In this document: positions 1-64,000 of the stretch, piece by piece
How positions within the stretch are numbered: position 1 is the first letter of the stretch
How the letters are laid out: the number at the start of each line of letters is the position of its first letter
Origin: Tolypothrix bouteillei VB521301
Lineage (GTDB): Bacteria; Cyanobacteriota; Cyanobacteriia; Cyanobacteriales; Nostocaceae
Direction: 5' to 3'
Assembly: GCF_000760695.4 (NCBI RefSeq)
Contig: NZ_JHEG04000001.1
Coordinates: 4,732,895-4,796,894 of the forward strand
Length of the DNA stretch: 64,000 bases
Notes under the pieces: generated by a model
Database searches by the model: none
What the model was told of the DNA's origin: nothing
The model's input: only the letters and a program-made list of their open reading frames with translations
Program-made: the position numbers and the translations under genes

Positions 1-1304
1 ATTCTGACAACACGAATATAATAGTAGATGGAAACCACAGTAGTGATTAAGCCAAGTAAGACTAAACCGTACTGTCCGGCTTGCCAACCAGCCCAGAACA
101 AGTAGATTTTACCGAAAAATCCGGCGAGTGGTGGGATACCACCAAGTGATAGTAAAGCAATACTCAATCCCAAAGTTAGAAGTGGGTCTTTCTGATACAA
201 ACCAGAGTATTCTACGATTTGGTCTGTTCCTGTCCGTAAAGAGAATAGAATTACGCAGATGAAACCGCACAAATTCATGAACAGGTAAACAAACAGGTAA
301 AAAATCATACTGGCATATCCAGCTTCAGTACCCGCTACCAAGCCAATCATGACAAATCCGGCTTGAGCAATGGAAGAATAAGCCAGCATCCGTTTCATAC
401 TGGTTTGGGCAAGGGCAACCACATTACCCAAAATCATACTTAAAACGGCGAGGGCGGTAAAGACAAACTTCCATTCTTCGGTCACTAAGGGGAAGGCGCT
501 TGTCAGCAGGCGAATAGCTAGGGCAAATCCAGCAGCTTTAGAACCAACGGATAAGAAAGCAATCACTGGAGTCGGTGCGCCTTCGTAAACGTCTGGTGTC
601 CATTGGTGGAAGGGAGCGGCGGAAATTTTGAAACCAACTCCCGCAATGACAAACACCAAGGAAATGACCAAGCCCAGAGATTGACCAAATCCTGCTGTGG
701 CAATTCCATTGGCGATCGCACTCAATTGTGTTTGTCCGCCGGATAAGCCATACAGTAGTGACACCCCATATAAAAACACTGCTGTGCTGGAAGCGCCAAT
801 CAACAGGTATTTGAGTGCTGCTTCATTGGAACGGGGGTCTCGCTTGGTATAACCTGTAAGCAAATAAGAGGATATACTGAGGGTCTCTAGGGAGATGAAA
901 ATCATCACTAGCTCGCTAGCCCCTGATAAAAACATTCCGCCAAGGGTAGCGGTTAGCAAAATCGCTATGAACTCGGCTATTGCAGTCCCGCTTTGTTCGA
1001 CATAGCGAATCGACATCAAAATTGTCACGGCAGCAGACAAAACGATGATACCGCGAAAGACGATACTGAGGTCGTCACTATTAAAAGCACCAAGAAAGGA
1101 AATGGGTTCTGTGTTATCCCATTGGAAATACAGGGCGACGACAGAAGTTAACAACCCCGCGATCGCTAGATATCCAATCGAGCGCGAGGATGTTCGCCCT
1201 GCAATCAAGTCAACAATCAAAACCCCCAAGAGGGTCAGAATGACAATTCCCTCTGGCAATATGGTTCCAGCATTTAACTGGGAAGCAAGATTAGCAAAAT
1301 CCAT
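1..1304 (-). CDS. ndhB: NAD(P)H-quinone oxidoreductase subunit 2 (NdhB), 3' end cut by window
   Basis: Membrane subunit of the thylakoid NDH-1 complex, which takes electrons from ferredoxin to plastoquinone in respiration and cyclic electron flow and pumps protons. Translating the minus strand from the ATG at 1304 gives [19 protein letters not shown], then a continuous series of hydrophobic helices. Recognisable NdhB blocks follow, such as [20 protein letters not shown] and [16 protein letters not shown], typical of the antiporter-like (proton-pumping) subunits. About 434 codons are present; the family is about 520 residues, so the C-terminus lies beyond position 1. The frame is intact throughout. 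It is divergent from topA downstream. Identification is by conserved blocks and is very secure. Confidence 0.96.
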
Positions 1305-1441
1305 GAGCTATGTAGGTTTTGGTTATGAGACGTTGAGATCCTACTGTGTTCATTCTATTGAATCATTGCTATCGTTGCACCAACAGTTGTCAGCCTTTGT
1401 TAATTGGCTATGGATACCATTAAGTTAAATTATGTTTAAGT

Positions 1442-1684
1442 TTAAACAGATAGATAAAATGTGCTATCTTTCTCGTACAATTTGTGCTTGTTCCCTTTGA
1501 AGAAGGTAGCTGTGCTGGAGGCAGAGGAGTCACTGCGGTGGTGAGGCAACACGATCGTTTTGGGGTTTCCCCACGAGCGGATGGCTGAAAGGGTTTCACG
1601 GGCTACAGCACCTGGTGTGGCATGAAAAACTTCTACTTTGCCCTCTGGGTTGCCAACAGAAGAATTCCCCGTTCCCTTCTTCAT
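1442..1684 (-). CDS. Small hypothetical protein, 80 aa
   Basis: I do not recognise this family. The frame is open up to 1771, but the ATG at 1684 (MKKGTGNSSVGNPEGKVEVF) is preferred because GGAAGGA stands about ten bases upstream, a good ribosome binding site. The earlier ATG has none. The protein has no membrane segment or signal peptide. It is rich in Gly, Ser, Thr and basic residues and has an orderly middle part (VFHATPGAVARETLSAIRSW). It lies between ndhB and topA on the ndhB strand. Its stop is about 137 bases upstream of the ndhB start, so the two could be co-transcribed. It could also be a chance frame; the RBS and composition argue for a real gene. Confidence 0.55.
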   Translation of the reverse strand: MKKGTGNSSVGNPEGKVEVFHATPGAVARETLSAIRSWGNPKTIVLPHHRSDSSASSTATFFKGNKHKLYEKDSTFYLSV

Positions 1685-2020
1685 AACTTTTATTCCTTCC
1701 AATGGGATACAAATTTGAATAATGGCAATAGGCTTAATGTAGAACCTTGAGGGGGATTTTGAAAACAGCACTCGTCAAAGACGTCGATTATAAGTTAAAG
1801 ATTAAAATAACTGGAAATTCTAACCCCTGCTAAACCCGCCTCTCCCTTTGGGATCGGCTTTGCCAACAAGCAGGTCTGAAATTTCAACCCAAGCAGACGG
1901 TTTGTGTCAGGATTAGATCGCATAATCCCATAGCGTAACGTTAAGTTCTACCGATACGCTCTTCATAATTTCTTTCAATTGATTATTTAGGCGAACAGCT
2001 ATTCTTTTTTTGTAATTTCC
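1685..2020. other. Intergenic region between the divergent small ORF and topA
   Basis: This 336-base stretch must carry the divergent promoters for the small minus-strand ORF and topA. I see a CTCTCCCTTTGGGATCGGC segment of repeat-like composition near 1840-1860 and an AT-rich stretch before topA. There is no recognisable operator, RNA gene or ORF. No clear Shine-Dalgarno sequence precedes the topA ATG. Confidence 0.4.
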
Positions 2021-4693
2021 ATGTCAACTCTCGTCATCGTCGAATCTCCGACCAAAGCTCGTACCATTCGCAACTACCTCCCTGCCGGTTACCGGGTAGA
2101 AGCATCAATGGGACACGTGCGTGACCTACCTCAATCAGCTAGTGATATTCCCGCTAACGTCAAAGGAGAAGCATGGGCTCAACTCGGGGTAAATGTAGAC
2201 GCCGACTTTGAGCCGCTCTATATTATCCCTAAAGATAAAAAGAAAGTTGTTACTCAACTTAAAGACGCTCTCAAAGAAGTAGATGAACTGATTCTGGCTA
2301 CAGACGAAGACCGGGAAGGTGAAAGCATTAGTTGGCACTTATACCAGTTGCTCAAGCCAAAGGTTCCCACAAAGCGAATGGTGTTTCACGAGATCACTCA
2401 AGACGCCATCAAAAAAGCTTTAAAAAACTGCCGCAATATTAACGAACAAGTCGTTCGCGCCCAAGAAACCCGGCGGATTTTGGACAGGCTAGTGGGTTAT
2501 ACCCTGTCTCCTTTGCTGTGGAAAAAAATTGCTTGGGGACTGTCAGCAGGACGCGTGCAATCTGTAGCCGTGCGGCTTTTGGTGAAAAAAGAACGCCAGC
2601 GCCGTGCTTTCCGTCAAGGTTCCTACTGGGATTTGAAAGCAACGTTGACCCCCCCCGCTTCAACTAAAGGAGCAGCATTTGCTTCTCAACTGATTGCATT
2701 GAGAGGAGTTAGGGTCGCCAATGGCAGTGACTTTGATGCGGCGACAGGAAGAATTTCTAGCGATCGCAATGTTGTCCTGCTTAACCAAGCTGAAGCCCAA
2801 GCCCTTAGAGAACGACTTTTAGAAAAAACTTGGAAAGTTACAGAGGTTGAGGAACGTCCCGTAACGCGCAAACCCTCGCCACCGTTTACCACTTCTACAC
2901 TGCAGCAAGAAGCTAACCGCAAATACCGTATTTCAGCACGGGATACCATGCGGACTGCTCAAAGTTTGTACGAGCAAGGTTACATCACCTATATGCGTAC
3001 CGATTCCGTCCATTTGTCAGAGCAAGCCATTGCTGCTGCTCGTCAGTGCGTCGAAACCCGGTACGGTTCGGAATACCTCAGCCCCCAACCCCGACAGTAC
3101 ACGACTAAATCCAAAGGAGCACAAGAAGCACACGAAGCCATTCGTCCGGCTGGTAGCACTTTCCGCACGCCCCAGGAAACAGGTCTAAGCGGTCGGGAGT
3201 TACAGTTGTACGACTTGATTTGGAAGCGAACTGTTGCTTCCCAAATGGCAGATTCCCGTCAAACGCAAATCGTGGTGCAGTTGCAAGTCGAAGATGCGGG
3301 TTTCCGTTCTTCTGGCAAACGCATTGATTTTCCCGGTTACCTCCGTGCTTACGTTGAAGGTTCTGACGATCCAGAAGCAGCTCTTGAAGATCAGGAAGTT
3401 ATTCTACCGAATTTAAAAGTAGGAGATAGTCCAAACTGCCAAGAATTAGAAGCCGTTGGTCACGAAACCCAACCACCAGCAAGATATACCGAAGCCACCT
3501 TAGTCAAAACTCTGGAAAGCGAAGGGATCGGGCGTCCCAGTACTTATGCCAGCATCATTGGCACAATTATTGATAAAGGGTACGCCCAATTGGTAAGTAA
3601 TGCGCTTATCCCAACTTTCACTGCTTTTGCCGTAACTGAGTTGCTGGAGAAGTACTTCCCCGATGTCGTCGATCCAAGCTTTACCTCCAAAATGGAGCAA
3701 ACATTGGATGACATCGCTACGGGTGAAGCACAATGGCTACCTTACCTGCGATCGTTCTACTCCGGAGACAAAGGTTTAGAAACCCAGGTTAAGGAAAAAG
3801 AAAACCAAATCGATGCCAATTCAGCCCGGACAGTAGAACTGGAAAATTTAGATGTAAAAGTTCGGATCGGAAAGTACGGTGCTTATATAGAAAAAGAAAA
3901 TGGAGATGCGGTTGTAACGGCTTCAATTCCCAAAGACCTGACTCCCGCCGACCTCGATCCGCAAAAAGTAGAAACAATCCTGCGACAAAAAATTGTCGGT
4001 CCCGACGAAATTGGAACTCATCCAGAAACAGGCGAACCCATTTACCTGAAAATTGGACCTTACGGACCTTACGTTCAGTTGGGTGACAAATCGGAAGAAA
4101 ACCCCAAACCCAAACAAGCATCCCTACCTAAAGGAGTGACATCCGAAAATATCACCCTTGAAGTCGCAATTGGGTTATTGGCTCTACCTCGGAAATTAGG
4201 ACCTCATCCAACCACAGGTGCTGAAATCCAAGCCAACCTGGGACGCTTTGGACCTTATGTTGTTCACAACCAAAGTGGAGAAAAGGAATATCGCTCCCTA
4301 AAAGCTGGCGATGATGTTTTGACAATAACCCTAGAACGTGCATTGGAATTATTGTCGGAACCGAAAAAAGGACGCAGTTCTTCTGGTAACAAATCGAAAG
4401 CAGCTGAAAAGGAATTGGGTCCTCACCCAGAGGATGGCGAACCAGTTAACATCTACAAAGGTCCTTACGGACCATATATCAAGCATGGTAAAACCAACGT
4501 GCGAATTCCAGAAGGTCAATCGGTAGAGGATATGTCCCTAGCTTCTGCATTAGAGCTATTGGCATCTAAAGCCTCAACTGGAAAATCTGGAAAATCTACG
4601 CGTAAAACAACGAGTAAATCAACAACCTCCAGTTCTAAATCTTCTACCAAATCCTCAACCCCTACTAGCAAAAAAACAAAAAAGGCTAGTTAG
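2021..4693 (+). CDS. topA: DNA topoisomerase I (type IA)
   Basis: Relaxes negatively supercoiled DNA by a transient 5'-phosphotyrosine break. At 890 aa it is of normal length for cyanobacteria. The N-terminal TOPRIM domain (residues 1 to about 120) has [10 protein letters not shown] and the acidic cluster ATDEDREGE. The central type IA core carries the active-site motif YITYMRTDS with the catalytic tyrosine at residue 324, and [13 protein letters not shown] further on. From about residue 620 the C-terminus has several copies of a [24 protein letters not shown] unit, the lysine-rich repeat used here in place of the zinc ribbons of E. coli TopA. It ends in a Ser/Thr/Lys-rich basic tail. The start codon is the first ATG and begins directly with the TOPRIM strand. 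Confidence 0.97.
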
Positions 4694-4848
4694 TAAATGG
4701 TTAGTTGTTAGGTGTTAGTCATGAATTAGGGTGCGGTGACCTTGCGTCTTGAGTGTTTACTGTATGGGCTGATGAAAACCGCCTGTGGGCTGTAGGCATT
4801 GGTTGTACCTACCAATCACCAACCCTCCCTTGTATCTCAGGGGCAAAG

Positions 4849-5050
4849 ACGCTATGTGCAAGGCACACGCTCCGCGATGCCTTTGGGCTATTCCCGTAAG
4901 GGCTATACGCGATGCCGCAGGCTATGCCCGTAGGGCTGTTCGCCAGTCCCGGTGGTCGCGGGAAACCCGCCTGTGGCGCATTAGCGCCACGCTATGTGCA
5001 AGGCACACGCTACGCGTTGCGAAGCTATGCCCGTAAGGGCTATACGCTAT
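4849..5050. repeat. Palindromic repeat cluster downstream of topA
   Basis: A mosaic of short palindromic units with little coding sense. GCTATGTGCAAGGCACACGC occurs twice (4851 and 4991). A GCTATGCCCGTAAGGGCTAT-like hairpin unit recurs at about 4886, 4920 and 5024. The core GCGGGAAACCCGC lies at 4958-4970. Such interspersed palindromes are common in Nostocales genomes. The same GCGGGAAACCCGCC core lies inside the tnpB gene near 62492. The open frames here on either strand are artefacts of the repeat. Confidence 0.8.
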
Positions 5051-5279
5051 CAGGACTCGACTCACCACTAACCACCAACCAATTTTTCTGATAAAATAGC
5101 AACACAGCCAAAATTCGGGGCGTCGCGTACACAAAATACAGGTTACATCCTAAGATGGCGCATACCTAATTAGAAGGGTATGGGAGAAACCTATCTATCA
5201 GCCAAAAGTGCAAAGATACTCCAGTTTCTCCGTGTAATAATAAACATATTGAATGAGTAGCTTAGGAGCGTTCAGTTCA

Positions 5280-5417
5280 ATGGACTATATAGAAAACCTG
5301 CTAGAAAAACTTAGGGAATTGGCACAAAAGTTGATAGAAGCTCTTCTAGGACCGGCTGCTGAGCCAGAACCGGAGTTGATTCCAATTCCAGTAGAAGACC
5401 GCTCGCGCCGTAGATAA
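5280..5417 (+). CDS. Short acidic helical protein upstream of aroQ, 45 aa
   Basis: A 45-codon ORF starting MDYIENLLEKLRELAQKLIE and ending in a Pro/Glu-rich segment and a basic tail (DRSRRR). AGGAG stands at 5264-5268, a good ribosome binding site 11 bases before the ATG. The N-terminal half is a regular amphipathic helix with leucines at heptad-like spacing. It ends 12 bases before the aroQ start, so it is probably translated from the same message. I do not recognise a family and assign no function. The RBS, the spacing and the helical pattern make it likely to be expressed. Confidence 0.6.
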   Translation: MDYIENLLEKLRELAQKLIEALLGPAAEPEPELIPIPVEDRSRRR

Positions 5418-5429
5418 GAGTAACACAAG

Positions 5430-5891
5430 GTGCAAGGCTTGTCATCAACCTCCCTGAGTATTCTAGTATTGCACGGACCCAACCTTAATCTTCTCGGACA
5501 CAGAGAGCCAGGAATTTATGGCTCGCTGACACTAGCCGAAATCAATCGGATTTTGGAAGATGAAGGCGCAAAAGTGCAAGCAAAAATTTATCCAATACAA
5601 TCAAACCATGAAGGTGCTTTAGTAGACTCTATTCATGAAGCACAGGGGCAACATCATGGAATATTGATTAATGCTGGCGCGTACACCCATACAAGTGTGG
5701 CATTACGAGATGCGATCGCTGCTGTTAATTTACCGACAGTAGAAGTGCATTTAAGTAACATCTACCGCAGGGAAGAGTTTCGCCATCACTCGTATATAGC
5801 TCCAGTGGTTATTGGACAAATTAGCGGATTTGGTGCGCGAAGCTATACGTTGGGTTTACAAGCGTTAGTGTACCACCTAAGAGAATTATGA
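5430..5891 (+). CDS. aroQ: 3-dehydroquinate dehydratase, type II
   Basis: Third step of the shikimate pathway: reversible dehydration of 3-dehydroquinate to 3-dehydroshikimate in the cytoplasm. At 153 aa it has the standard type II length. Visible motifs are [20 protein letters not shown] with the catalytic tyrosine in [20 protein letters not shown] (substrate-binding Asn), [19 protein letters not shown] with the catalytic histidine, and [14 protein letters not shown]. The start is GTG at 5430; no in-frame ATG would keep the first beta strand. It follows the 45-aa ORF by 12 bases. Type II enzymes form dodecamers. Confidence 0.95.
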
Positions 5892-5950
5892 ATGATGAAT
5901 TATGAATGCTAAATAATTCATAATTCATCATTCACAATTCATAATTTTTT
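5886..5950. repeat. STRR heptanucleotide repeat forming an inverted array
   Basis: Runs of ATGAATT / ATGAATG-type heptamers on one side and their complement (ATTCATA, ATTCATC) on the other, so the whole block can fold into a hairpin between aroQ and the next gene. This is the short tandemly repeated repetitive class typical of heterocystous cyanobacteria. Confidence 0.75.
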
Positions 5951-6892
5951 ATGCGTTATTCACTTTTAAATCGCTGCCATGGAGTTTTACTAGGGGCAAT
6001 AATTGGGGAAAATACAGCTTTTAGGAATAAAGATTTTGGTGAAAACGGACAAGAGGGCTCCAAAGAAGTTTTGCATTGGAGTCAAATAGCAACTTCTTAC
6101 ACGGAAAGTTTGATTGCGTTTTCGCGTCTTGAAATTAACGCTTGCTCGCGGACGCAAGAGCAGGGAAGACACTTAGAAGATAGTTTGTCAATGATTCCCG
6201 CCGTTTTACCAGTGGTAATGTTTTTTCATGAAAATTTAATAAAGTTGCGCCAAAACTTGATAGCGATCGCGGAATTTTGGCAGAGCGATCCGATTATAAG
6301 AGATGGAATGCTAGCGGTAAGTTACACGATCGCTCAATCTCTAACGGAGAAACTGACCCAAGCTACCCTCATCCCCCAAACAATTTCTTTTTTGGGGGAA
6401 ACACCAACAAGGTTGCCACAACAATTACTAAAAGTTAAGAATTTATTAGAGAGTGGAGCGGGGTTAGACAGCGCACAAGCTGAGTTAACAAGAGAAGAAA
6501 AGCCAGGAAACGCGATCGCTATGGCACTTTACTGTTTTCTCAGTACCCCAGAAGACTTTCGTCTTTCCGTTTTACGAGCAGATAGGTTGGGTCGTTACTC
6601 AAAAACAATCGCTACACTAACGGGTGCTTTATCAGGAGCGTATAACAGCACAGCAGGTATTCCCGCAACTTGGCAAATCTCACTCGAGCGTTCAAATTTA
6701 GCGCAAAAGTGGCAAATAGCTAGCTCTTATAATATGTTAAGATTGACAAACACACTTATGGCGGTATGGTCAGGAGTGTATGATATTGCTCGTGATTCAA
6801 ACGAGTTTGGGGAAGAAAAGACTTTAGTAGGGTCGAGCTTCTGGTCGTCCTCACAAGCAATAGCAGCCCCTCGCGTCATTCGGCTGCGCTAG
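5951..6892 (+). CDS. Degenerate ADP-ribosylglycohydrolase-like protein
   Basis: 313 aa, resembling the DraG / ADP-ribosylglycohydrolase fold. The N-terminus RCHGVLLGAIIGE matches the family's G-x-x-x-G-D-A-x-G opening. The C-terminal part contains GNAIAMALYCFLSTPEDF and then TIATLTGALSGAYNSTAGIP, matching the family's last conserved block. The metal-binding residues are not there: the first motif reads GENTA where GDALG is usual, and the D-T-D-T position reads Y-S-K-T. It is therefore probably not a working ADP-ribosyl hydrolase, though it may keep a binding or structural role. It sits directly after aroQ. The fold assignment is by motif recall, so moderately sure. Confidence 0.65.
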   Translation: MRYSLLNRCHGVLLGAIIGENTAFRNKDFGENGQEGSKEVLHWSQIATSYTESLIAFSRLEINACSRTQEQGRHLEDSLSMIPAVLPVVMFFHENLIKLRQNLIAIAEFWQSDPIIRDGMLAVSYTIAQSLTEKLTQATLIPQTISFLGETPTRLPQQLLKVKNLLESGAGLDSAQAELTREEKPGNAIAMALYCFLSTPEDFRLSVLRADRLGRYSKTIATLTGALSGAYNSTAGIPATWQISLERSNLAQKWQIASSYNMLRLTNTLMAVWSGVYDIARDSNEFGEEKTLVGSSFWSSSQAIAAPRVIRLR

Positions 6893-7181
6893 TTCTACTT
6901 CCCGTCATTCTTATGCTGTGATGTGCATCCCAACAGAGGCAAACAAATCTTTATAAACAGTAGTATATTTTAATACTATCATAAAAAAGCTGTACCAATG
7001 TGAAAAAATGCCACAGGTAGTTAGGTGAAAGTAATCCTAGAAAGGGCTGTACTCTACCTCCAATCCAAAAACCAAAATCGTAATTCCCTGGGAGCCATTG
7101 TGACAAATCTGCTTAAAGTGTATTTCCGCTCTGGATGGTCTTGTTTTAACCTAATAGCGTAAGGAACTGCGGTCATAGGAA

Positions 7182-9692
7182 ATGAAAACGCAGCAATTTT
7201 TTTTGTCCGTGACCCAAAAATTGATTGAATGGCGACGACAGTACAAAGAGTTACGCCATCAGTCCTACATATTAGACAACAGCGAGACAGACAAACATCA
7301 AGCCTCGATCTCGGCGAGTTCAACTCAGAAAACCCTTAAACGACAACGTGGGGTTTATACAGTTGTTCTAAGTTGTTTTAACGGAAAACGTTCCCCTGTT
7401 GTTTTTACAATTGCAGTCCTATCCCTAACAGGAGTTTTAGGACAAAAATTATACAATCAACCACAGCTGCAAATTGGGGCTATTGCGCCACAAACCATTA
7501 AAGCACCCGAAGAAGCCAGAATCGAAGACAAGCACAAAACAGAAGAACAGCGCAAAGCCGCCAGTACAAGCTCCGTGCCCGTCTTGATGGTAAATCCACA
7601 AATTAATGAAGATATTCAGCAAAACCTACAACAAATTTTGAGTGAAGGCAACAGCATTCGCTCATCTCTGGGAAATTTTCCATTTTTTGATACTTTTATT
7701 TTATCTGTATCAACCCAGCGTTACGTGCGCTCGTGTTCTCATTGGGAATGGCAAGCCCTACTCATAGCTGTGAATAACAATAAAAAGCACAAGCAAGGGC
7801 TATCAAATCAAGAAAATTTTAACCTGGGAAAAGAGGATTTAAAAGCCAACAATTTGTTCCGCAATCCTGACTTTGCCCAAGCCGTGCAGGAATTAGAAAC
7901 CTACTATTTGTCAACTTCAGAGCAAAACTTATCTTCTCTCATCGCTCAAATTACCAAAGTCCGTCAGGGGTATGTCGAAGCCAATACGAAACTTTCAGAC
8001 CTGATAGGGGCTAAACCCGAAACAGTTTATGATGCAAAGTCACTTCTCGATATCTCAGATGATGATTGGGCAAAGACACAAGTGGGAATCCAGAAAACAG
8101 CACAAAGAATTCTCACCCAAGGTGTACCTCCTGGGCTTCCTCCTTACATTATCAAAGATGCAGTTAGTCTACACGTACAGAGTTTAGTACCCAAGGAAGC
8201 TGAACCTTTAGCGCTCGAAGTTTTGTTAGCGGTGCTGAAACCCAACCTTCAAACTGATAAACTACGAACGCAACTGACAGCAGCAAAAGCAGTGGCGGGT
8301 GTCAAACCCGTGATGGTGACTGTACGAAAAGGTGAGTTGATTGTTAAGAGGGGAGAAAAAATTACTGCGTTTGATTTTGAAGTTTTAGAGCACTATCGCC
8401 TAATTCGTCGGGAAATTAACTGGCAAGGATTGATACAACTTGGCATAATCGTGACTGGGGCAGTTGGCTTTTTTGCTCTTTTAGAACGGCGAAGTCGGTG
8501 TAAATTACGGCAAAGCGATCGCCTGCTCATACTACTGCTAACACTCAGTACGCCATTAACGATGACTCTAGGTACGCCACATACAACTTGGAGCGCAGTT
8601 GGTTTGTTATTGGGTAGCTTTTACGGACCTAGTTTGGCAATCGCAGTCATAGGATTACTGTCAATATTGCTACCCATTGGTTTAGATGTAAGTAAAGCAA
8701 CTCTTTTAGCTGGGACAGCCGCAGGGATTTTAGGCAGTTGCATGGCGCAAAAACTCCATTCCCGTGAAGAACTAGCGCTTTTAAGTGTTGCGATCGCACT
8801 CACTCAAGGCGGTGTTTATTTAGTTCTCAGACTGCTACTGGGTGCAGCATTGGGTGTTTTTCCTTATTATACAGTTATCCAAAATGCTGTATTGTTTGCC
8901 TTATCCAGTTTAGCGTGGAGTATTGTGGCATTGGGGTTAAGCCCGTATTTAGAAAAACTCTTCGATCTGGTAACTTCAATCCGGTTATCAGAATTAGCAA
9001 ACCCCAACCGTCCTTTGTTAAAAAAACTAGCTACTGAAACTCCAGGGACTTTTCAACACACGCTCTTAGTTGCTACCCTTGCTGAGGCAGCCGCTAAATC
9101 TTTGAAATGTAATGTTGAACTTGTGCGAGCGGGTGCATTATATCACGATATCGGGAAAATGCACGACCCTAAGGCATTTATTGAAAATCAAATGGGAGAA
9201 CCCAACAAACACGATACAGAAATTAAAGACCCTTGGAAAAGTGCAGAAATTATTAAAAAGCACGTTAGCGAAGGTCTAGTGATGGCAAGAAAACACAGTT
9301 TACCTTCCTTCATTCAAGCATTTATTCCAGAACATCAGGGAACAACACAAATTGCGTATTTCTATCACCAAGCGCAACAAATGGCACAAGCAGACCCCAG
9401 TTTAACAGTCGATGACGCTGATTTTCGTTATGAAGGTCCCATCCCTCAATCAAGGGAAACAGGTATCGTCATGTTAGCAGATTCCTGCGAAGCCGCTTTG
9501 CGATCGCTCAAAGAAGTTTCTCCAGAGCAAGCTTTAGTCATGCTTAATAATATACTCCGAGCTAAGTGGCAGGAAAAACAATTAGAAGCATCAGGATTAA
9601 CACGAGAAGAAATGTCTCAAATCGCGGAAATTTTCGTACAGGTTTGGCAACAATTTCATCACAAGCGAATTGCTTATCCTAAGTCAAAATAA
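7182..9692 (+). CDS. 7TM-HD family phosphohydrolase, PgpH-like (probable cyclic-di-AMP phosphodiesterase)
   Basis: 836 aa, in the order expected for the 7TMR-HD family: a cytoplasmic N-terminus, one TM helix at about residues 70-90, a large extracytoplasmic region (about 95-410), a seven-helix membrane block (about 415-620) and a cytoplasmic HD domain. The HD domain shows HTLLVATLAEAAAK, then GALYHDIGKMHDP with the metal-binding His-Asp pair, and ENQMGEPNKHD. Characterised relatives such as PgpH of Listeria hydrolyse c-di-AMP, a nucleotide tied to potassium and osmotic balance. By homology I expect the same here, but this is inference. AGGAA precedes the ATG. The gene is convergent with the TPR gene, with only 4 bases between stops. 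Confidence 0.88.
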   Translation: MKTQQFFLSVTQKLIEWRRQYKELRHQSYILDNSETDKHQASISASSTQKTLKRQRGVYTVVLSCFNGKRSPVVFTIAVLSLTGVLGQKLYNQPQLQIGAIAPQTIKAPEEARIEDKHKTEEQRKAASTSSVPVLMVNPQINEDIQQNLQQILSEGNSIRSSLGNFPFFDTFILSVSTQRYVRSCSHWEWQALLIAVNNNKKHKQGLSNQENFNLGKEDLKANNLFRNPDFAQAVQELETYYLSTSEQNLSSLIAQITKVRQGYVEANTKLSDLIGAKPETVYDAKSLLDISDDDWAKTQVGIQKTAQRILTQGVPPGLPPYIIKDAVSLHVQSLVPKEAEPLALEVLLAVLKPNLQTDKLRTQLTAAKAVAGVKPVMVTVRKGELIVKRGEKITAFDFEVLEHYRLIRREINWQGLIQLGIIVTGAVGFFALLERRSRCKLRQSDRLLILLLTLSTPLTMTLGTPHTTWSAVGLLLGSFYGPSLAIAVIGLLSILLPIGLDVSKATLLAGTAAGILGSCMAQKLHSREELALLSVAIALTQGGVYLVLRLLLGAALGVFPYYTVIQNAVLFALSSLAWSIVALGLSPYLEKLFDLVTSIRLSELANPNRPLLKKLATETPGTFQHTLLVATLAEAAAKSLKCNVELVRAGALYHDIGKMHDPKAFIENQMGEPNKHDTEIKDPWKSAEIIKKHVSEGLVMARKHSLPSFIQAFIPEHQGTTQIAYFYHQAQQMAQADPSLTVDDADFRYEGPIPQSRETGIVMLADSCEAALRSLKEVSPEQALVMLNNILRAKWQEKQLEASGLTREEMSQIAEIFVQVWQQFHHKRIAYPKSK

Positions 9693-9696
9693 TTAG

Positions 9697-10563
9697 TTAT
9701 GCTTGGATTTCTGCGCTCGCGTCCATTACTTTTTGATGAAATGTCATATTTTGATGCTGCATAGAAATTTCAGCCGCTTTTTGTAGATTCTGAATAGCCT
9801 CTTCCCGATTTCCCAGGCGATGTTGAGCTAAACCTCGCCCATAAAAACCATGCTCGTCTTTTTCATAAAAAATATTATTTGCACCTGTAGCTTCAAGTTG
9901 TATTGCCTCCTGAAATTCATCAAAAGCGCCTTGCTCATCTCCTAATTCATAACAAGCATTTCCTCTAAAATAGTAAGCAGTACTCAAATTAGGATTTAAA
10001 TCTAATCCTTGGGTTAAATTCTTAATAGCTTGGGAATAATTGCCCAGTAAATATTGCTGAACACCTAGATTGTAGTAAGCATAAATAGATGGTTCTAAGC
10101 GAGCGATTTGAGTAAAATCTTCAATTGCTTTTTGATAGTTACCATCATAAGAATGAGCTATGGCTCGTCCATACAAAGCTCGAGTATAGTTGGGATATAA
10201 GTGAATTGAACGATTGCAATCTTCAAGAGCACTTTCATGTTCGCCAATCATGGCACGAGCAAACCCTCTTTCAGCATAAGCTTGGAAGTATTGCGGAGAT
10301 ATTTGAATAGCCTGGTTAAAATCTTCTACTGCACCTTGATAATCCTCAGTCATTAACCGAGATATTCCCCGGTTGAAATAAACTGTGGCATCTTGCGAAT
10401 ATAATTGAATCGCTTGACTGTAACTGTCTATAGCAGTTAAATAGTCACCCAAACTATAGCATATATAGCCAGACACATAGTAACCAGAAGCAAGTACGAG
10501 GTTAAACATGGAAGTGAAGTTGTAAGGTTTTGGTAGTTTGTGACAGTAAAGAACTAGAGCCAT
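9697..10563 (-). CDS. Tetratricopeptide repeat protein
   Basis: 288 aa composed almost entirely of 34-residue TPR units, about seven, each with the A/G and Y/F pattern (for example DYLTAIDSYSQAIQLYSQDA, DYQGAVEDFNQAIQISPQYF, NYSQAIKNLTQGLDLNPNLS). TPR arrays bind protein partners; nothing in the sequence tells which. The start is uncertain: ATG at 10563 or the internal ATG at 10509 (MFNLVLASGYY), and neither has a clear ribosome binding site. The short hydrophobic N-terminus is too weak to call a signal peptide. Confidence 0.85.
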   Translation of the reverse strand: MALVLYCHKLPKPYNFTSMFNLVLASGYYVSGYICYSLGDYLTAIDSYSQAIQLYSQDATVYFNRGISRLMTEDYQGAVEDFNQAIQISPQYFQAYAERGFARAMIGEHESALEDCNRSIHLYPNYTRALYGRAIAHSYDGNYQKAIEDFTQIARLEPSIYAYYNLGVQQYLLGNYSQAIKNLTQGLDLNPNLSTAYYFRGNACYELGDEQGAFDEFQEAIQLEATGANNIFYEKDEHGFYGRGLAQHRLGNREEAIQNLQKAAEISMQHQNMTFHQKVMDASAEIQA

Positions 10564-11005
10564 CTTAAATAAGTTGTAGGAAAATTTATTTCCCAGCTAA
10601 CGCCGTCTCCGTTACTTATTGGAGATTGTAGGGGAGCTACAACAATTTCAACTTCTCATAAATCGTTCAGGAAGGCTACACATTTATTTCTTTTATAAAC
10701 TAATTGGAGAGTTCTGCAAGTTAAGTTTTCATGAATAAAAAATTATTTGTTTGCGTAAAATTACGAGTATTTTAAATTAAAAAAAATTGAAATAAAAGTT
10801 TTTCATAAAAGCTCAGCTTGGTTTGTAAGAGATACTAAGAGCTAATATGAAGTGAGTGCTATAAAGTCAAAACAAACCTTACCCCAAGCCCCTACAAAGA
10901 GAGGTGCTTTAAATTACCCTATAAAAATTGATGCTTTTAGAGCAATGAAGGGAGCAGAGTGCCTTGTGATATGATTTTTTCGATGTAGAAGAGGTAAGGC
11001 AAATA
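10564..11005. other. Intergenic region, no gene seen
   Basis: 442 bases between the divergent TPR and LOG genes. It contains a small perfect hairpin (TTGTAG, loop GGGAG, CTACAA, near 10625-10645) and long AT-rich stretches. I see no ORF with a ribosome binding site and no tRNA-like structure. Confidence 0.4.
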
Positions 11006-11590
11006 GTGAAATATATTTGTGTATTTTGTGCTTCTAGTATGGGAGCGCAACCAGCTTACAAACAAGCTGCTCAACAGTTAGGTGAATTGTTAGCAAAGCG
11101 ACAGCTAAGTTTAGTTTACGGAGGTGCTAAAGTAGGACTAATGGGTGCGATCGCTGATGCCACTCTTGCAGCAGGAGGAGAAGTCATCGGTGTTATTCCA
11201 GACTTTATGGTCGCCAAAGAAATTGCTCATGATGGAATTACACAGCTCCATATTGTCAATTCCATGCACGAACGTAAAACCATGATGTCGCAGATTGCCG
11301 ATGCTTTTGTGGCACTTCCTGGAGGGATGGGAACTCTCGAAGAGTTTAGTGAAATCTTAACGTGGGCGCAATTGGGATTGCACAAAAAGCCTTGTGGCGT
11401 ACTCAATATAAATGGTTATTACGATTCTTTGCTAGCATTTTTTGATAAAGCAGTCACAGAAGAATTGTTAAGATCTGTCCACCGTTCTCTAGTTTTGGAA
11501 GCATCAGATCCAGAAAAATTACTGGATTTATTGGCAAATTATCAACCTCAAAATGTGGATAAGTGGATTGAAAAAAATGTCAAACCTTAA
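11006..11590 (+). CDS. LOG family protein (nucleoside-5'-monophosphate phosphoribohydrolase type)
   Basis: 194 aa with the Rossmann-like lysine-decarboxylase/LOG fold. Motifs are LVYGGAKVGLMGAIADA, the arginine in MHERKTMM, and the family signature ALPGGMGTLEEFSEILTWAQ (PGGxGTxxE). Plant and bacterial LOG enzymes cleave cytokinin riboside 5'-monophosphates or related nucleotides to free base and ribose phosphate; older annotation as lysine decarboxylase is wrong. The start is GTG at 11006. It is monocistronic. The true substrate in cyanobacteria is uncertain. Confidence 0.9.
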   Translation: MKYICVFCASSMGAQPAYKQAAQQLGELLAKRQLSLVYGGAKVGLMGAIADATLAAGGEVIGVIPDFMVAKEIAHDGITQLHIVNSMHERKTMMSQIADAFVALPGGMGTLEEFSEILTWAQLGLHKKPCGVLNINGYYDSLLAFFDKAVTEELLRSVHRSLVLEASDPEKLLDLLANYQPQNVDKWIEKNVKP

Positions 11591-11663
11591 TGCCAAGAAA
11601 TTTACTTTGACAAAAGATTTATAAAGAAGTAGTGCTCGGCATTTAAGGTGGTAACATGTTGAA

Positions 11664-12491
11664 ATGTTTGATAACGTTTGCAAATTTCTAGCGGAAAATT
11701 TCTCAACTGACTTTGCCTCTTGGTTAATTGGAGAACCAGTCCCTTTAACCGAGTTAAGTCCAAGCGAACTATCTCTTGAACCAATTCGTGCCGATGCACT
11801 GATTCTATTGGAGTCACCAGAGGTTGTACTTCATTTAGAGTTCCAGACTAAACCCGATATAGAGATACCATTTCGCATGATAGACTATCGAGTGCGAGTC
11901 TATCGTCGCTTTCCTCAAAAGGGAATGCATCAAGTGGTAATTTACTTAAAACAGACGGATTCAGAAGAGGTTTATAAAAATACGTTTTCTATTCCTGGTA
12001 CTCGCCATGAATTTAATGTGATTCGCCTTTGGGAACAACCAAAAGAGGTATTGTCACCGTATGTAGGTTTATTGCCATTGACCGTGTTGTGTAAAGCTGA
12101 CGATCGCGAACGAACGCTGAGGGAGGTAGCACAAGAAATAGATGGTATTAACGATCGACGCCAACAAAGCAACGTAGCTGCGGCAACAGCAATCTTAGCC
12201 GGTTTAGTATTAAATAAGGACTTGATTAAAAGAGTTTTGAAAAAGGACATTATGAAAGAATCGGTTATTTATCAAGATATCTGGGATGAAGCTAAAACTA
12301 AAGGTCGCGAAGAAGGTCGCGAAGAAGGTCGCGAAGAAGGTCGCGAAGAAGGTCGCGAAGAAGGTCGCGAAGAGGGGATTCGGAAAGTAGCTGTTAATTT
12401 ACTGAAAAATGGCATCACACCTGAAGATGTGGTCAAGTTTACGGGGTTATCTCTCGAACAGGTACAGTCTTTAAGAGCACAATTAGATTAA
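11664..12491 (+). CDS. Rpn/PD-(D/E)XK-type nuclease-transposase family protein with GREE repeat tail
   Basis: 275 aa, like the many cyanobacterial proteins annotated as Rpn family recombination-promoting nuclease or putative transposase. The N-terminal PD-(D/E)XK-like core has ADALILLESPEVVLHLEFQT (catalytic D, then E-x-Q). It is followed by IPFRMIDYRVRVYRRF, a VIYLKQTD strand and helical segments. Residues about 214-237 are six perfect GREE units. The last 35 residues (LLKNGITPEDVVKFTGLSLE) are the short helical tail that usually ends this family. Such genes are multicopy and mobile in Nostocales, but I see no terminal repeats here. ATG at 11664 lacks a strong ribosome binding site. Confidence 0.8.
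   Translation: MFDNVCKFLAENFSTDFASWLIGEPVPLTELSPSELSLEPIRADALILLESPEVVLHLEFQTKPDIEIPFRMIDYRVRVYRRFPQKGMHQVVIYLKQTDSEEVYKNTFSIPGTRHEFNVIRLWEQPKEVLSPYVGLLPLTVLCKADDRERTLREVAQEIDGINDRRQQSNVAAATAILAGLVLNKDLIKRVLKKDIMKESVIYQDIWDEAKTKGREEGREEGREEGREEGREEGREEGIRKVAVNLLKNGITPEDVVKFTGLSLEQVQSLRAQLD
12303..12374 (+). repeat. Six tandem 12-bp units inside the Rpn-like gene
   Basis: GGTCGCGAAGAA repeated six times (the last unit ends GAG), coding GREE each time. Twelve is a multiple of three, so slippage changes the length of the charged helix without breaking the frame. Confidence 0.95.
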
Positions 12492-12586
12492 TCTTAAGAC
12501 GGTGTTGAACCTCGGTGCATGCGTTCCCAGGCTTTCCCTGGGAACTAGAATTAACTCTAATTTCAGAAATTTAACAATTGTCAAAT

Positions 12587-13825
12587 TTAGACAGATTGAC
12601 TAAACAGTAAAAGTACTGTTTGAAATAAACCTACAACAAAGCCTAAAATACCGCCTAAATTAACAATTGCTTGCAATTCATTTTTGACAATTCCTTCAAT
12701 TGCTGCTTCTAAATCAGCAGGAGAAGTCGATTTGACTCGGTCAACGATCACTTGATCGATTGACAAAATAGGGATTGTTTGAGCCACTATAGCTTCTAAA
12801 TCGCGTTCCAAATACCTCTCTAAAATCAGAGCGAGTTCCTTACTGACAACTTCTAAGGAAGCGTTCACAACAGGAGAAGTGCCAAGGCGGTTAACGAGCA
12901 ACATAGCTATATGCTCCCAGTCCACGGAGCCACTTAATCCTTGGAGTAAATCACTCCCCTTTGTTTGTAAATACTGGCGGACACTATCGCGTGTCGTTTT
13001 TCGCAATTGGCGTACCGTACCAACTGGTAAGTTTTGTAACGATAAGTCTTGTAAAAATTTCTTAAGGCGATCGCGCACCTGTAGTTCTCTAATCAACTCC
13101 TGCAAGCGAGCATTGGTAGCATCTTTTTCATCCAAGCAGTAAGTCCGCAAGCGGCTGAGAGTATTCCTCAAGCCAAATAGATTTGCGACTACCCAATAGG
13201 TACCGCTGGTCTTTTCCCGAAAGCTTTCATCAATGGCTTGGATAGTACGATCTGTCAAAAAATCAATTACCGCTTGTCGCAAGACATCTGGAGGAATAAC
13301 CACTTGTAGCAGCCAATCAGCCAGACGAGTTGCTTGTTCGTCAGTTAATTGAAATTCCAGTAATATCAGGTCAAAAATTTGATTAATCTGGGCTTCCAAA
13401 AAATCTTCTCGCCTTGCTAGTACCTTAAGCAGGCGCGGTAAAGACTCCCCTAATAAATCCCGCAATATTCCGGACAAAATCTTAGCTGTTTTCTGCTCGC
13501 GATCGGATTTAATCTGGTCGAGTGCCAAACGCAGCAACCAAAGAATTCCTCCTTGTACGCGTTCGGGCTGCAACAATCGTCGCGCCAGATTTTGCAATTC
13601 CTCTGGAGTCAGCAGCGACCCCATGATCGTGTTGGAAATATTCTTAGCAAGCCGTTCTTGGTTGCGGGGAATTAGTCCTGGGGTAAATGGAACTCTTCGC
13701 CCACCGATATAGATTGCGCGGTAGGGACGAAACAGCATTTTGATGGCTATGTCGTTAGTAAAATAGCCAATAATTCCACCTGCTACAGGGGGAGAAACAT
13801 AAAGCCAAAGATGAGACCAATCCAT
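12587..13825 (-). CDS. DUF445 family membrane-associated protein
   Basis: 412 aa. The N-terminus [28 protein letters not shown] and the following [21 protein letters not shown] are the DUF445 signature: a hydrophobic anchor, then a basic loop. The central 300 residues are long amphipathic helices. The C-terminus ([18 protein letters not shown]) is a second membrane segment, so both ends are anchored in the membrane. The family's function is unknown; Bacillus YheB and relatives are also uncharacterised. It lies on the same strand as menG and downstream of it, separated by an STRR block. Confidence 0.88.
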
Positions 13826-13837
13826 TAGGTTATTAAT

Positions 13838-13915
13838 TCTCAGTTAGCAGTTAGCAGTTAGTAGTGACTAGCTAACAACCACTAACCACTAACTACTAAC
13901 CACCAATCACTAACT
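13838..13915. repeat. STRR heptanucleotide array
   Basis: Imperfect heptamers of the GTTAGCA / GTTAGTA and ACTAACC / ACTAACT types, arranged as inverted halves (first CAGTTAGCAGTTAG, then ACCACTAACCACTAAC), between menG and the DUF445 gene. Confidence 0.8.
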
Positions 13916-14605
13916 TTTCATAAGCACTAGCACTCCCATCATACCGTTCATAAGAGAGTAGTGTGTGACAGTGGTAAAACCAACTTGACGACCAATCTCT
14001 ACTTGTTCCGATCCTGTGGGAAATCGGTCAAGGCTGGGACTAATATAAGCGTATTCGTCCTTGACACCCATATAGCTCGCTATGGGAACCACGAGATTGT
14101 CCAAATACCATTGCTGAAAAGCACGCATTTGAGGATTGTTGGGACGGTGAAAGTCCAAAATTGCCGCTCTAGAACCTTTTTTCAGGACGCGATGTAATTC
14201 TTTTAAGCTCTGTGGAATATTTGTTACATTTCTTAAACCATAACCCATTGTTGCGGCGTCAAAGCAGTTATCGTCAAATGGTAAATTTAAAACATCAGCT
14301 TCTACCCAAGTGATGGGAGAGCGAGGAGACTGACTTTGAGCCCGAGATTTTGCCACTTCTAGTAACTCTGGAGAAAAGTCCACTCCAAAAACCCGCCCCG
14401 TGCTTCCCGTTCGCCTTGCTAGCACAAAAGATAAATCTCCGCTTCCACAGCACAGATCGAGACTTGTATCGCCCGGTTTAGCGCCGCTCCATTTCACCGT
14501 CATATCTTTCCAAATGCGATGCTGTCCCAAACTCAACCAGTCATTGAGGCGATCGTAAACGGGAGCAATACGGTTAAAAATATTACGAATGTCATTGTTG
14601 GTCAT
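13910..14605 (-). CDS. menG: Demethylphylloquinone/demethylmenaquinone C-methyltransferase
   Basis: 231 aa class I SAM methyltransferase of the UbiE/MenG family. In cyanobacteria it adds the final ring methyl in phylloquinone synthesis, the secondary acceptor of photosystem I. Motifs: NIFNRIAPVYDRLNDWLSLG at the N-terminus (the UbiE signature), LDLCCGSGDLSFVLA (SAM glycine loop), VFGVDFSPELLEVAK, then ATMGYGLRNVTNIPQSLKEL and LDFHRPNNPQMRAFQQWYL. Length and order are normal. The ATG at 14605 gives the expected N-terminus. Confidence 0.94.
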   Translation of the reverse strand: MTNNDIRNIFNRIAPVYDRLNDWLSLGQHRIWKDMTVKWSGAKPGDTSLDLCCGSGDLSFVLARRTGSTGRVFGVDFSPELLEVAKSRAQSQSPRSPITWVEADVLNLPFDDNCFDAATMGYGLRNVTNIPQSLKELHRVLKKGSRAAILDFHRPNNPQMRAFQQWYLDNLVVPIASYMGVKDEYAYISPSLDRFPTGSEQVEIGRQVGFTTVTHYSLMNGMMGVLVLMKS

Positions 14606-14911
14606 TTGTCAATGCTCAAAAGTTTAGCTCTAAGAAATTTTCATAAATTTATAGGTTTTGGATATAGGTTTTCGCACTATTGATGGTTTATAGTACCGAG
14701 TGAGTGGCGAAAAAGTCAGTCATGTGTCAATGCAGGAAGCCGTGCTGCATGGTTATGAGGATAATTGACCTTCTAGTACTATCATGCTTGAGGTTATGCA
14801 TCGCATTAGCTCCTGCATTTTACAGCAATCATTCCTGCAAAAGTACTAGCATTTCAGTCTAAACTGAAAGTCCGTCTTCAAGGAATACCTATAGCTTTAC
14901 AATAAGCAATC
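14606..14911. other. Divergent promoter region between menG and serA
   Basis: 306 bases. A short hairpin (ATGCAG ... CTGCAT, about 14730-14750) lies in the middle, and the rest is AT-rich. No ORF or known riboswitch fold was recognised. The promoters of both menG and serA must be here. Confidence 0.35.
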
Positions 14912-16492
14912 ATGTCTAAGGTTCTTGTCTCCGATCCAATCGATCAAGTTGGGGTTGATATCTTATCCCAAGTTGCCACAGTAGATGTTAAAACAGGGTT
15001 AAAACCAGAGGAACTCATAGAAATCATTGGTGAGTATGATGCACTTATGATTCGCTCTGGAACCCGTGTCACCCAAGAAATTATTGAAGCCGGCACCCAG
15101 TTAAAAATTATTGGTCGCGCTGGCGTTGGTGTTGATAATGTTGATGTCCCTGCAGCTACGCGCAAAGGAATTGTGGTTGTCAATTCCCCTGAGGGAAATA
15201 CAATTGCTGCTGCGGAACACGCACTGGCAATGATGTTGTCCTTGTCACGCCACATTCCCGATGCCAATGCATCGGTAAAAAGCGGGGAGTGGGATCGCAA
15301 AACTTTTGTTGGTGCTGAAGTTTACAAGAAAACTTTAGGTATTGTAGGCTTGGGCAAAATTGGCTCCCATGTTGCGGCTGTTGCCAAAGCAATGGGAATG
15401 AAACTGCTAGCTTATGACCCCTTCATCTCTACAGAAAGGGCAGAACAAATCGGGTGTCAATTGGTAGAGCTAGATTTGTTATTGCAGCAAGCAGATTACA
15501 TCACCCTGCACATCCCGAAAACACCAGAAACTACGCATTTAATCAACACTGAAAGATTGTCAAAGATGAAACCCAGCGCCCGTATTATTAACTGCGCTCG
15601 TGGCGGCATCATTGATGAAGAGGCTTTAGCGGTTGCCATTAAAGAGGGGAAAATTTCTGGTGCTGCATTGGATGTTTTTGAGAAAGAACCCATAGGGGAA
15701 TCATCCTTAAAGGCATTGGGTAAAGAAGTTGTTCTCACCCCACATTTGGGAGCTTCTACAACAGAAGCACAAGTGAATGTGGCGATAGACGTTGCCGAAC
15801 AAATTCGAGATGTATTGTTAGGGTTACCCGCACGTTCGGCAGTCAATATCCCCGGACTCAATCCCGATGTCATAGAAGAACTCAAACCCTACATGCAGCT
15901 AGCAGAAACCCTGGGCAACCTGGTGGGACAGTTAGCAGGCGGACGGGTGGAATTGCTCAATATCCGACTCCAAGGAGAACTTGCAACAAACAGGAGTCAG
16001 CCCCTAGTTGTGGCATCCTTAAAAGGATTGCTTTACAAAGCACTGCGGGAACGGGTAAATTACGTAAATGCCAGTATTGAGGCAAAAGAGCGGGGAATCC
16101 GCGTGATTGAAACGCGAGATGCGGCAGTACAAGATTATGCCGGCTCTTTGCATTTAGAAGCGACTGGTTCTCTGGGTACTCATGCTGTGACTGGTGCTTT
16201 GTTAGGTGATGGAGAAATCAGACTGACCAACTTGGATGGTTTCCCAATTAACGTCCCCCCCAGTCAGCATATGTTGTTTACCCTGCACCGAGATATGCCA
16301 GGGATTATTGGCAAACTGGGTTCCCTATTGGGCAGTTTTAATGTCAATATTGCCAGTATGCAAGTAGGTCGCAAAATCGTTCGCGGTGATGCTGTCATGG
16401 TTCTCAGCCTTGATGACCCCCTACCCGATGGGATTTTGTCTGAAATTACCAAAGTCCCAGGAATTCGGGATGCGTATACGGTAACACTTTAA
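14912..16492 (+). CDS. serA: D-3-phosphoglycerate dehydrogenase
   Basis: First step of phosphorylated serine synthesis: 3-phosphoglycerate to 3-phosphohydroxypyruvate with NAD. At 526 aa it is the long type. N-terminal substrate domain; NAD-binding fold with LGIVGLGKIGSHVA; catalytic arginine in NCARGGIIDEEAL, glutamate in FEKEP, and histidine in LTPHLGASTTEAQ. It is followed by the intervening (ASB) domain and a C-terminal ACT domain from about residue 452 (HMLFTLHRDMPGIIGKLGSL), which normally binds serine. The frame is intact. It is followed at once by prmA on the same strand, so they may be co-transcribed. Confidence 0.96.
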   Translation: MSKVLVSDPIDQVGVDILSQVATVDVKTGLKPEELIEIIGEYDALMIRSGTRVTQEIIEAGTQLKIIGRAGVGVDNVDVPAATRKGIVVVNSPEGNTIAAAEHALAMMLSLSRHIPDANASVKSGEWDRKTFVGAEVYKKTLGIVGLGKIGSHVAAVAKAMGMKLLAYDPFISTERAEQIGCQLVELDLLLQQADYITLHIPKTPETTHLINTERLSKMKPSARIINCARGGIIDEEALAVAIKEGKISGAALDVFEKEPIGESSLKALGKEVVLTPHLGASTTEAQVNVAIDVAEQIRDVLLGLPARSAVNIPGLNPDVIEELKPYMQLAETLGNLVGQLAGGRVELLNIRLQGELATNRSQPLVVASLKGLLYKALRERVNYVNASIEAKERGIRVIETRDAAVQDYAGSLHLEATGSLGTHAVTGALLGDGEIRLTNLDGFPINVPPSQHMLFTLHRDMPGIIGKLGSLLGSFNVNIASMQVGRKIVRGDAVMVLSLDDPLPDGILSEITKVPGIRDAYTVTL

Positions 16493-16556
16493 AAAGGATA
16501 AAGGATGAAGGATGAAGGGAATGTTTTTTATCCTTTATCCTTTACACTTGATACTT
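16493..16556. repeat. Inverted STRR hairpin between serA and prmA
   Basis: AAGGATAAAGGATGAAGGATGA on the left and ATCCTTTATCCTTT on the right are complementary, separated by about 15 bases. The block follows the serA stop by a few bases and could act as a stem-loop between the two cistrons. Confidence 0.75.
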
Positions 16557-16561
16557 TAAAT

Positions 16562-17482
16562 ATGGCAAACACTTGGTGGGAAGTACAAATTCAATGCGAA
16601 CCTGCGCTAGAAGAGTCTATCTTTTGGCGTTTGGAAAATTTTGGCTGTCGTGGAACGGCTAGTGAAAAGAAAGGGAGCAGTTTTTTAGTACGCAGTTATT
16701 TGCCGCAGTTTCAAGCGCATCTTTTGGATTTGGCAGCGCTGTCACTGTGGTTGCGACAAGATGCTCTGTGTATGGAACTTCCCATACCTGTGGTGCGGTG
16801 GGAGTTAATTGATGAGCAGGATTGGGCAAGTAGTTGGAAGCAATATTGGCAACCACAGGAAATTGGCGATCGCATTTTAATCAATCCTGCATGGTTGCCA
16901 GTACCGGAAAATTCCGAACGTTTGATTATTCTTTTAGATCCCGGTGTAGCATTTGGTACGGGAAATCATGCTACAACTCAGTTGTGTTTGGAATCTTTAG
17001 AAATGCGACTGAGCAGCGTACCTGAATCTTTTACAAGTCAAGAGCGGGCAAACGAAGATGTGGTAATTGCGGATGTGGGTTGTGGTTCTGGTATCCTTTC
17101 TATAGGAGCGCTATTACTGGGAGCAAAGAAAGCCTACGCAGTGGATACCGATCCTTTAGCAGTCAGATCGACTATAGAAAATCGTGCCATGAATGGTGTC
17201 AACCCAGAAAGTTTAATCGTAGCGGAAGGAAGTGTAGACGTTTTAACAAAACTAGTTCCGCAGCCTGTGGATGGTATCGTTTGCAATATTTTGGCAGACG
17301 TTATTATTAGTTTGGCACCAGAGTTTAGTGCGATCGTCAAACCCAGTACTTGGGGAATTTTCAGTGGAATTTTACTCGAGCAATCTAAAGCTGTTGCTGA
17401 TGCTTTAGAGAAACACGGTTGGGTTGTAGCTACTCTTTGGAAGCGCAAAGAATGGTGTTGCTTAAACGTGCGACGATCTTAA
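16562..17482 (+). CDS. prmA: Ribosomal protein L11 methyltransferase
   Basis: SAM-dependent trimethylation of ribosomal protein L11. 306 aa from the ATG at 16562 ([20 protein letters not shown]), the normal family length. An upstream in-frame ATG at 16505 would add 19 residues translated from a heptamer repeat and is rejected. Motifs: N-terminal L11-binding domain (about 1-100), [23 protein letters not shown] loop [40 protein letters not shown], and [16 protein letters not shown] (the N-I-L-A motif). The frame is complete. Confidence 0.94.
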
Positions 17483-17663
17483 GATTGTAATTAATGCTTA
17501 GAGATGATTTATAAAGTAGGTTGGGTTGAGGAACGAAACCCAACATTAAATCGAATTGTTGATAGGTTGACAAGAAAAAACACGACTGTGTGACAATTGG
17601 GGAAAATCTTTTTATTCCGTTTGTAGTAGGGCTTTAGCGCGTACATCGCAACTACAAACTAGC

Positions 17664-17920
17664 GGGAATATTCCAATTTTAGAAAAAACACCAAGCGATT
17701 GAAATCGCAGCTATACAAACCAAGTCCACCTACGTGGACTTAGTATGAAGTCCGCGCAGGCGGTGAGACCAGTGCTGGTTTCCCCCACCCTGGCAACTGG
17801 CGTATTGCGGGCATAGCTTCGCGATGCGAAGCGTCTCCGTAAGGAGATACCCGAAGGGACTTAAATTGTATAGCCCCAGAATTCTATTCGGAGGGCAATG
17901 TGCCAAATTGGGATGCTCCC
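17664..17920. mobile_element. MITE-like palindromic element, copy 1 (with inner repeat insert)
   Basis: Imperfect terminal inverted repeats GGGAATATTCCAA (17664-17676) and TTGGGATGCTCCC (17908-17920), with inner inverted parts GCTATACAA / TTGTATAGC. It shares GATTGAAATC, TATACAAAC, the GTCC..GGACT segments and TAGCCCCAGAATTCTATTC with the shorter copy at 59343-59501. The middle of this copy also holds a GCTTCGCGATGCGAAGC palindrome and a TCTCCGTAAGGAGA hairpin of another repeat family. It has no coding capacity. Together with flanking AT-rich sequence it fills the 17483-17997 gap between prmA and the first LRV gene. Confidence 0.65.
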
Positions 17921-17997
17921 CAAACTAGCAATGGTTATCTTTGGCAACTGACTTATCACCAAAACTTACAAGACAAGAGTTGAAAATTCTAAATTTT

Positions 17998-18606
17998 CTA
18001 TAAATATTCTTTAATCAAACTGTTTTTAGCCGCAGCACTAACAGAAGGATTATTATCATTGGCTAAGTTCTTAAGAGTAGCAATGGGAGTAGAGGAATTA
18101 TTTGCTACAGCAAAACGCACTTTTTCATTTCTATCTTTCGCTAATGTCTCTAAAGCATCAGTGGGAGTATTTTTGTTTTGAGCGGTTATCAATCGAACGT
18201 TATCCATTATATCTCGTGCTAACTTCTGTAAAGTGCTTTCAGAAGTTTGAGTATTAGCTGCAACAAAAAAACTTTTAGCTAAAGCAATTTTGATGCTTTC
18301 ATCTGGTTGATGAATTGCCCATTCAAGAAAAAAGAGCGGTAGCTCATGATTTAGAAAAACTAAGTTATTTGATTGATAAAGTTCTGTTAAAAAGTTAGGA
18401 TTTTCAAGCAATAACAGTGGTATGGCAGGATTATTTAAAACCTCTACTGGTAGAAAGTAGAATAATTGCAACAGTAAATCTGGCGGTGTATTGGGATTCT
18501 GGGCTACAGCCGAGCGAATAGTTGTATTGCCTTTTGCTGCTAATTCGCGCAAGCGTTCTGCTGGAGTATTTTGGTCTGATGCTTCTTCTTCAGGAGTTAA
18601 TTGCAT
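17998..18606 (-). CDS. LRV-repeat protein, short form (202 aa)
   Basis: Built from leucine-rich repeat variant units of about 24 residues with the consensus V-R-x-A-V-A-x-N-P-x-T-P-x-x-x-L-x-x-L-A-x-D. Examples are TIRSAVAQNPNTPPDLLLQL and KVRFAVANNSSTPIATLKNL. Residues about 49-75 (FLPVEVLNNPAIPLLLLENP) form an N-terminal cap shared with the other three LRV genes in this window. The C-terminal WLERYA cap of those genes is missing, so this may be a trimmed paralogue. It lies 18 bases downstream of the long LRV gene on the same strand and is probably co-transcribed. LRV solenoids are expected to bind ligands; the function is unknown. Confidence 0.8.
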   Translation of the reverse strand: MQLTPEEEASDQNTPAERLRELAAKGNTTIRSAVAQNPNTPPDLLLQLFYFLPVEVLNNPAIPLLLLENPNFLTELYQSNNLVFLNHELPLFFLEWAIHQPDESIKIALAKSFFVAANTQTSESTLQKLARDIMDNVRLITAQNKNTPTDALETLAKDRNEKVRFAVANNSSTPIATLKNLANDNNPSVSAAAKNSLIKEYL

Positions 18607-18624
18607 TGCAGCTAAAATGTAACT

Positions 18625-21261
18625 TTAAGATAATAAAAACGCTTTAGCAGCAGCGCGAACAACGCGGTTACTATCTTCAGTAAGATACTGGCGGATGCGG
18701 GGAGGCGTGTTAGGATTTTGAGCGATCGCATACCGTTCGAGCCAGCAAGAAGAGCGAAAGTTCTTTGCTAAAAACGAGCTAGGAGCGAGTGGGTTCAGGA
18801 AAACAATCAAGCGAGTAAAAGAGAAAGATTTGGAAGATTGGGCATAACCTTGTAAAAATTTCCCTACACTTTTGGAACCTCGTTGAATGAGAGTTTTAAC
18901 GGCTGCTTGATGTACCTCGTTCCATTTCTTTTTACGGGCTAGTTGTTCGATAATGCTATCGGGAGTTTGGGGGTTCTGTGCAACAGCACGCAAAACTTCT
19001 TGAGTTTTGTCTTTGGCTAGCTGCTGTATCAACTCGATAGGCGTGTTCGGGTTTTGAGCAACACCAGCACGAACAATACTCGATCTATCTTTTGCTAACT
19101 GCTGTAAAAGGGGTGTAGAAGCGTTAGGGTGAAGGGCGAGGTTTTCGCGGATAAGTAACCATCGGCTTGTGGCTAGATTGGTAAGGATGTCTGATGGTGT
19201 TTCTGGGTTCTGCACGGTTTGCCACTGCTGTAAAATATTCCCTGGCTTATTACTATTTTGAGAAAAGTTTTGCTGGTAGCCCGCTATAGCTGCAAGTCTT
19301 GTATCTTTTTCCGTATCTTCTAGCAATTTTTCCAAAAGATTGACAGGAGTGTTAGGGTGTTTTGCAACTAGTGCGCGAAGTTGAGACTTAGGGTGTTTTG
19401 CCAGTTGCTTGAGAACATTTACAGGAGTGTTGGGATGTCGGGCAAGCGCTACTTTTATAGCACTATTATCAAGTGTGGCTGATTGTTCCAGAATGCTGCT
19501 GGGAAGATCGGAGTCTTGAATAATACGCTGGTAGAGATGAGCTAGGGCTTCTTTCTGAACTGCCGGATCGCGATCGTTAACGAGTTGTAGTAATATTGCA
19601 GCAGGAGTATTGGGATGCTGTGCTAACCATTGCCGATGTACGCCCTTTGCAAGATCTTCTAAAACAGGAGCAGGTGTACTTGGGTGACGGGCTATTATGA
19701 AGAGAACTCTGTCATCTTTTGTGTTTGCCAAGTTTTGTAAAATCTTACTAAGAAGCTCCGAATGCTCGGATGTTTGTTTAACTCTAAGAAGCACGGCATC
19801 TTTTACTTGTCCGCTCGTGTCTTTTGCTAAAATCTCTAAGGTAGAGAGCGGTGTATTCGGGTTGGATGCTACAGTTAGACGGACATTCCAGCACGGATCT
19901 TTTGCTAGCTTGGAAAGAGCTTTAACTGGGGTATCGGGATGACGCGCTACAGATTCTCGAACACCAGTGTTAGTATCCAACGCTAGTTTGTCCAAAACAC
20001 GAGCAGACATATCTTGAGCAAGGGATAAATTCTTTAAAATTGTCTGATGGCTATTTTGCTCGTTCCAATTGGGTATGGTTAACTTGGGTAAGTCAAGACG
20101 GGTTTGCCAATCTTTCTTCAGTGCGAGTTCTTGTAATATGTTTTTTGGTGTATTGGGATGAATGGCAACCCCTTTGCGAATTTGCATCCACTGACTTGTA
20201 GCAAGTTTTTCGAGAGTATCTGCTGAAGTCAAAGGATTTTTAATTGCTGCTTGTTGCAGTTGAAACTCTTGCAGGAGTGCCAAAGGTATTTTAGGGTTAC
20301 AAGCAACTGCTTCTCGAACAAGAGATTCATGATGTCCTACCAGTTCTTCCAGTACACTGATAGGAGTATTGGGATTTTCAGCTAAAGAAATCAGATCTTC
20401 GTTTCTCAAATAATTTTTATCCCCAAGGTCAGAATTTTTTGCTATCCGATGCAAAATGTCTTCGGGAGTACCAAGCTCAGAATTTTTTGCTATCTCAAGC
20501 AAAATGTGTTCGGGAGTATCGGAATCACCAACTAAAATCAGCCAAGTGTCTGGATGCAAAGCAGAAAGTAAATACTCCGGGATTGCTCCTATTTTCCATA
20601 ACACTGCCTCTTCCTCGGTTCCATCGCTCAAGGAAGAAGTTTGCATTGCTGTTAAAGCTGCTTCCTCCCATCCCTCGCTCATCTCACCTGCCCAATTAAC
20701 ATGAAGCAAAGCCGCTTCAGCTACACTAGAAAGATAGCTTCCATTAACAGCGTTTTCTTCGTCAGCTTTATATTTTTCAATCAGTTTTTCCAAAACACTT
20801 TTGGGTGTTTTGGCATTCGCAACCACAGCCAACAATGCTTCCCAATCGGAATAATTTGAATTATCTACGAATGTAACTAAATACTCTTCTGGTATTGCCT
20901 TTGCCTTGAGCAGACTGCATAAAGTTTCTGTTGGTATCTCTTTTAGTAAGTTCGGATTTTCCAGCATGAGCAACGAAAACACTGGATTACTCAAAACTTC
21001 TTCAGGAAATTCCTCTCCTAATTTCCACAAAACTTGAGTGGGCGTGTTGGGATTGCTAGCAACGCATTGAAGGGTTTTTTTATCAGAACTTGACCCTAAT
21101 TCCAACAAAAGTTGGGAGTCGGTATTTGGATTCTTTGCTACTAACCGCGCTAGTTCGGTATTCAACTTGGCTAATTCCAGCAATCGTGCAGCCGATGTGT
21201 TTTCACTGACTGCTTCTTGTTGAAGAACAGATTTTTCCAGAGAGTCGCGATCTTGATGCAT
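18625..21261 (-). CDS. LRV-repeat solenoid protein, long form (878 aa)
   Basis: Roughly twenty leucine-rich repeat variant units, for example VRAGVAQNPNTPIELIQQLA and VRESVARHPDTPVKALSKLA. The N-terminal cap (residues about 60-90) has EEFPEEVLSNPVFSLLMLEN. A divergent acidic insert at about 140-240 (EAALLHVNWAGEMSEGWEEA) recurs in the 1022-aa paralogue. The C-terminal cap is CWLERYAIAQNPNTP ... RVVRAAAKAFLLS. It has no signal peptide or membrane helix, so it is a cytoplasmic alpha solenoid. The characterised LRV protein of Azotobacter carries a 4Fe-4S cluster in an N-terminal Cys motif; I see no such cysteine cluster here. The role is unknown. It heads a two-gene unit with the short LRV gene. 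Confidence 0.88.
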   Translation of the reverse strand: MHQDRDSLEKSVLQQEAVSENTSAARLLELAKLNTELARLVAKNPNTDSQLLLELGSSSDKKTLQCVASNPNTPTQVLWKLGEEFPEEVLSNPVFSLLMLENPNLLKEIPTETLCSLLKAKAIPEEYLVTFVDNSNYSDWEALLAVVANAKTPKSVLEKLIEKYKADEENAVNGSYLSSVAEAALLHVNWAGEMSEGWEEAALTAMQTSSLSDGTEEEAVLWKIGAIPEYLLSALHPDTWLILVGDSDTPEHILLEIAKNSELGTPEDILHRIAKNSDLGDKNYLRNEDLISLAENPNTPISVLEELVGHHESLVREAVACNPKIPLALLQEFQLQQAAIKNPLTSADTLEKLATSQWMQIRKGVAIHPNTPKNILQELALKKDWQTRLDLPKLTIPNWNEQNSHQTILKNLSLAQDMSARVLDKLALDTNTGVRESVARHPDTPVKALSKLAKDPCWNVRLTVASNPNTPLSTLEILAKDTSGQVKDAVLLRVKQTSEHSELLSKILQNLANTKDDRVLFIIARHPSTPAPVLEDLAKGVHRQWLAQHPNTPAAILLQLVNDRDPAVQKEALAHLYQRIIQDSDLPSSILEQSATLDNSAIKVALARHPNTPVNVLKQLAKHPKSQLRALVAKHPNTPVNLLEKLLEDTEKDTRLAAIAGYQQNFSQNSNKPGNILQQWQTVQNPETPSDILTNLATSRWLLIRENLALHPNASTPLLQQLAKDRSSIVRAGVAQNPNTPIELIQQLAKDKTQEVLRAVAQNPQTPDSIIEQLARKKKWNEVHQAAVKTLIQRGSKSVGKFLQGYAQSSKSFSFTRLIVFLNPLAPSSFLAKNFRSSCWLERYAIAQNPNTPPRIRQYLTEDSNRVVRAAAKAFLLS

Positions 21262-21459
21262 AATAAAGTGATTGCAGGCAAATGATATTCCGTTTTAAGT
21301 ATTAATTATCACTTTTTATGCTGATTTTCACTTGTATTTCCACTTAAAATGCAGCATTGGTTATTGGTTACCAGTCAAGAGTTACGCGATTGTTGTACGA
21401 TCGCTTCTAATCTTGCGTGAATTCCTGCACCCATTAATAGAATTGATAGCAAAGACAAT

Positions 21460-21915
21460 ATGACAAAAGTGAATTGGTTAATTGAACGAAATATCTTTGA
21501 TTTTGAAGAACAATTTTTAGAGGAATTGATAAGACAAGGATACACCTACAAAGAAACAAAATATCTTCAATTTCATCCTAAAGAAGCTTATAAATACTTT
21601 ACCGAAAATGATTGTATTTTATTTAGAGGAACACTCAATTTAGGTCGAGATATCTTAAAGACTTCTTGGATTCCCGGAGCTTACATGGACGAAAAAAATC
21701 TTCGTTGTTCTACTTACTACACTTACTTTGGTCAATATTTACTCAACAACAAGTATTTCATGCTCTCCCTAGGAGAGTTGATCCGAAGGAGAGAAGAAAT
21801 TCTTGATTACTTTAACTCTAATGGTGACTTATTTATCAGACCTGACAGTAACATGAAGCCATTTCATGCTGGAGTTTTTAACCTTCAAATCTTAAGTACT
21901 ATGCTAAAAATATAG
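21460..21915 (+). pseudogene. Truncated ATP-grasp (R2K-clade-like) gene, N-terminal part only
   Basis: 151 aa starting MTKVNWLIERNIFDFEEQFL. The pattern (NDCILFRGTLNLGRDI, LRCSTYYTYFGQYLLNNKY, then GDLFIRPDSNMKPFHAGVF) matches the N-terminal half of ATP-grasp proteins of the R2K clade, which are about 250-300 aa with the ATP-binding core in the missing half. Similarity stops at GVFNL. The following bases belong to an unrelated coiled-coil frame, so the gene was cut by a deletion at about 21880. It is unlikely to be catalytic. The family assignment is from motif recall. Confidence 0.6.
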
Positions 21916-22268
21916 GTAATACAGTTAAGATAGCCGGACCTGTAATAGGGGCTGTTTTAGTTGGTGTTAACATTTTTGAAAAGATAGAAGAAGACAAAAA
22001 AGCTCAAGAATTATCCGATGCACGCCTCCAAATTACTAGCCAGTTTCAGGCAATAGCCAAAGACCTTGAAACTCAGGTTGAAGAACAAATTCAGCAGGTA
22101 AAAGAACATCTATATGGAGAGATTGAGAATAAAATTGTAGATATTCGTCAGAAGGAAGAAGAAGAAATTAGTTTCTCAAACAAATGGGTAGGAGAAATTG
22201 TAACATTGCGTCAAGATTTTTTTCAAATTCTTCAAGACATCAAACATTCTAACAGTGAAAGCTTTTAA
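21882..22268 (+). pseudogene. Orphan C-terminal coiled-coil fragment (LeoA/dynamin-like GTPase tail?)
   Basis: A frame of 128 codons with no start codon of any kind, offset from the preceding truncated gene. It reads YYAKNIGNTVKIAGPVIGAV, then a long coiled coil (about 80 residues rich in Glu, Gln and Lys), and ends in IKHSNSESF before a stop at 22266-22268. A glycine-rich amphipathic segment followed by a coiled coil resembles, from memory, the tail of bacterial LeoA-type dynamin-like GTPases; this is a weak assignment. No start and an abrupt left boundary show that it is the remnant of a larger gene that lost its 5' part. Confidence 0.45.
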
Positions 22269-22435
22269 ATTTCTTCTGTACCTCTTTTTAACTTCTGTTT
22301 TTGTTCTTCAACATCGAATTGCCTTTCAGATGATTGTGTTGCGCGTCTAGCCAGTTGGAATTGGGCATAGCTTAAATTTACATCCTTAACACTAGGTTGG
22401 GGGATCTGCAACGCCTGGAATTCCCAAAATACCAT
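22265..22435 (-). CDS. Possible small ORF or gene remnant, 56 aa
   Basis: The minus strand carries a 56-codon frame from ATG at 22435 (MVFWEFQALQIPQPSVKDVN) to TAA at 22265. It is rich in Gln, Arg and Glu in the second half and looks like a helical C-terminus rather than random sequence. It overlaps the end of the orphan coiled-coil fragment by 4 bases in the convergent direction. There is no ribosome binding site. I do not recognise a family. It may be the tail of a gene lost in the same rearrangements. Confidence 0.3.
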   Translation of the reverse strand: MVFWEFQALQIPQPSVKDVNLSYAQFQLARRATQSSERQFDVEEQKQKLKRGTEEI

Positions 22436-22878
22436 TGAGTTGCGTAAGTTATGTTACGAAAAATCCTTATGGATAAACGAAAATAATTACACTAGCATTT
22501 ATGCTTAGAAAAGTTCGCGTTTAACGTTGTCCAAGAGAATAAGGGATTGAACCAGTTCTTCTATTTGGAAATTAATCTATGATGGCATCATCACAGAGAA
22601 GGAGGAAGAAGTACTCGACTAGCGAGAGATCGCTACTTTTACCTAAAATGGGTAAAGGATATCTGAGGTGGGCGTAGCGATCGCTGAAAGATAGAGTTTT
22701 GTTTGTTAGGCTTGAGCAGAAGATTTAAAATTTTAATTAATAATCTCTATGCGTCACTCCAATATATCAACTCTTTATCCTTGTTCACAATTAGTCTGAG
22801 ACAAGACAAAAGTTTATCAATAAATAACAGCGAATTAAATTCATCTAGTACAATTTATTGATATTTATAGCTAAATCA
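22436..22878. other. Intergenic region upstream of the kinase operon
   Basis: About 440 bases of AT-rich sequence with an AGAAGGAGGAAGAAG purine stretch near 22600 and two GCGATCGC-type sites at about 22680. It has no ORF with a ribosome binding site and no recognised RNA. The promoter of the kinase-receiver-MBL operon must lie in its right part. A -10-like TATCAATAAATAA region is visible at about 22815, but I cannot fix it. Confidence 0.35.
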
Positions 22879-24942
22879 ATGATGCATTTTAAGTTTTCAC
22901 CAAAAATTCTACAAAGGCTGGGAGAAGAACTCGTTCCGAATCCAGACCAAGGAATCATCGAATTGGTTAAGAACTCTTATGATGCTGATGCTACTGAATG
23001 CACAGTAGAACTTATCAAAACTAGCGCTATAGGTGGCTCGATTATTATTTCAGATAACGGTTTTGGTATGGATAAAGATGCCATTAGTGAGGGATGGCTG
23101 GTGCTAGGTCGCTCGAAAAAAGCTATCCGTGAAGTTACTCAATTAGGTCGCTTACCTGTAGGTAATAAAGGATTAGGTAGGTTAGCGGCTCTACAGATGG
23201 GTTCTCAGGTACTTTTGAAAACTAGACCTAAAGATGAACCAGGAGTTGAATATTCTCTAACGATTAATTGGAATGATTTTCAGGAAGCTGATGTCGTAGA
23301 AGATGTTTCATTTGATGTCCTAAAAAGTAGTACAGATAAAAAGTATGGGACTGACATTATAGTTAGAAATCTTAAAAATATATTCACTAAGCGTGACATC
23401 CAAAGACTAGCTAGAGAGCTTTTATTGTTAGCAGAGCCGTTTGATAATCAGGCTGGTTTCCGTATTCAACTTATTGCTCCAGAATTTTCTGAGATTGAAC
23501 AACAAGTTAATAATACTTACTTTAGTGATGCTGAATATCATTTGAAAGCTTATATAAATGAAGACGGGATTGCTGAAGCAAGTCTGTTAGACTGGCAGGG
23601 AAACGTAATTTTTCGTGCATTGCATAGCGAGCTTTCTCAAAAAACTTCTGAAGCTCCTTACAAAACACCTCCAACAGAGTTTGAATTGTGGGTATTCTTG
23701 CTAAATCCTCAAAGTTTTTCAGCGAGAAAAACTTCTGTCTCTGTCAAGCAAGTTAGAGAATGGCTTGCTCAAGCAGGGAATGTTCATCTATACCATCAAG
23801 GGCTGCGGGTAAAACCTTATGGCGATCCAGATGATGATTGGTTGAACTTAAATTATTCACGAGCGAGGAATCCAGAGGTACGTCCTTCAACAAAAACGGT
23901 TATTGGTAGAGTGATTGTTAATGACCCTAGCGATATGTTAATTCAGAAAACCGATCGGCTTGGTTTCATTGAAAATGAAGCTTTTTTAGAGTTAAAACGT
24001 TTCGCAATTGATGTGTTAGAGTGGATGGCTAAAGAAAGACTTAAAGTTACTGAAACGCAAAGAGAAAGAGTTAAGAAACAAATTCCTCGTGATATTACAG
24101 AAGCTAAAGCAAAAATTGAAGAAGTTATTGAAGCAAAAGTTCCTCAAGAATCTCGCCCTATAGTCCTAAAAGCTGTTGAGCAATATGAAGTTATAACAGA
24201 ACGTGAAACCAAGATATTACGTGAAGACCTTCAGCTTTATCGCAGTCTTGCTACAGCAGGAACAACTGCAGCAGTTTTCGCTCATGAATCTGGCAAACCA
24301 GTGACTTTAATTGAAAAAATAGCTAAGAGAATAGAAAAAAAGGGTAAAGAAATTTTGGGAGAAAAATATCAAACTTACTTAGGAGATCCGGTTGAGATTC
24401 TTTATAAAGTAAGTCAATCATTACTACGCTTTTCTAATTTTCCACTGCATCTGTTGAAACGAGAAAAACGCCGTGCAGGTGTTGTCTATATTCACAATGT
24501 AATTGACGATATGATTGCACTTTTTGAACCTTTTTTTGATGAAGGCAAAATTGAAATTATCAAAGAGACAATTAATACAAATCCTTGTATTTATGGAAGC
24601 ACTGCTTTGTTAGAAGCAATTATTACAAATCTTTTAACAAACGCTATAAATGCTTTTAACGTTACGGGTGGACGTATAGAAGGACGAAAAATAGTTATTA
24701 GAACTGAAATTGAAGGCAGTCATTTAAAAATTAAAGTTTTGGATAATGGTTCGGGAATTCATAACATAAAATTAGACGAAATTTGGCTGCCTGGTAAAAC
24801 AACTAGAGAAGGTGGTACAGGTTTGGGATTGACAATTGTTAGAGATTCTGTAACCGATCTGGGAGGAATGGTACAAGCAATTCCAAAAGGTGAATTAGGT
24901 GGAGCAGAATTTATTGTAGAATTAACACTTGTTGGAGAGTAA
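22879..24942 (+). CDS. Double-GHKL sensor histidine kinase (Hsp90-like ATPase N-terminus)
   Basis: 687 aa from the ATG at 22879; an upstream TTG at 22858 would add 7 residues. The N-terminal HATPase_c_3/Hsp90-like domain has ELVKNSYDADA (N box), SDNGFGMDKDAI (G1) and LPVGNKGLGRLAAL (G2/lid). A middle region to about residue 400 resembles the Hsp90/MutL transducer part, followed by a coiled coil (about 390-450). The H-box-like AAVFAHESGKPVTLIEKI has histidine at about residue 469, and a second, classical HATPase_c domain follows (ITNLLTNAINAFN, LDNGSGIH, GGTGLGLTIVRDSV). There is no membrane segment, so it is a cytoplasmic sensor. It is followed after 5 bases by a receiver gene and then an MBL gene: one operon. 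Confidence 0.88.
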   Translation: MMHFKFSPKILQRLGEELVPNPDQGIIELVKNSYDADATECTVELIKTSAIGGSIIISDNGFGMDKDAISEGWLVLGRSKKAIREVTQLGRLPVGNKGLGRLAALQMGSQVLLKTRPKDEPGVEYSLTINWNDFQEADVVEDVSFDVLKSSTDKKYGTDIIVRNLKNIFTKRDIQRLARELLLLAEPFDNQAGFRIQLIAPEFSEIEQQVNNTYFSDAEYHLKAYINEDGIAEASLLDWQGNVIFRALHSELSQKTSEAPYKTPPTEFELWVFLLNPQSFSARKTSVSVKQVREWLAQAGNVHLYHQGLRVKPYGDPDDDWLNLNYSRARNPEVRPSTKTVIGRVIVNDPSDMLIQKTDRLGFIENEAFLELKRFAIDVLEWMAKERLKVTETQRERVKKQIPRDITEAKAKIEEVIEAKVPQESRPIVLKAVEQYEVITERETKILREDLQLYRSLATAGTTAAVFAHESGKPVTLIEKIAKRIEKKGKEILGEKYQTYLGDPVEILYKVSQSLLRFSNFPLHLLKREKRRAGVVYIHNVIDDMIALFEPFFDEGKIEIIKETINTNPCIYGSTALLEAIITNLLTNAINAFNVTGGRIEGRKIVIRTEIEGSHLKIKVLDNGSGIHNIKLDEIWLPGKTTREGGTGLGLTIVRDSVTDLGGMVQAIPKGELGGAEFIVELTLVGE

Positions 24943-24947
24943 ATTTT

Positions 24948-25649
24948 ATGATTGTAACACAAGCTTTACATGAAAAAATAATAGCTATAGTTGATGATGA
25001 CACCACACAGGCTAAAGCAACAGTATGGGAAATAGAGGACGCAGGTTATAAACCATTTTTATTAGATAATGGAAATTTTCACAATGTCAATGACTTGGTA
25101 TCTCTTATTAGAGAAAATGCTCAAGGTGCCGTGTGCGATCACCGATTGAGTAATTCGGGATTTGCTAATTTTTATGGAGCAGAATTAGTTGCGGCTTTAT
25201 ATGACATAAAATTTCCATCAATATTGATAACACAATACACAGAGATGGATACATCTTTTTCGATTAGAAAATGGAGACATAAAATCCCAGTACTACTTAG
25301 TCGAAAAGAAGCCAATGCTTCAAGGATTGCTAAGGGAATAGAAGATTGTACCTCAGAACTTTCTGGGAAAGTACCAAGTACCAGAAAACCTCGTAGAACG
25401 ATAGTTAGGATTGCTAATATTGATGAAGAATCTAATGAACCTGTTGTAGATGCATTTGTTCCTAGTTGGAATCCCTATACGGCTGTTCGTTTTCCAGCTT
25501 CTCTGATTCCAGAGAATATTAGAGTTGCATTAAAACCAGATATGCGTTTATTTGCTTATGTAAACACAGGAGCAGAAAAACCTGATGATCTGTATTTTGA
25601 AAAATTTGAATTAGCACCTGAACCAGATGAAGATGATGGACTCACCTGA
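24948..25649 (+). CDS. Receiver-domain protein with novel C-terminal domain
   Basis: 233 aa. Residues about 10-125 form a CheY-like receiver: acidic triad IVDDD (residues 16-18), predicted phospho-acceptor Asp64 in GAVCDHRLS, Thr95 in ILITQYTE, and a lysine near residue 120 after PVLL. The C-terminal part (about 145-225) is beta-rich (RTIVRIANIDEES, AVRFPASLIPENI, RLFAYVNTGAEKP) and matches no DNA-binding output domain that I recognise, so it is not a usual transcription factor. The acidic end (PEPDEDDG) overlaps the MBL start. It is the presumed partner of the upstream kinase. Confidence 0.8.
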   Translation: MIVTQALHEKIIAIVDDDTTQAKATVWEIEDAGYKPFLLDNGNFHNVNDLVSLIRENAQGAVCDHRLSNSGFANFYGAELVAALYDIKFPSILITQYTEMDTSFSIRKWRHKIPVLLSRKEANASRIAKGIEDCTSELSGKVPSTRKPRRTIVRIANIDEESNEPVVDAFVPSWNPYTAVRFPASLIPENIRVALKPDMRLFAYVNTGAEKPDDLYFEKFELAPEPDEDDGLT

Positions 25650-26652
25650 ACTAATTATTTTAGATGTTGGACATGGAAATTGTGCGTTAATCAGAGATGC
25701 AAATGATGTAATTGTTATTGACTGTCCCCCAGGGGGTACGTTGGTAGAAACTCTTGAGCATCTATCTATTACAGAAATTTTACATATCCTCATTTCCCAT
25801 TCTGATGCAGATCATATTGGAGGGATAATTGACTTACTCTCAAATAAAGATATCAAAGTTCACAACGTACATATAAACCCTGATGCAATTAAGAACAGTG
25901 CAATTTGGAAGGATGTACGTTATTCTTTACAAGATGCTCGCAAACGAGGAACTAAAGTTTCATCAGAATTAACAACAACAAAAACGGGGATTTTGAACAT
26001 TGGTTCAGTCAATATAGAAGTCCTTGCACCCACACCTGAATTAAATTTAAGTGGTGCTGGAGGAACTGATTTACAAGGACGGCGATTAACTTCTAACTCA
26101 ATATCAGCCGTTATCGGCATAGTTCACGATTCTCACAGAGTGGCCATACTAGCAGCGGATATTGATAGTGTAGGATTTGACAATTTGATTCAAGATCAAA
26201 AGACTTTGAGCGCTGACATCCTTGTTTTTCCTCATCATGGTGGAAGACCAGGACGTGGAAATGCTAAAAAATTTGCCGAGCAAATTTGTACTTTTATCAA
26301 ACCAAAGTTCATCATATTCTCCATCGATCGCAATCGTTTTAATAATCCCCGTATAGAAATAGTAGAAGGTATTATTTCTTCAGTTCCAAATGTTCATATT
26401 TTATGCACTCAACTATCTCAACAATGTGCGGCTAGTCTTCCTAGTTCAAAGCCCACACATTTAAATAAACTTCCTGCTAGAGGGCTTAGCGGTAATAGCT
26501 GTTGTGGAGGAACTGTTACTATTAAAATAGATGGTCGCAGGACAACTTATGCTGAGATGACTTTACATAAAGAATTTATTGTTAATCAAGTAACTAGCCC
26601 AATATGTCGCAAGTTGTCATCTATAGTTAAACAGGATAATACAACTATTTAA
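25627..26652 (+). CDS. MBL-fold metallo-hydrolase (ComEC-like beta-lactamase fold)
   Basis: 341 aa. It opens ELIILDVGHGNCALIRDAND, then the metal motif ISHSDADHIGGI (H-x-D-x-D-H at residues 58-63). A further aspartate lies in LAADIDSVGF and the histidine pair in LVFPHHGGRPG. This is the layout of the stand-alone ComEC/Rec2-type MBL subgroup, which includes nucleases and phosphodiesterases. The C-terminus has several cysteines (ILCTQLSQQC, GNSCCGGTV). It overlaps the receiver gene by up to 23 bases (ATG codons at 25627, 25633 and 25636), which implies translational coupling. No signal peptide. It is likely the effector of the operon; the substrate is unknown. Confidence 0.85.
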   Translation: MKMMDSPELIILDVGHGNCALIRDANDVIVIDCPPGGTLVETLEHLSITEILHILISHSDADHIGGIIDLLSNKDIKVHNVHINPDAIKNSAIWKDVRYSLQDARKRGTKVSSELTTTKTGILNIGSVNIEVLAPTPELNLSGAGGTDLQGRRLTSNSISAVIGIVHDSHRVAILAADIDSVGFDNLIQDQKTLSADILVFPHHGGRPGRGNAKKFAEQICTFIKPKFIIFSIDRNRFNNPRIEIVEGIISSVPNVHILCTQLSQQCAASLPSSKPTHLNKLPARGLSGNSCCGGTVTIKIDGRRTTYAEMTLHKEFIVNQVTSPICRKLSSIVKQDNTTI

Positions 26653-26670
26653 TTAAAATATCCGTATGTG

Positions 26671-26706
26671 AAAGCTCCGAAAATGATTATGGTTTCGAGC
26701 TTTTTT
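26671..26706 (+). terminator. Rho-independent terminator of the kinase-receiver-MBL operon
   Basis: AAAGCTCCGAAA pairs with TTTCGAGCTTT (one bulged C) around a 10-base loop, followed by a T run (26701-26706). It stands 18 bases after the MBL stop. Confidence 0.8.
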
Positions 26707-26777
26707 ATTTAAAGCTGTTGAAATTGCTGAAAAAATTGAGACGGCTCCCTTGTCGTTAGAAGATTACCTATGGGCTT

Positions 26778-26798
26778 AGGGTGGGCAATGCCCACCCT
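26778..26798. repeat. AGGGTGGGC palindrome
   Basis: AGGGTGGGCAATGCCCACCCT, a perfect 9-bp inverted repeat with a 3-base loop. The same unit is at 31361 (as a terminator) and, degenerate, at 50911. It marks a dispersed palindromic repeat family. Confidence 0.8.
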
Positions 26799-26924
26799 AC
26801 AAGAAATTTTGCAATCAACATGGAAAAACAGGAGGTGATTGAGTACAATTTGTGACACCTTTCTTCACCCCCCATTTTATTTAAACTTAACAAGTAGTAC
26901 GCGTCATCCAAGTGGATGAAGTCG

Positions 26925-27242
26925 TTAAATTAACGTATTCAAATGTTGTATCAATTGTGGTGCTTGTACGACACCTTCAATCCGATCCACGGGCTGACCT
27001 TGTTTAAACACCATCAGTGTTGGTAAAGCTTCAATCCGATACTCTGTTGCCAGCTGGGGATATTTTTCAGTATCAATTTTGACAACTCTAATCCGCCCTT
27101 GGAGTTGGGCGTTGACTTGCTCTAGAATCGGGCTCATCATGTGACAAGGACCGCACCAGTCAGCGTAAAAATCCACTAAGACAGGAACATCAGAGCCAGA
27201 TAGCATCTCTTCAAAGCTGTTGAATTGCTTTTTGGTAGTCAT
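26925..27242 (-). CDS. trxA: Thioredoxin
   Basis: 105 aa with the classical thioredoxin fold: VPVLVDFYADWCGPCHMMSP with the redox pair CGPC, KIDTEKYPQLATEYRIEALP with the cis-proline (ALPT), and MVFKQGQPVDRIEG. It reduces disulfides of target enzymes in the cytoplasm using ferredoxin or NADPH via thioredoxin reductase. Length and motifs are those of m-type or closely related thioredoxins. It is monocistronic, on the minus strand and divergent from fabG. It marks the right border of the accessory island. Confidence 0.95.
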   Translation of the reverse strand: MTTKKQFNSFEEMLSGSDVPVLVDFYADWCGPCHMMSPILEQVNAQLQGRIRVVKIDTEKYPQLATEYRIEALPTLMVFKQGQPVDRIEGVVQAPQLIQHLNTLI

Positions 27243-27360
27243 GTAATACCCACCAATTTTTTATAGTTTGATTTTTCAATGGTAATCTCTGCTAGCAGTT
27301 ATCCGCCGAGTCTCAACGATTGTTTTTATTCTTGCACTCAGATAGCCCTATTATGTATAG

Positions 27361-28149
<789 letters not shown>

Positions 28150-28154
28150 AAAAA

Positions 28155-28275
28155 ATTATGAATTATGAATTATGAATGCTGAATGATAAGTATACAATTC
28201 ATATTTCATAAATTATGAATGCTGAATGATAAGTATAAAATTCATAATTCATAATTCATACTTCATAATTCATAC
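28155..28275. repeat. STRR heptanucleotide array
   Basis: Heptamers such as ATTATGA, ATGCTGA and ATGATAA, followed by the complementary ATTCATA / ATTCATC types, so the block folds back on itself. It lies between the convergent fabG and glycosyltransferase genes and may serve both as a transcription barrier. Confidence 0.8.
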
Positions 28276-28276
28276 T

Positions 28277-29356
28277 TCAAGCCGTTCGTATTCTTTGCAA
28301 AACCACGAAGCCCAAGAGAGAGACTATGCCAACGGTAGTGGCAAGCATCTGTAGTAAACTCATATTTTGCAATCTCATCGCCAACAAATTGCAAATCAAA
28401 GCAATTGTCCAAAGAGTAAGCGCTGCATGACGTTGAGATAGACCCCATGCAAGCAAGCGGTGATGTAGGTGGTCTTTACCAGGAGTGCTAAGAGGATTTT
28501 TACCTGCCATCAAGCGTCTGATAAACACTTGAGTCGTGTCTAGCACTGGTAGGAGTAGAAATAAAACTGGAGCTACTAAAGAGACAGCTGTGGGGGCTTG
28601 TAAGTTCCCTAAAATACCAGTAGCTGCTAGTACGTAACCGAAAAAGTATGCTCCAGCATCACCCATAATAATTCGTGAGGGGTGGAAATTATGACGTAAA
28701 AAACCTAGTGCTGCACCTCCGAGTGCTGCCAAAACTAATGTTGCTGCAGCACGGTTGGGAACTTGGGCGGAAACAGCGAGTAGACTCATGGCAGAGATAA
28801 AACTGACTCCTCCTGCCAAACCATCCATGCCGTCCATCAAGTTAATGGCATTGGTGATTCCTACCACCCACAGTACTGTTAGTAATATCGATAGTATATA
28901 GTCAAATGGAGTGCCAAAGGAAACATTCATGGTGATCCGATTGGCAACCAATAACAGAGCTGTCAGTATTTGAATTAATAAGCGAAAAAGAGGAGGTAAA
29001 CCGAACTGGTCGTCGATAAAACCCACAAGTACTAAGATCGAACCACCTAGTAAAATAGTGAGTACCTGAGCCAGCACTCTTTCAAGTTCAATAGGTCGTA
29101 AGAGACTCGCGAGTACCACCGCAGCAATCACGCCCGCATAAATAGCCAAACCCCCTGCATTGGGTAGAGGTTCGCGGTTAAGTCGTCGTGCATTTGGTTG
29201 GTCAGCCCATCCAACTTTCAAGGCAAACTTACGAACTGAGGGAATCATGCGCCAAGTGACTGCATAAGCTAAGAGAAATGTAAAAACTACTGCCAACCAG
29301 CCGGAACCACTGGGGTCAGCAATACCTAGGTAACGAAGGGCGTTGTATATATTCAT
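28277..29356 (-). CDS. Polyprenyl-phosphate N-acetylaminosugar-1-phosphate transferase (WecA/TagO/MraY superfamily)
   Basis: 359 aa with about eleven membrane helices. Cytoplasmic motifs of the PNPT superfamily are present: GFIDDQFGLP (D-D Mg site), NAINLMDGMDGLAGG, FGYVLAATG after IIMGDAGAYF, and the C-terminal KDHLHHRLLAWG (H-x-H-H-R). The HxHHR loop is typical of the WecA/TagO branch, which moves a GlcNAc- or related sugar-1-phosphate to undecaprenyl phosphate to start glycan synthesis, rather than MraY. The exact sugar is not predictable. The stop lies next to the STRR array. Confidence 0.88.
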   Translation of the reverse strand: MNIYNALRYLGIADPSGSGWLAVVFTFLLAYAVTWRMIPSVRKFALKVGWADQPNARRLNREPLPNAGGLAIYAGVIAAVVLASLLRPIELERVLAQVLTILLGGSILVLVGFIDDQFGLPPLFRLLIQILTALLLVANRITMNVSFGTPFDYILSILLTVLWVVGITNAINLMDGMDGLAGGVSFISAMSLLAVSAQVPNRAAATLVLAALGGAALGFLRHNFHPSRIIMGDAGAYFFGYVLAATGILGNLQAPTAVSLVAPVLFLLLPVLDTTQVFIRRLMAGKNPLSTPGKDHLHHRLLAWGLSQRHAALTLWTIALICNLLAMRLQNMSLLQMLATTVGIVSLLGFVVLQRIRTA

Positions 29357-29447
29357 GTTTTGCCATTGAGTTTGCCTGCTTGTCTTTAAGCTTCAGTTTT
29401 ACCTTGTCCTCGTTGTCAATTGCTACTTTCTTATATCATTGGGGATT

Positions 29448-29575
29448 GGGGCTTGAGGATGGGAAATTTTGGATGCGTGGATGCGTGGATTGGGGTTGGT
29501 TGTCTCCCTTGTCCTCCTTGTCTCCCTTGTCCCCTTGTCCCAATCCCCAATCTCCACCCAAGCACCTACATATTA
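29448..29575. repeat. Direct and inverted octamer-like repeats upstream of groEL
   Basis: GATTGGGGCTTGAGGATGGG and two GGATGCGT units are followed by repeated CCTTGTCTCC / CCTTGTCC units and then CCCAATCCCCAATC, complementary to the left side. Long open frames across it are translation artefacts of the repeat. The groEL promoter should lie to its right. Confidence 0.65.
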
Positions 29576-29616
29576 ATCAATTTTTTCCCAACAATCCGCA
29601 GTCTTTGCCGGAAAAA

Positions 29617-31340
<1,724 letters not shown>

Positions 31341-31360
31341 TCCTTTTCACACCATACTAC

Positions 31361-31387
31361 AGGGTGGGCAATGCCCACCTTTTTTTA
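31361..31387 (+). terminator. Rho-independent terminator of groEL
   Basis: GGTGGGC / GCCCACC perfect stem with an AAT loop, then a run of eight Ts. The hairpin is the same AGGGTGGGCAATGCCCACC unit seen at 26778, here recruited as a terminator 20 bases after the stop. Confidence 0.85.
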
Positions 31388-31534
31388 TGTGCTTTATCTC
31401 CACAACCGCTTTTACACTCGGCATTGCTGTTTGTAACTACAACCTGCATCACACTCAGTTGTCCCAAACAACTCAAGTACTTTTAGCTGCTTGTGACGTT
31501 GTACGTACTTCCATAATGCAAGGGCAAATATTCT

Positions 31535-32209
31535 TCAGTATCGTTCTTGTAACATAGCTTTGGCAGAAGCACGAACAATGCGGTTAACATCTTGGGCTAG
31601 TAGTTCTAACCAATCTTTAGGAGTGTTGATATTTTTGGTCACAGCATACCGTTCTAACCAATGAAACGAAAGTGCTTTTTCCTCTAAAATTTCTTGAGGA
31701 ATTTTTGGGTGTAATAATGCTATCACAGACCATGGAAAATCATGATTTTTGGTATATTTTGTCAGTACAATAGGTAACCCCTCAGGTTTTAATTGTAAAT
31801 ACTTTATTTTATTATCTTGAAGTAAGACCTGCTCCAAAACGCTCTTTGGTAAGTTAGGATTTTCAATAACTGCTTCACGCACAGAATAGTTTTCATCTTG
31901 TGCTAGTTGTTCCAAAATATGAACGGGTGTTTTAGGGTGTAACGCAATTTTTATACGAATCAATGTGGCTGAAGGCATTTGCTCTATTAGATTCAAATTT
32001 TCCAGCAACAGTAGGAGAAGGACAGGATTGCTTAACACTTGTTCTGGAAATTGTATCCCCAGTTCTAACAAGACTTCTATTGGCGTATTAGGATTGGTAG
32101 CAACTCTCTCACGGATATCTCGGTCTTCACTCAACCCCAACTTCCGCAGTAAATTGGGATCGGTACTTGGATTTCTGGCATCTATTCTTGCTATTTCTAT
32201 ACTATTCAT
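31535..32209 (-). CDS. LRV-repeat protein, mini form (224 aa)
   Basis: Starts MNSIEIARIDARNPSTDPNL. It has the shared N-terminal cap GIQFPEQVLSNPVLLLLLLE, two or three LRV units (IKIALHPKTPVHILEQLAQD, VREAVIENPNLPKSVLEQVL) and the shared C-terminal cap HWLERYAVTKNINTP ... NRIVRASAKAMLQERY. In effect it is the two caps of the long LRV proteins with most of the solenoid removed, in frame and complete. It is soluble. It sits alone between groEL and the GH13 gene, convergent with groEL. The function is unknown; small size and both caps make it the best member for a structural look. Confidence 0.82.
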   Translation of the reverse strand: MNSIEIARIDARNPSTDPNLLRKLGLSEDRDIRERVATNPNTPIEVLLELGIQFPEQVLSNPVLLLLLLENLNLIEQMPSATLIRIKIALHPKTPVHILEQLAQDENYSVREAVIENPNLPKSVLEQVLLQDNKIKYLQLKPEGLPIVLTKYTKNHDFPWSVIALLHPKIPQEILEEKALSFHWLERYAVTKNINTPKDWLELLAQDVNRIVRASAKAMLQERY

Positions 32210-32935
32210 AGAAGGATATATAATTGCTTGGGAGGCGTGGATTCATCTGCTGCTTGTTGCTTCAGAAGTGAGGCCATAGTTTGTAGAAAGTTATTTCGCT
32301 TTTGAGATCTCGGATTTTGACTTGCTTGAACTTAACTTACCCAATTTTTTAGCCTAATATATCTTTTCCTTTCAAAAACTTCCTACTAAAGATAGATTTT
32401 TTAAATCGGAATTGCGATAAACTTCCTGTAGAAATTTAATTTTTTCTTTATAGATAATTTTGGAAGACTGACATAGTTTGCAAACATATCTTTGTTTGGA
32501 ACAACTCTAAAGTTTCCCTTGTATGTTGCACTTTTTAGGGCTTATCCAAGCCCTTATTGTTAAAAGGTTTGGAGAGATCTATACGTCTATAAGCCTAGAA
32601 AATAGGCTGAGTTTGTGTAAGCCCCGTTTTTGTTGAAATTGGTTTTACCATAAAAGAAATTTCCTATAATTTTCCAGAATATCTAGAAGTGAATAAGTTG
32701 GTTTGGCTGACATATATTAATAAATGAGTTGGCAAAAATCCCGAGTGTAACGAAATACACAATAAAAAACTTTCGTTTGTAGTTGCGCTGTCTGTGCCTA
32801 CGGCATGCCTAGCGGCGAGCGTATGCATCGCCACTACGAAATAGCAATGCTTACTTATGTGCCAGAGTCATTGATTTTCTTGAAAAGATTAGCCCTGTAT
32901 ATACATCAGCAAATTATTTATAAGGACGCGATTCT
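32210..32935. other. Long intergenic region with two hairpins; possible small RNA
   Basis: 726 bases. Two clean hairpins lie close together: AGGGCTT-ATCC-AAGCCCT (32537-32554) and AGCCTA-GAAAA-TAGGCT (32592-32608), with a CCCCGTTTTTGTTG run after them. A piece of dispersed palindromic repeat (CCTACGGCATGCCTAGCGGC) lies near 32798. There is no ORF with a ribosome binding site. AAGGA before 32936 is the GH13 ribosome binding site. A small RNA from about 32530 to 32640 is possible but unproven. Confidence 0.35.
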
Positions 32936-34789
32936 ATGGTTTCCACCACGCAACCAACTTCAAATTTCACAGAGACTCCTGTAAGCAGCAAACAACCAGG
33001 AATGGGTAGTACTGTTTACGATCGCGGTACGGCTTTTAGAGTGTGGGCACCATTTGCCAATAAAGTTCATGTTGCCCTATACGAACGAGAAAATCAGGAT
33101 AACACTCAGCCGCAAAAACTTATAGAACTAGCTTCTGAAAATAATGGTTATTGGTCAGGTGATGCGGAAGGTATTAAACAAGGACAGCTCTATAGATATC
33201 GCATCGTTAATCGAGATTCAGAACAAGTCCTTTGGAAAATAGATCCTTATGCTAAAGATGTAACGAGTTCAGTTGGTAAAGGAATTGTCAGTCGTTCGGA
33301 TTTTGAGTGGACTGATGATAATTTTCAAATGCCTGATTTCAACTCGCTGATTATCTATGAGTTGCACTTGGGTACGTTTAACGACACGCCTCATGGAGAA
33401 CCAGGAGATTTAACAAAGGCGATTGAGAGATTGCCTTATTTGCGGGATCTGGGAATTAACTGCATTAACTTGATGCCCACGAGTGAATTTGCAGCCAATT
33501 TTTCCTGGGGATATAATACCGCTTTTCCATTTGCTCTGGAATCTGCCTACGGTCACTTAGATGACTTTAAAAATTTTGTAAATACAGCTCACAATTATGG
33601 TGTTGGCATCATTCTTGACTGCGTGTACAACCATTTTGGCCCCAGCGATTTACAAGATGGTTTGTGGCGCTTCGATGGTTGGAGTTTAGATAACTGGGGT
33701 GGTGTCTATTTCTACAACGATGGACGTGCCATAACGCCTTGGGGAAATACCAAACCAGATTATGGCAGACCGGAAGTGCGTCAGTTCCTCCGGGATAATG
33801 CCATGTTTTGGTTGGGAGAATGTCACTGTGATGGGTTGAGGATAGATAGCACCTGTAACATATGGGGATTTGATAATGGGAAAGGGTGGAATAATGATGG
33901 CTTTAATCTGTTGCGTTGGATTAGCGATGAGATAAACTACTTTTTCAAATATCCCAGACACAAGATTTTGATAGCTGAAGACTGGCATAACGACGGGTGG
34001 TTAACTAAGCCAACTCCTGAAGGGGGCGCAGGAATGAGTGCTGAATGGCACTGGTTTATTCACAAAGTCCGACACGAATTGGAAAATCCCTTAGATGAGT
34101 ATCGGAACATGAATGAGATTGCCAGTGCGCTTTACGGTCGTTTCAATGGCGATGCTTTTAAGCGAGTGGTTTATACAGAATCTCATGATGAAACGGCAAA
34201 TGGAAAAACTCGAGTTAACAGGCAAATAGACCCCAATAACCCCGAATCATGGGTTGCTAAAAAGCGGTCAACGTTGGGGGCTGCCATTGTTCTCACCGCA
34301 CCTGGAATTCCCATGATTTGGCAAGGTCAAGAGTTTCTCGAAGTGGATCATTTTCGCGATGACGATCCTTTAGACTGGAATAGACTGCAGCGCTTTGCTG
34401 GTATTCACGACCTCTACCAACGCCTTTGTCTATTGCGGCGCAATTGGGATAACAATACTCGCGGTTTGAGAGGACAGCATATAAACTGCCATGTAGTTGA
34501 TAACTTGAATAAGGTAACTGCTTACCATCGTTGGGATCGAGGTGGTGCTGGTGATGACGTTATTGTCATTTTAAATTTCTCCAACCGCTATTGGGATTCT
34601 TACCGAGTGGGTTTACCTCGCTTGGGTACTTGGTGGTGTCGCTTCTCAAGCGATTGGAATGGGTATAGTGGCGATTTCAGTAATTTTGGCGGACACGCTG
34701 TGAGTGGCGAGTTTTCTCCCAAAGATGGAATGGCATACAGCGCTGGTTTTGCGATCGCTCCTTACAGTGCTCTCATTTATTCTCAATGA
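32936..34789 (+). CDS. GH13 alpha-amylase family enzyme, branching-enzyme-like
   Basis: 617 aa. An N-terminal CBM48/E-set domain (about 20-120: TAFRVWAPFANKVHVALYER) is followed by a GH13 barrel. Conserved regions: ILDCVYNHFGPSDL (region I), CDGLRIDSTCNIW with the nucleophile Asp (II), ILIAEDWHNDGW with the acid/base Glu (III) and VYTESHDETANGK with the His-Asp (IV). A C-terminal beta domain closes the protein. The layout matches 1,4-alpha-glucan branching enzyme or malto-oligosyltrehalose trehalohydrolase relatives. It is shorter than classical GlgB, so the product specificity is open. It has no signal peptide; glycogen metabolism in the cytoplasm is likely. AAGGA lies before the ATG. Confidence 0.9.
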   Translation: MVSTTQPTSNFTETPVSSKQPGMGSTVYDRGTAFRVWAPFANKVHVALYERENQDNTQPQKLIELASENNGYWSGDAEGIKQGQLYRYRIVNRDSEQVLWKIDPYAKDVTSSVGKGIVSRSDFEWTDDNFQMPDFNSLIIYELHLGTFNDTPHGEPGDLTKAIERLPYLRDLGINCINLMPTSEFAANFSWGYNTAFPFALESAYGHLDDFKNFVNTAHNYGVGIILDCVYNHFGPSDLQDGLWRFDGWSLDNWGGVYFYNDGRAITPWGNTKPDYGRPEVRQFLRDNAMFWLGECHCDGLRIDSTCNIWGFDNGKGWNNDGFNLLRWISDEINYFFKYPRHKILIAEDWHNDGWLTKPTPEGGAGMSAEWHWFIHKVRHELENPLDEYRNMNEIASALYGRFNGDAFKRVVYTESHDETANGKTRVNRQIDPNNPESWVAKKRSTLGAAIVLTAPGIPMIWQGQEFLEVDHFRDDDPLDWNRLQRFAGIHDLYQRLCLLRRNWDNNTRGLRGQHINCHVVDNLNKVTAYHRWDRGGAGDDVIVILNFSNRYWDSYRVGLPRLGTWWCRFSSDWNGYSGDFSNFGGHAVSGEFSPKDGMAYSAGFAIAPYSALIYSQ

Positions 34790-34808
34790 GATATTTCATG
34801 CACTTGGT

Positions 34809-35447
34809 TTAAATTATTAAATTTTCCTTTGCCCACAAAGCAGCTTGCGTGCGATCTCTCAAACCCAAACGTCCCAGAATTTGAGTTACGTAATTCTTCA
34901 CCGTTCCTTCTGTAAGAAATAGCGTTTTGGCAATTTCCTTGTTGCTTTTGCCTTGAGCAATTAAAGTCAAAACTTCTAATTCGCGATCGCTTAAACGATA
35001 CTGTACTGTATTTTGCTTGTTAGCTGTTGGGGGGCGTAACTGGGCAAAGACTTTTGAAGCAATTGTAGGACCTAGTTGACAATGTCCTTGATGAAGTGTA
35101 CGAATTGCTGCAGCCAGCTGGGCTGAGGGGGTACTTTTTAGAAGATAACCGAGTGCGCCTGCTTGTAGCGATTCCCAAATATATTCATCTTCATCAAACG
35201 TTGTCAGCACGAGAATTCTTATCCAAGGAAAACGCTGGTGAATTTCGCGAGTCGCAACCACACCATCACAGATGGGCATTCTTACGTCCATAAGAATAAC
35301 ATCTGGTTGTAAACTTTCACTAAGAGCAATAGCCTCATTTCCGTGACTCGCTTGTCCAATAATTTTCAAATCCTCTTCTAAAGACAGTAAAGACGCTAAT
35401 CCTTGGCGAAAAAGTGGTTGATCGTCTACAAGCAACACTCGAATCAT
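34809..35447 (-). CDS. NarL/FixJ-family response regulator
   Basis: 212 aa. Receiver (about 1-120): IRVLLVDDQPLFRQGLASLL, phospho-acceptor Asp in PDVILMDVRMPICDG, Thr in ILVLTTFDED and Lys in LGYLLKSTPS. LuxR-type helix-turn-helix (about 148-210): LSDRELEVLTLIAQGKSNKE and TEGTVKNYVTQILGRLGLRD. It regulates transcription after phosphorylation. It lies 72 bases downstream of the DesK-type kinase gene on the same strand, its cognate partner. The target genes are not deducible. Confidence 0.94.
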   Translation of the reverse strand: MIRVLLVDDQPLFRQGLASLLSLEEDLKIIGQASHGNEAIALSESLQPDVILMDVRMPICDGVVATREIHQRFPWIRILVLTTFDEDEYIWESLQAGALGYLLKSTPSAQLAAAIRTLHQGHCQLGPTIASKVFAQLRPPTANKQNTVQYRLSDRELEVLTLIAQGKSNKEIAKTLFLTEGTVKNYVTQILGRLGLRDRTQAALWAKENLII

Positions 35448-35519
35448 CTTGGAAAAGGGATAAACGATGGATGAAAAATTATCCTTTAATATTTATACTC
35501 GATAGTTTATTCTTCATCT

Positions 35520-36710
35520 TTAGATTGGAATCACTACCTGAATCTGAGTTCCGGAATTGAGAGCGCTGTTGATTTTAATTTCTCCGCCCAAAATGTGAAC
35601 TCGCTCTCTCATTCCTCTCAGCCCAAACCCAGAGTGTGGTGCGCTGACTTCAAATCCCTGTCCGTTATCCGTCAGTTCTATAATAATCCCACTTGATGTT
35701 TGATAACCTTTGAGACTGACAAAACTTGCTGAGGCGTGTTTTTGAATGTTAGTAAAACCTTCTTGAACTATACAGTAGAGTTGATGGCTGATTTGAACGG
35801 GTATTTGTGGAAGTTTTACATCTAGATGAATAACAAATGATTGATTTCTGCCGACATTTTCTACTAAAGTACTCAATGATTCATTCAAATTAAAGTTAGA
35901 CTGTCTCATTGTTTGTACTGACCGTCTCACTTCGCTTAAACACTGATTTGCTAATTGTTTTGCAATATCCAAAGATTTTGCAGATTGAATGGGATCGCGT
36001 TGATAAAGTTTTTGAGCTAGTTCTAACTGCACATCCAAAGTTGTCAGAGAATGCCCTAAAGAATCATGAATTTCACGAGCAATGCGTGTTCTTTCCAAAG
36101 TAGCAGCTAAGGTTTCTACTTGTTTGGTTAAAATTTCTGCTTTTTGCCTGCTTTTTTGCTCTGCAATAACTACAAAGGAAAATAACAGCACAAAAGTACT
36201 TGCTGCTAAATATCCACCTGTATCATTGATAATTTCTTTAGTAATGCTGAATTTAGTATCATATAATTCAGATATTTGTTGAGCCAGGTGGGAACGTTTA
36301 AACTTGAGTTTTTGGGGTAAACTCCAAACTAAGAGGGAGTTCCAAATAATTCCTGAGAGGATTACAATTATAACAATAAATTTACGTTCTATTAAGAAGC
36401 AACTTTTTGCAATTATAAGATAGAGTAAAATTTCAAAATTGACATCGACCGATCTGGGAAGCATGACCGATAATATCTCTAAAAAAATATAAATTTTCTT
36501 TTGCCACATGGGACGATTGAGTGGAAAGAAAAAACTTAAAACAGTCAGTGCAGTCAGACAAGCAAATGAGGTAAATGTTGGTATTGGCAGTGATAAATAA
36601 CTATTTTCTCGCCGATTTACTATTATAAGAACTAGATATACACCTAAAAGAGTCCATTCTATATACTGTAGAGTGCGACGAATAGATGAAGTGTTTGTAA
36701 TGGAATTCAT
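35520..36710 (-). CDS. Membrane sensor histidine kinase, HisKA_3 (DesK/NarX type)
   Basis: 396 aa. The N-terminal half has about five hydrophobic helices (residues about 10-185), with no large periplasmic domain, so it senses within or near the membrane. A short coiled coil leads into the HisKA_3 dimerisation box RTRIAREIHDSLGHSLTTLD (phospho-His in EIHDSLGH). The C-terminal HATPase_c domain is complete (VQEGFTNIQKHA N box, LTDNGQGFE G1, GFGLRGMRERVHILGG G2). AAGGA lies before the ATG. It forms an operon with the NarL-type regulator downstream. The signal is unknown. Confidence 0.93.
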   Translation of the reverse strand: MNSITNTSSIRRTLQYIEWTLLGVYLVLIIVNRRENSYLSLPIPTFTSFACLTALTVLSFFFPLNRPMWQKKIYIFLEILSVMLPRSVDVNFEILLYLIIAKSCFLIERKFIVIIVILSGIIWNSLLVWSLPQKLKFKRSHLAQQISELYDTKFSITKEIINDTGGYLAASTFVLLFSFVVIAEQKSRQKAEILTKQVETLAATLERTRIAREIHDSLGHSLTTLDVQLELAQKLYQRDPIQSAKSLDIAKQLANQCLSEVRRSVQTMRQSNFNLNESLSTLVENVGRNQSFVIHLDVKLPQIPVQISHQLYCIVQEGFTNIQKHASASFVSLKGYQTSSGIIIELTDNGQGFEVSAPHSGFGLRGMRERVHILGGEIKINSALNSGTQIQVVIPI

Positions 36711-37077
36711 TCTTGTTCCTTGTATTTGGGGCTATTACTATACTCGCGGTTGCGGGATGAGCACAGCTCGCTGTGTTTACTTGGAGCAAGACGGACAAAA
36801 GATTGTTTCAGGTGTTCTTGGTAATGTCCTATCCCAACAATAACTGGTAATACTTGTTGGGTTTTGCCGTTTTTTCCTCCCCTACAAGGTGCTTGTCTCT
36901 CGCGACAATTTTCGAGAGCCCTTGCAGTATTAGGAGAGGGGTTTGGGTACATATTTCTCGGAAATTACTGAATGAAACGCCAATGTAAGTTTTTTTAATA
37001 TTTGCAAAGATTTATAAAGCAAGTTGTCCGCTCGCAACAAGCTGTTTTTTCATACTAGTGACGAGTTAAAAATATTC
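36711..37077. other. Divergent intergenic region, kinase / corA
   Basis: 367 bases with an ACAATAACTGGTAATACTTG near-repeat, a GTTGGGTTTTGCCG stretch and a CTCTCGCGACAATTTTCGAGAG imperfect hairpin (about 36897-36918). An in-frame TTG at 37024 could extend corA by 18 codons but has no ribosome binding site. No RNA gene seen. Confidence 0.4.
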
Positions 37078-38325
37078 ATGCCAAAGAAAGTGGGTCGATC
37101 TTCTAAAATGGCAAAAAAAGTTCATCAATCTCCTAAAATGGCAGGTAAAGTTCGCCAACGGCCTACAACGGCAAGAAAGAATCGCCCTTCCTCTCAAGAG
37201 GTCAGTCCATCTCCCATAGAGAGATACTATCACCAACCGGGAACTATACCCGGATTTCTCTATATTCCTCATGGTTCTCCACCGCCAAAAATATCTTTAA
37301 TTGACTATAAAGCTATTGATATTGTTCGTAAGGAAACAGTAACTCCAGAAGAGTGTGCTGTTTATTTAGATACAGAATCTGTTTCCTGGGTGGAGGTACA
37401 AGGTCTTGGAGATGAAGATGTTTTGCGGCGATTGGGTAAGGTTTTTGGTTTGCATCCTCTGGTGTTAGAAGATATAGTCAATGTGGTAGAGCGTCCAAAA
37501 ATAGAGGAATATGAAGCTCAACTAGTCATTATTTGCCGAATGGTTGTGCCAAAAACCACAGAAGAAGGCTTTCACAGCGAGCAAGTCAGTCTGGTGTTGG
37601 GGGAAAATTACCTACTTTCGGTACAAGAAGAACCAGAATATGATTGCTTGGATGGGGTGAGAACAAGAATTTGCCAAAATAAAGGTATTATCCGCAAGCG
37701 TAGGGCAGATTATCTAGCCTATACTGTCCTAGATGCAATCGTAGACGGTTTTTTTCCGGTTTTAGAACGTTTTGGCGATCGCATTGAAGAGTTAGAAAAC
37801 GAAGTCATTGAAAATCCCACTCAACAAACACTGCAAAAAATTTATGAAATCAGGAGAGAATTATTGCAACTACGCCGTTATATATGGCCGCAACGGGATG
37901 CCATCAATTCACTGATTAGGGATGGCAATGAATTAATTCGGGACGAAGTGCGAATGTATCTACGAGACTGTTACGATCACACGATACAAGTCATTGATAC
38001 GATCGAGACTTACCGGGAACTGACATCTGGGTTAATGGATGTTTATCTTTCGGCTGTCAGTAACAGGATGAATGAGGTAATGAAATTTTTGACGGTTATG
38101 TCATCAATTTTTATTCCACTCACCTTTATTGCCGGAATTTATGGTATGAACTTTAATACAGAAAAATCCCCTTACAATATGCCCGAACTTAATTGGCACT
38201 GGGGCTACTTTCTTTGTCTGGGTGTTATGGGAGCGATCGCAATTACTATGGTTGTCATTTTCTGGCAGAAAGGCTGGTTCCAGAACTTCTCAAAAGTTAA
38301 TAGTGATTTTGACAAGCGAGTTTAA
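37078..38325 (+). CDS. corA: CorA-family magnesium/cobalt channel
   Basis: 415 aa from the ATG at 37078. The N-terminal basic tail (residues 3-32) is three copies of a 10-residue unit (KKVGRSSKMA, KKVHQSPKMA, GKVRQRPTTA). A cytoplasmic alpha/beta domain and long helices follow (VSWVEVQGLGDEDVLRRLGK, HPLVLEDIVNVVERPKIEEY). The C-terminus has two membrane helices with the pore signature YGMNF (FIPLTFIAGIYGMNFNTEKS). CorA pentamers take up divalent cations, mainly Mg, across the plasma membrane. Length past the tail is normal. No Mg riboswitch is visible. Confidence 0.93.
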   Translation: MPKKVGRSSKMAKKVHQSPKMAGKVRQRPTTARKNRPSSQEVSPSPIERYYHQPGTIPGFLYIPHGSPPPKISLIDYKAIDIVRKETVTPEECAVYLDTESVSWVEVQGLGDEDVLRRLGKVFGLHPLVLEDIVNVVERPKIEEYEAQLVIICRMVVPKTTEEGFHSEQVSLVLGENYLLSVQEEPEYDCLDGVRTRICQNKGIIRKRRADYLAYTVLDAIVDGFFPVLERFGDRIEELENEVIENPTQQTLQKIYEIRRELLQLRRYIWPQRDAINSLIRDGNELIRDEVRMYLRDCYDHTIQVIDTIETYRELTSGLMDVYLSAVSNRMNEVMKFLTVMSSIFIPLTFIAGIYGMNFNTEKSPYNMPELNWHWGYFLCLGVMGAIAITMVVIFWQKGWFQNFSKVNSDFDKRV

Positions 38326-38361
38326 CATTCAAGCAGAAGTATAGGAGGCTATATAGAAAAT

Positions 38362-39084
38362 ATGAGAGATGGTGACTCAAATTTACTGATCTTAACACTT
38401 TACGTCATTGGCATTACTTATACTTTCAACCAAATGGTTGACTCTATTGATGACCAAATAAAACTGGAGTTCAACAAAGCAAAGGTAGATGAACAACTAA
38501 AAGAACAAGAACTTAAAGACGCAATTGGAGTCTCTTTCTCCCTGAAACCAATGTATTCCATAAAAGATCCAAAAGACTTATCTATTAATATTGAAAATAA
38601 ATCTGAGGATATCATCGTATACGTAGACTGGGACAACTGTACTTTTATGGAATTTGATGGAGTTTCACGGCGTGTAATGCGCGAAACTCCAGTAGACAAA
38701 CCAGCTATAATTCGTGACTTAGCAGTTCCCCAGGTGACGAGTGCAATTGTTCCAAAAACAACCTTAAAGGAAAAAATCTCATCAGAAAGTGTTTTCGAGC
38801 TAGATATGGAAACGAGAATCTATAAAGCACGAGATGAAGCATCAATAGCCAATGTCCTAAAATGGAAATCCAGCCCTATTCGGGCACAGAAAAAAGAATT
38901 CCGCAAGTTCATGGACAGAAAACGCAACTTTGAATTTTCCCTGAATTTGGTACTAAGACTGGCTAGTAAATATGTAGGTCTTGCGCCAGGTAGGGATTTC
39001 CCTCCCGTATGCGTTGTCAACTGTCCCTTTACAGTCAGAAAGCTTCCTTGGACTTATGCGCTCCCTTGGAATAAGAGAAGGTAA
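38362..39084 (+). CDS. Conserved-looking hypothetical protein with N-terminal membrane helix
   Basis: 240 aa; I do not recognise it. Residues about 8-25 (NLLILTLYVIGITYTFNQMV) are one hydrophobic helix, followed by an acidic amphipathic helix to about residue 50. A beta-rich part comes next (IKDPKDLSINIENKSEDIIV) and a basic C-terminal helix region with RKFMDRKRNF. It is probably a single-pass membrane protein with a cytoplasmic or periplasmic beta domain. AGGAGG stands 16 bases before the ATG, further than usual. It lies 36 bases after corA on the same strand and may be co-transcribed. Confidence 0.65.
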   Translation: MRDGDSNLLILTLYVIGITYTFNQMVDSIDDQIKLEFNKAKVDEQLKEQELKDAIGVSFSLKPMYSIKDPKDLSINIENKSEDIIVYVDWDNCTFMEFDGVSRRVMRETPVDKPAIIRDLAVPQVTSAIVPKTTLKEKISSESVFELDMETRIYKARDEASIANVLKWKSSPIRAQKKEFRKFMDRKRNFEFSLNLVLRLASKYVGLAPGRDFPPVCVVNCPFTVRKLPWTYALPWNKRR

Positions 39085-39197
39085 AAAATAAGACAATCTG
39101 TCAGAAAACTGGTACTAGAGCAAAAAAATTACGAATTTTATGCTTAATGTCGTCGAACGTTCATACTTTCTCAGTCAACCAAGATTACACTGGTTAT

Positions 39198-39653
39198 AAG
39201 GAGAGAGTAGGCGCAGGCGGTTGCAGGTTAGCTTGAAGAAAGCTAGCTTGAGGAAAGTCCGGGCTCCCGAAAGACCAGACTTGCTGGGTAACGCCCAGTG
39301 CGAGCGATCGTGAGGATAGTGCCACAGAAAAATACCGCCTTCTGAATGATGAATGATGAATGATGAAAAGTTTTCAGAATTCAGAATTCAGAATTCTGAA
39401 TTCAGTTGGTAAGGGTGCAAAGGTGCGGTAAGAGCGCACCAGCACGACTGAGAGGTCGTGGCTCGGTAAACCCCGGTTGGGAGCAAGGTAAGGGAACTAC
39501 GGTTGGTCTTTTACCAGTTCCGTAAAAAAGAGCCGCTAGAGGCGTCTGGTAACAGGCGTCCCAGATAGATAACTGCCCTTAAAATGTAAGAATGTTTGGC
39601 AAAATATTTTTACATTAGAGAACAGAACCCGGCTTATGTCCGACTCTCTCCTT
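39198..39653 (+). ncRNA. rnpB: RNase P RNA (type A, cyanobacterial)
   Basis: The catalytic RNA that removes 5' leaders from pre-tRNAs. Ends pair as P1: AAGGAGAGAG (39198-39207) with CTCTCTCCTT (39644-39653). Conserved parts are visible: GAGGAAAGTCCGGGCTCCC, ACTTGCTGGGTAACGCCCAG, GCCACAGAAAAATACCGCC, GTGCAAAGGTGCGGTAAGAG, GAGAGGTCGTGGCTCGGTAA, AACCCCGG, and near the 3' end AGAACCCGGCTTATG. A -10-like TACACT lies seven bases upstream of the 5' end. The P12 region is enlarged by STRR heptamers, as known in heterocystous cyanobacteria. It lies directly upstream of rnc. Confidence 0.97.
39344..39404 (+). repeat. STRR heptamers inside rnpB (P12 arm)
   Basis: GAATGAT repeated (TGAATGATGAATGATGAATG) and then a TTCAGAATTCAGAATTC run with its complement, inserted in the variable P12 stem of the RNase P RNA. 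The two parts fold into an extended hairpin, so the RNA core is not disturbed. Confidence 0.85.
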
Positions 39654-39699
39654 ATTAATAATTAGTTACTAGTGACCAATGACCAGCGATCAGTGACCA

Positions 39700-40419
39700 A
39701 TGAGTCTTGCTTATCCACGCCGTCAAAGGCAGCTTGAAAGTTTAGTACGAAAATTAGGTCTGCCAACAGCAGCACCTATAAAGTGGCAATTGCTGGATTT
39801 AGCATTGACTCATCCCACAGTCTCTGAGTCAGCTAACTACGAACAGCTTGAGTTTGTCGGCGATGCTGTTGTCCGTTTGGTCGCAGCAGTTGTCTTGTGG
39901 GAAAGTTACCCAGATTGCTCGGTTGGAGATTTTGCAGCAATCCGTTCGGTATTAGTGAGCGATCGCATTCTTGCCCAACTAGCAAGAGAATATGGTTTGG
40001 AGCTATACTTGCTAGTCGCAGGAAGTGCTACAGCAGACAAAATTGGTCAAGAATCTCGACTTGCAGACGCTTTTGAAGCAGTTTTAGGAGCATTGTATCT
40101 AAGTACTCAAAGTCTTGAACTGATCCGTCCCTGGCTAGACCCTCATTTCAAACAACTGACTACAGAAATCCGTCTCGATCCCGCAAGGCTAAACTACAAA
40201 GCTGCTCTACAAGAATGGACGCAAGCTCAGTATAAAGTACTACCAGAATATCGAGTGGTTGAAAAAACTCAACCACAACACATTCAAGAACGTTTTCTTG
40301 CAGAAGTATGGCTGCACGGACAAAAGCTTGGAGAAGGGAAAGGGCGTTCAATAAAAGCAGCAGAACAAGCAGCAGCAAAAGTTGCTTTTCTCTCACTGAA
40401 CACTCAAGAACAATCTTGA
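39700..40419 (+). CDS. rnc: Ribonuclease III
   Basis: 239 aa, full length with both domains. The endonuclease domain has NYEQLEFVGDAVVRL (Glu51, Asp55 metal residues) and SRLADAFEAVLGALYL (Asp/Glu metal pair). A C-terminal dsRNA-binding domain follows (NYKAALQEWTQAQYKVLPEY, then KGRSIKAAEQAAAKVAFLSL). It cleaves double-stranded RNA in rRNA maturation and mRNA decay. It stands 46 bases after the end of rnpB on the same strand, placing two RNA-processing nucleases side by side. The start ATG at 39700 is inside a short TGACCAATGA repeat and has no strong ribosome binding site. Confidence 0.93.
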   Translation: MSLAYPRRQRQLESLVRKLGLPTAAPIKWQLLDLALTHPTVSESANYEQLEFVGDAVVRLVAAVVLWESYPDCSVGDFAAIRSVLVSDRILAQLAREYGLELYLLVAGSATADKIGQESRLADAFEAVLGALYLSTQSLELIRPWLDPHFKQLTTEIRLDPARLNYKAALQEWTQAQYKVLPEYRVVEKTQPQHIQERFLAEVWLHGQKLGEGKGRSIKAAEQAAAKVAFLSLNTQEQS

Positions 40420-40589
40420 TTGGTTAGTGGTTTGTGGTGAAGACGAGCAAGATTAAGTATAAAAAGTTTAGCAAAAAATATATTGACACTTGACTCTTGA
40501 GAGCTGAGCATTGATTCAATAACTCATAATCGCTAACCACATACGGACGCAGTATCTTGCGCCCCTACTAACTACTATCTATCAATGAA

Positions 40590-41588
40590 ATGATTAAAAT
40601 TGCTGTCGTCGGTATTGGACGTTGGGGAGTACATCTGTTGCGGAATTTTCTCGAACATCCGCAAGCTGAAGTCAAAGCAGTCGTAGATCCAAGCTCTGAA
40701 AGGTTGGCAGAGATAAAACAGCAGTACCACTTAGATGACACGGTACTACTTACGACTGAGTGGCAAGCACTACAGCAAATGGAAGATTTAGAAGCAGTGG
40801 CGATCGCTACACCTGCAAGTACTCATTACTCCCTGATTTCTGATGCTTTGCGTTGGGGTTACCACGTTTTAGCAGAAAAACCTCTCACTCTTAACCCTAA
40901 TGAATGCCAAGAACTTTGCCAACTCGCAGAGCAGCAAAAACGACAGTTGATGGTTGACCACACCTACTTATTTCATCCAGCTGTTGAAAGAGGAAAAGCT
41001 GTCGTTCAAGCAGGTCAATTGGGTGACTTACGTTACGGATATGCTGCCCGTACACATTTAGGGCCAGTTCGTCAAGATGTTGATACATTGTGGGATTTAG
41101 CCATTCACGATATTGCTATCTTTAATACATGGCTGAATCAAGTACCGATAAAAGTTGAGGCTAAGGGTAAAGTTTGGTTGCAACCAGGGCTATCAGATTT
41201 AGTGTGGGTGACGCTGACATACCCAAATGACTTTCAAGTTTATATCCACTTATGCTGGCTAAATTCTGACAAACAACGACGGCTGGGAATTGCAGGCAGT
41301 CGTGGCAGTCTCATTTTTGATGAAATGTCCCCTACATCAGGGCTAACCTTGCTACATGGAGAATTTGAACAACGAGAAAACAAATTTATTCCTACCAATC
41401 AAAAACAAGAAGTCTTAGAAATAGAAAAAGCAGAACCCTTAAAGGCTGTGTGCAATAGCTTTATTCATTGTATTCTCAATAATCTTCCCTCAGAAACTTC
41501 ATCTGGTTGGGTTGGTACGGAATTAGTACAAATTCTTTCTGCTTTAACAGAATCTCTCAACCAAGATGGGAAATGTGTTTCTGTATAA
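40590..41588 (+). CDS. Gfo/Idh/MocA family oxidoreductase
   Basis: 332 aa NAD(P)-dependent dehydrogenase. The N-terminal Rossmann fold has IKIAVVGIGRWGVHLLRNFL, and the EKP signature of the family reads HVLAEKPLTLNPNECQELC. The C-terminal alpha/beta domain contains VDTLWDLAIHDIAIFNTWL, with the catalytic His/Asp region. The family oxidises sugars, inositols or amino-sugar nucleotides, and the substrate cannot be told from the sequence. ATG at 40590 follows an AT-rich leader. It is monocistronic. Confidence 0.88.
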   Translation: MIKIAVVGIGRWGVHLLRNFLEHPQAEVKAVVDPSSERLAEIKQQYHLDDTVLLTTEWQALQQMEDLEAVAIATPASTHYSLISDALRWGYHVLAEKPLTLNPNECQELCQLAEQQKRQLMVDHTYLFHPAVERGKAVVQAGQLGDLRYGYAARTHLGPVRQDVDTLWDLAIHDIAIFNTWLNQVPIKVEAKGKVWLQPGLSDLVWVTLTYPNDFQVYIHLCWLNSDKQRRLGIAGSRGSLIFDEMSPTSGLTLLHGEFEQRENKFIPTNQKQEVLEIEKAEPLKAVCNSFIHCILNNLPSETSSGWVGTELVQILSALTESLNQDGKCVSV

Positions 41589-41649
41589 GGAATAAAATTT
41601 GGTAAACCTTTCATATATTACAGACCATTAATAACTAACGACTAACGCA

Positions 41650-43680
41650 TTAGGATTTTATATTTTGCATTCTCAATTTAGAATTTTTAATTTCTTTATT
41701 TAAATTGGAGGGTAAGAAGCTCCCTTTAGGAGTTGTATCTCCTACTTGCGTTGTTGTTACTTGTTTATTTTGTGAAGATATATTCTTATTGTTTGAACCT
41801 TCTTGGTCTTCAGAGCCGCTTAATAAAGAAACATCAATTAAAGGCAAAGTTATTGTCACTGTTGTTCCCGAATTATTACCCTGACTTTCAAGGGTAATAG
41901 TACCTCCCATAAGTTCCATTAAGTTGCGCGATATTGCCAGACCCAATCCCGTACCTCCAAATTTACGAGCATTGGCATCATCTACCATAACAAAGGGACG
42001 AAAAAGTTTTGACTGTTGTGTGGGATCGATCCCTATACCTGTATCTTTAACTTTTATAATAACCTCAGCTTTGTCATCACGATTTTGAATATCTGTAGAA
42101 ATTGTAATGCTTCCTTCTTCGGTGAACTTGGTAGCATTGCCAATAACATTAATAAGTACTTGTTTTAGCTTTGGTGAATCAGCATTAACGGGTAGAATTT
42201 CTTCTAACTGTGGGATATTTAATTGCAGACCTTTTTTTTGCACGCTAACAGATTGTATGTTGATAACATCTTTTAAAATTTGTGTTAAATCTACAGGTTT
42301 CAGAACAACTGATAGCTTGCCTGCTTCTATTTTAGAAATATCAAGAATATCGTTAATAATGCCTAACAAGTGAATTGCTGTATCATCAGCACGCTTGAGA
42401 AATTCTAGTTCTTCTTCTCTGTCATCACACATACCTTCTCTTACTATACGAACGCAATTGATAATGATGTTAAGTGGATTTCTTAATTCATGGGATGTTG
42501 CTGCTAGGAATTGCGTTTTTACCTGATTGGCATCTTTGGCTTCTTTCCATGCTAATTCCAACTCTTTTGCCCAAATTTTAAGGCGACTCAACATTTGATG
42601 CAGGGCTTGGGCTAATTGGTTAAATTCACGAATTTGGAAATTATCAGGTACTGGTTGTGTAGATTCGTTGAGGTGAAGATTTAAAGCATAGTCTCTTAGT
42701 TTTTCTACAGGTTGTGCTAAATAACGAGCTACATACAATGAAGCTAATACACTTGCTCCAACCAAACCAAATGTTAAAACGACAAGAATAATTTTTATGT
42801 CTTGAAGCCCGTAAAGAGCATCATCCAAACTAGTGACTGATATGATAACCCATTTTTTATTTTGTCCTTCTGTAACGACGGGGCTTGGGATTGCTGTATA
42901 TCCTGCTAGTAACTCTTCCCCTTCATTTTCAAAAAACAAATGTAGGAAATCTTGCTTTCCTACCAAAGCGTTTTTAACAATGCTTTTCAATCTTGCAGCA
43001 TCGGCATGTTGTTCTATATTCGTTCCAACTCGGGATGCTATTGGATGTGCTAGGATAGTCCCATCATCAGAAATAATGACAGTAGAACCGGTTAACAATC
43101 CCAGTTTATTATTAATTTTTTGTTGCATTATGACTGATTTAAATCTCAAGACATAACGCATATTTTCTTCACTATCATACACGGGTGCAGATAGCATGAG
43201 TTGCAGATTATTTCGTATATCTTTTTGACCCGTTGTTCCGACTTTTGGTGGTAATATAGTTTCGACGTTAAAGCCTTCACTGGCAAAAGGAAATTTTACC
43301 TCTCCAAACGATTTAAGACCACAAGTACTAGCTAAGATATCATTACTTTGGGGATCGATTAATTGAATGCAATCAATTTGTTTGGGTAGTTGTTTTGCAA
43401 TTTTGGTTAGAAATTTCTGCACTTCTATAGGTAAACCCGCTCGCACAGTCGTTGTTTGACTTGCGTTGATTAAATTGATTTTTAAAGCAGCACTCGCTTC
43501 TATAAGCTTCTCGCCCTTAATAATGGCACTTTCTGTTAAATTTTGCCGCGCTGTTTCCAGCAGACTAGAGCGGGCCTTTTTATAAGCTACAATCTCCCCT
43601 ATCAATAAAACTGGAACTGACAGTAGCAAAATCTTTGATACTAAAATTCTCCGAAAAGATGATTGACGGGGTTTAGCCAT
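41650..43680 (-). CDS. Cache-domain sensor histidine kinase
   Basis: 676 aa. N-terminal TM helix (about 14-32), extracytoplasmic double-Cache-like sensor (about 35-290), second TM (about 295-320) and HAMP (YVARYLAQPVEKLRDYALNL). HisKA has FLAATSHELRNPLNIIINCV (phospho-His). HATPase_c has VLINVIGNATKFTEEGSI (N), VKDTGIGIDP (G1) and KFGGTGLGLAISRNLMELMG (G2). There is no receiver domain, so the partner is encoded elsewhere. The last 14 residues (EIKNSKLRMQNIKS) look like translated AATTCTAAA-type repeat, which has extended the C-terminus. The signal is unknown, probably a small extracellular molecule. Confidence 0.92.
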   Translation of the reverse strand: MAKPRQSSFRRILVSKILLLSVPVLLIGEIVAYKKARSSLLETARQNLTESAIIKGEKLIEASAALKINLINASQTTTVRAGLPIEVQKFLTKIAKQLPKQIDCIQLIDPQSNDILASTCGLKSFGEVKFPFASEGFNVETILPPKVGTTGQKDIRNNLQLMLSAPVYDSEENMRYVLRFKSVIMQQKINNKLGLLTGSTVIISDDGTILAHPIASRVGTNIEQHADAARLKSIVKNALVGKQDFLHLFFENEGEELLAGYTAIPSPVVTEGQNKKWVIISVTSLDDALYGLQDIKIILVVLTFGLVGASVLASLYVARYLAQPVEKLRDYALNLHLNESTQPVPDNFQIREFNQLAQALHQMLSRLKIWAKELELAWKEAKDANQVKTQFLAATSHELRNPLNIIINCVRIVREGMCDDREEELEFLKRADDTAIHLLGIINDILDISKIEAGKLSVVLKPVDLTQILKDVINIQSVSVQKKGLQLNIPQLEEILPVNADSPKLKQVLINVIGNATKFTEEGSITISTDIQNRDDKAEVIIKVKDTGIGIDPTQQSKLFRPFVMVDDANARKFGGTGLGLAISRNLMELMGGTITLESQGNNSGTTVTITLPLIDVSLLSGSEDQEGSNNKNISSQNKQVTTTQVGDTTPKGSFLPSNLNKEIKNSKLRMQNIKS

Positions 43681-43965
43681 CGGCGTCTCTCTTGATTATG
43701 TGCCAATCACAGCAGCAACTCAAAAAAGTTGCTATTGTTCTTGAGTTACAAAATTTCCTATTTTACGATCCTATTTAAAATATAAAAAAGTTCAATAGGA
43801 AAAAGAAATGAAGTATACAAACTCTCATAAAAATGCTTGTTCGTGCAACTATCGTTTACGCGCAAATCATCATGATGAAATTTGAGAATAGAAAGTTTCC
43901 GGCATTGTATTGTTAAAAGTAACAGGTTTCTTTGAAAACATAAAAACAATCAATCCAATTAAACT

Positions 43966-44655
43966 GTGCAAGACCGTCCACATACCATAGTAATCTTAGC
44001 AATGAGCGCAGATGGCAAAATATCAGATGTCACGCGATCGCCTGCTCGCTTTGGTTCAAAAACTGATAAAGCCCACCTCGAAGAACAAATTGCTTTGGCT
44101 GATGCTGTCATATTTGGTGCTGGTACTCTCCGCGCCTACGGTACAACAATCACCGTATCACACCCACAACTGCTGCAACAACGAGCTCGTGCGGAAAAGC
44201 CGCCCCAGCCGATACAAATAGTAATTACAGCTTCTGGGCACCTAAATCCGGAAATGCGCTTTTTTAGGCAAAAAATTAGCCGTTGGTTACTAACCACATC
44301 AGCAGGATCGCTTTTTTGGAAAGAACGTTCGGATTTTGAGCAAATACTAGTTTTTGAAAAAACAACAGGAGAAATCGACATGGAAGCTGGTTTAAAACAT
44401 TTGAACAATTTAGGCATAAAACGTTTGGCTGTTTTGGGTGGTGGCGAGTTAGTCTCCTCGATGCTAGATACAGATTTAATCGATGAATTTTGGCTCACTA
44501 TCTGTCCGTTGATTTTAGGTGGTACAACCGCACCTACACCAGTGGAAGGAAAGGGGTTTTTCCCCGAGCTAGCGCCGAGCTTGCAATTATTAGAAGTTCG
44601 CACCATCGAACAAGAGGTTTTTCTGCACTATTTTTTCAAGAGGTCAAAAGAATAG
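43966..44655 (+). CDS. RibD C-terminal-like reductase
   Basis: 229 aa. The dihydrofolate-reductase-like fold of the RibD reductase domain: HTIVILAMSADGKISD (S-x-D-G-K), SKTDKAHLEEQIALADAVIF, GAGTLRAYGTTI, LAVLGGGELVSSMLDTDLID and DEFWLTICPLILGG. In riboflavin synthesis this domain reduces 5-amino-6-ribosylamino-uracil phosphate with NADPH. A stand-alone protein could do this step or a related pteridine or other reduction. The start is GTG at 43966. It is followed by an AcpH-type gene about 115 bases downstream. Confidence 0.88.
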   Translation: MQDRPHTIVILAMSADGKISDVTRSPARFGSKTDKAHLEEQIALADAVIFGAGTLRAYGTTITVSHPQLLQQRARAEKPPQPIQIVITASGHLNPEMRFFRQKISRWLLTTSAGSLFWKERSDFEQILVFEKTTGEIDMEAGLKHLNNLGIKRLAVLGGGELVSSMLDTDLIDEFWLTICPLILGGTTAPTPVEGKGFFPELAPSLQLLEVRTIEQEVFLHYFFKRSKE

Positions 44656-44769
44656 TGTTAAAATTTAATACAATTACTTTTTTAGGTATTTTAACCTCTA
44701 CCAAAATTTCGGCGTCGTTTTTCCTCTATAGAAAGACAGCGTTATCACTTCCAAACCTACAAGCTTTTT

Positions 44770-45363
44770 ATGAACTGGCTAGCCCACTTGTTTTTGTCAG
44801 AAAAGAACGTTGAAAGTCGCTTGGGAAACCTCCTTGCTGATTTAGTTAAAGGTTCAGCTCGCCAGAATTTGAGCTTAGGTATCCGGCGAGGTATAGAATG
44901 CCATAATTTTATTGATAAATTTACCGATTGTCACTCCATCGTTCAATGCAGCAAAAGCAGAATTTGTCAAGAATATAAACGATTTGCTGGAATACTGGTA
45001 GATGTCTTTTACGATTACTTTCTTGCCAAAAACTGGTTTGTGTACTCAAACATACCGCTTGATGAGTTTACAACTCAAATATATGAGTCATTTCAGGCTT
45101 ACCCAGGGCAACTACCCATACCCGTAAGAGAGATTTTAAATCGGATGGCTGTTGAGGACTGGTTGGGGTCTTATCGCAATTTAGCTGGTGTAGAAAAGAC
45201 CATTGGGAGGATATCTTACAGACTGTCAACGCGGTTGTCTAAGCCCTTCACTTTAAACCTAGCTGTCAGCGAATTGATCGCACACGAGCGGGATCTGGAC
45301 AATGATTTTCAAGAATTTTTCCCAGAATTACTCGCTCACACCCAAAATTGGCATCTTGCTTAG
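44770..45363 (+). CDS. AcpH-like acyl carrier protein phosphodiesterase
   Basis: 197 aa of the DUF479/AcpH family. The opening MNWLAHLFLSEKNVESRLGN and then LADLVKGSARQNLSLGIRRG, with IDKFTDCHSIVQCSK, LVDVFYDYFLAKNW and MAVEDWLGSY, are the family's conserved histidine/aspartate blocks. E. coli AcpH removes 4'-phosphopantetheine from holo-ACP. It ends 14 bases before the next ATG, so it is coupled to the acyltransferase gene. Confidence 0.9.
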   Translation: MNWLAHLFLSEKNVESRLGNLLADLVKGSARQNLSLGIRRGIECHNFIDKFTDCHSIVQCSKSRICQEYKRFAGILVDVFYDYFLAKNWFVYSNIPLDEFTTQIYESFQAYPGQLPIPVREILNRMAVEDWLGSYRNLAGVEKTIGRISYRLSTRLSKPFTLNLAVSELIAHERDLDNDFQEFFPELLAHTQNWHLA

Positions 45364-45377
45364 TATTTACTGTAAAA

Positions 45378-46562
45378 ATGTTGGAACAAATAAAGCCTCG
45401 TTATTCAGTTGCTTGGAACAACAAAATTGCTGAAGTACCCAAAGATGCATGGGATGCTCTGGCTTTACCACTCAAAACCCCGTTTTTAGAGTGGGAGTGG
45501 CTGAATAATCTTGAAACCTCCCAAAGTGCTACTGCTAATACTGGCTGGTTGCCAAATCACTTAACTGTATGGCGTGACAAAATACTTATAGCAGCTGCGC
45601 CTTTGTACATTAAAGGGCACAGCTATGGCGAATTTGTCTTCGATCATCAGTGGGCTGACTTAGCACAACGTATTGGTGTAGAATATTACCCAAAAATGCT
45701 GGGAATGTCGCCCTTTACACCTGCTGAAGGTTATCGATTTTTAATTGCGCCAGGAGAAGATGAGCATGACATTACAGCAATGATGGTACGTGAAATTGAC
45801 GGCTTCTGTACCAAACACCGTATTTCTGGCTGTCATTTTCTCTATGTCGATCCGCAATGGCGTCCCATCCTCGAAAGTCAAGGTTTTACCCCTTGGCTGC
45901 ATCACAGCTACATTTGGCAAAATTCTGGGTTTAATACTTTTGACGATTACTTGTCAGTTTTCAATGCCAATCAACGTCGCAATATTAAGCGCGAACGTAA
46001 AGCGGTGGAAAAAGCTGGTTTGAAATTGCAGCCTTTGTTTGGTGATGAAATTCCAAAATCCTTATTTCCCCTCATGTACCAGTTCTACGCAGATACTTGT
46101 GATAAATTTGGTTGGTGGGGTAGCAAGTACTTGACAAAGCGGTTTTTTGAACAACTGCACACTCATTACCGCCATCGGGTTGTGTTTTTTGCCGCCTACA
46201 ACGAACAAGATAACCGTCAGCCAATAGGAATGTCTTTTTGCTTGGTTAAAGATGACCAAATGTATGGACGCTATTGGGGTTCTTTTCAAGAAATTGACTG
46301 TTTGCATTTTGATGCTTGCTACTACGCGCCAATAGAATGGGCGATCGCAAACGGCGTTCAATTATTTGACCCCGGTGCAGGTGGACGGCATAAAAAACGT
46401 CGGGGTTTTCCAGCTACCGTCAATCATAGCTTACACCGCTTTTACAATAATCGTTTGTCACAGATTCTGCGTCCCTATATCAATCAAGTTAACGAACTCG
46501 AACAGCAGGAGATTGAGGGAATTAATGCGGAGTTGCCATTTAGTCAAAAGGATGAAAAATGA
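45378..46562 (+). CDS. DUF482 peptidoglycan-biosynthesis-like acyltransferase (GNAT fold)
   Basis: 394 aa from the ATG at 45378 (MLEQIKPRYSVAWNNKIAEV); a TTG start at 45348 would overlap the upstream gene and is rejected. Motifs of the family: TPFLEWEWLNNLETS, FDHQWADLAQRIG, GCHFLYVDPQWRPILESQGF, FNANQRRNIKRERKAVEKAG and GRYWGSFQEIDCLHFDACYY. The family is annotated as peptidogalycan biosynthesis protein / GNAT-like, with two FemX-like halves; the substrate is unknown. It forms an operon with the AcpH-like gene. Confidence 0.87.
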   Translation: MLEQIKPRYSVAWNNKIAEVPKDAWDALALPLKTPFLEWEWLNNLETSQSATANTGWLPNHLTVWRDKILIAAAPLYIKGHSYGEFVFDHQWADLAQRIGVEYYPKMLGMSPFTPAEGYRFLIAPGEDEHDITAMMVREIDGFCTKHRISGCHFLYVDPQWRPILESQGFTPWLHHSYIWQNSGFNTFDDYLSVFNANQRRNIKRERKAVEKAGLKLQPLFGDEIPKSLFPLMYQFYADTCDKFGWWGSKYLTKRFFEQLHTHYRHRVVFFAAYNEQDNRQPIGMSFCLVKDDQMYGRYWGSFQEIDCLHFDACYYAPIEWAIANGVQLFDPGAGGRHKKRRGFPATVNHSLHRFYNNRLSQILRPYINQVNELEQQEIEGINAELPFSQKDEK

Positions 46563-46672
46563 AGGATAAAGGAGAACGACACCTGCTAAAAGTACAACAT
46601 AATATCTAAACTTAAGAAGGGGTTAAGTAAAGGTAAAAACTCCCATTTTTGAACGTTAATTTTAAGGTGAAT

Positions 46673-47056
46673 ATGGATTTGACTGTTTCAAATTTAGCGT
46701 TAATTGATGAAAAGCTTTCTCAACGTCATATTGACCTTGACCCCGGTGGATATTTTATTATTTACGTGAATCGGGAAGAAGGTTTAATTTGTGCCAAGCA
46801 TTATACAAATGTGATTGACGATCGCGGCTTAGCGGTCGATCCTGAAACAGGACAAGTGATTCCCGCACGGGGAAAAGTAGAACGGACCCACAGTATAGTA
46901 TTCAGTGGCAGAACAGCAAAAGAACTCTGCGTTAGAATCTTTGAGGAAACTCAACCCTGTCCGGTCACTCAGCTAGACCATGCTGCTTACTTAGGTCGGG
47001 AATTCATCCGCGCTGAGATTGCTTTGGTGACAGGGCAAGACTATGTTCAGGATTAA
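46673..47056 (+). CDS. DUF4346 protein
   Basis: 127 aa from the ATG at 46673, with AAGG six bases upstream; the TTG at 46649 is rejected. Conserved blocks: ALIDEKLSQRHIDLDPGGYF, IIYVNREEGLICAKHYTNVI, GRTAKELCVRIFEE and DHAAYLGREFIRAEIALVTG. This is the small DUF4346 domain, widespread in cyanobacteria and chloroplast lineages and distantly similar to MtrA (tetrahydromethanopterin S-methyltransferase subunit A). No function is established. It is cytoplasmic and complete. Confidence 0.88.
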   Translation: MDLTVSNLALIDEKLSQRHIDLDPGGYFIIYVNREEGLICAKHYTNVIDDRGLAVDPETGQVIPARGKVERTHSIVFSGRTAKELCVRIFEETQPCPVTQLDHAAYLGREFIRAEIALVTGQDYVQD

Positions 47057-47057
47057 A

Positions 47058-47108
47058 CAGTTAGTGGTTAGTGGTTACCACTAACCACTAACCACTAACC
47101 ACTAACCA
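47058..47108. repeat. STRR heptamer array ACTAACC
   Basis: GGTTAGTGGTTACC followed by four to five copies of ACTAACC, an inverted STRR block between convergent genes. Confidence 0.85.
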
Positions 47109-47836
47109 TTAGATGATGGCTGATTGATCTGGTAAATGTAGTATGTTGCCATTGGAATAATGGTTGCAGCAATGAGAAGCCCTATCACCCAAGCAGTTGC
47201 ATTACCTTGATCGGTATCTTCTGCTTTTGTGAAGGTGCCTTCCACCTGTACTTTCTCAGCTATTTGGGGTGGTCCCGGATCGGGTTCCCCCGATAAGACG
47301 GCAACTATGCGATCGCTTGCATCTAAAAACGCCTGATTGTACTTGTTGCCGTCGCGTAATGGTGCTGTTAGGGTTTCAGAAGCTACACTTTTAGCAATGT
47401 CATCTGACAACAAAGATTTTACTTTGTCACCAGTCACAATTGAGACACCGTTGGTTAAGGTATCAATCATCAAGAGAGTTTGATTTGCCGATTGCTCTTT
47501 TGTGGGAAACCATCTTTGAAAGAGTTGTTTTGTAAAGCTTTCCGGTGTTTCACCATAGTCAAGACGGCGAACTGTAACAAATCTCACTTCATTTCCAGTT
47601 TTATTTGCCAAGTTTTCAAAAGCAGTGCTAATTTTGCCTTCGTTAGAACGGCTAAGAACTTCACCGCGATCGATAACCCAAGTACTACCTGGTGTGATAT
47701 CCGGTATTTGATCTACACCTGTAGCCAGAGCAGGTACAGCAAACATGGAAGAAGCAAGAATTACCATCACAAGCGACAGAATGAGTAATTTGATATTTTT
47801 TGTCAAATTACTGACTGGATTGAGGATCTGTTTCAT
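47102..47836 (-). CDS. Psb32-like TPM-domain protein
   Basis: 244 aa from the ATG at 47836 (MKQILNPVSNLTKNIKLLIL). An upstream ATG at 47905 is possible but lengthens the signal peptide beyond normal and overlaps the next gene. N-terminal signal peptide (LLILSLVMVILASSMFAVPA, cleavage after ALA). The TPM/TLP18.3 domain has WVIDRGEVLSRSNEGKISTA, NKTGNEVRFVTVRRLDYG and QRWFPTKEQSANQTLLMIDT. One C-terminal TM helix follows (AWVIGLLIAATIIPMATYYI). Psb32 supports photosystem II repair in high light. Thylakoid lumen side, membrane-anchored. Annotation by domain and layout. Confidence 0.86.
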   Translation of the reverse strand: MKQILNPVSNLTKNIKLLILSLVMVILASSMFAVPALATGVDQIPDITPGSTWVIDRGEVLSRSNEGKISTAFENLANKTGNEVRFVTVRRLDYGETPESFTKQLFQRWFPTKEQSANQTLLMIDTLTNGVSIVTGDKVKSLLSDDIAKSVASETLTAPLRDGNKYNQAFLDASDRIVAVLSGEPDPGPPQIAEKVQVEGTFTKAEDTDQGNATAWVIGLLIAATIIPMATYYIYQINQPSSNG

Positions 47837-47901
47837 GAGATTTGCCAAAACATGGAATAATTGCACCAAGATTAATATATACCTACGGTACAATCTCTGG
47901 T

Positions 47902-48399
47902 TCAATTAGAAACTTGAAATCTCAGAGATTCAGAAACCCTTGAGGACAAGGATGGTAAAGTACGAAGCTCTTCACGCACGCTCATCAGAATTTTGCCAAG
48001 GTAATTTTGACCTGTATTTTTGGCTCCACATCCCCAAAAATAATCGGTGGGAGAATTTTCTACAATCGATTGGTCACCCGTGGTCAAAAGAATTTCTCTA
48101 ATATCAGCATGAGTTAAAAACTTTTTGAGAACCGCTTCTCTCATAACTTGAGTTTTGACTGCCTCCCAGTCAGGACGAACCTGGCGAGTACAATCGCGAC
48201 CTAACGCCGCCGCTTGTTCTGGCGTTTCGGCAACATAGATAAGAGGTATCACTACCGCATCTGGTGTTCCGACAAACTTTTGAGCTTGATAATAGTGCTC
48301 AACTGTAGACCAGCAAACACCATCGATTCGGATGGAGTGAAACGAAAAATTAGAAAAACAGCCGTAAGGCTGCCAAACCTTGTAAAAATAAATGGTCAT
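47902..48399 (-). CDS. NADAR-domain protein (YbiA-like N-glycosidase)
   Basis: 165 aa. Motifs of the NADAR/RibX family: YGCFSNFSFHSIRIDGVCWS, TVEHYYQAQKF (conserved Glu-His), VMREAVLKKFLTHADIREIL, and DYFWGCGAKNTGQNYLGKIL (W-G-x-G and N-x-L-G). Family members hydrolyse damaged riboflavin precursors, and some remove ADP-ribose from nucleic acids opposite DarT-type toxins. No DarT gene is in the window, so the riboflavin-intermediate repair role is more likely. It lies 65 bases upstream of the Psb32-like gene on the same strand. Confidence 0.9.
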   Translation of the reverse strand: MTIYFYKVWQPYGCFSNFSFHSIRIDGVCWSTVEHYYQAQKFVGTPDAVVIPLIYVAETPEQAAALGRDCTRQVRPDWEAVKTQVMREAVLKKFLTHADIREILLTTGDQSIVENSPTDYFWGCGAKNTGQNYLGKILMSVREELRTLPSLSSRVSESLRFQVSN

Positions 48400-48560
48400 A
48401 TGAAAATTGCTTTTTTATGCCTCTATTTTCTTCCCTAACTGTAGATACTAGCAAGAACTGAGTAAATTTCAATTCTTCCGCAGTAAGTGTCTTTGGGTAG
48501 AGGATTGAGCTGGGAAGACAGATTTATCCTGAGGAGACAGTAAATGATGTGAGGTGGAGG

Positions 48561-49037
48561 ATGGAAGACAAAAGCGGAAAAAGAGATCGTCGCACACCAT
48601 TGCTTGTTGCTGGAATTTTTCTAGGTATAGGTCTAAGTGGGTTCTTTGATGGCATAGTCCTGCATCAAATTCTCCAATGGCATCATATGTTAAGCAGCAT
48701 TCGACCTCCAACCACAGTCTCTAACATAGATATAAACACGCTTTGGGATGGCTTGTTCCATGCTTTTGACTGGATAATGACTGCGATCGGAGTTATTTTG
48801 CTCTGGAGGGCGGGACGACACAATGATGTTCCTTGGTCATCAAACCTTTACTTTGGCTCTATCTTCATTGGCGCTGGATTGTTCAACTTGGTTGAAGGTG
48901 TCATTGACCATCATATTCTCGGCATTCACCACGTGAAACCCGGACCCCACGAGTTAATTTGGGATTTAGGATTTTTGGCATCCGGTGCGCTGCTTGTCGC
49001 TCTTGGGTGGGTCATGATACAAAGGACAGAAAGTTAG
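48561..49037 (+). CDS. DUF2243 membrane protein
   Basis: 158 aa from the ATG at 48561 (GTG at 48549 also possible). Four membrane helices: LLVAGIFLGIGLSGFFDGIV, HAFDWIMTAIGVILLWRAG, LYFGSIFIGAGLFNLVEGVI and WDLGFLASGALLVALGWVM. The family signature DGIVLHQILQWHHM and the histidine-rich GVIDHHILGIHHVKPGPHE suggest a metal or haem site. The function is unknown. It stands alone, 75 bases before the DUF4129 gene, with an STRR-like stretch between. Confidence 0.88.
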   Translation: MEDKSGKRDRRTPLLVAGIFLGIGLSGFFDGIVLHQILQWHHMLSSIRPPTTVSNIDINTLWDGLFHAFDWIMTAIGVILLWRAGRHNDVPWSSNLYFGSIFIGAGLFNLVEGVIDHHILGIHHVKPGPHELIWDLGFLASGALLVALGWVMIQRTES

Positions 49038-49111
49038 TCACTAGTTGTTAGTTGTTGGCTGTTAGTAGGGGCGCAATACCTAACGCCCGTACACCCTCCC
49101 CATATTTTTCT

Positions 49112-49720
49112 ATGTCCTTAGATTCTTTTGAAAAAACAAGTTGGAATTGGCAGATCTCTCAATTGCAACAACAAGTTGGAGAATGGATAGAATATCAGTT
49201 TTCTGGTTTCCAATTTAAACCAGATCTGCCTAGTGGATGGCAAATAAGCCCTTGGCTGTTTGACGTACTCAATTTTATATTTTGGCTGTTACTCAGTTTC
49301 TTCTTACTATGGGTTAGTTGGCGGTTGTGGCAAGAACTCAACCCCTATCTTTATTCTTGGTTAGCAAGAATCAGTCATTCAAGTCGTTCTAGTAGTAAAG
49401 GCAAAGAAAGCGAACAATCGGTAGCGATATGGTTGGCGCGAGCGCAAGAGTTTTACCGTCAGGGAGATTTTAGAGAAGCCTGTCGTTGTTTGTACTTTGC
49501 TATGTTACAACATTTACACGATCGCGGCGTTCTTCCCCACAAGCCCAGTCGTACAGACGGAGAGTATTTACAATTGCTACAAATGTCTGTCACCCCCGTA
49601 CAACCATATGAAACTTTAATTACCACTCACGAGCAATTATGTTTTAGCAATGCGGATATCAGCTCTGAGAATTACGAGCATTGCCAACAAGCTTGTGAAG
49701 AGCTAATTGCTAATAGCTAA
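49112..49720 (+). CDS. DUF4129 membrane protein (first gene of the MoxR-type operon)
   Basis: 202 aa from the ATG at 49112; an in-frame ATG at 49052 is in repeat-like sequence and is rejected. One TM helix (WLFDVLNFIFWLLLSFFLLW) in the N-terminal third, then the DUF4129 core: WLARAQEFYRQGDFREACRC, LYFAMLQHLHDRGVLPHKPS and RTDGEYLQLL. In cyanobacteria it is followed by DUF4350, MoxR and DUF58 genes. The set is thought to form a membrane-linked chaperone/assembly module with MoxR. A decayed copy of its 3' end lies at 54716. Confidence 0.88.
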   Translation: MSLDSFEKTSWNWQISQLQQQVGEWIEYQFSGFQFKPDLPSGWQISPWLFDVLNFIFWLLLSFFLLWVSWRLWQELNPYLYSWLARISHSSRSSSKGKESEQSVAIWLARAQEFYRQGDFREACRCLYFAMLQHLHDRGVLPHKPSRTDGEYLQLLQMSVTPVQPYETLITTHEQLCFSNADISSENYEHCQQACEELIANS

Positions 49721-49789
49721 TTGCTAATTGTCCTCTTAGCATTAGCCATTAGCCATTAGCCATTAACCATTAGCTATTAGCCAATATAT
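49721..49789. repeat. STRR heptamers ATTAGCC between DUF4129 and DUF4350
   Basis: Tandem ATTAGCC / ATTAACC / TTGCTAA heptamers. The duplicated copy at 54820-54876 has the complementary GCTAATG form in greater number, so heptamer arrays expanded separately after the duplication. Confidence 0.8.
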
Positions 49790-50878
49790 ATGAAACGCTC
49801 AAACCGTCTTGTTTGGATTGGGGCATTGGTATTATGTGTACTTGTATTACTAACTGTTATATCAGCGCCAACTACCAGTAAACATCATAGTGGTTCCACT
49901 TACAGCCTCTATCCCGAAGGATATGGGGCTTGGTATGCTTATATGGAAAGTCGGGGAACTCGCATTCAACGCTGGCAAAAACCTTTTGAGGATCTCAAGC
50001 TCGAGAAACGCCCAATCACTTTTGTCCAAATAAACGGTTACCAAAGACAACTTTCTTCATACGATTATGAGCGAGAATGGGTAGAAAAGGGGAATCGCTT
50101 AATCATTGTGGGAGTGAGCGAACCCGTAACAGCTGCAAAGTTCACCACAATGCAAGAATCTCCTGCAGGTCAAGTCAAGATTGATACACGGCGGCGGCAC
50201 CCGCTTCGGAAAGGAGAAAAAGTGAGTTTGGGCGATCGCTTTGGTGCAATTGTGTGGGAAGAAAAATACGGTAAAGGAACAGCGATTTTTGTGATTCCTT
50301 CCTACTTAGGTGCTAATGCTTACCAAGAGAATCAAGCGAATTTTCAATATTTAGCAGATTTAGTCACTCAGAAAGATAATTTATTATTTGTAGACGAGTA
50401 TATTCACGGTTATAAAGAACCCAGTGTTAGGAAACAAGAAGGCAAAGGGGATATATGGAGTTATTTAGCACAAACTCCCCTAATGCCAGCTTTTGTCCAA
50501 GGAGGTGTACTGCTAGTAGTACTGATTTGGGGACAAAACCGACGCTTTGGCAAACCAGTCTCCTTAGAGACGCCTGTTGTTGATAACAGCGAAGCTTATA
50601 TTCAAGCGTTAGCAGGAGTTTTACAAAAAGCTGAATCGAGGGACTTTGTAGTGGAGATGGTTGGTAAAGAAGAACAACTGCAACTCCAAAAATCTTTGGG
50701 TTTGGGACAGCAGTTACTCGATCGTCCAAGTTTAGTCAATACTTGGGTACAACAGACAGGGGTTGCTGCTACAGAATTAGATGAAGTGTTAAACTTACAA
50801 TCGCAAAAACGTCGATTGAGTGAAAAAGAACTGATAAGTTGGCTGGAAAAATGGAGAATAATAAGGCAGAAGATATAG
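49790..50878 (+). CDS. DUF4350 membrane protein
   Basis: 362 aa. N-terminal TM helix (LVWIGALVLCVLVLLTVISA), a soluble DUF4350 domain (SLYPEGYGAWYAYMESRGTR, FEDLKLEKRPITFVQI, YGKGTAIFVIPSYLGANAY), a second TM (about 243-258, FVQGGVLLVVLIWG) and a cytoplasmic C-terminal helix bundle (EAYIQALAGVLQKAESRDFV). It is part of the DUF4129-DUF4350-MoxR-DUF58 set. The downstream MoxR gene is now 4.7 kb away because of an accessory insertion. The gene itself is intact. Confidence 0.87.
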   Translation: MKRSNRLVWIGALVLCVLVLLTVISAPTTSKHHSGSTYSLYPEGYGAWYAYMESRGTRIQRWQKPFEDLKLEKRPITFVQINGYQRQLSSYDYEREWVEKGNRLIIVGVSEPVTAAKFTTMQESPAGQVKIDTRRRHPLRKGEKVSLGDRFGAIVWEEKYGKGTAIFVIPSYLGANAYQENQANFQYLADLVTQKDNLLFVDEYIHGYKEPSVRKQEGKGDIWSYLAQTPLMPAFVQGGVLLVVLIWGQNRRFGKPVSLETPVVDNSEAYIQALAGVLQKAESRDFVVEMVGKEEQLQLQKSLGLGQQLLDRPSLVNTWVQQTGVAATELDEVLNLQSQKRRLSEKELISWLEKWRIIRQKI

Positions 50879-50910
50879 CAATTCTAAATCATTTGTAAAA
50901 ATTATCAACA

Positions 50911-50955
50911 CTGTAGGGTGGGCAATATCCACCAAGAGGGTATTGCTTACCCTAC
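50911..50955. repeat. Degenerate AGGGTGGGC palindrome
   Basis: GTAGGGTGGGCAATATCCAC pairs with GGGTATTGCTTACCCTAC, an extended relative of the palindromes at 26778 and 31361. A further half-copy (AGTAGGGTGGGA) follows the Uma2 gene near 51609. Confidence 0.6.
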
Positions 50956-50986
50956 TTAATATTTCACAAATCAAAGAGGTGAGAAA

Positions 50987-51604
50987 ATGGCTCTAGCTCG
51001 ATCCAAACAAATCACTTTTGAAGAATTTATAGCTTGGTATCCAGACAATTCCGAGCGTCGTTATGAACTTCATGATGGAGTAATTGTTGAAATGACACCA
51101 CCGTCTGGCGAACACGAACAAGTCAAAGGCTTTTTAGCAGGAGAATTAACTGTAGAATTCAAACGTTTAAAACTTCCGTACTTCATTCCCAATCAAGCGA
51201 TAGTAAAACCTCTAGACAACGAATCAGGATATTTACCTGACATTCTAATATTAAATAGTGACAACTTAGTCAATGAGCCTTTGTGGAAAAAAGAATCGAC
51301 AGTCTGCCAACCCATATCAATTCCATTAATTATTGAAGTTGTCAGTACTAACTGGCAAGACGACTATTATTTGAAACTAAGCAAATATGAAATGATAGGT
51401 ATTCCAGAATATTGGATAGTAGACTACGCTGCTTTAGGCGGAAGGAGATTTATAGGTAATCCCAAACAACCAACTATCTCTGTTTACAATTTGATAGAAA
51501 ACGAGTACCAAGTTACTCTCTTTCGAGATAGCGATCGCATACAATCGGCAATATTTTCCGAATTGGATTTAACAGCGCAACAGATTTTTGATTCTGCGAA
51601 GTAA
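50987..51604 (+). CDS. Uma2 family endonuclease (DUF820)
   Basis: 205 aa. PD-(D/E)XK restriction-endonuclease-like fold with TFEEFIAWYPDNSERRYELH, the catalytic Asp in SGYLPDILIL, and Glu plus distal Lys in IPLIIEVVSTNWQDDYYLKL, with SKYEMIGIPEYWIVDY at the end. Uma2 proteins are extremely multicopy in cyanobacteria and probably mobile or defensive; the function of individual copies is unknown. This copy opens the accessory insertion in the MoxR-type operon. GAGGTGAG lies before the ATG. Confidence 0.9.
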   Translation: MALARSKQITFEEFIAWYPDNSERRYELHDGVIVEMTPPSGEHEQVKGFLAGELTVEFKRLKLPYFIPNQAIVKPLDNESGYLPDILILNSDNLVNEPLWKKESTVCQPISIPLIIEVVSTNWQDDYYLKLSKYEMIGIPEYWIVDYAALGGRRFIGNPKQPTISVYNLIENEYQVTLFRDSDRIQSAIFSELDLTAQQIFDSAK

Positions 51605-51667
51605 GTACAGTAGGGTGGGAACTTATGTCAGTAGACTGCAAATTTTTGGACACTATTGTAAGTGTAG

Positions 51668-54600
51668 TTAAGCTGAATCTTGTGTTTTATGAGCAAGATG
51701 AGATTTAGCTGTAGCACGAACTATACGGTTAGCGTCTTGGACAAGTTGCTGTAAAATTTCCGTTGGGGTTCTGGGATTTTGAGCTATGGCATATCGCTCC
51801 AACCAATACCAAGAACGAAAGTGTTTTGCAAGTAGTGCTTTAGGAGCCATTGGATGTAACAAAACGAACAATCGAGCAAAAGTCAGGCGATCGGAACCTG
51901 CATATTGTTCTAGAAGTGCTGATGCAGTTTCTACTTTGCGATCGAGGAGGTTTTTGATAGCGGCTGTTCTCAGCTGCTGGTTTTCTCCTGAATTATTTAT
52001 GAAACTATTGAGCAAATCAATGGGTGTATGGGGGTTTTGAGCAACAGCCATGCGAACATCAAGGCACGTATCTGCTGCTAATTGTTCTAAAATATTAGCT
52101 GGAGTGTTAGAATGACGGGCAACAAGAACGCGAATTGGCAAAGAATTACTACTAGCAAGTTCTGCAAGGCTATCTGCATCAGTTTTCAAATTGTTTACGG
52201 CTACAAACTGTTTGATAATATCGCGATCGTCCGCTAGCCAACTCAAACTCAGTATCGCTTCTTCTGCAACAATATAATTTTCATCTTCTATCAATTGCAG
52301 CAAAACGTTTACAGGTGTATTTGAGTTATAAGCAACAGTAGCACGAACTTGCCAATGTGAATGTTTTCCCAATAGTTCTAGGGCTTGCTTTGGAGTGTTA
52401 GGATGACGGGCAACAACTATGCCCAAGCGCCAATCTTTATCAAGAGCTAATCTTGTAAGTATATCTCCAGATAGGTTTTGGTCTTGAGTAAAATGATAGA
52501 CAAGATTTACTACCGCTAATTCCCGAACACATTCAACGAATCTACCAGCATATACAATATCTGTTCTACAATCAGCCTTATCTTGTAATAAATTTATAAC
52601 AAGCATTATGGGAGTATTTGGATTGTAAGCTACAGCTCCACGAACATCTCCATGATTATCTTTTGCAAGTTGCTTGAGAATGCTACTGGATGTTTTGTTG
52701 TTGGCAGCAACTGCCTGTCTCACCTTATAGTCTATATCCCGTGCTAACTGCTCTAATATTTCTAAGGGTGTTTTGTTGTTGGTAGCAACTGCCGTTCTAA
52801 CTGCATAGAATTTATCTTGCGCCAGTTGTCTTACAAGCTCAAAAGTGACATTCGGATGAGAAGCTACCGCAAAACGCACGAATTCTCCATAAGGATAGTT
52901 TAATAGCTGCTCCAGTATACTTGTGGGAGTGTCGGTATGTAACTCTATATTAAAGCGATCGTAAGATCCTAATTTTAGCTTAACATCATGGGGACAGAAA
53001 CAATCAGATCTTAGTATAAAATTAGCGGTTTCTCGAACATGGTTATTGCTATCTTTTGCTAGTTTTTCTAAAGTCATTCTAGAAATATTGGCATTTTGAC
53101 TGACAAACAAACGCACGTTTACTTCTGAATCTCTGCTCAAATACTCCAAAACACTTTCCGGTACATTTGCATGACAAGCAACAGCTTCACGTACAAAAAA
53201 AGTCTTATCTTGAGCTAGTAGTGCTAAAATTTTCCCAGAAGTCTTAGGATTTTTTGCTACAGCATCACGGATATAATCTTTTTCATCTGTTGCTATTCGT
53301 TGCAAAATATCTTGTGGTGTTGAAGGATTTTTAGCTATTTTTAGCAAAATAGCTTCATGACGCTTTGCTAATAACTCATTTAATAAATTAACAGTTACAT
53401 TGGGATTTTCTGCTATTGCTGCACGAACTCTCCAATTTTTTTCTTGACTCAATTTTTCTAAAGTTTGTAAATGAGTATGATGATTGTTTGCTACAGATAC
53501 TCTAACCTCTTGACTTTTATCTTCCGCCAATTGTTCTAAAATTTTAGTAGAAATCTTGCTATGACTAGCTACTATTTTTCTGACTCTCCAATCGTCATCT
53601 CTTGCTAACTGTTCTAAAATTTCTACTGGTGTATTGGCATGATAAGCAACCCGTTGCCGAATCAGTAACCATTGACTTTTAGCAAGTTCTGTCAGTAAAT
53701 TAACAGTTGCATTTACATCTGCTACTGCTTGTTGCTGTAAGCAGAACTTTTGCAATGCCTTGAAAGATAATTTAGGATGAAGAGTAATTGATTGGCGAAC
53801 TTCTACAGAATCATCACCCACCAATTGTTCTAATATATTTAAAGGTATGTTTGGGTTTTCAGCAGCGTAACATCGTACATATTTTTTTGGAGATACTGAT
53901 AGCTGTTCTAAAACTGATAGAGCAGTATATGGATTTTTGGCAATTGTTTCAAGCATTTCTGGCATTAATATTGGCAGTACAAACTCAGGAAGAACACCAA
54001 TTTCCCACAATAGTTGCTCGTTTGACGAGTTAAGAGTTGTTTTAAGAATTGATGCTTGTACCACTGCATCAATGTCTTCATCAATTTCCTCTACCCAGTT
54101 GATATGTAGTTTTGCGGACTCAGCAATTTCAAGGTTACATGAAGCGTCACATGCCTCAAATTCGCCGTCATAGCCGCCGTCCCCCCACATTGGATCTCTT
54201 TGAGCAGAAATATAACCTTCTTCTACATCAAAATATTTATTATGAACAATTTTTTCTAAATAATTTTTAGAAGTTTGAGGATTCATAAGGAGTGTCATTA
54301 GCACTGTTCGATCGGAATGTTGTGACGCAAAATCAAGTAGTATTTTTGGCACGTTATTCTGCATTAACAAACCTTGCAATGCTTCTACAGATAAATCTTC
54401 AAATATATTTGTTTCTTCCAGACAAAGAAGAGGAAAAATTGGATTTTCTAACACTTGTTCCGGGAATTCTTCAGCTAAATTTAGAAAAATATCTTTAGAT
54501 ATATTAGGATTAAGAGCAACTGCTTGACGAATTGTTCGGTCTGGGGATACTGCTAATTTAGAGAGTAATTCAGAGTCAGCACCAGGGTTTTTTGCAACTA

Positions 54601-54703
54601 ACTGAGCAAGAGAGGAACTTTGTTGGGCAAGCTGACGTAGTTCGCTACTAGGTGTAGTGGGATCGCAAGCTCTTTGCTCGGAACTCGGTTTTTGAGTAGA
54701 CAT
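51668..54703 (-). CDS. LRV-repeat solenoid protein, longest form (1011 aa)
   Basis: About 25 LRV units, for example VRTAVATNNKTPLEILEQLA and VRMAVAQNPHTPIDLLNSFI. N-terminal cap EEFPEQVLENPIFPLLCLEE; the acidic insert SAKLHINWVEEIDEDIDAVV matches the one in the 878-aa paralogue; C-terminal cap YWLERYAIAQNPRTP with NRIVRATAKSHL. ATG at 54703 (MSTQKPSSEQRACDPTTPSS) is preferred: an upstream ATG at 54736 lies in the decayed duplicate of the DUF4129 gene. Soluble, no signal peptide, function unknown. Its 5' boundary coincides with the duplication border at 54716. Confidence 0.88.
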   Translation of the reverse strand: MSTQKPSSEQRACDPTTPSSELRQLAQQSSSLAQLVAKNPGADSELLSKLAVSPDRTIRQAVALNPNISKDIFLNLAEEFPEQVLENPIFPLLCLEETNIFEDLSVEALQGLLMQNNVPKILLDFASQHSDRTVLMTLLMNPQTSKNYLEKIVHNKYFDVEEGYISAQRDPMWGDGGYDGEFEACDASCNLEIAESAKLHINWVEEIDEDIDAVVQASILKTTLNSSNEQLLWEIGVLPEFVLPILMPEMLETIAKNPYTALSVLEQLSVSPKKYVRCYAAENPNIPLNILEQLVGDDSVEVRQSITLHPKLSFKALQKFCLQQQAVADVNATVNLLTELAKSQWLLIRQRVAYHANTPVEILEQLARDDDWRVRKIVASHSKISTKILEQLAEDKSQEVRVSVANNHHTHLQTLEKLSQEKNWRVRAAIAENPNVTVNLLNELLAKRHEAILLKIAKNPSTPQDILQRIATDEKDYIRDAVAKNPKTSGKILALLAQDKTFFVREAVACHANVPESVLEYLSRDSEVNVRLFVSQNANISRMTLEKLAKDSNNHVRETANFILRSDCFCPHDVKLKLGSYDRFNIELHTDTPTSILEQLLNYPYGEFVRFAVASHPNVTFELVRQLAQDKFYAVRTAVATNNKTPLEILEQLARDIDYKVRQAVAANNKTSSSILKQLAKDNHGDVRGAVAYNPNTPIMLVINLLQDKADCRTDIVYAGRFVECVRELAVVNLVYHFTQDQNLSGDILTRLALDKDWRLGIVVARHPNTPKQALELLGKHSHWQVRATVAYNSNTPVNVLLQLIEDENYIVAEEAILSLSWLADDRDIIKQFVAVNNLKTDADSLAELASSNSLPIRVLVARHSNTPANILEQLAADTCLDVRMAVAQNPHTPIDLLNSFINNSGENQQLRTAAIKNLLDRKVETASALLEQYAGSDRLTFARLFVLLHPMAPKALLAKHFRSWYWLERYAIAQNPRTPTEILQQLVQDANRIVRATAKSHLAHKTQDSA

Positions 54704-54715
54704 TATAATAATCTT

Positions 54716-54970
54716 ATATGAAACTTTAATTACCACTTACGAGCAATTGTATTTTAGCAATGCGGATATAAGCTCTGAGAATTACGAGCATTGCCAACAA
54801 GCTTGTGAAGAGCTAATGGCTAATTGCTAATGGCTAATTGCTAATGGCTAATTGCTAATGGCTAATGGTTAATGGTTATGGAAAGTCGAGGAACTCGCAT
54901 TCAACTCTAGCAAAAGCCTTTTGAGGATCTCAAGCTCGAGAAACGCCCAATCACTTTTGTGCAAATAAAC
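54716..54970 (+). pseudogene. Decayed duplicate of the DUF4129 tail and part of DUF4350
   Basis: Positions 54716 to about 54822 repeat 49606-49712 (the end of the DUF4129 gene) with about four differences. Positions 54877-54970 repeat 49942-50035 (inside DUF4350) with five differences in 94 bases. Between them, about 210 bases of the original (the STRR and the DUF4350 start) are replaced by a longer GCTAATG heptamer array. The DUF4350 part carries a stop (CTCTAG where the intact copy has CGCTGG), so it is not functional. It shows that the Uma2/LRV insertion came with a partial duplication of the operon. Confidence 0.92.
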
Positions 54971-55109
54971 TGTCTGAAAAAAGAACCACGTACATACAAT
55001 AGTCATCAATTGGCTAAAAAATTAGAAAGCGATCGCTAAAAACTTTGGGGAGTTGGTAATTTAAGGCTAAAATTGTAGTTACACTCGTAATTACATTGGG
55101 GTAATTTTA

Positions 55110-55337
55110 ATGATCCAGACCTTAAAGTTACACAAAATTGGTAATTCAGTAGGGGTGACATTTTCTAAGGAGTTGTTAGAAAAGCTCAACCTTTTTGAAG
55201 GAGATACTTTATTTGTGACGGAAACTGAACATGGAATTCAGCTTAGTCCTTACGATCCTGAATTTGAGAAAGCAATGGCCATTTATCGGGAAGGTAGCCA
55301 GAAGTTTCGTCATGCGTTGAAGGAACTGGCTAAGTGA
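55110..55337 (+). CDS. AbrB/MazE-type antitoxin, orphan
   Basis: 75 aa. The swapped-hairpin AbrB DNA-binding fold: LKLHKIGNSVGVTFSKELLE, LNLFEGDTLFVTETEHGIQL, then a helical toxin-binding tail (YDPEFEKAMAIYREGSQKF). This form usually heads a Doc/Fic-type or MazF-type toxin gene. The sequence after the stop gives only a 9- or 20-codon frame and no toxin, so the partner has been lost. It may still bind DNA and regulate itself or neighbours. Confidence 0.88.
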   Translation: MIQTLKLHKIGNSVGVTFSKELLEKLNLFEGDTLFVTETEHGIQLSPYDPEFEKAMAIYREGSQKFRHALKELAK

Positions 55338-55575
55338 AAAAAACCACGATAGCGAAATTCTAATAAGTGAAGCTCGCGATCGCAAAAAGCCATAGTGTCA
55401 TTATAGTTATTGACAAAGAAGACAGCGACATAAGAAAAACTCATATAACTACACAGTAGCCAATTAACCCATTCCTAACATATAACAAAAATCAGTATGC
55501 TTATGTGAGATAAGTATTATGTCTGTTCTTCACAAACAGATAATTCTTCTATTTTGTGTAATTTTGTATCAATAA

Positions 55576-56526
55576 ATGAATTCAAGCAATCCTGTATTAA
55601 ATCGCCTTAATCAAGAACTCAATCAAGTTGTTGTCGGTCAATCTACCCTGATACAGCAGTTATTGGTAGCACTGCTAGCAGGTGGACACGTTATTTTGGA
55701 AGGAGTACCGGGAACGGGTAAAACTCTTTTAGTCAAAGTGTTGGCGCAGTTCATTCAAGCTGATTTTCGCCGCGTTCAACTGACGCCAGATGTTTTACCT
55801 TCAGATATAACAGGTACAAATATTTTTGATTTGACGACCCGCAGTTTCAGCTTAAAAAAGGGACCGGTGTTTACAGAAGTATTGCTTGCAGACGAAATAA
55901 ACCGTACTCCCCCAAAAACGCAAGCAGCACTGTTGGAAGCAATGGAAGAGACGCAAGTCACGCTAGATGGTGAAAGCTTGCCTTTGCCAGATTTATTTTG
56001 GACGATCGCAACGCAAAATCCCCTAGAGTTTGAAGGGACGTACCCTTTGCCAGAAGCTCAGTTGGATAGATTTTTATTTAAACTGGTGGTCGATTACCCA
56101 GATCAAGCTGCAGAAAAGCAAATGTTACTCAATCGTCAAGCAGGATTTGCCGCACGACGAATGGATATTTCTGGTTTGCAACCAGTCGCAACCGTAGAGC
56201 AAATTTTGGAAGCCCGACAAGCTGTTAGAGAAATCAAAGTTTCTGAGGCGACGATTGACTATCTTTTGGCATTGGTAAGATCGTCGCGACAGTATCCCGA
56301 TTTAACATTAGGTGCATCCCCTCGTGCGGCTGGTTCTTGGTTGCAAACATCCCAAGCAGCTGCCTATCTAGCAGGAAGAGATTTTGTCACTCCTGATGAT
56401 GTAAAATCTGTTGCACCTCCTTTGTTGCGCCATCGTTTCATCCTTAAACCAGAAGCAATGCTAGATGGGGTACAAATTGATGGGGTTATTTCATCAATTT
56501 TGAATAAAGTTCCAGTCCCAAGGTAA
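55576..56526 (+). CDS. MoxR-family AAA+ ATPase
   Basis: 316 aa. Walker A GVPGTGKTLLVK, Walker B VLLADEINRTPPKTQAALLE, sensor 1 WTIATQNPLEFEGTYPLPEA, arginine finger PEAQLDRFLF and sensor 2 GASPRAAGSWLQTS are all present and in order. MoxR ATPases act as chaperones on VWA or DUF58 partners in membrane-complex assembly. It belongs functionally with DUF4129 and DUF4350 upstream (separated by the insertion) and DUF58 downstream. ATG at 55576 follows an AT-rich leader. Confidence 0.94.
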   Translation: MNSSNPVLNRLNQELNQVVVGQSTLIQQLLVALLAGGHVILEGVPGTGKTLLVKVLAQFIQADFRRVQLTPDVLPSDITGTNIFDLTTRSFSLKKGPVFTEVLLADEINRTPPKTQAALLEAMEETQVTLDGESLPLPDLFWTIATQNPLEFEGTYPLPEAQLDRFLFKLVVDYPDQAAEKQMLLNRQAGFAARRMDISGLQPVATVEQILEARQAVREIKVSEATIDYLLALVRSSRQYPDLTLGASPRAAGSWLQTSQAAAYLAGRDFVTPDDVKSVAPPLLRHRFILKPEAMLDGVQIDGVISSILNKVPVPR

Positions 56527-56591
56527 AACGAAATCAATAGTAGTGAATTATATTCGCCAAAACTTTGCGGAAATCTTCTAAATAAGCATTT

Positions 56592-57917
56592 ATGGTTCCA
56601 TCTAAGCGAGTTTATTTCTTATTAATATTAGGAATTTTTATTGCACCAACCATAGCCATCTTTCTTGGCGTTCCAAATAGCATCTTGTTGACTTTGCTGT
56701 TTGATGTAGCAGTGCTGGTGTTAATGCTTGTCGATGGTTTGCAAGTGCGACGCCACCGAGTGCAGGTAACGCGGGAGTTACCATCAAGATTGTCCATTGG
56801 GCGGGATAACCCAGTTGTTCTTAAAGTCAAATCGGGAAATGCTACAGCAACTCTTCAAATCCGCGACTTTTACCCAACTGAATTTGGAGTATCTGTAGCA
56901 CTTCTAAATGCTACTGTCCCCAGTAACAGTCATCAAGAACTGACTTACACGGTTCACCCAAGTCAACGTGGAGAGTTTTCTTGGGGTGATATCCAAATCA
57001 GACAACTCGGTGCTTGGGGTTTAGCTTGGGATAATAGAAAGATTCTTCACAGTTTGAAAGTTAAAGTGTATCCCGATCTGATAGGGTTGCGATCGCTTTC
57101 CATTCGCCTGACACTACAATCTTCTGGAGTCAACCGCCAATCCCGACAGCTGGGGATCGGTACTGAGTTTGCCGAACTGCGTAACTACCGCATGGGCGAC
57201 GATTTGCGGTTTATTGATTGGAAAGCTACAGCCCGTCGCGTGGGTACTCATGGCAATACACCCCCTTTAGTTAGGGTTTTGGAACCAGAACAAGAACAAA
57301 CTTTGCTCATTTTGCTTGACCGGGGAAGGTTAATGACTGCACGAGTGCAAGGTTTGCAAAGATTTGATTGGGGCTTGAATGCGACATTATCCCTAGCTTT
57401 GGCTGGATTGCAACGAGGCGATCGCGTAGGCGTAGGGGTCTTTGACCGTCAAATGCATTTGTGGATTCCTTCAGAAAGAGGTCAACATCACTTGAGCCAT
57501 CTTATAGATCGCCTGACTCCCATTCAACCCGTATTACTAGAATCTGATTATGTAGGTGCAGTCACGAGTGTTGTGCAGCAGCAGTCCCGGCGTTGTCTTG
57601 TGGTTGTCATTACCGATTTAGTTGATGTGACTGCTTCTGTGGAACTTCTTGCAGCACTCACCAGACTGACACCCCGCTATCTACCCTTCTGTGTCACCCT
57701 GCGCGATCCGCTTGTTGACCGCATAGCACACACACCAGAAAGTGAAGTCACGGCTGCTTATACCCGTGCTGTCGCCTTGGATTTATTGGCACAAAGGCAA
57801 GTCGCATTTGCCCAGCTCAAACAAAAAGGGGTATTGGTACTTGATGCACCTGCAAGTCAAATAAGTAACCAATTAGTCGATCGCTATCTAGGACTCAAAG
57901 CACGCAATTTATTGTGA
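56592..57917 (+). CDS. DUF58 protein with VWA-like domain
   Basis: 441 aa. N-terminal double TM hairpin (FLLILGIFIAPTIAIFLGVP, NSILLTLLFDVAVLVLMLVD), a beta-rich extracytoplasmic part, then the DUF58 core GTEFAELRNYRMGDDLRFID and a C-terminal von Willebrand A-like domain (QTLLILLDRGRLMT, with partly degenerate MIDAS residues). It is the usual partner of MoxR ATPases and lies 65 bases after the MoxR gene. Probably a membrane-bound substrate or adaptor of the ATPase. Confidence 0.92.
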   Translation: MVPSKRVYFLLILGIFIAPTIAIFLGVPNSILLTLLFDVAVLVLMLVDGLQVRRHRVQVTRELPSRLSIGRDNPVVLKVKSGNATATLQIRDFYPTEFGVSVALLNATVPSNSHQELTYTVHPSQRGEFSWGDIQIRQLGAWGLAWDNRKILHSLKVKVYPDLIGLRSLSIRLTLQSSGVNRQSRQLGIGTEFAELRNYRMGDDLRFIDWKATARRVGTHGNTPPLVRVLEPEQEQTLLILLDRGRLMTARVQGLQRFDWGLNATLSLALAGLQRGDRVGVGVFDRQMHLWIPSERGQHHLSHLIDRLTPIQPVLLESDYVGAVTSVVQQQSRRCLVVVITDLVDVTASVELLAALTRLTPRYLPFCVTLRDPLVDRIAHTPESEVTAAYTRAVALDLLAQRQVAFAQLKQKGVLVLDAPASQISNQLVDRYLGLKARNLL

Positions 57918-58038
57918 TTTTACATTTATAAAGTTTGCGTGTGCTCTCAGTATTCTTTCCGAAACCGCCGAAAGCCCCAGTGTAGATACGGATAGATTGA
58001 TTTAATAAAACGCACCGAACTATCTATACTGGAGTCCT

Positions 58039-58380
58039 ATGAAAAACCTTCTAACACAACAACCCAAATTCAACACCCGCAACGTTGTGAAGTTAGGCTT
58101 GATTTCGTTGGCGCTCTCTCTGTCACTAGGAACTTATACTCGAGCATATGCTGAAGAAGTTGAAGTTCTATCGATTCCACCTCAAGAAGCATTCTTTATA
58201 GAAGATAAGACAGCAACAACTTCCGGTAACGATGAAGCGCCTTCACAAGGTGTTACAACCTCCACCGATGAGACAACATTGCCGGATATGCCCCACAATA
58301 CAGAACACTTGCAAAGCTCTGGAAATACAGCTAACGCAGTGCCTGCAACGTCTCAAACCTCGAGCCAAGTACAAATGTAG
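58039..58380 (+). CDS. Small secreted or lumenal hypothetical protein
   Basis: 113 aa. A strong Sec signal peptide (VVKLGLISLALSLSLGTYTR, cleavage after AYA at about residue 37) is followed by a disordered Ser/Thr/Glu/Gln-rich tail of about 75 residues with no cysteine pairs. I know no family for it. It lies 121 bases after the DUF58 gene on the same strand. A promoter-like region and GGAG precede the ATG. Probably periplasmic or thylakoid lumen. Confidence 0.7.
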   Translation: MKNLLTQQPKFNTRNVVKLGLISLALSLSLGTYTRAYAEEVEVLSIPPQEAFFIEDKTATTSGNDEAPSQGVTTSTDETTLPDMPHNTEHLQSSGNTANAVPATSQTSSQVQM

Positions 58381-58450
58381 AATTTACACCGATCGCGGAG
58401 GATTGTTGCAATGGTTATGATGGATTGTTCGTTGTTTGAATTTTAATTGA

Positions 58451-59299
58451 ATGCAGCAGCTTAGCATCGGTAATGTTGTTAACTTAAGTTTTTATTTATA
58501 CCGCTCTCACTTAAAACAGTATTTTCAATTAGCATTCACTGCACATTTATGGGTGTTAGTTCCCATTTACGGTTGGGCTAAATTTTATGCGATCGCTGGT
58601 TTAATATCTCGTTTAGCTTTTCAAGATTTAATCGGTCATCCAGAAACTATTCAAGCTGCAAAAAGCCACGTAAATCGTAACTTTTGGAAGTTTTTATCAA
58701 CAGTCATAATTGTTTTTTTAACAGTCTGTATACTATTTTTGGTCTTTTATATCTTATCTTCTCTAATTGCTGGACTTCTCTTCATAATCATTTCTTTGGT
58801 TACAGGCTCTTCGCCAAGAACGATGGCAAATCCATTTAGTAGTTCTTTATTTCTCGCAATTATAGTACCAACAGTTACTGCTATATACGTTAGCCCTTTT
58901 TGGTTTTATACTTACTTTTTTGTTACAGATTTACCTTTAGTTTTAGACAAGATCAACTCCTTTCAAGCCATTAATAGAAGCTGGAAGCTCACCAGAGGTC
59001 ACATTAAACGTATTTTAGGAATTATTTTTATTTCTCTATTGATAACATTCCCTCTACTCACGTTATCTTGGTTTGTTTGCAGTTTATTGATAGGAGGATT
59101 TTTAGGTATATTTTTTCAATTTTTCTTAAATAATCCTAACAATGATTCTTCTTTAGGATTCTTATTGTTTTTTGTATTAAATACAGTGACAGGAATCTTA
59201 ACAATGCCTTTTTGGCAATCAGTCAAAGCTGTTGTTTACTACGATATTCGCTGTCGTAAAGAAGGTTTGGATTTGAAGATAGTGAGCCGTAAAGTTTAA
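58451..59299 (+). CDS. Multi-pass membrane protein, DUF975-like
   Basis: 282 aa with about six membrane helices (AFTAHLWVLVPIYGWAKFYA, FLSTVIIVFLTVCILFLVFY, FLAIIVPTVTAIYVSPFWFY, ILGIIFISLLITFPLLTLSW and others). The loop INSFQAINRSWKLTRGHIKR is the basic, conserved helix seen in DUF975 and the glycerophosphodiester phosphodiesterase membrane-domain group. The function of the family is unknown. It is complete, convergent with the RTX gene and followed by a MITE-like repeat. Confidence 0.78.
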   Translation: MQQLSIGNVVNLSFYLYRSHLKQYFQLAFTAHLWVLVPIYGWAKFYAIAGLISRLAFQDLIGHPETIQAAKSHVNRNFWKFLSTVIIVFLTVCILFLVFYILSSLIAGLLFIIISLVTGSSPRTMANPFSSSLFLAIIVPTVTAIYVSPFWFYTYFFVTDLPLVLDKINSFQAINRSWKLTRGHIKRILGIIFISLLITFPLLTLSWFVCSLLIGGFLGIFFQFFLNNPNNDSSLGFLLFFVLNTVTGILTMPFWQSVKAVVYYDIRCRKEGLDLKIVSRKV

Positions 59300-59342
59300 C
59301 TCATTTTGGCTACTTTCGCTTCCACAATGAGCCTCTTAAATA

Positions 59343-59501
59343 GGGAGCATCCCAATGAGTGAAAAAACACGCCTGCGATTGAAATCACGCCTATTATACA
59401 AACGCTCGTCCGCCTGTAAGGACTTTATTTAAAGCCTGCGCAGGCAGGCTTTGTTTGTGTAGCCCCAGAATTCTATTCTGAGGCAAATTTGGGATACTCC
59501 C
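59343..59501. mobile_element. MITE-like palindromic element, copy 2
   Basis: Terminal inverted repeats GGGAGCATCCCAA (59343-59355) and TTGGGATACTCCC (59489-59501), 12 of 13 positions complementary. Inside are GATTGAAATCACGCC, TATACAAACG, GCCTGCGCAGGCAGGC and TAGCCCCAGAATTCTATTC, shared with the copy at 17664. No ORF. It ends 2 bases from the stop codon of the RTX gene. Confidence 0.7.
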
Positions 59502-59503
59502 CA

Positions 59504-61600
59504 CTAAACAACAATAAAGTTGTTTGCACTCAATTGAGAGACGTTAACTTTTTCCAACACCAAGAAGTTATCAAACTTACTAAATTTGGTATCGCCATCC
59601 CTGTCAATACGAACTGCTGTACCGGAAGCAACTTGTTTTAATTCAACGTATTTGGAGAATCGTTGCGATGAGTTGTCATACATCGAGCTGTTGAAGATGC
59701 GACGCAAGTCGATAGTATCCTGAGTGGGGTCAAAATCAACAATTGTGTCTCCTCCTTCTTTCAAGCTGTTGTAGACAAAGCGATCGCGACCCTTACCACC
59801 GGAAAGCCGATCTTCTCCTTCACCACCGATGAGATAGTCATTCCCCTGACCACCCCAAAGACGATCTTTGCCCGAACCCCCAATCAAAACATCAAAACCT
59901 TCTCCTCCTACAAGTGTGTCATCACCCTTGCCACCGTTGAGGATATCGTTCCCTTGTTTCCCTCGCAAGGAGTCATTGCCACCTTTGCCATTTAAGATAT
60001 CGTTGTTATTGGTACCATTCAATTCGTCGTTCCCATCAGTTGCCTTTGCGTCTTTGATAGGAAGAGGGGTGGTACTGGGGTTACTATGAGTTTCAATGAA
60101 GTCTTGCAGCGCTTCCCACTTTGAGGAAGTAGGTTGGTAAAGGTGTTCCAAAGCACCCCAAGAACCCCATTTATTTGGCGTGCCAATATCAGAAAAATTC
60201 ACAAACGCGCTACCATCGGTCAGCTTATCCCAACTCTCTAGGTACTTGCCATACAGCTCTCCCATACGGGGATCGCGGTTGGCATTGATAAACATTTTCA
60301 TAATGGCTTCATTGTTCTCGACGCCTTTGATGCCAACTAAGTGCTGTCCCCCTTCATAGGCAACTAAATTTACACCATATTTATCAGTGATTTCTTTATT
60401 GTTGGTGATGTGCTCCAGTGTTTTTGGCAGTGCAGTCTTATTCAAGTAGTCAAAAACTTTCGCTAAACCACCATCTGATTGCTTTGTCCAACTCTCTACT
60501 TCAGCTTCTTGTTGCGGTGATACATTGAATCCAACATAGGGAGCAATACCAACAGCATCAACTGTGAAGTTGGGATCGTAGGCTTGCACTTTCTTCATCA
60601 ATTGCTCGGTAACCCACGGGTTTGCAGCTTGGCTACCGAGGACTGTCACGACACGATCTTTCTCGTTGCCAAACTCCTTATCCCAAATATCACCTACCTG
60701 TTCGGTACGGCGGCTTTGCCAATCCAACCAGTCGCCACCAATTTTTTTTCCTTGCTCGTTTGCCCAATGAAATTGCTCGAACTGAGAATTCCAAACCTCA
60801 TTGGAATATTCCACGTAAACTTTGAGCTTTGGATCGAGCTTTTCTTTGACGATCTTGGCAAAGTTGGCGACATACTCATCTGTGGCTTGATGGGGAATTG
60901 TAAACCAAGGATTTGCTCCCGTTTTATTTGCCAGTTCCACCATCACTTCTACTGGCACGCCTTTATTGCTGTAAGTGTAGTTTGACGTTGCCGTTGTTGG
61001 TCGATTCTTCCACTCGCCTTGGTCGGAACCATTAGTTCCCATCCAATCCATAAACCTGAGTGTAGAAAAATTATCAATTTTCTCTACAAAGGTGGGATTA
61101 AAAATTTGGGTCTTGTAAGTTTTTTCGTAAGCTTCCGGTACGATGCGAACATTGCGAATGTAATTTCCCGTACCGTTGGGATCTGTTTCGGTCAGTTTCA
61201 GATAAATGCCCGAACCTGAAGGATTGACATCAATAACATCTCGACCTGGCTTGGAACTCGCTGCATCTAGTTTGGCATCAAATCCATACTCCAATTTACC
61301 TTCGCCTTCGTACAGCACCACATATTTGCCCCCAGGATAATTTTCTTTTACCCCAGGAGCAAGGGAAATGCGATTGATTAACGTTGCAACAGAAGTGTAC
61401 TGGGGATTTGGGTCTCCTACCTTGGGTAATGATTTTACCCAACCATTCTCATCCAAGTTGAGTTTTATATCGCTTCCAGCATTCCAGAGTCCCGGCTTCT
61501 GTGGAAACCACGAGGCAGCTGTTTTGAAGACATCTAAAAATGGTAGTTCACTGGACCAGTAAGAAACTCCACTAAGATTTGTACCTAAAAGGCTCGACAC
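59504..61600 (-). CDS. Secreted RTX protein with glycosidase-like N-terminal domain
   Basis: 698 aa. Residues 1 to about 510 read as a TIM-barrel-like glycosidase domain, with the clan-A-like acid/base motif VYVEYSNEVWN (Glu268), VDAVGIAPYVGF, and a second candidate glutamate in VAYEGGQHLVG (near 415). Residues about 525-615 hold seven or eight RTX nonapeptides (GGxGxDxLxG, for example GGKGDDTLVGGEGFDVLIGG). The tail DTIVDFDPTQDTIDLRRIF ends in the hydrophobic signal of type I secretion. No Sec signal, as expected for T1SS substrates. Predicted extracellular, calcium-folded polysaccharide-degrading or binding protein; the substrate is unknown. Confidence 0.82.
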   Translation of the reverse strand: MSSLLGTNLSGVSYWSSELPFLDVFKTAASWFPQKPGLWNAGSDIKLNLDENGWVKSLPKVGDPNPQYTSVATLINRISLAPGVKENYPGGKYVVLYEGEGKLEYGFDAKLDAASSKPGRDVIDVNPSGSGIYLKLTETDPNGTGNYIRNVRIVPEAYEKTYKTQIFNPTFVEKIDNFSTLRFMDWMGTNGSDQGEWKNRPTTATSNYTYSNKGVPVEVMVELANKTGANPWFTIPHQATDEYVANFAKIVKEKLDPKLKVYVEYSNEVWNSQFEQFHWANEQGKKIGGDWLDWQSRRTEQVGDIWDKEFGNEKDRVVTVLGSQAANPWVTEQLMKKVQAYDPNFTVDAVGIAPYVGFNVSPQQEAEVESWTKQSDGGLAKVFDYLNKTALPKTLEHITNNKEITDKYGVNLVAYEGGQHLVGIKGVENNEAIMKMFINANRDPRMGELYGKYLESWDKLTDGSAFVNFSDIGTPNKWGSWGALEHLYQPTSSKWEALQDFIETHSNPSTTPLPIKDAKATDGNDELNGTNNNDILNGKGGNDSLRGKQGNDILNGGKGDDTLVGGEGFDVLIGGSGKDRLWGGQGNDYLIGGEGEDRLSGGKGRDRFVYNSLKEGGDTIVDFDPTQDTIDLRRIFNSSMYDNSSQRFSKYVELKQVASGTAVRIDRDGDTKFSKFDNFLVLEKVNVSQLSANNFIVV

Positions 61601-61679
61601 GATCGATCTCCTTGAGTAACGTCAGTTGGTAGAAGCCGTTATAAAAGACCTACTCAAAGCTAATCAATGCTAGACATTT

Positions 61680-61775
61680 CTCGTCACTGGTATCTAGCTT
61701 TCACTTTGATGCTTAATTCCTGCTTCACTCTGGTGATGTCGGCATCCTCCAGTCCACAGGCTCACACTGCCTAAC
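61680..61775 (-). ncRNA. Candidate omega/reRNA and right end of the TnpB element
   Basis: On the minus strand directly after tnpB the sequence reads GCAGTGTGAGCCTGTGGACT, then GAGGATGCCGAC and GTGAAGCAGGAATTAAG, the same kind of GC-rich, hairpin-forming tail that follows other cyanobacterial tnpB genes. TnpB proteins use the RNA from this region as guide scaffold. The exact ends and the guide are not fixed; this is inference from position and composition. Confidence 0.45.
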
Positions 61776-62961
61776 TAGCAGCGATGGACGAATAATTCTT
61801 AAGGTTGATTGCAGCGTTCAAGTCTCTGTTTAAACTCAGACCGCAATCACACTCAAAAGTCCTTTCTTTAAGAGACAGTTCTTTTTTAACTGTTCCACAC
61901 TTGGAGCAAGTCTTAGAACTGGGGAACCATCTATCAGCAATGACAAGCTTTGAGCCATACAGTTCGCACTTGTAGGTTAGCTGTCTACGAAATTCAAAAA
62001 ATCCCATATCTTGAATGCTTGCTGCTAGCTTGCCGTTAGCCATCATGCCTGATACGTTCAAGTCTTCAATAACTATTACACCGTGGTTCTTGGCTAATAA
62101 TGTGGTCAACTTGTGTAATGTATCTTTTCGGATGTTGGCTATCTTTCTATGCAGCCTAGCTACTTGCATTTGGGCTTTTTTCCAGTTAGCTAAGCCTTGA
62201 ATTTTATGGCGATTCAGCCATTGCATTCTAGCTAACTTGTCTTTGTATTTTTTGTACGATTTAGCTCCTTCAATAATCTCACCAGTGGACAATGTTGCTA
62301 AATTCAAAACACCAAGGTCAACGCCTACAATGCTGACATTGAGTGATTCTTGTTGCGAAGTCTGCCGGATAGAATCTTCTACCCGGAGAGCTTCGCGTGG
62401 TACATCAAACCTGAGTGAAATAAACCATCTATCAGCTTCACGACTGATGGTGACTGATTTCGGTTGAACTTGGGGTGAGACAGCCCTGCAGGCGGGAAAC
62501 CCGCCGTAGGGGACTGCGAACCCGAAGGGAAGTCGTTCATAGGTTTTCAATACACCAATCTTTGGAACTTGAATTTTACAATTCCCGAGAATTTTGACAG
62601 TGCCTTCTAAAGTAAAATTGTCGTGCTGTCCTTTCTTTTTAAATTGTGGAACTCCTTTCTTCTTTTCAAAACAATACTTCCAAGCAATTCTCAACGCTCT
62701 TAGAGCTCCTTGTGGTGTAGATTTAGAACATTCGTAATACCAAGGGCACTCTGATTTTACTAATGCTACTAACCATTTATGTAAGTCAATTGCCGTCGGA
62801 AACTTGATTTTCTCTGTAGGATTTTCTTCGTTCCAATCAAGAATTTGCTTGGTTAAACCTAATCCCCAGTTCCACGCATGACGTGCCACACCACAATGTT
62901 TTAGTAACTCTGTTCGCTGTTGGTTATTTAATTTCAATTCTGTCTTAAAACCTAACAGCAT
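61771..62961 (-). CDS. tnpB: TnpB-type RNA-guided nuclease (IS200/IS605-IS1341 OrfB), stand-alone
   Basis: 396 aa. N-terminal MLLGFKTELKLNNQQRTELL, RuvC-like core with GVDLGVLNLATLS (Asp), VIVIEDLNVSGM (Glu) and NRDLNAAINL (Asp). The Cys4 zinc finger reads CSKCGTVKKEL...FECDCG. All catalytic residues are present, so it should be active. No tnpA transposase is nearby, so it is an IS1341-type element or a remnant. Residues about 144-166 are a palindromic-repeat insert not seen in relatives. GGAG lies eight bases before the ATG. Confidence 0.9.
   Translation of the reverse strand: MLLGFKTELKLNNQQRTELLKHCGVARHAWNWGLGLTKQILDWNEENPTEKIKFPTAIDLHKWLVALVKSECPWYYECSKSTPQGALRALRIAWKYCFEKKKGVPQFKKKGQHDNFTLEGTVKILGNCKIQVPKIGVLKTYERLPFGFAVPYGGFPACRAVSPQVQPKSVTISREADRWFISLRFDVPREALRVEDSIRQTSQQESLNVSIVGVDLGVLNLATLSTGEIIEGAKSYKKYKDKLARMQWLNRHKIQGLANWKKAQMQVARLHRKIANIRKDTLHKLTTLLAKNHGVIVIEDLNVSGMMANGKLAASIQDMGFFEFRRQLTYKCELYGSKLVIADRWFPSSKTCSKCGTVKKELSLKERTFECDCGLSLNRDLNAAINLKNYSSIAAS
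62478..62540 (-). repeat. Palindromic repeat inserted in frame in tnpB
   Basis: About 60 bases with the perfect palindrome GGCGGGAAACCCGCC (62491-62505) and a CCCGAAGGG hairpin. It codes for FGFAVPYGGFPACRAVSPQV, between VLKTYERLP and QPKSVTISREADRW. The same GCGGGAAACCCGCC core lies downstream of topA (4958). The frame is kept. Confidence 0.75.
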
Positions 62962-63337
62962 TTACTTGACTCCATTAACAACTTGTGTCATACCATCAAT
63001 TAATTTCTGGTTTTTCTTGCTACGTGAACATAATTATCATTATACAGCCAAGGGTAACTATTTGAGTCTATTTAAATTTTGTATTATTTTTTCTCAAAAT
63101 ATATTAATTCACAATGACTGGGTGTTGCAGTATGCTCGCGCAAATTTGGGATGCGCGAGCATTGTCACCTGAAAAACTTTCCACTGACATTCCCCTAAAG
63201 CTTAGCAGGCAATAAGTTCCTGCATTATTCATTTCTGTTTAATTCAGGTTAGATTTGAGAAGTGATATTAGTCAAATCACCGCATTTTTAAAAAATTCGA
63301 GGATTTTCCAGACCCTGACAATTTATTTTGACAAATG
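62962..63337. other. Intergenic region upstream of tnpB with a strong hairpin
   Basis: 376 bases, AT-rich. The notable part is ATGCTCGCGCA (63132-63142) and TGCGCGAGCAT (63152-63162), a perfect 11-bp inverted repeat around AATTTGGGA. There is no T run after it, so it is not a classical terminator. It may be a repeat copy or the element's left boundary. No ORF or RNA gene seen. Confidence 0.45.
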
Positions 63338-64000
63338 TTAAATAGCTTTTTGCCGACGGCTGAAATAAGCTACTAAAAACACAAATAATCCCATGCCCAC
63401 AATATACTTCACCGGATCTGGCACAGAGGGATTGGGAGAGAAAAATCCTTCAATGATACCAGCAACAACTAACATTGGTACAATCCCAAAAACTAGCTGT
63501 ACTGCCTTAGAACCATAGAACTTAAGCGCATCCATGCGGCGGTATTTACCGGGAAATAAAATGGCTCTTCCTATTAAAAAACCTGCCCCACCTGCTAAAA
63601 AGATTGCAGGTAACTCTAACGCTCCATGTGGCAAAACAAAAGCCCAAAATGGATACGCAAGATTATTTTGCCCCACAAGTGTAGCAATGGCACCAATTAA
63701 CAAGCCGTTAAACACCATCAAGTAAGCCGTGTAAAATCCGGCTGTCATCCCACCTGCAACAGCACCAAAAGATACCGACAGATTATTGATTGTAATACCG
63801 CTTGAAGCTAAAGGTTCAATACCCACGATCGACCCCATCCAAAGTTTATGCTCGTCTCGCACCATTTTGATTAACCGTTCTGGCACTACACCAGACAAAA
63901 AAGCCGGATCATGCCATGCGTACCACCAAGCGACTAATGCTCCTAATAAAAACGTCCCGAAAGCTGCAGCAATGTAGGGAAAGGTTTGCTGCACGAGTGA
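63338..64000 (-). CDS. SpoIIM-family (stage II sporulation protein M-like) membrane protein, 5' end cut by window
   Basis: 221 codons visible in frame to the edge; a GTG at 63994 is an internal codon (reading S-L-V-Q-Q-T-F), because family members are about 320-330 aa and have a cytoplasmic N-terminus before this point. Motifs: FPYIAAAFGTFLLGALVAWW, LWMGSIVGIEPLASSGITIN, NNLSVSFGAVAGGMTAGFYT, AFVLPHGALELPAIFLAGGA and ILFPGKYRRMDALKFYGSKA. Five membrane helices. In cyanobacteria the SpoIIM-like protein often accompanies RDD/DUF58/MoxR-type genes; its function is unknown. Confidence 0.9.
   Translation of the reverse strand, partial: SLVQQTFPYIAAAFGTFLLGALVAWWYAWHDPAFLSGVVPERLIKMVRDEHKLWMGSIVGIEPLASSGITINNLSVSFGAVAGGMTAGFYTAYLMVFNGLLIGAIATLVGQNNLAYPFWAFVLPHGALELPAIFLAGGAGFLIGRAILFPGKYRRMDALKFYGSKAVQLVFGIVPMLVVAGIIEGFFSPNPSVPDPVKYIVGMGLFVFLVAYFSRRQKAI

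Follow-up and report, generated by a model that had tools for sequence, protein, structure and literature searches.

A mobile operon for a double-GHKL kinase, a divergent receiver and an MBL-fold hydrolase in Tolypothrix bouteillei, with a possible link to restriction-modification

Results

Anatomy of the operon

The window, by which we mean the whole 64,000-nucleotide stretch of Tolypothrix bouteillei VB521301 DNA that was analysed, holds three co-directional open reading frames on the + strand. The first is listed at 22858-24942 with a TTG start, but the ATG at 22879 is the likelier start and agrees with the homologues, so that gene A (22879..24942) would encode a double-GHKL sensor kinase of 687 aa, an assignment based on the frame, Pfam and residue conservation. 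Gene B (24948..25649, +) encodes a divergent receiver with a C-terminal domain (233 aa), and gene C (25627..26652, +) an MBL-fold, ComEC-like hydrolase (341 aa). The coordinates bear out the 5-base gap (kinase/receiver) and 23-base overlap (receiver/MBL) of the original prediction; the overlap is identical in 16 of 20 cyanobacterial copies, the window included. The closing terminator that had been claimed corresponds to a hairpin with a T-run directly 3' of the MBL gene (approximately 26666..26708, +; folding energy -10.2 kcal/mol, z -2.45), which a simple terminator pattern scan did not list. Upstream lies a block (22675..22861, +) that appears to be the left part of the transferred unit and may be the promoter region. 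By blastn-short on the 600 bases 5' of each copy, parts of it are common to 6 of 18 other cyanobacterial copies (L010, L011, L013, L015, L018 and L020). The downstream flank has no shared sequence in the 15 copies compared.

The N-terminal half of the kinase (approximately residues 1-390; 22879..24048, +) is a MORC/MutL-like GHKL ATPase with an S5-like region, and the C-terminal half (approximately residues 440-687; 24196..24939, +) is a DHp helix followed by a HATPase_c domain. Pfam places HATPase_c_3 (PF13589) at residues 25-146 with 1.5e-21 and HATPase_c (PF02518) at residues 577-683 with 1.4e-19, which confirms the predicted pairing of an Hsp90/MutL-like ATPase with a kinase ATPase; it finds HATPase families only, no TPR, and no match to PF19191 (HEF_HK) at E<=1. 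In profile searches the solved structures matched by the N-terminal half were MORC3 (3e-4) and MORC2 chains, and the C-terminal half matched ZraS at 4e-20. The residues invariant in all 26 copies include E28, N32, D35, D59, G61, G63, K97, G98 and G100 of the first ATPase half, K357 and R360, H469 (codon 24283-24285, motif FAHES) and E470, and N584, D622, G648 and G650; less fixed are Q356 (24/26) and G624 (21/26). A QKTDR loop is conserved in the region after the first ATPase, which is probably S5-like. The kinase is probably soluble.

The receiver domain spans approximately residues 10-125, with D64 (codon 25137-25139) as the candidate phospho-acceptor, and is followed by a conserved domain of about 95 residues that is outside known families. 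Pfam gave no match at E<=1 for the window protein, and Response_reg_2 (PF19192) matched neither it nor four relatives. The assignment comes from profile A9 of the receiver, which matches receiver-like frames, and from a PDB search with 17 weak matches (E 0.24-1), all of them response regulators. The alignment of 129 receivers took in the best 120 out of 161 relatives, together with 8 Bacteroidota-side proteins and the protein of the window itself, which is thereby present twice. D16 and D17 are kept in 126 of them (the other 3 are gapped), D64 in 124 and absent from 5, and position 95 is T or S in all 129. At the lysine site, which we placed by eye at the end of strand 5, 126 receivers have Ser, Asn, Thr, Asp or Ala and 3 have K. 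The receiver described as complete thus has D16, D17, D64 and T95 but departs from that description in the usual lysine. A sequence comparison of the receiver with the MBL protein found no relation.

For the MBL protein Pfam reports Lactamase_B (PF00753) at 8e-11. The HxDxDH motif is intact as predicted (residues 58-63; 25798-25815), and it and the later Asp and His ligands of the fold are present in all 26 copies. Invariant throughout these are H58, D60, D62, H63, D178, H203, H204 and, in the last third of the protein, four cysteines (C260, C267, C293 and C327). The nearest solved structures in a profile search were of ComEC (3e-10); a phosphorylcholine esterase matched as well (4e-8). The HxDxDH, later Asp and HHG motifs are likewise those of the ComEC/Rec2 MBL domain; unlike ComEC/Rec2, the protein is stand-alone and has about 340 aa rather than about 800, and the four cysteines may be a further difference.

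Distribution and mobility

A receiver-based scan of GTDB contigs found 22 loci, and in 20 of these the kinase gene is followed by the receiver and then the MBL gene. The trio predicted from one locus hence recurs elsewhere, and its distribution is patchy rather than universal (in the order, 9 of 291 genomes; in the phylum, 8 strong cases among 386), so that it withstands the refuting conditions named in the original prediction. In five genome pairs the triple shows a synonymous divergence of 0.31-0.67 compared to 1.4-2.5 for two core genes, which indicates horizontal transfer between genera. Cassette copies are found in different phyla, with changing neighbours and in some cases on plasmids. 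Among the tested kinase and MBL positions, 31 of 33 are invariant across all 26 copies from three phyla, and dN/dS values of 0.21-0.47 in five comparisons indicate purifying selection. Over the 20 cyanobacterial copies, A, B and C have distances that correlate at 0.93-0.95, a figure to which common descent contributes. The operon is a conserved, mobile unit that has moved horizontally.

In keeping with the accessory setting that had been proposed, homology of the window to a 19.9-kb stretch of a genome of the same genus (G489) begins at 26795, shortly past the right end of the operon, and homology to two other relatives at 26925. The search for an empty site placed only this right junction (26795 versus G489) and no left junction. 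Some copies are broken: on a Pseudanabaena plasmid an IS982 gene interrupts the MBL gene, L028 has a receiver fragment and L029 a divided kinase. The receiver scan found no relative on viral contigs. Among phage records, one unannotated record of 5.4 kb carries a kinase 28% identical to ours.

Relatives linked to restriction-modification

In all six non-cyanobacterial loci that were fetched (L030, L054, L055, L089, L090 and L091), which are from Bacteroidota and Burkholderia, a homologous N6-type DNA methylase gene lies directly upstream. Pairwise identity among these methylases, where compared, is 34-47%, and all six have an NPPF motif. That six relatives from other phyla have a methylase within the operon suggests that DNA is what the system senses or protects. 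The window operon has no cognate methylase, and tblastn with four methylases, a search that reaches homologues of those queries, found none at the 26 cyanobacterial loci, 22 of which have enough upstream sequence. The Hymenobacter methylase had no match in the Tolypothrix genome in a search run without a positive control. The kinase tree is unrooted, its outgroups being too distant, so loss in cyanobacteria and gain elsewhere look the same in it.

The original prediction knew of no described system with exactly this set. This has to be qualified, since a double-GHKL kinase with a divergent receiver is already described: Bellieny-Rabelo et al. (2021, PMC8011034) present two-component-like pairs of HEF_HK (PF19191) and Response_reg_2 (PF19192) proteins that have a link to restriction-modification. 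As there, our kinase combines HATPase_c_3, a DHp helix with an invariant His-Glu and a C-terminal HATPase_c, and adjoins a divergent receiver. A profile comparison with four HEF_HK/paraMORC kinases aligned it end to end (99.8%, E 7e-28). Those systems have methylase and nuclease genes around them, as our non-cyanobacterial loci have the methylase. The differences are that our kinase has 687 aa compared to 967-1001 aa in the four fetched HEF_HK kinases, that the receiver is not confidently alignable (hhalign probability 1.3% against four Response_reg_2-type proteins) and the cassette lacks PF19191/PF19192 matches, that the effector is an MBL protein in place of HNH/Vsr, and that no methylase was found in the cyanobacterial form. 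According to Iyer et al. (2008, PMC2292703), prokaryotic MORC/paraMORC GHKL proteins belong to restriction-modification systems. The N-terminal GHKL ATPase and the restriction-modification context outside cyanobacteria are in keeping with this, but in our case the GHKL domain is fused to a histidine-kinase core, the MBL partner is separate and the operon has no helicase.

The operon L058 of Deinococcus gobiensis plasmid P2 has the order Eco57I-type methylase (by annotation), kinase, receiver-like protein and HNH nuclease. As in the non-cyanobacterial form of the cassette the methylase is first and the effector last, and the kinases share 24.6% identity along almost their entire length. It differs in the Eco57I-like type of its methylase and in having HNH where the cassette has MBL. 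The match of its receiver-like protein to PF00072 falls below the cut-off, and there is none to the cassette receiver profile. With an HNH nuclease last in the same order, the MBL enzyme appears to occupy a nuclease slot, an argument drawn from this one distant operon and from one HEF_HK locus, L041, the source of one of the four kinases compared above, where the neighbours are a C5-methylase (assigned by eye), an HNH nuclease and a gene for Response_reg_2.

Defence genes in the neighbourhood

Nearness to known defence genes, the other expectation, was seen in single cases. The L013 copy has CBASS-type genes as neighbours, and L055 has DUF4297-HerA, with HerA about 6.5 kb away. The 129 neighbours of 20 loci, one of which is the L030 methylase and so itself part of the system, matched 115 PADLOC families at E<=1e-5, compared to 172 for 128 control proteins from 20 stretches of 9 kb spaced evenly along the Tolypothrix genome; this is a crude comparison of 20 genomes with one that counts families and not systems, with 25 families listed for each set, and 22 of the 25 control families listed are PD-T4-6 models. 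Scanned singly, 7 of 20 neighbours had a PADLOC match at 1e-8, as did 3 of 10 genes near non-cyanobacterial copies in the PADLOC scan there. As the neighbours are not enriched, a defence-island association rests on the single cases. The three cassette proteins themselves match PADLOC weakly (best 1.5e-11), the MBL protein giving weak matches to RT-associated MBL, PDC-M48B and LmuA.

Discussion

We think there is about an even chance that the cassette is a mobile, phosphorylation-gated, restriction-like defence system, present here in a cyanobacterial form without its own methylase. The conserved gene order, the methylase of the six relatives, the homology to HEF_HK kinases, the nuclease slot seen in L058, the likeness to ComEC, selection, transfer, the correlated distances, plasmid copies and the CBASS and HerA neighbours together speak for this reading, and DNA sensing, nuclease activity and an anti-phage effect are inferred. 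What was first read as a kinase-receiver-effector operon stands as a conserved, patchy, horizontally moved cassette, with a link to restriction-modification rather than to Detocs; the stress switch also suggested gains no support.

In such a system the MORC-type ATPase would close on foreign DNA or DNA in an abnormal state, and closure would drive autophosphorylation of H469 in the kinase core, whose motifs are intact. Gene order and motifs are consistent with transfer of the phosphate to D64 of the receiver, and it is reasonable to suppose that receiver phosphorylation controls the MBL enzyme. The C-terminal domain of the receiver could then bind and activate it as a ComEC-like metal-dependent nuclease that would destroy invading DNA or that of the infected cell. 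With a methylase gene inside the Bacteroidota and Burkholderia operons, self-marking by methylation is likely there. The cyanobacterial form, which lost or never had the methylase, may depend on methylation that the cell produces elsewhere; alternatively, it may act as an abortive-infection switch.

Several results go against this restriction-like reading. The methylase is the strongest restriction-modification clue and the cyanobacterial operon is without it. The PADLOC count of neighbours is not above control, only 7 of the 20 single scans gave a match, and the cassette's own matches are weak. The receiver is without the usual Lys in 126 of 129 sequences, and 5 of them have no D64. As to a nuclease, MBL proteins act on many substrates, and phosphorylcholine esterase was also matched.

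Methylation is usually the only control on restriction enzymes. It is rather doubtful, though worth stating, that the cassette represents a new phosphorelay-gated branch of restriction in which a MORC-type clamp senses DNA, the phosphorylated receiver licenses an MBL nuclease and the cyanobacterial form, having shed its methylase, reads resident methylation as self. If so, ATP-driven DNA sensing and a phosphate signal would both be required for cutting. Two phyla have the cassette with a methylase and a third apparently has it without, and a kinase and a receiver lie between sensing and effector, which raises the questions of whether DNA destruction can be placed under the control of a phosphorelay and how self is marked without a methylase. 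Eukaryotic MORC ATPases silence mobile elements, and the cassette would tie these ATPases to a bacterial signalling enzyme.

Detocs, which the original prediction cited for comparison, has a TPR-containing sensor kinase, a receiver and an effector such as a purine nucleoside phosphorylase. It could be that the cassette works in the same manner, by abortive infection: a phage signal other than DNA would act on the kinase, the receiver would free the MBL enzyme, a host small molecule or RNA would be destroyed and the cell would die, with no need to mark self from non-self. We consider this possible but on the unlikely side. The gene logic is the same, with kinase, enzyme and a receiver without a DNA-binding domain in one operon, and both the failure to find a methylase in the cyanobacterial form and the weak defence-type MBL matches fit. 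However, the input domain is a MORC-type ATPase and not TPRs, the effector is not a purine nucleoside phosphorylase, and the six fetched non-cyanobacterial operons carry a DNA methylase. With no TPR and an effector other than the phosphorylase we rejected membership in Detocs, and we treat it as an analogue rather than a demonstrated relative.

ComEC is a DNA-uptake protein, and its being the nearest MBL relative, along with a defence-neighbour test that was not positive, would suit a two-component system of cell physiology (DNA damage, DNA uptake or stress) whose MBL enzyme acts on cellular DNA or some other polymer and has no defence role. We find this quite unlikely, as the patchiness, the transfer between genera and phyla, the changing neighbours and the plasmid copies are more in line with a selfish or defence unit. 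That the three genes are a chance or decaying set of neighbours with no single function, as the broken copies might suggest, is extremely improbable and already contradicted by conservation, namely the recurring order, the near-fixed overlaps, the invariant positions and the low dN/dS.

Operon Anatomy and Conservation

The operon lies where the original prediction placed it and consists of gene A, a double-GHKL kinase (22879-24942, 687 aa, with Pfam HATPase_c_3 in the N-terminal half and HATPase_c in the C-terminal one), gene B, a divergent receiver (24948-25649, 233 aa), and gene C, an MBL-fold protein (25627-26652, 341 aa). The spacing it gave, 5 bases between A and B and -23 bases between B and C, is exact, and the 23-base overlap was found again in 16 of 20 cyanobacterial copies. 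Where it named a terminator, the operon ends in a hairpin with a T-run, which is absent from the pattern-scan list. Among the open-access papers listed in the literature searches, none described this kinase-receiver-MBL set.

Conservation of the gene order, a check set beforehand, held up: when GTDB contigs were scanned with a 21-receiver alignment, A, B and C stood in order at 20 of the 22 loci obtained (19 cyanobacterial and one Bacteroidetes MAG). At locus L029 the kinase is divided and the contig then ends. Locus L028 is without kinase or MBL and carries a lone receiver C-terminal fragment (8497-8775, 93 residues, 81% identical), which is a decayed copy. Over 20 cyanobacterial copies the distances measured for A, for B and for C are correlated (0.93-0.95), as expected if the genes travel together, a correlation that common descent alone also yields, and dN/dS was 0.21-0.47 in five comparisons. 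Neighbours are mostly genome-specific, with some common to the locus pairs L010/L013, L011/L015 and L014/L017. Parts of the upstream ~190 bases are common to the window and 6 of 18 copies; the downstream flank had no common sequence in the 15 copies tested.

The Receiver and the MBL Protein

Of the three proteins, the receiver is the most specific. It had zero family matches in Pfam, PADLOC and NCBIfam at E<=1, and a search among 5.77 billion proteins returned 161 at E<=1e-3; among the best 120 of these the named ones are almost all cyanobacterial. A broad receiver profile matched 16 receiver-like frames from 15 loci (1e-11 to 2e-5), in a small set of loci preselected by the same profile. The Asp pair and the phospho-acceptor D64 line up in those alignments viewed, and the receivers of loci L058 and L059, within the same set, gave no match. 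D64 is present in 124 of 129 receivers, and lysine occupies the usual strand 5 lysine site, placed by eye, in only 3 of 129. The five receivers missing Asp-64 (P0072, P0091, P0093, P0096 and P0097) have three Ala, one Asn and one Tyr. The C-terminal 95 residues are conserved and match no known family; they may form an output surface facing the MBL protein.

The nearest solved relatives of the MBL protein are ComEC proteins (3e-10), followed by the choline-binding esterase CbpE (4e-8). All metal-site residues tested are invariant (26/26), as are the cysteines C260, C267, C293 and C327 (26/26). At E<=1e-10 the Burkholderia MBL matched only three system records and three Burkholderia cenocepacia records in the plasmid collection, the latter over 72 residues, so that within this collection the MBL looks dedicated to the kinase-receiver-MBL system. 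One metagenome MBL protein (P0182) continues at its C-terminus into LGEEIVPNPD, the N-terminal motif of the kinase, which hints at a fusion or a different arrangement of the genes.

Patchiness and Transfer

Receiver profiles matched 9 of the order's 291 genomes, own genome counted, and, at E<=1e-3, 17 of the phylum's 386, where 8 matches were strong (E<1e-80, own genome counted) and 9 weak (2e-5 or worse). In Bacteroidota 30 of 395 matched, 4 of them strongly and the other 26 no better than 2e-6. The weak matches cover approximately residues 5-100 only (up to 146 in one case) and resemble ordinary receivers.

When the window was compared with five carriers from other genera, the three genes A, B and C had a dS of 0.31-0.67, as against 1.7-2.5 for fabG and 1.4-2.1 for the next gene (28277-29356) in the same pairs; against a genome of the window's own genus these two genes gave 0.33 and 0.29. 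In three more distant pairs the triple had a dS of 0.84-1.30, and fabG was too diverged for a value. A dS of the triple below that of core genes across genera is best explained by horizontal transfer. Plasmid copies were found in Pseudanabaena, Hymenobacter and Burkholderia (3 of 72,556 plasmid records), and in the kinase tree the Burkholderia copy groups with two Bacteroidota copies with moderate support (92/82). The MBL gene on plasmid ABRG53c of Pseudanabaena is interrupted by an IS982 transposase gene (L053:9674-11627).

A Methylase in Related Operons

In all six distinct non-cyanobacterial loci examined (L030, L054, L055, L089, L090 and L091) the kinase ORF is immediately preceded by a DNA methylase ORF (415-484 aa), which adjoins or overlaps it. 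Pfam N6_Mtase matched in L030 (1.3e-13) and, just below the cut-off, in L055 (7.8e-4), and the L054 protein is annotated as N-6 DNA methylase; the remaining ORFs are taken as methylases from identities of 34-47% within this set of ORFs. All six have an NPPF motif. The Bacteroidota-side receivers amount to 8 proteins in all.

Searching with four methylase queries (tblastn, E<=0.01; 1e-4 for locus L092) found no methylase in 26 distinct cyanobacterial loci including the window, 22 of which have at least 1.9 kb 5' of the kinase, while L014, L019, L028 and L029 cannot decide. The window's genome had no match to the Hymenobacter methylase in a search without positive control. Given this distribution, the window operon looks like a short form of a methylase-kinase-receiver-MBL operon. 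Near the four-gene operon of L091 is a second double-GHKL kinase (633-2753, 26% identical), next to an ORF of 479 aa whose apolipoprotein-like Pfam matches are weak.

Relatives of the Kinase

The C-half of the kinase profile matched ZraS and other kinases (4e-20) and the N-half MORC3 and MORC2 chains (3e-4). Profile comparison with four HEF_HK kinases gave 99.8% and E 6.7e-28 over the full length; these were drawn from the phylum of L030, where 8 of 198 genomes matched at E<=1e-3, 4 over the cut-off. According to PMC8011034, kinases of the HATPase_c_3+HEF_HK+HATPase_c architecture show 91.6% linkage to Response_reg_2 genes over 644 regions and are enriched in the vicinity of R-M genes. The window kinase has no PF19191 match and the window receiver no PF19192 match, and by those models the system is, judging from sequence, a sister branch of HEF_HK/Response_reg_2 and not a member.

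At locus L041 a C5-methylase and a Vsr-like ORF (both by-eye calls) precede kinase, Response_reg_2 and HNH_2 proteins. More distant plasmid kinases likewise adjoin methylases or nucleases: a Deinococcus plasmid has Eco57I-type methylase, kinase, receiver-like protein and HNH, and the one Campylobacter coli plasmid examined of 22 Campylobacter records has kinase, receiver and a convergent dcm. On two alphaproteobacterial plasmids the kinase has a partner of 633-680 aa that matches no Pfam family; these are the Rhizorhabdus and Ensifer plasmids (L056:8119-10020 and L057:7989-10031), with the partners after the kinases. MT838277.1, a 'Bacteriophage sp.' sequence of 5.4 kb obtained from human faecal samples, has a 28% identical kinase at 97% query coverage.

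A Possible Role in Defence

Our best reading of the operon, one that we would give about even chances, is a phosphorylation-gated, restriction-like defence; it leans on the link to a methylase, the kinase relatives associated with R-M, the nuclease slot and the mobility. Against it count the cyanobacterial operons without methylase and the neighbours, in which PADLOC families were not enriched (129 neighbours of 20 loci versus 128 proteins of 20 own-genome stretches, a crude control). Single defence-type neighbours in L013, L054 and L055 are suggestive. In L013, oligonucleotide cyclase, TIR effector and TGT genes adjoin the triple, a set reminiscent of type IV CBASS, and in L055 DUF4297-HerA lies ~6.5 kb from the operon. 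On the Hymenobacter plasmid L054 a PDC-M48B/LmuA-type MBL and a patatin-like gene (2771-5189) lie just 5' of the four-gene operon. The repeat proteins of the window (18625-21261 and 51668-54736), called LRV in the original prediction, have no match in 29 of 40 genomes searched and many relatives in their own genome (32 matches).
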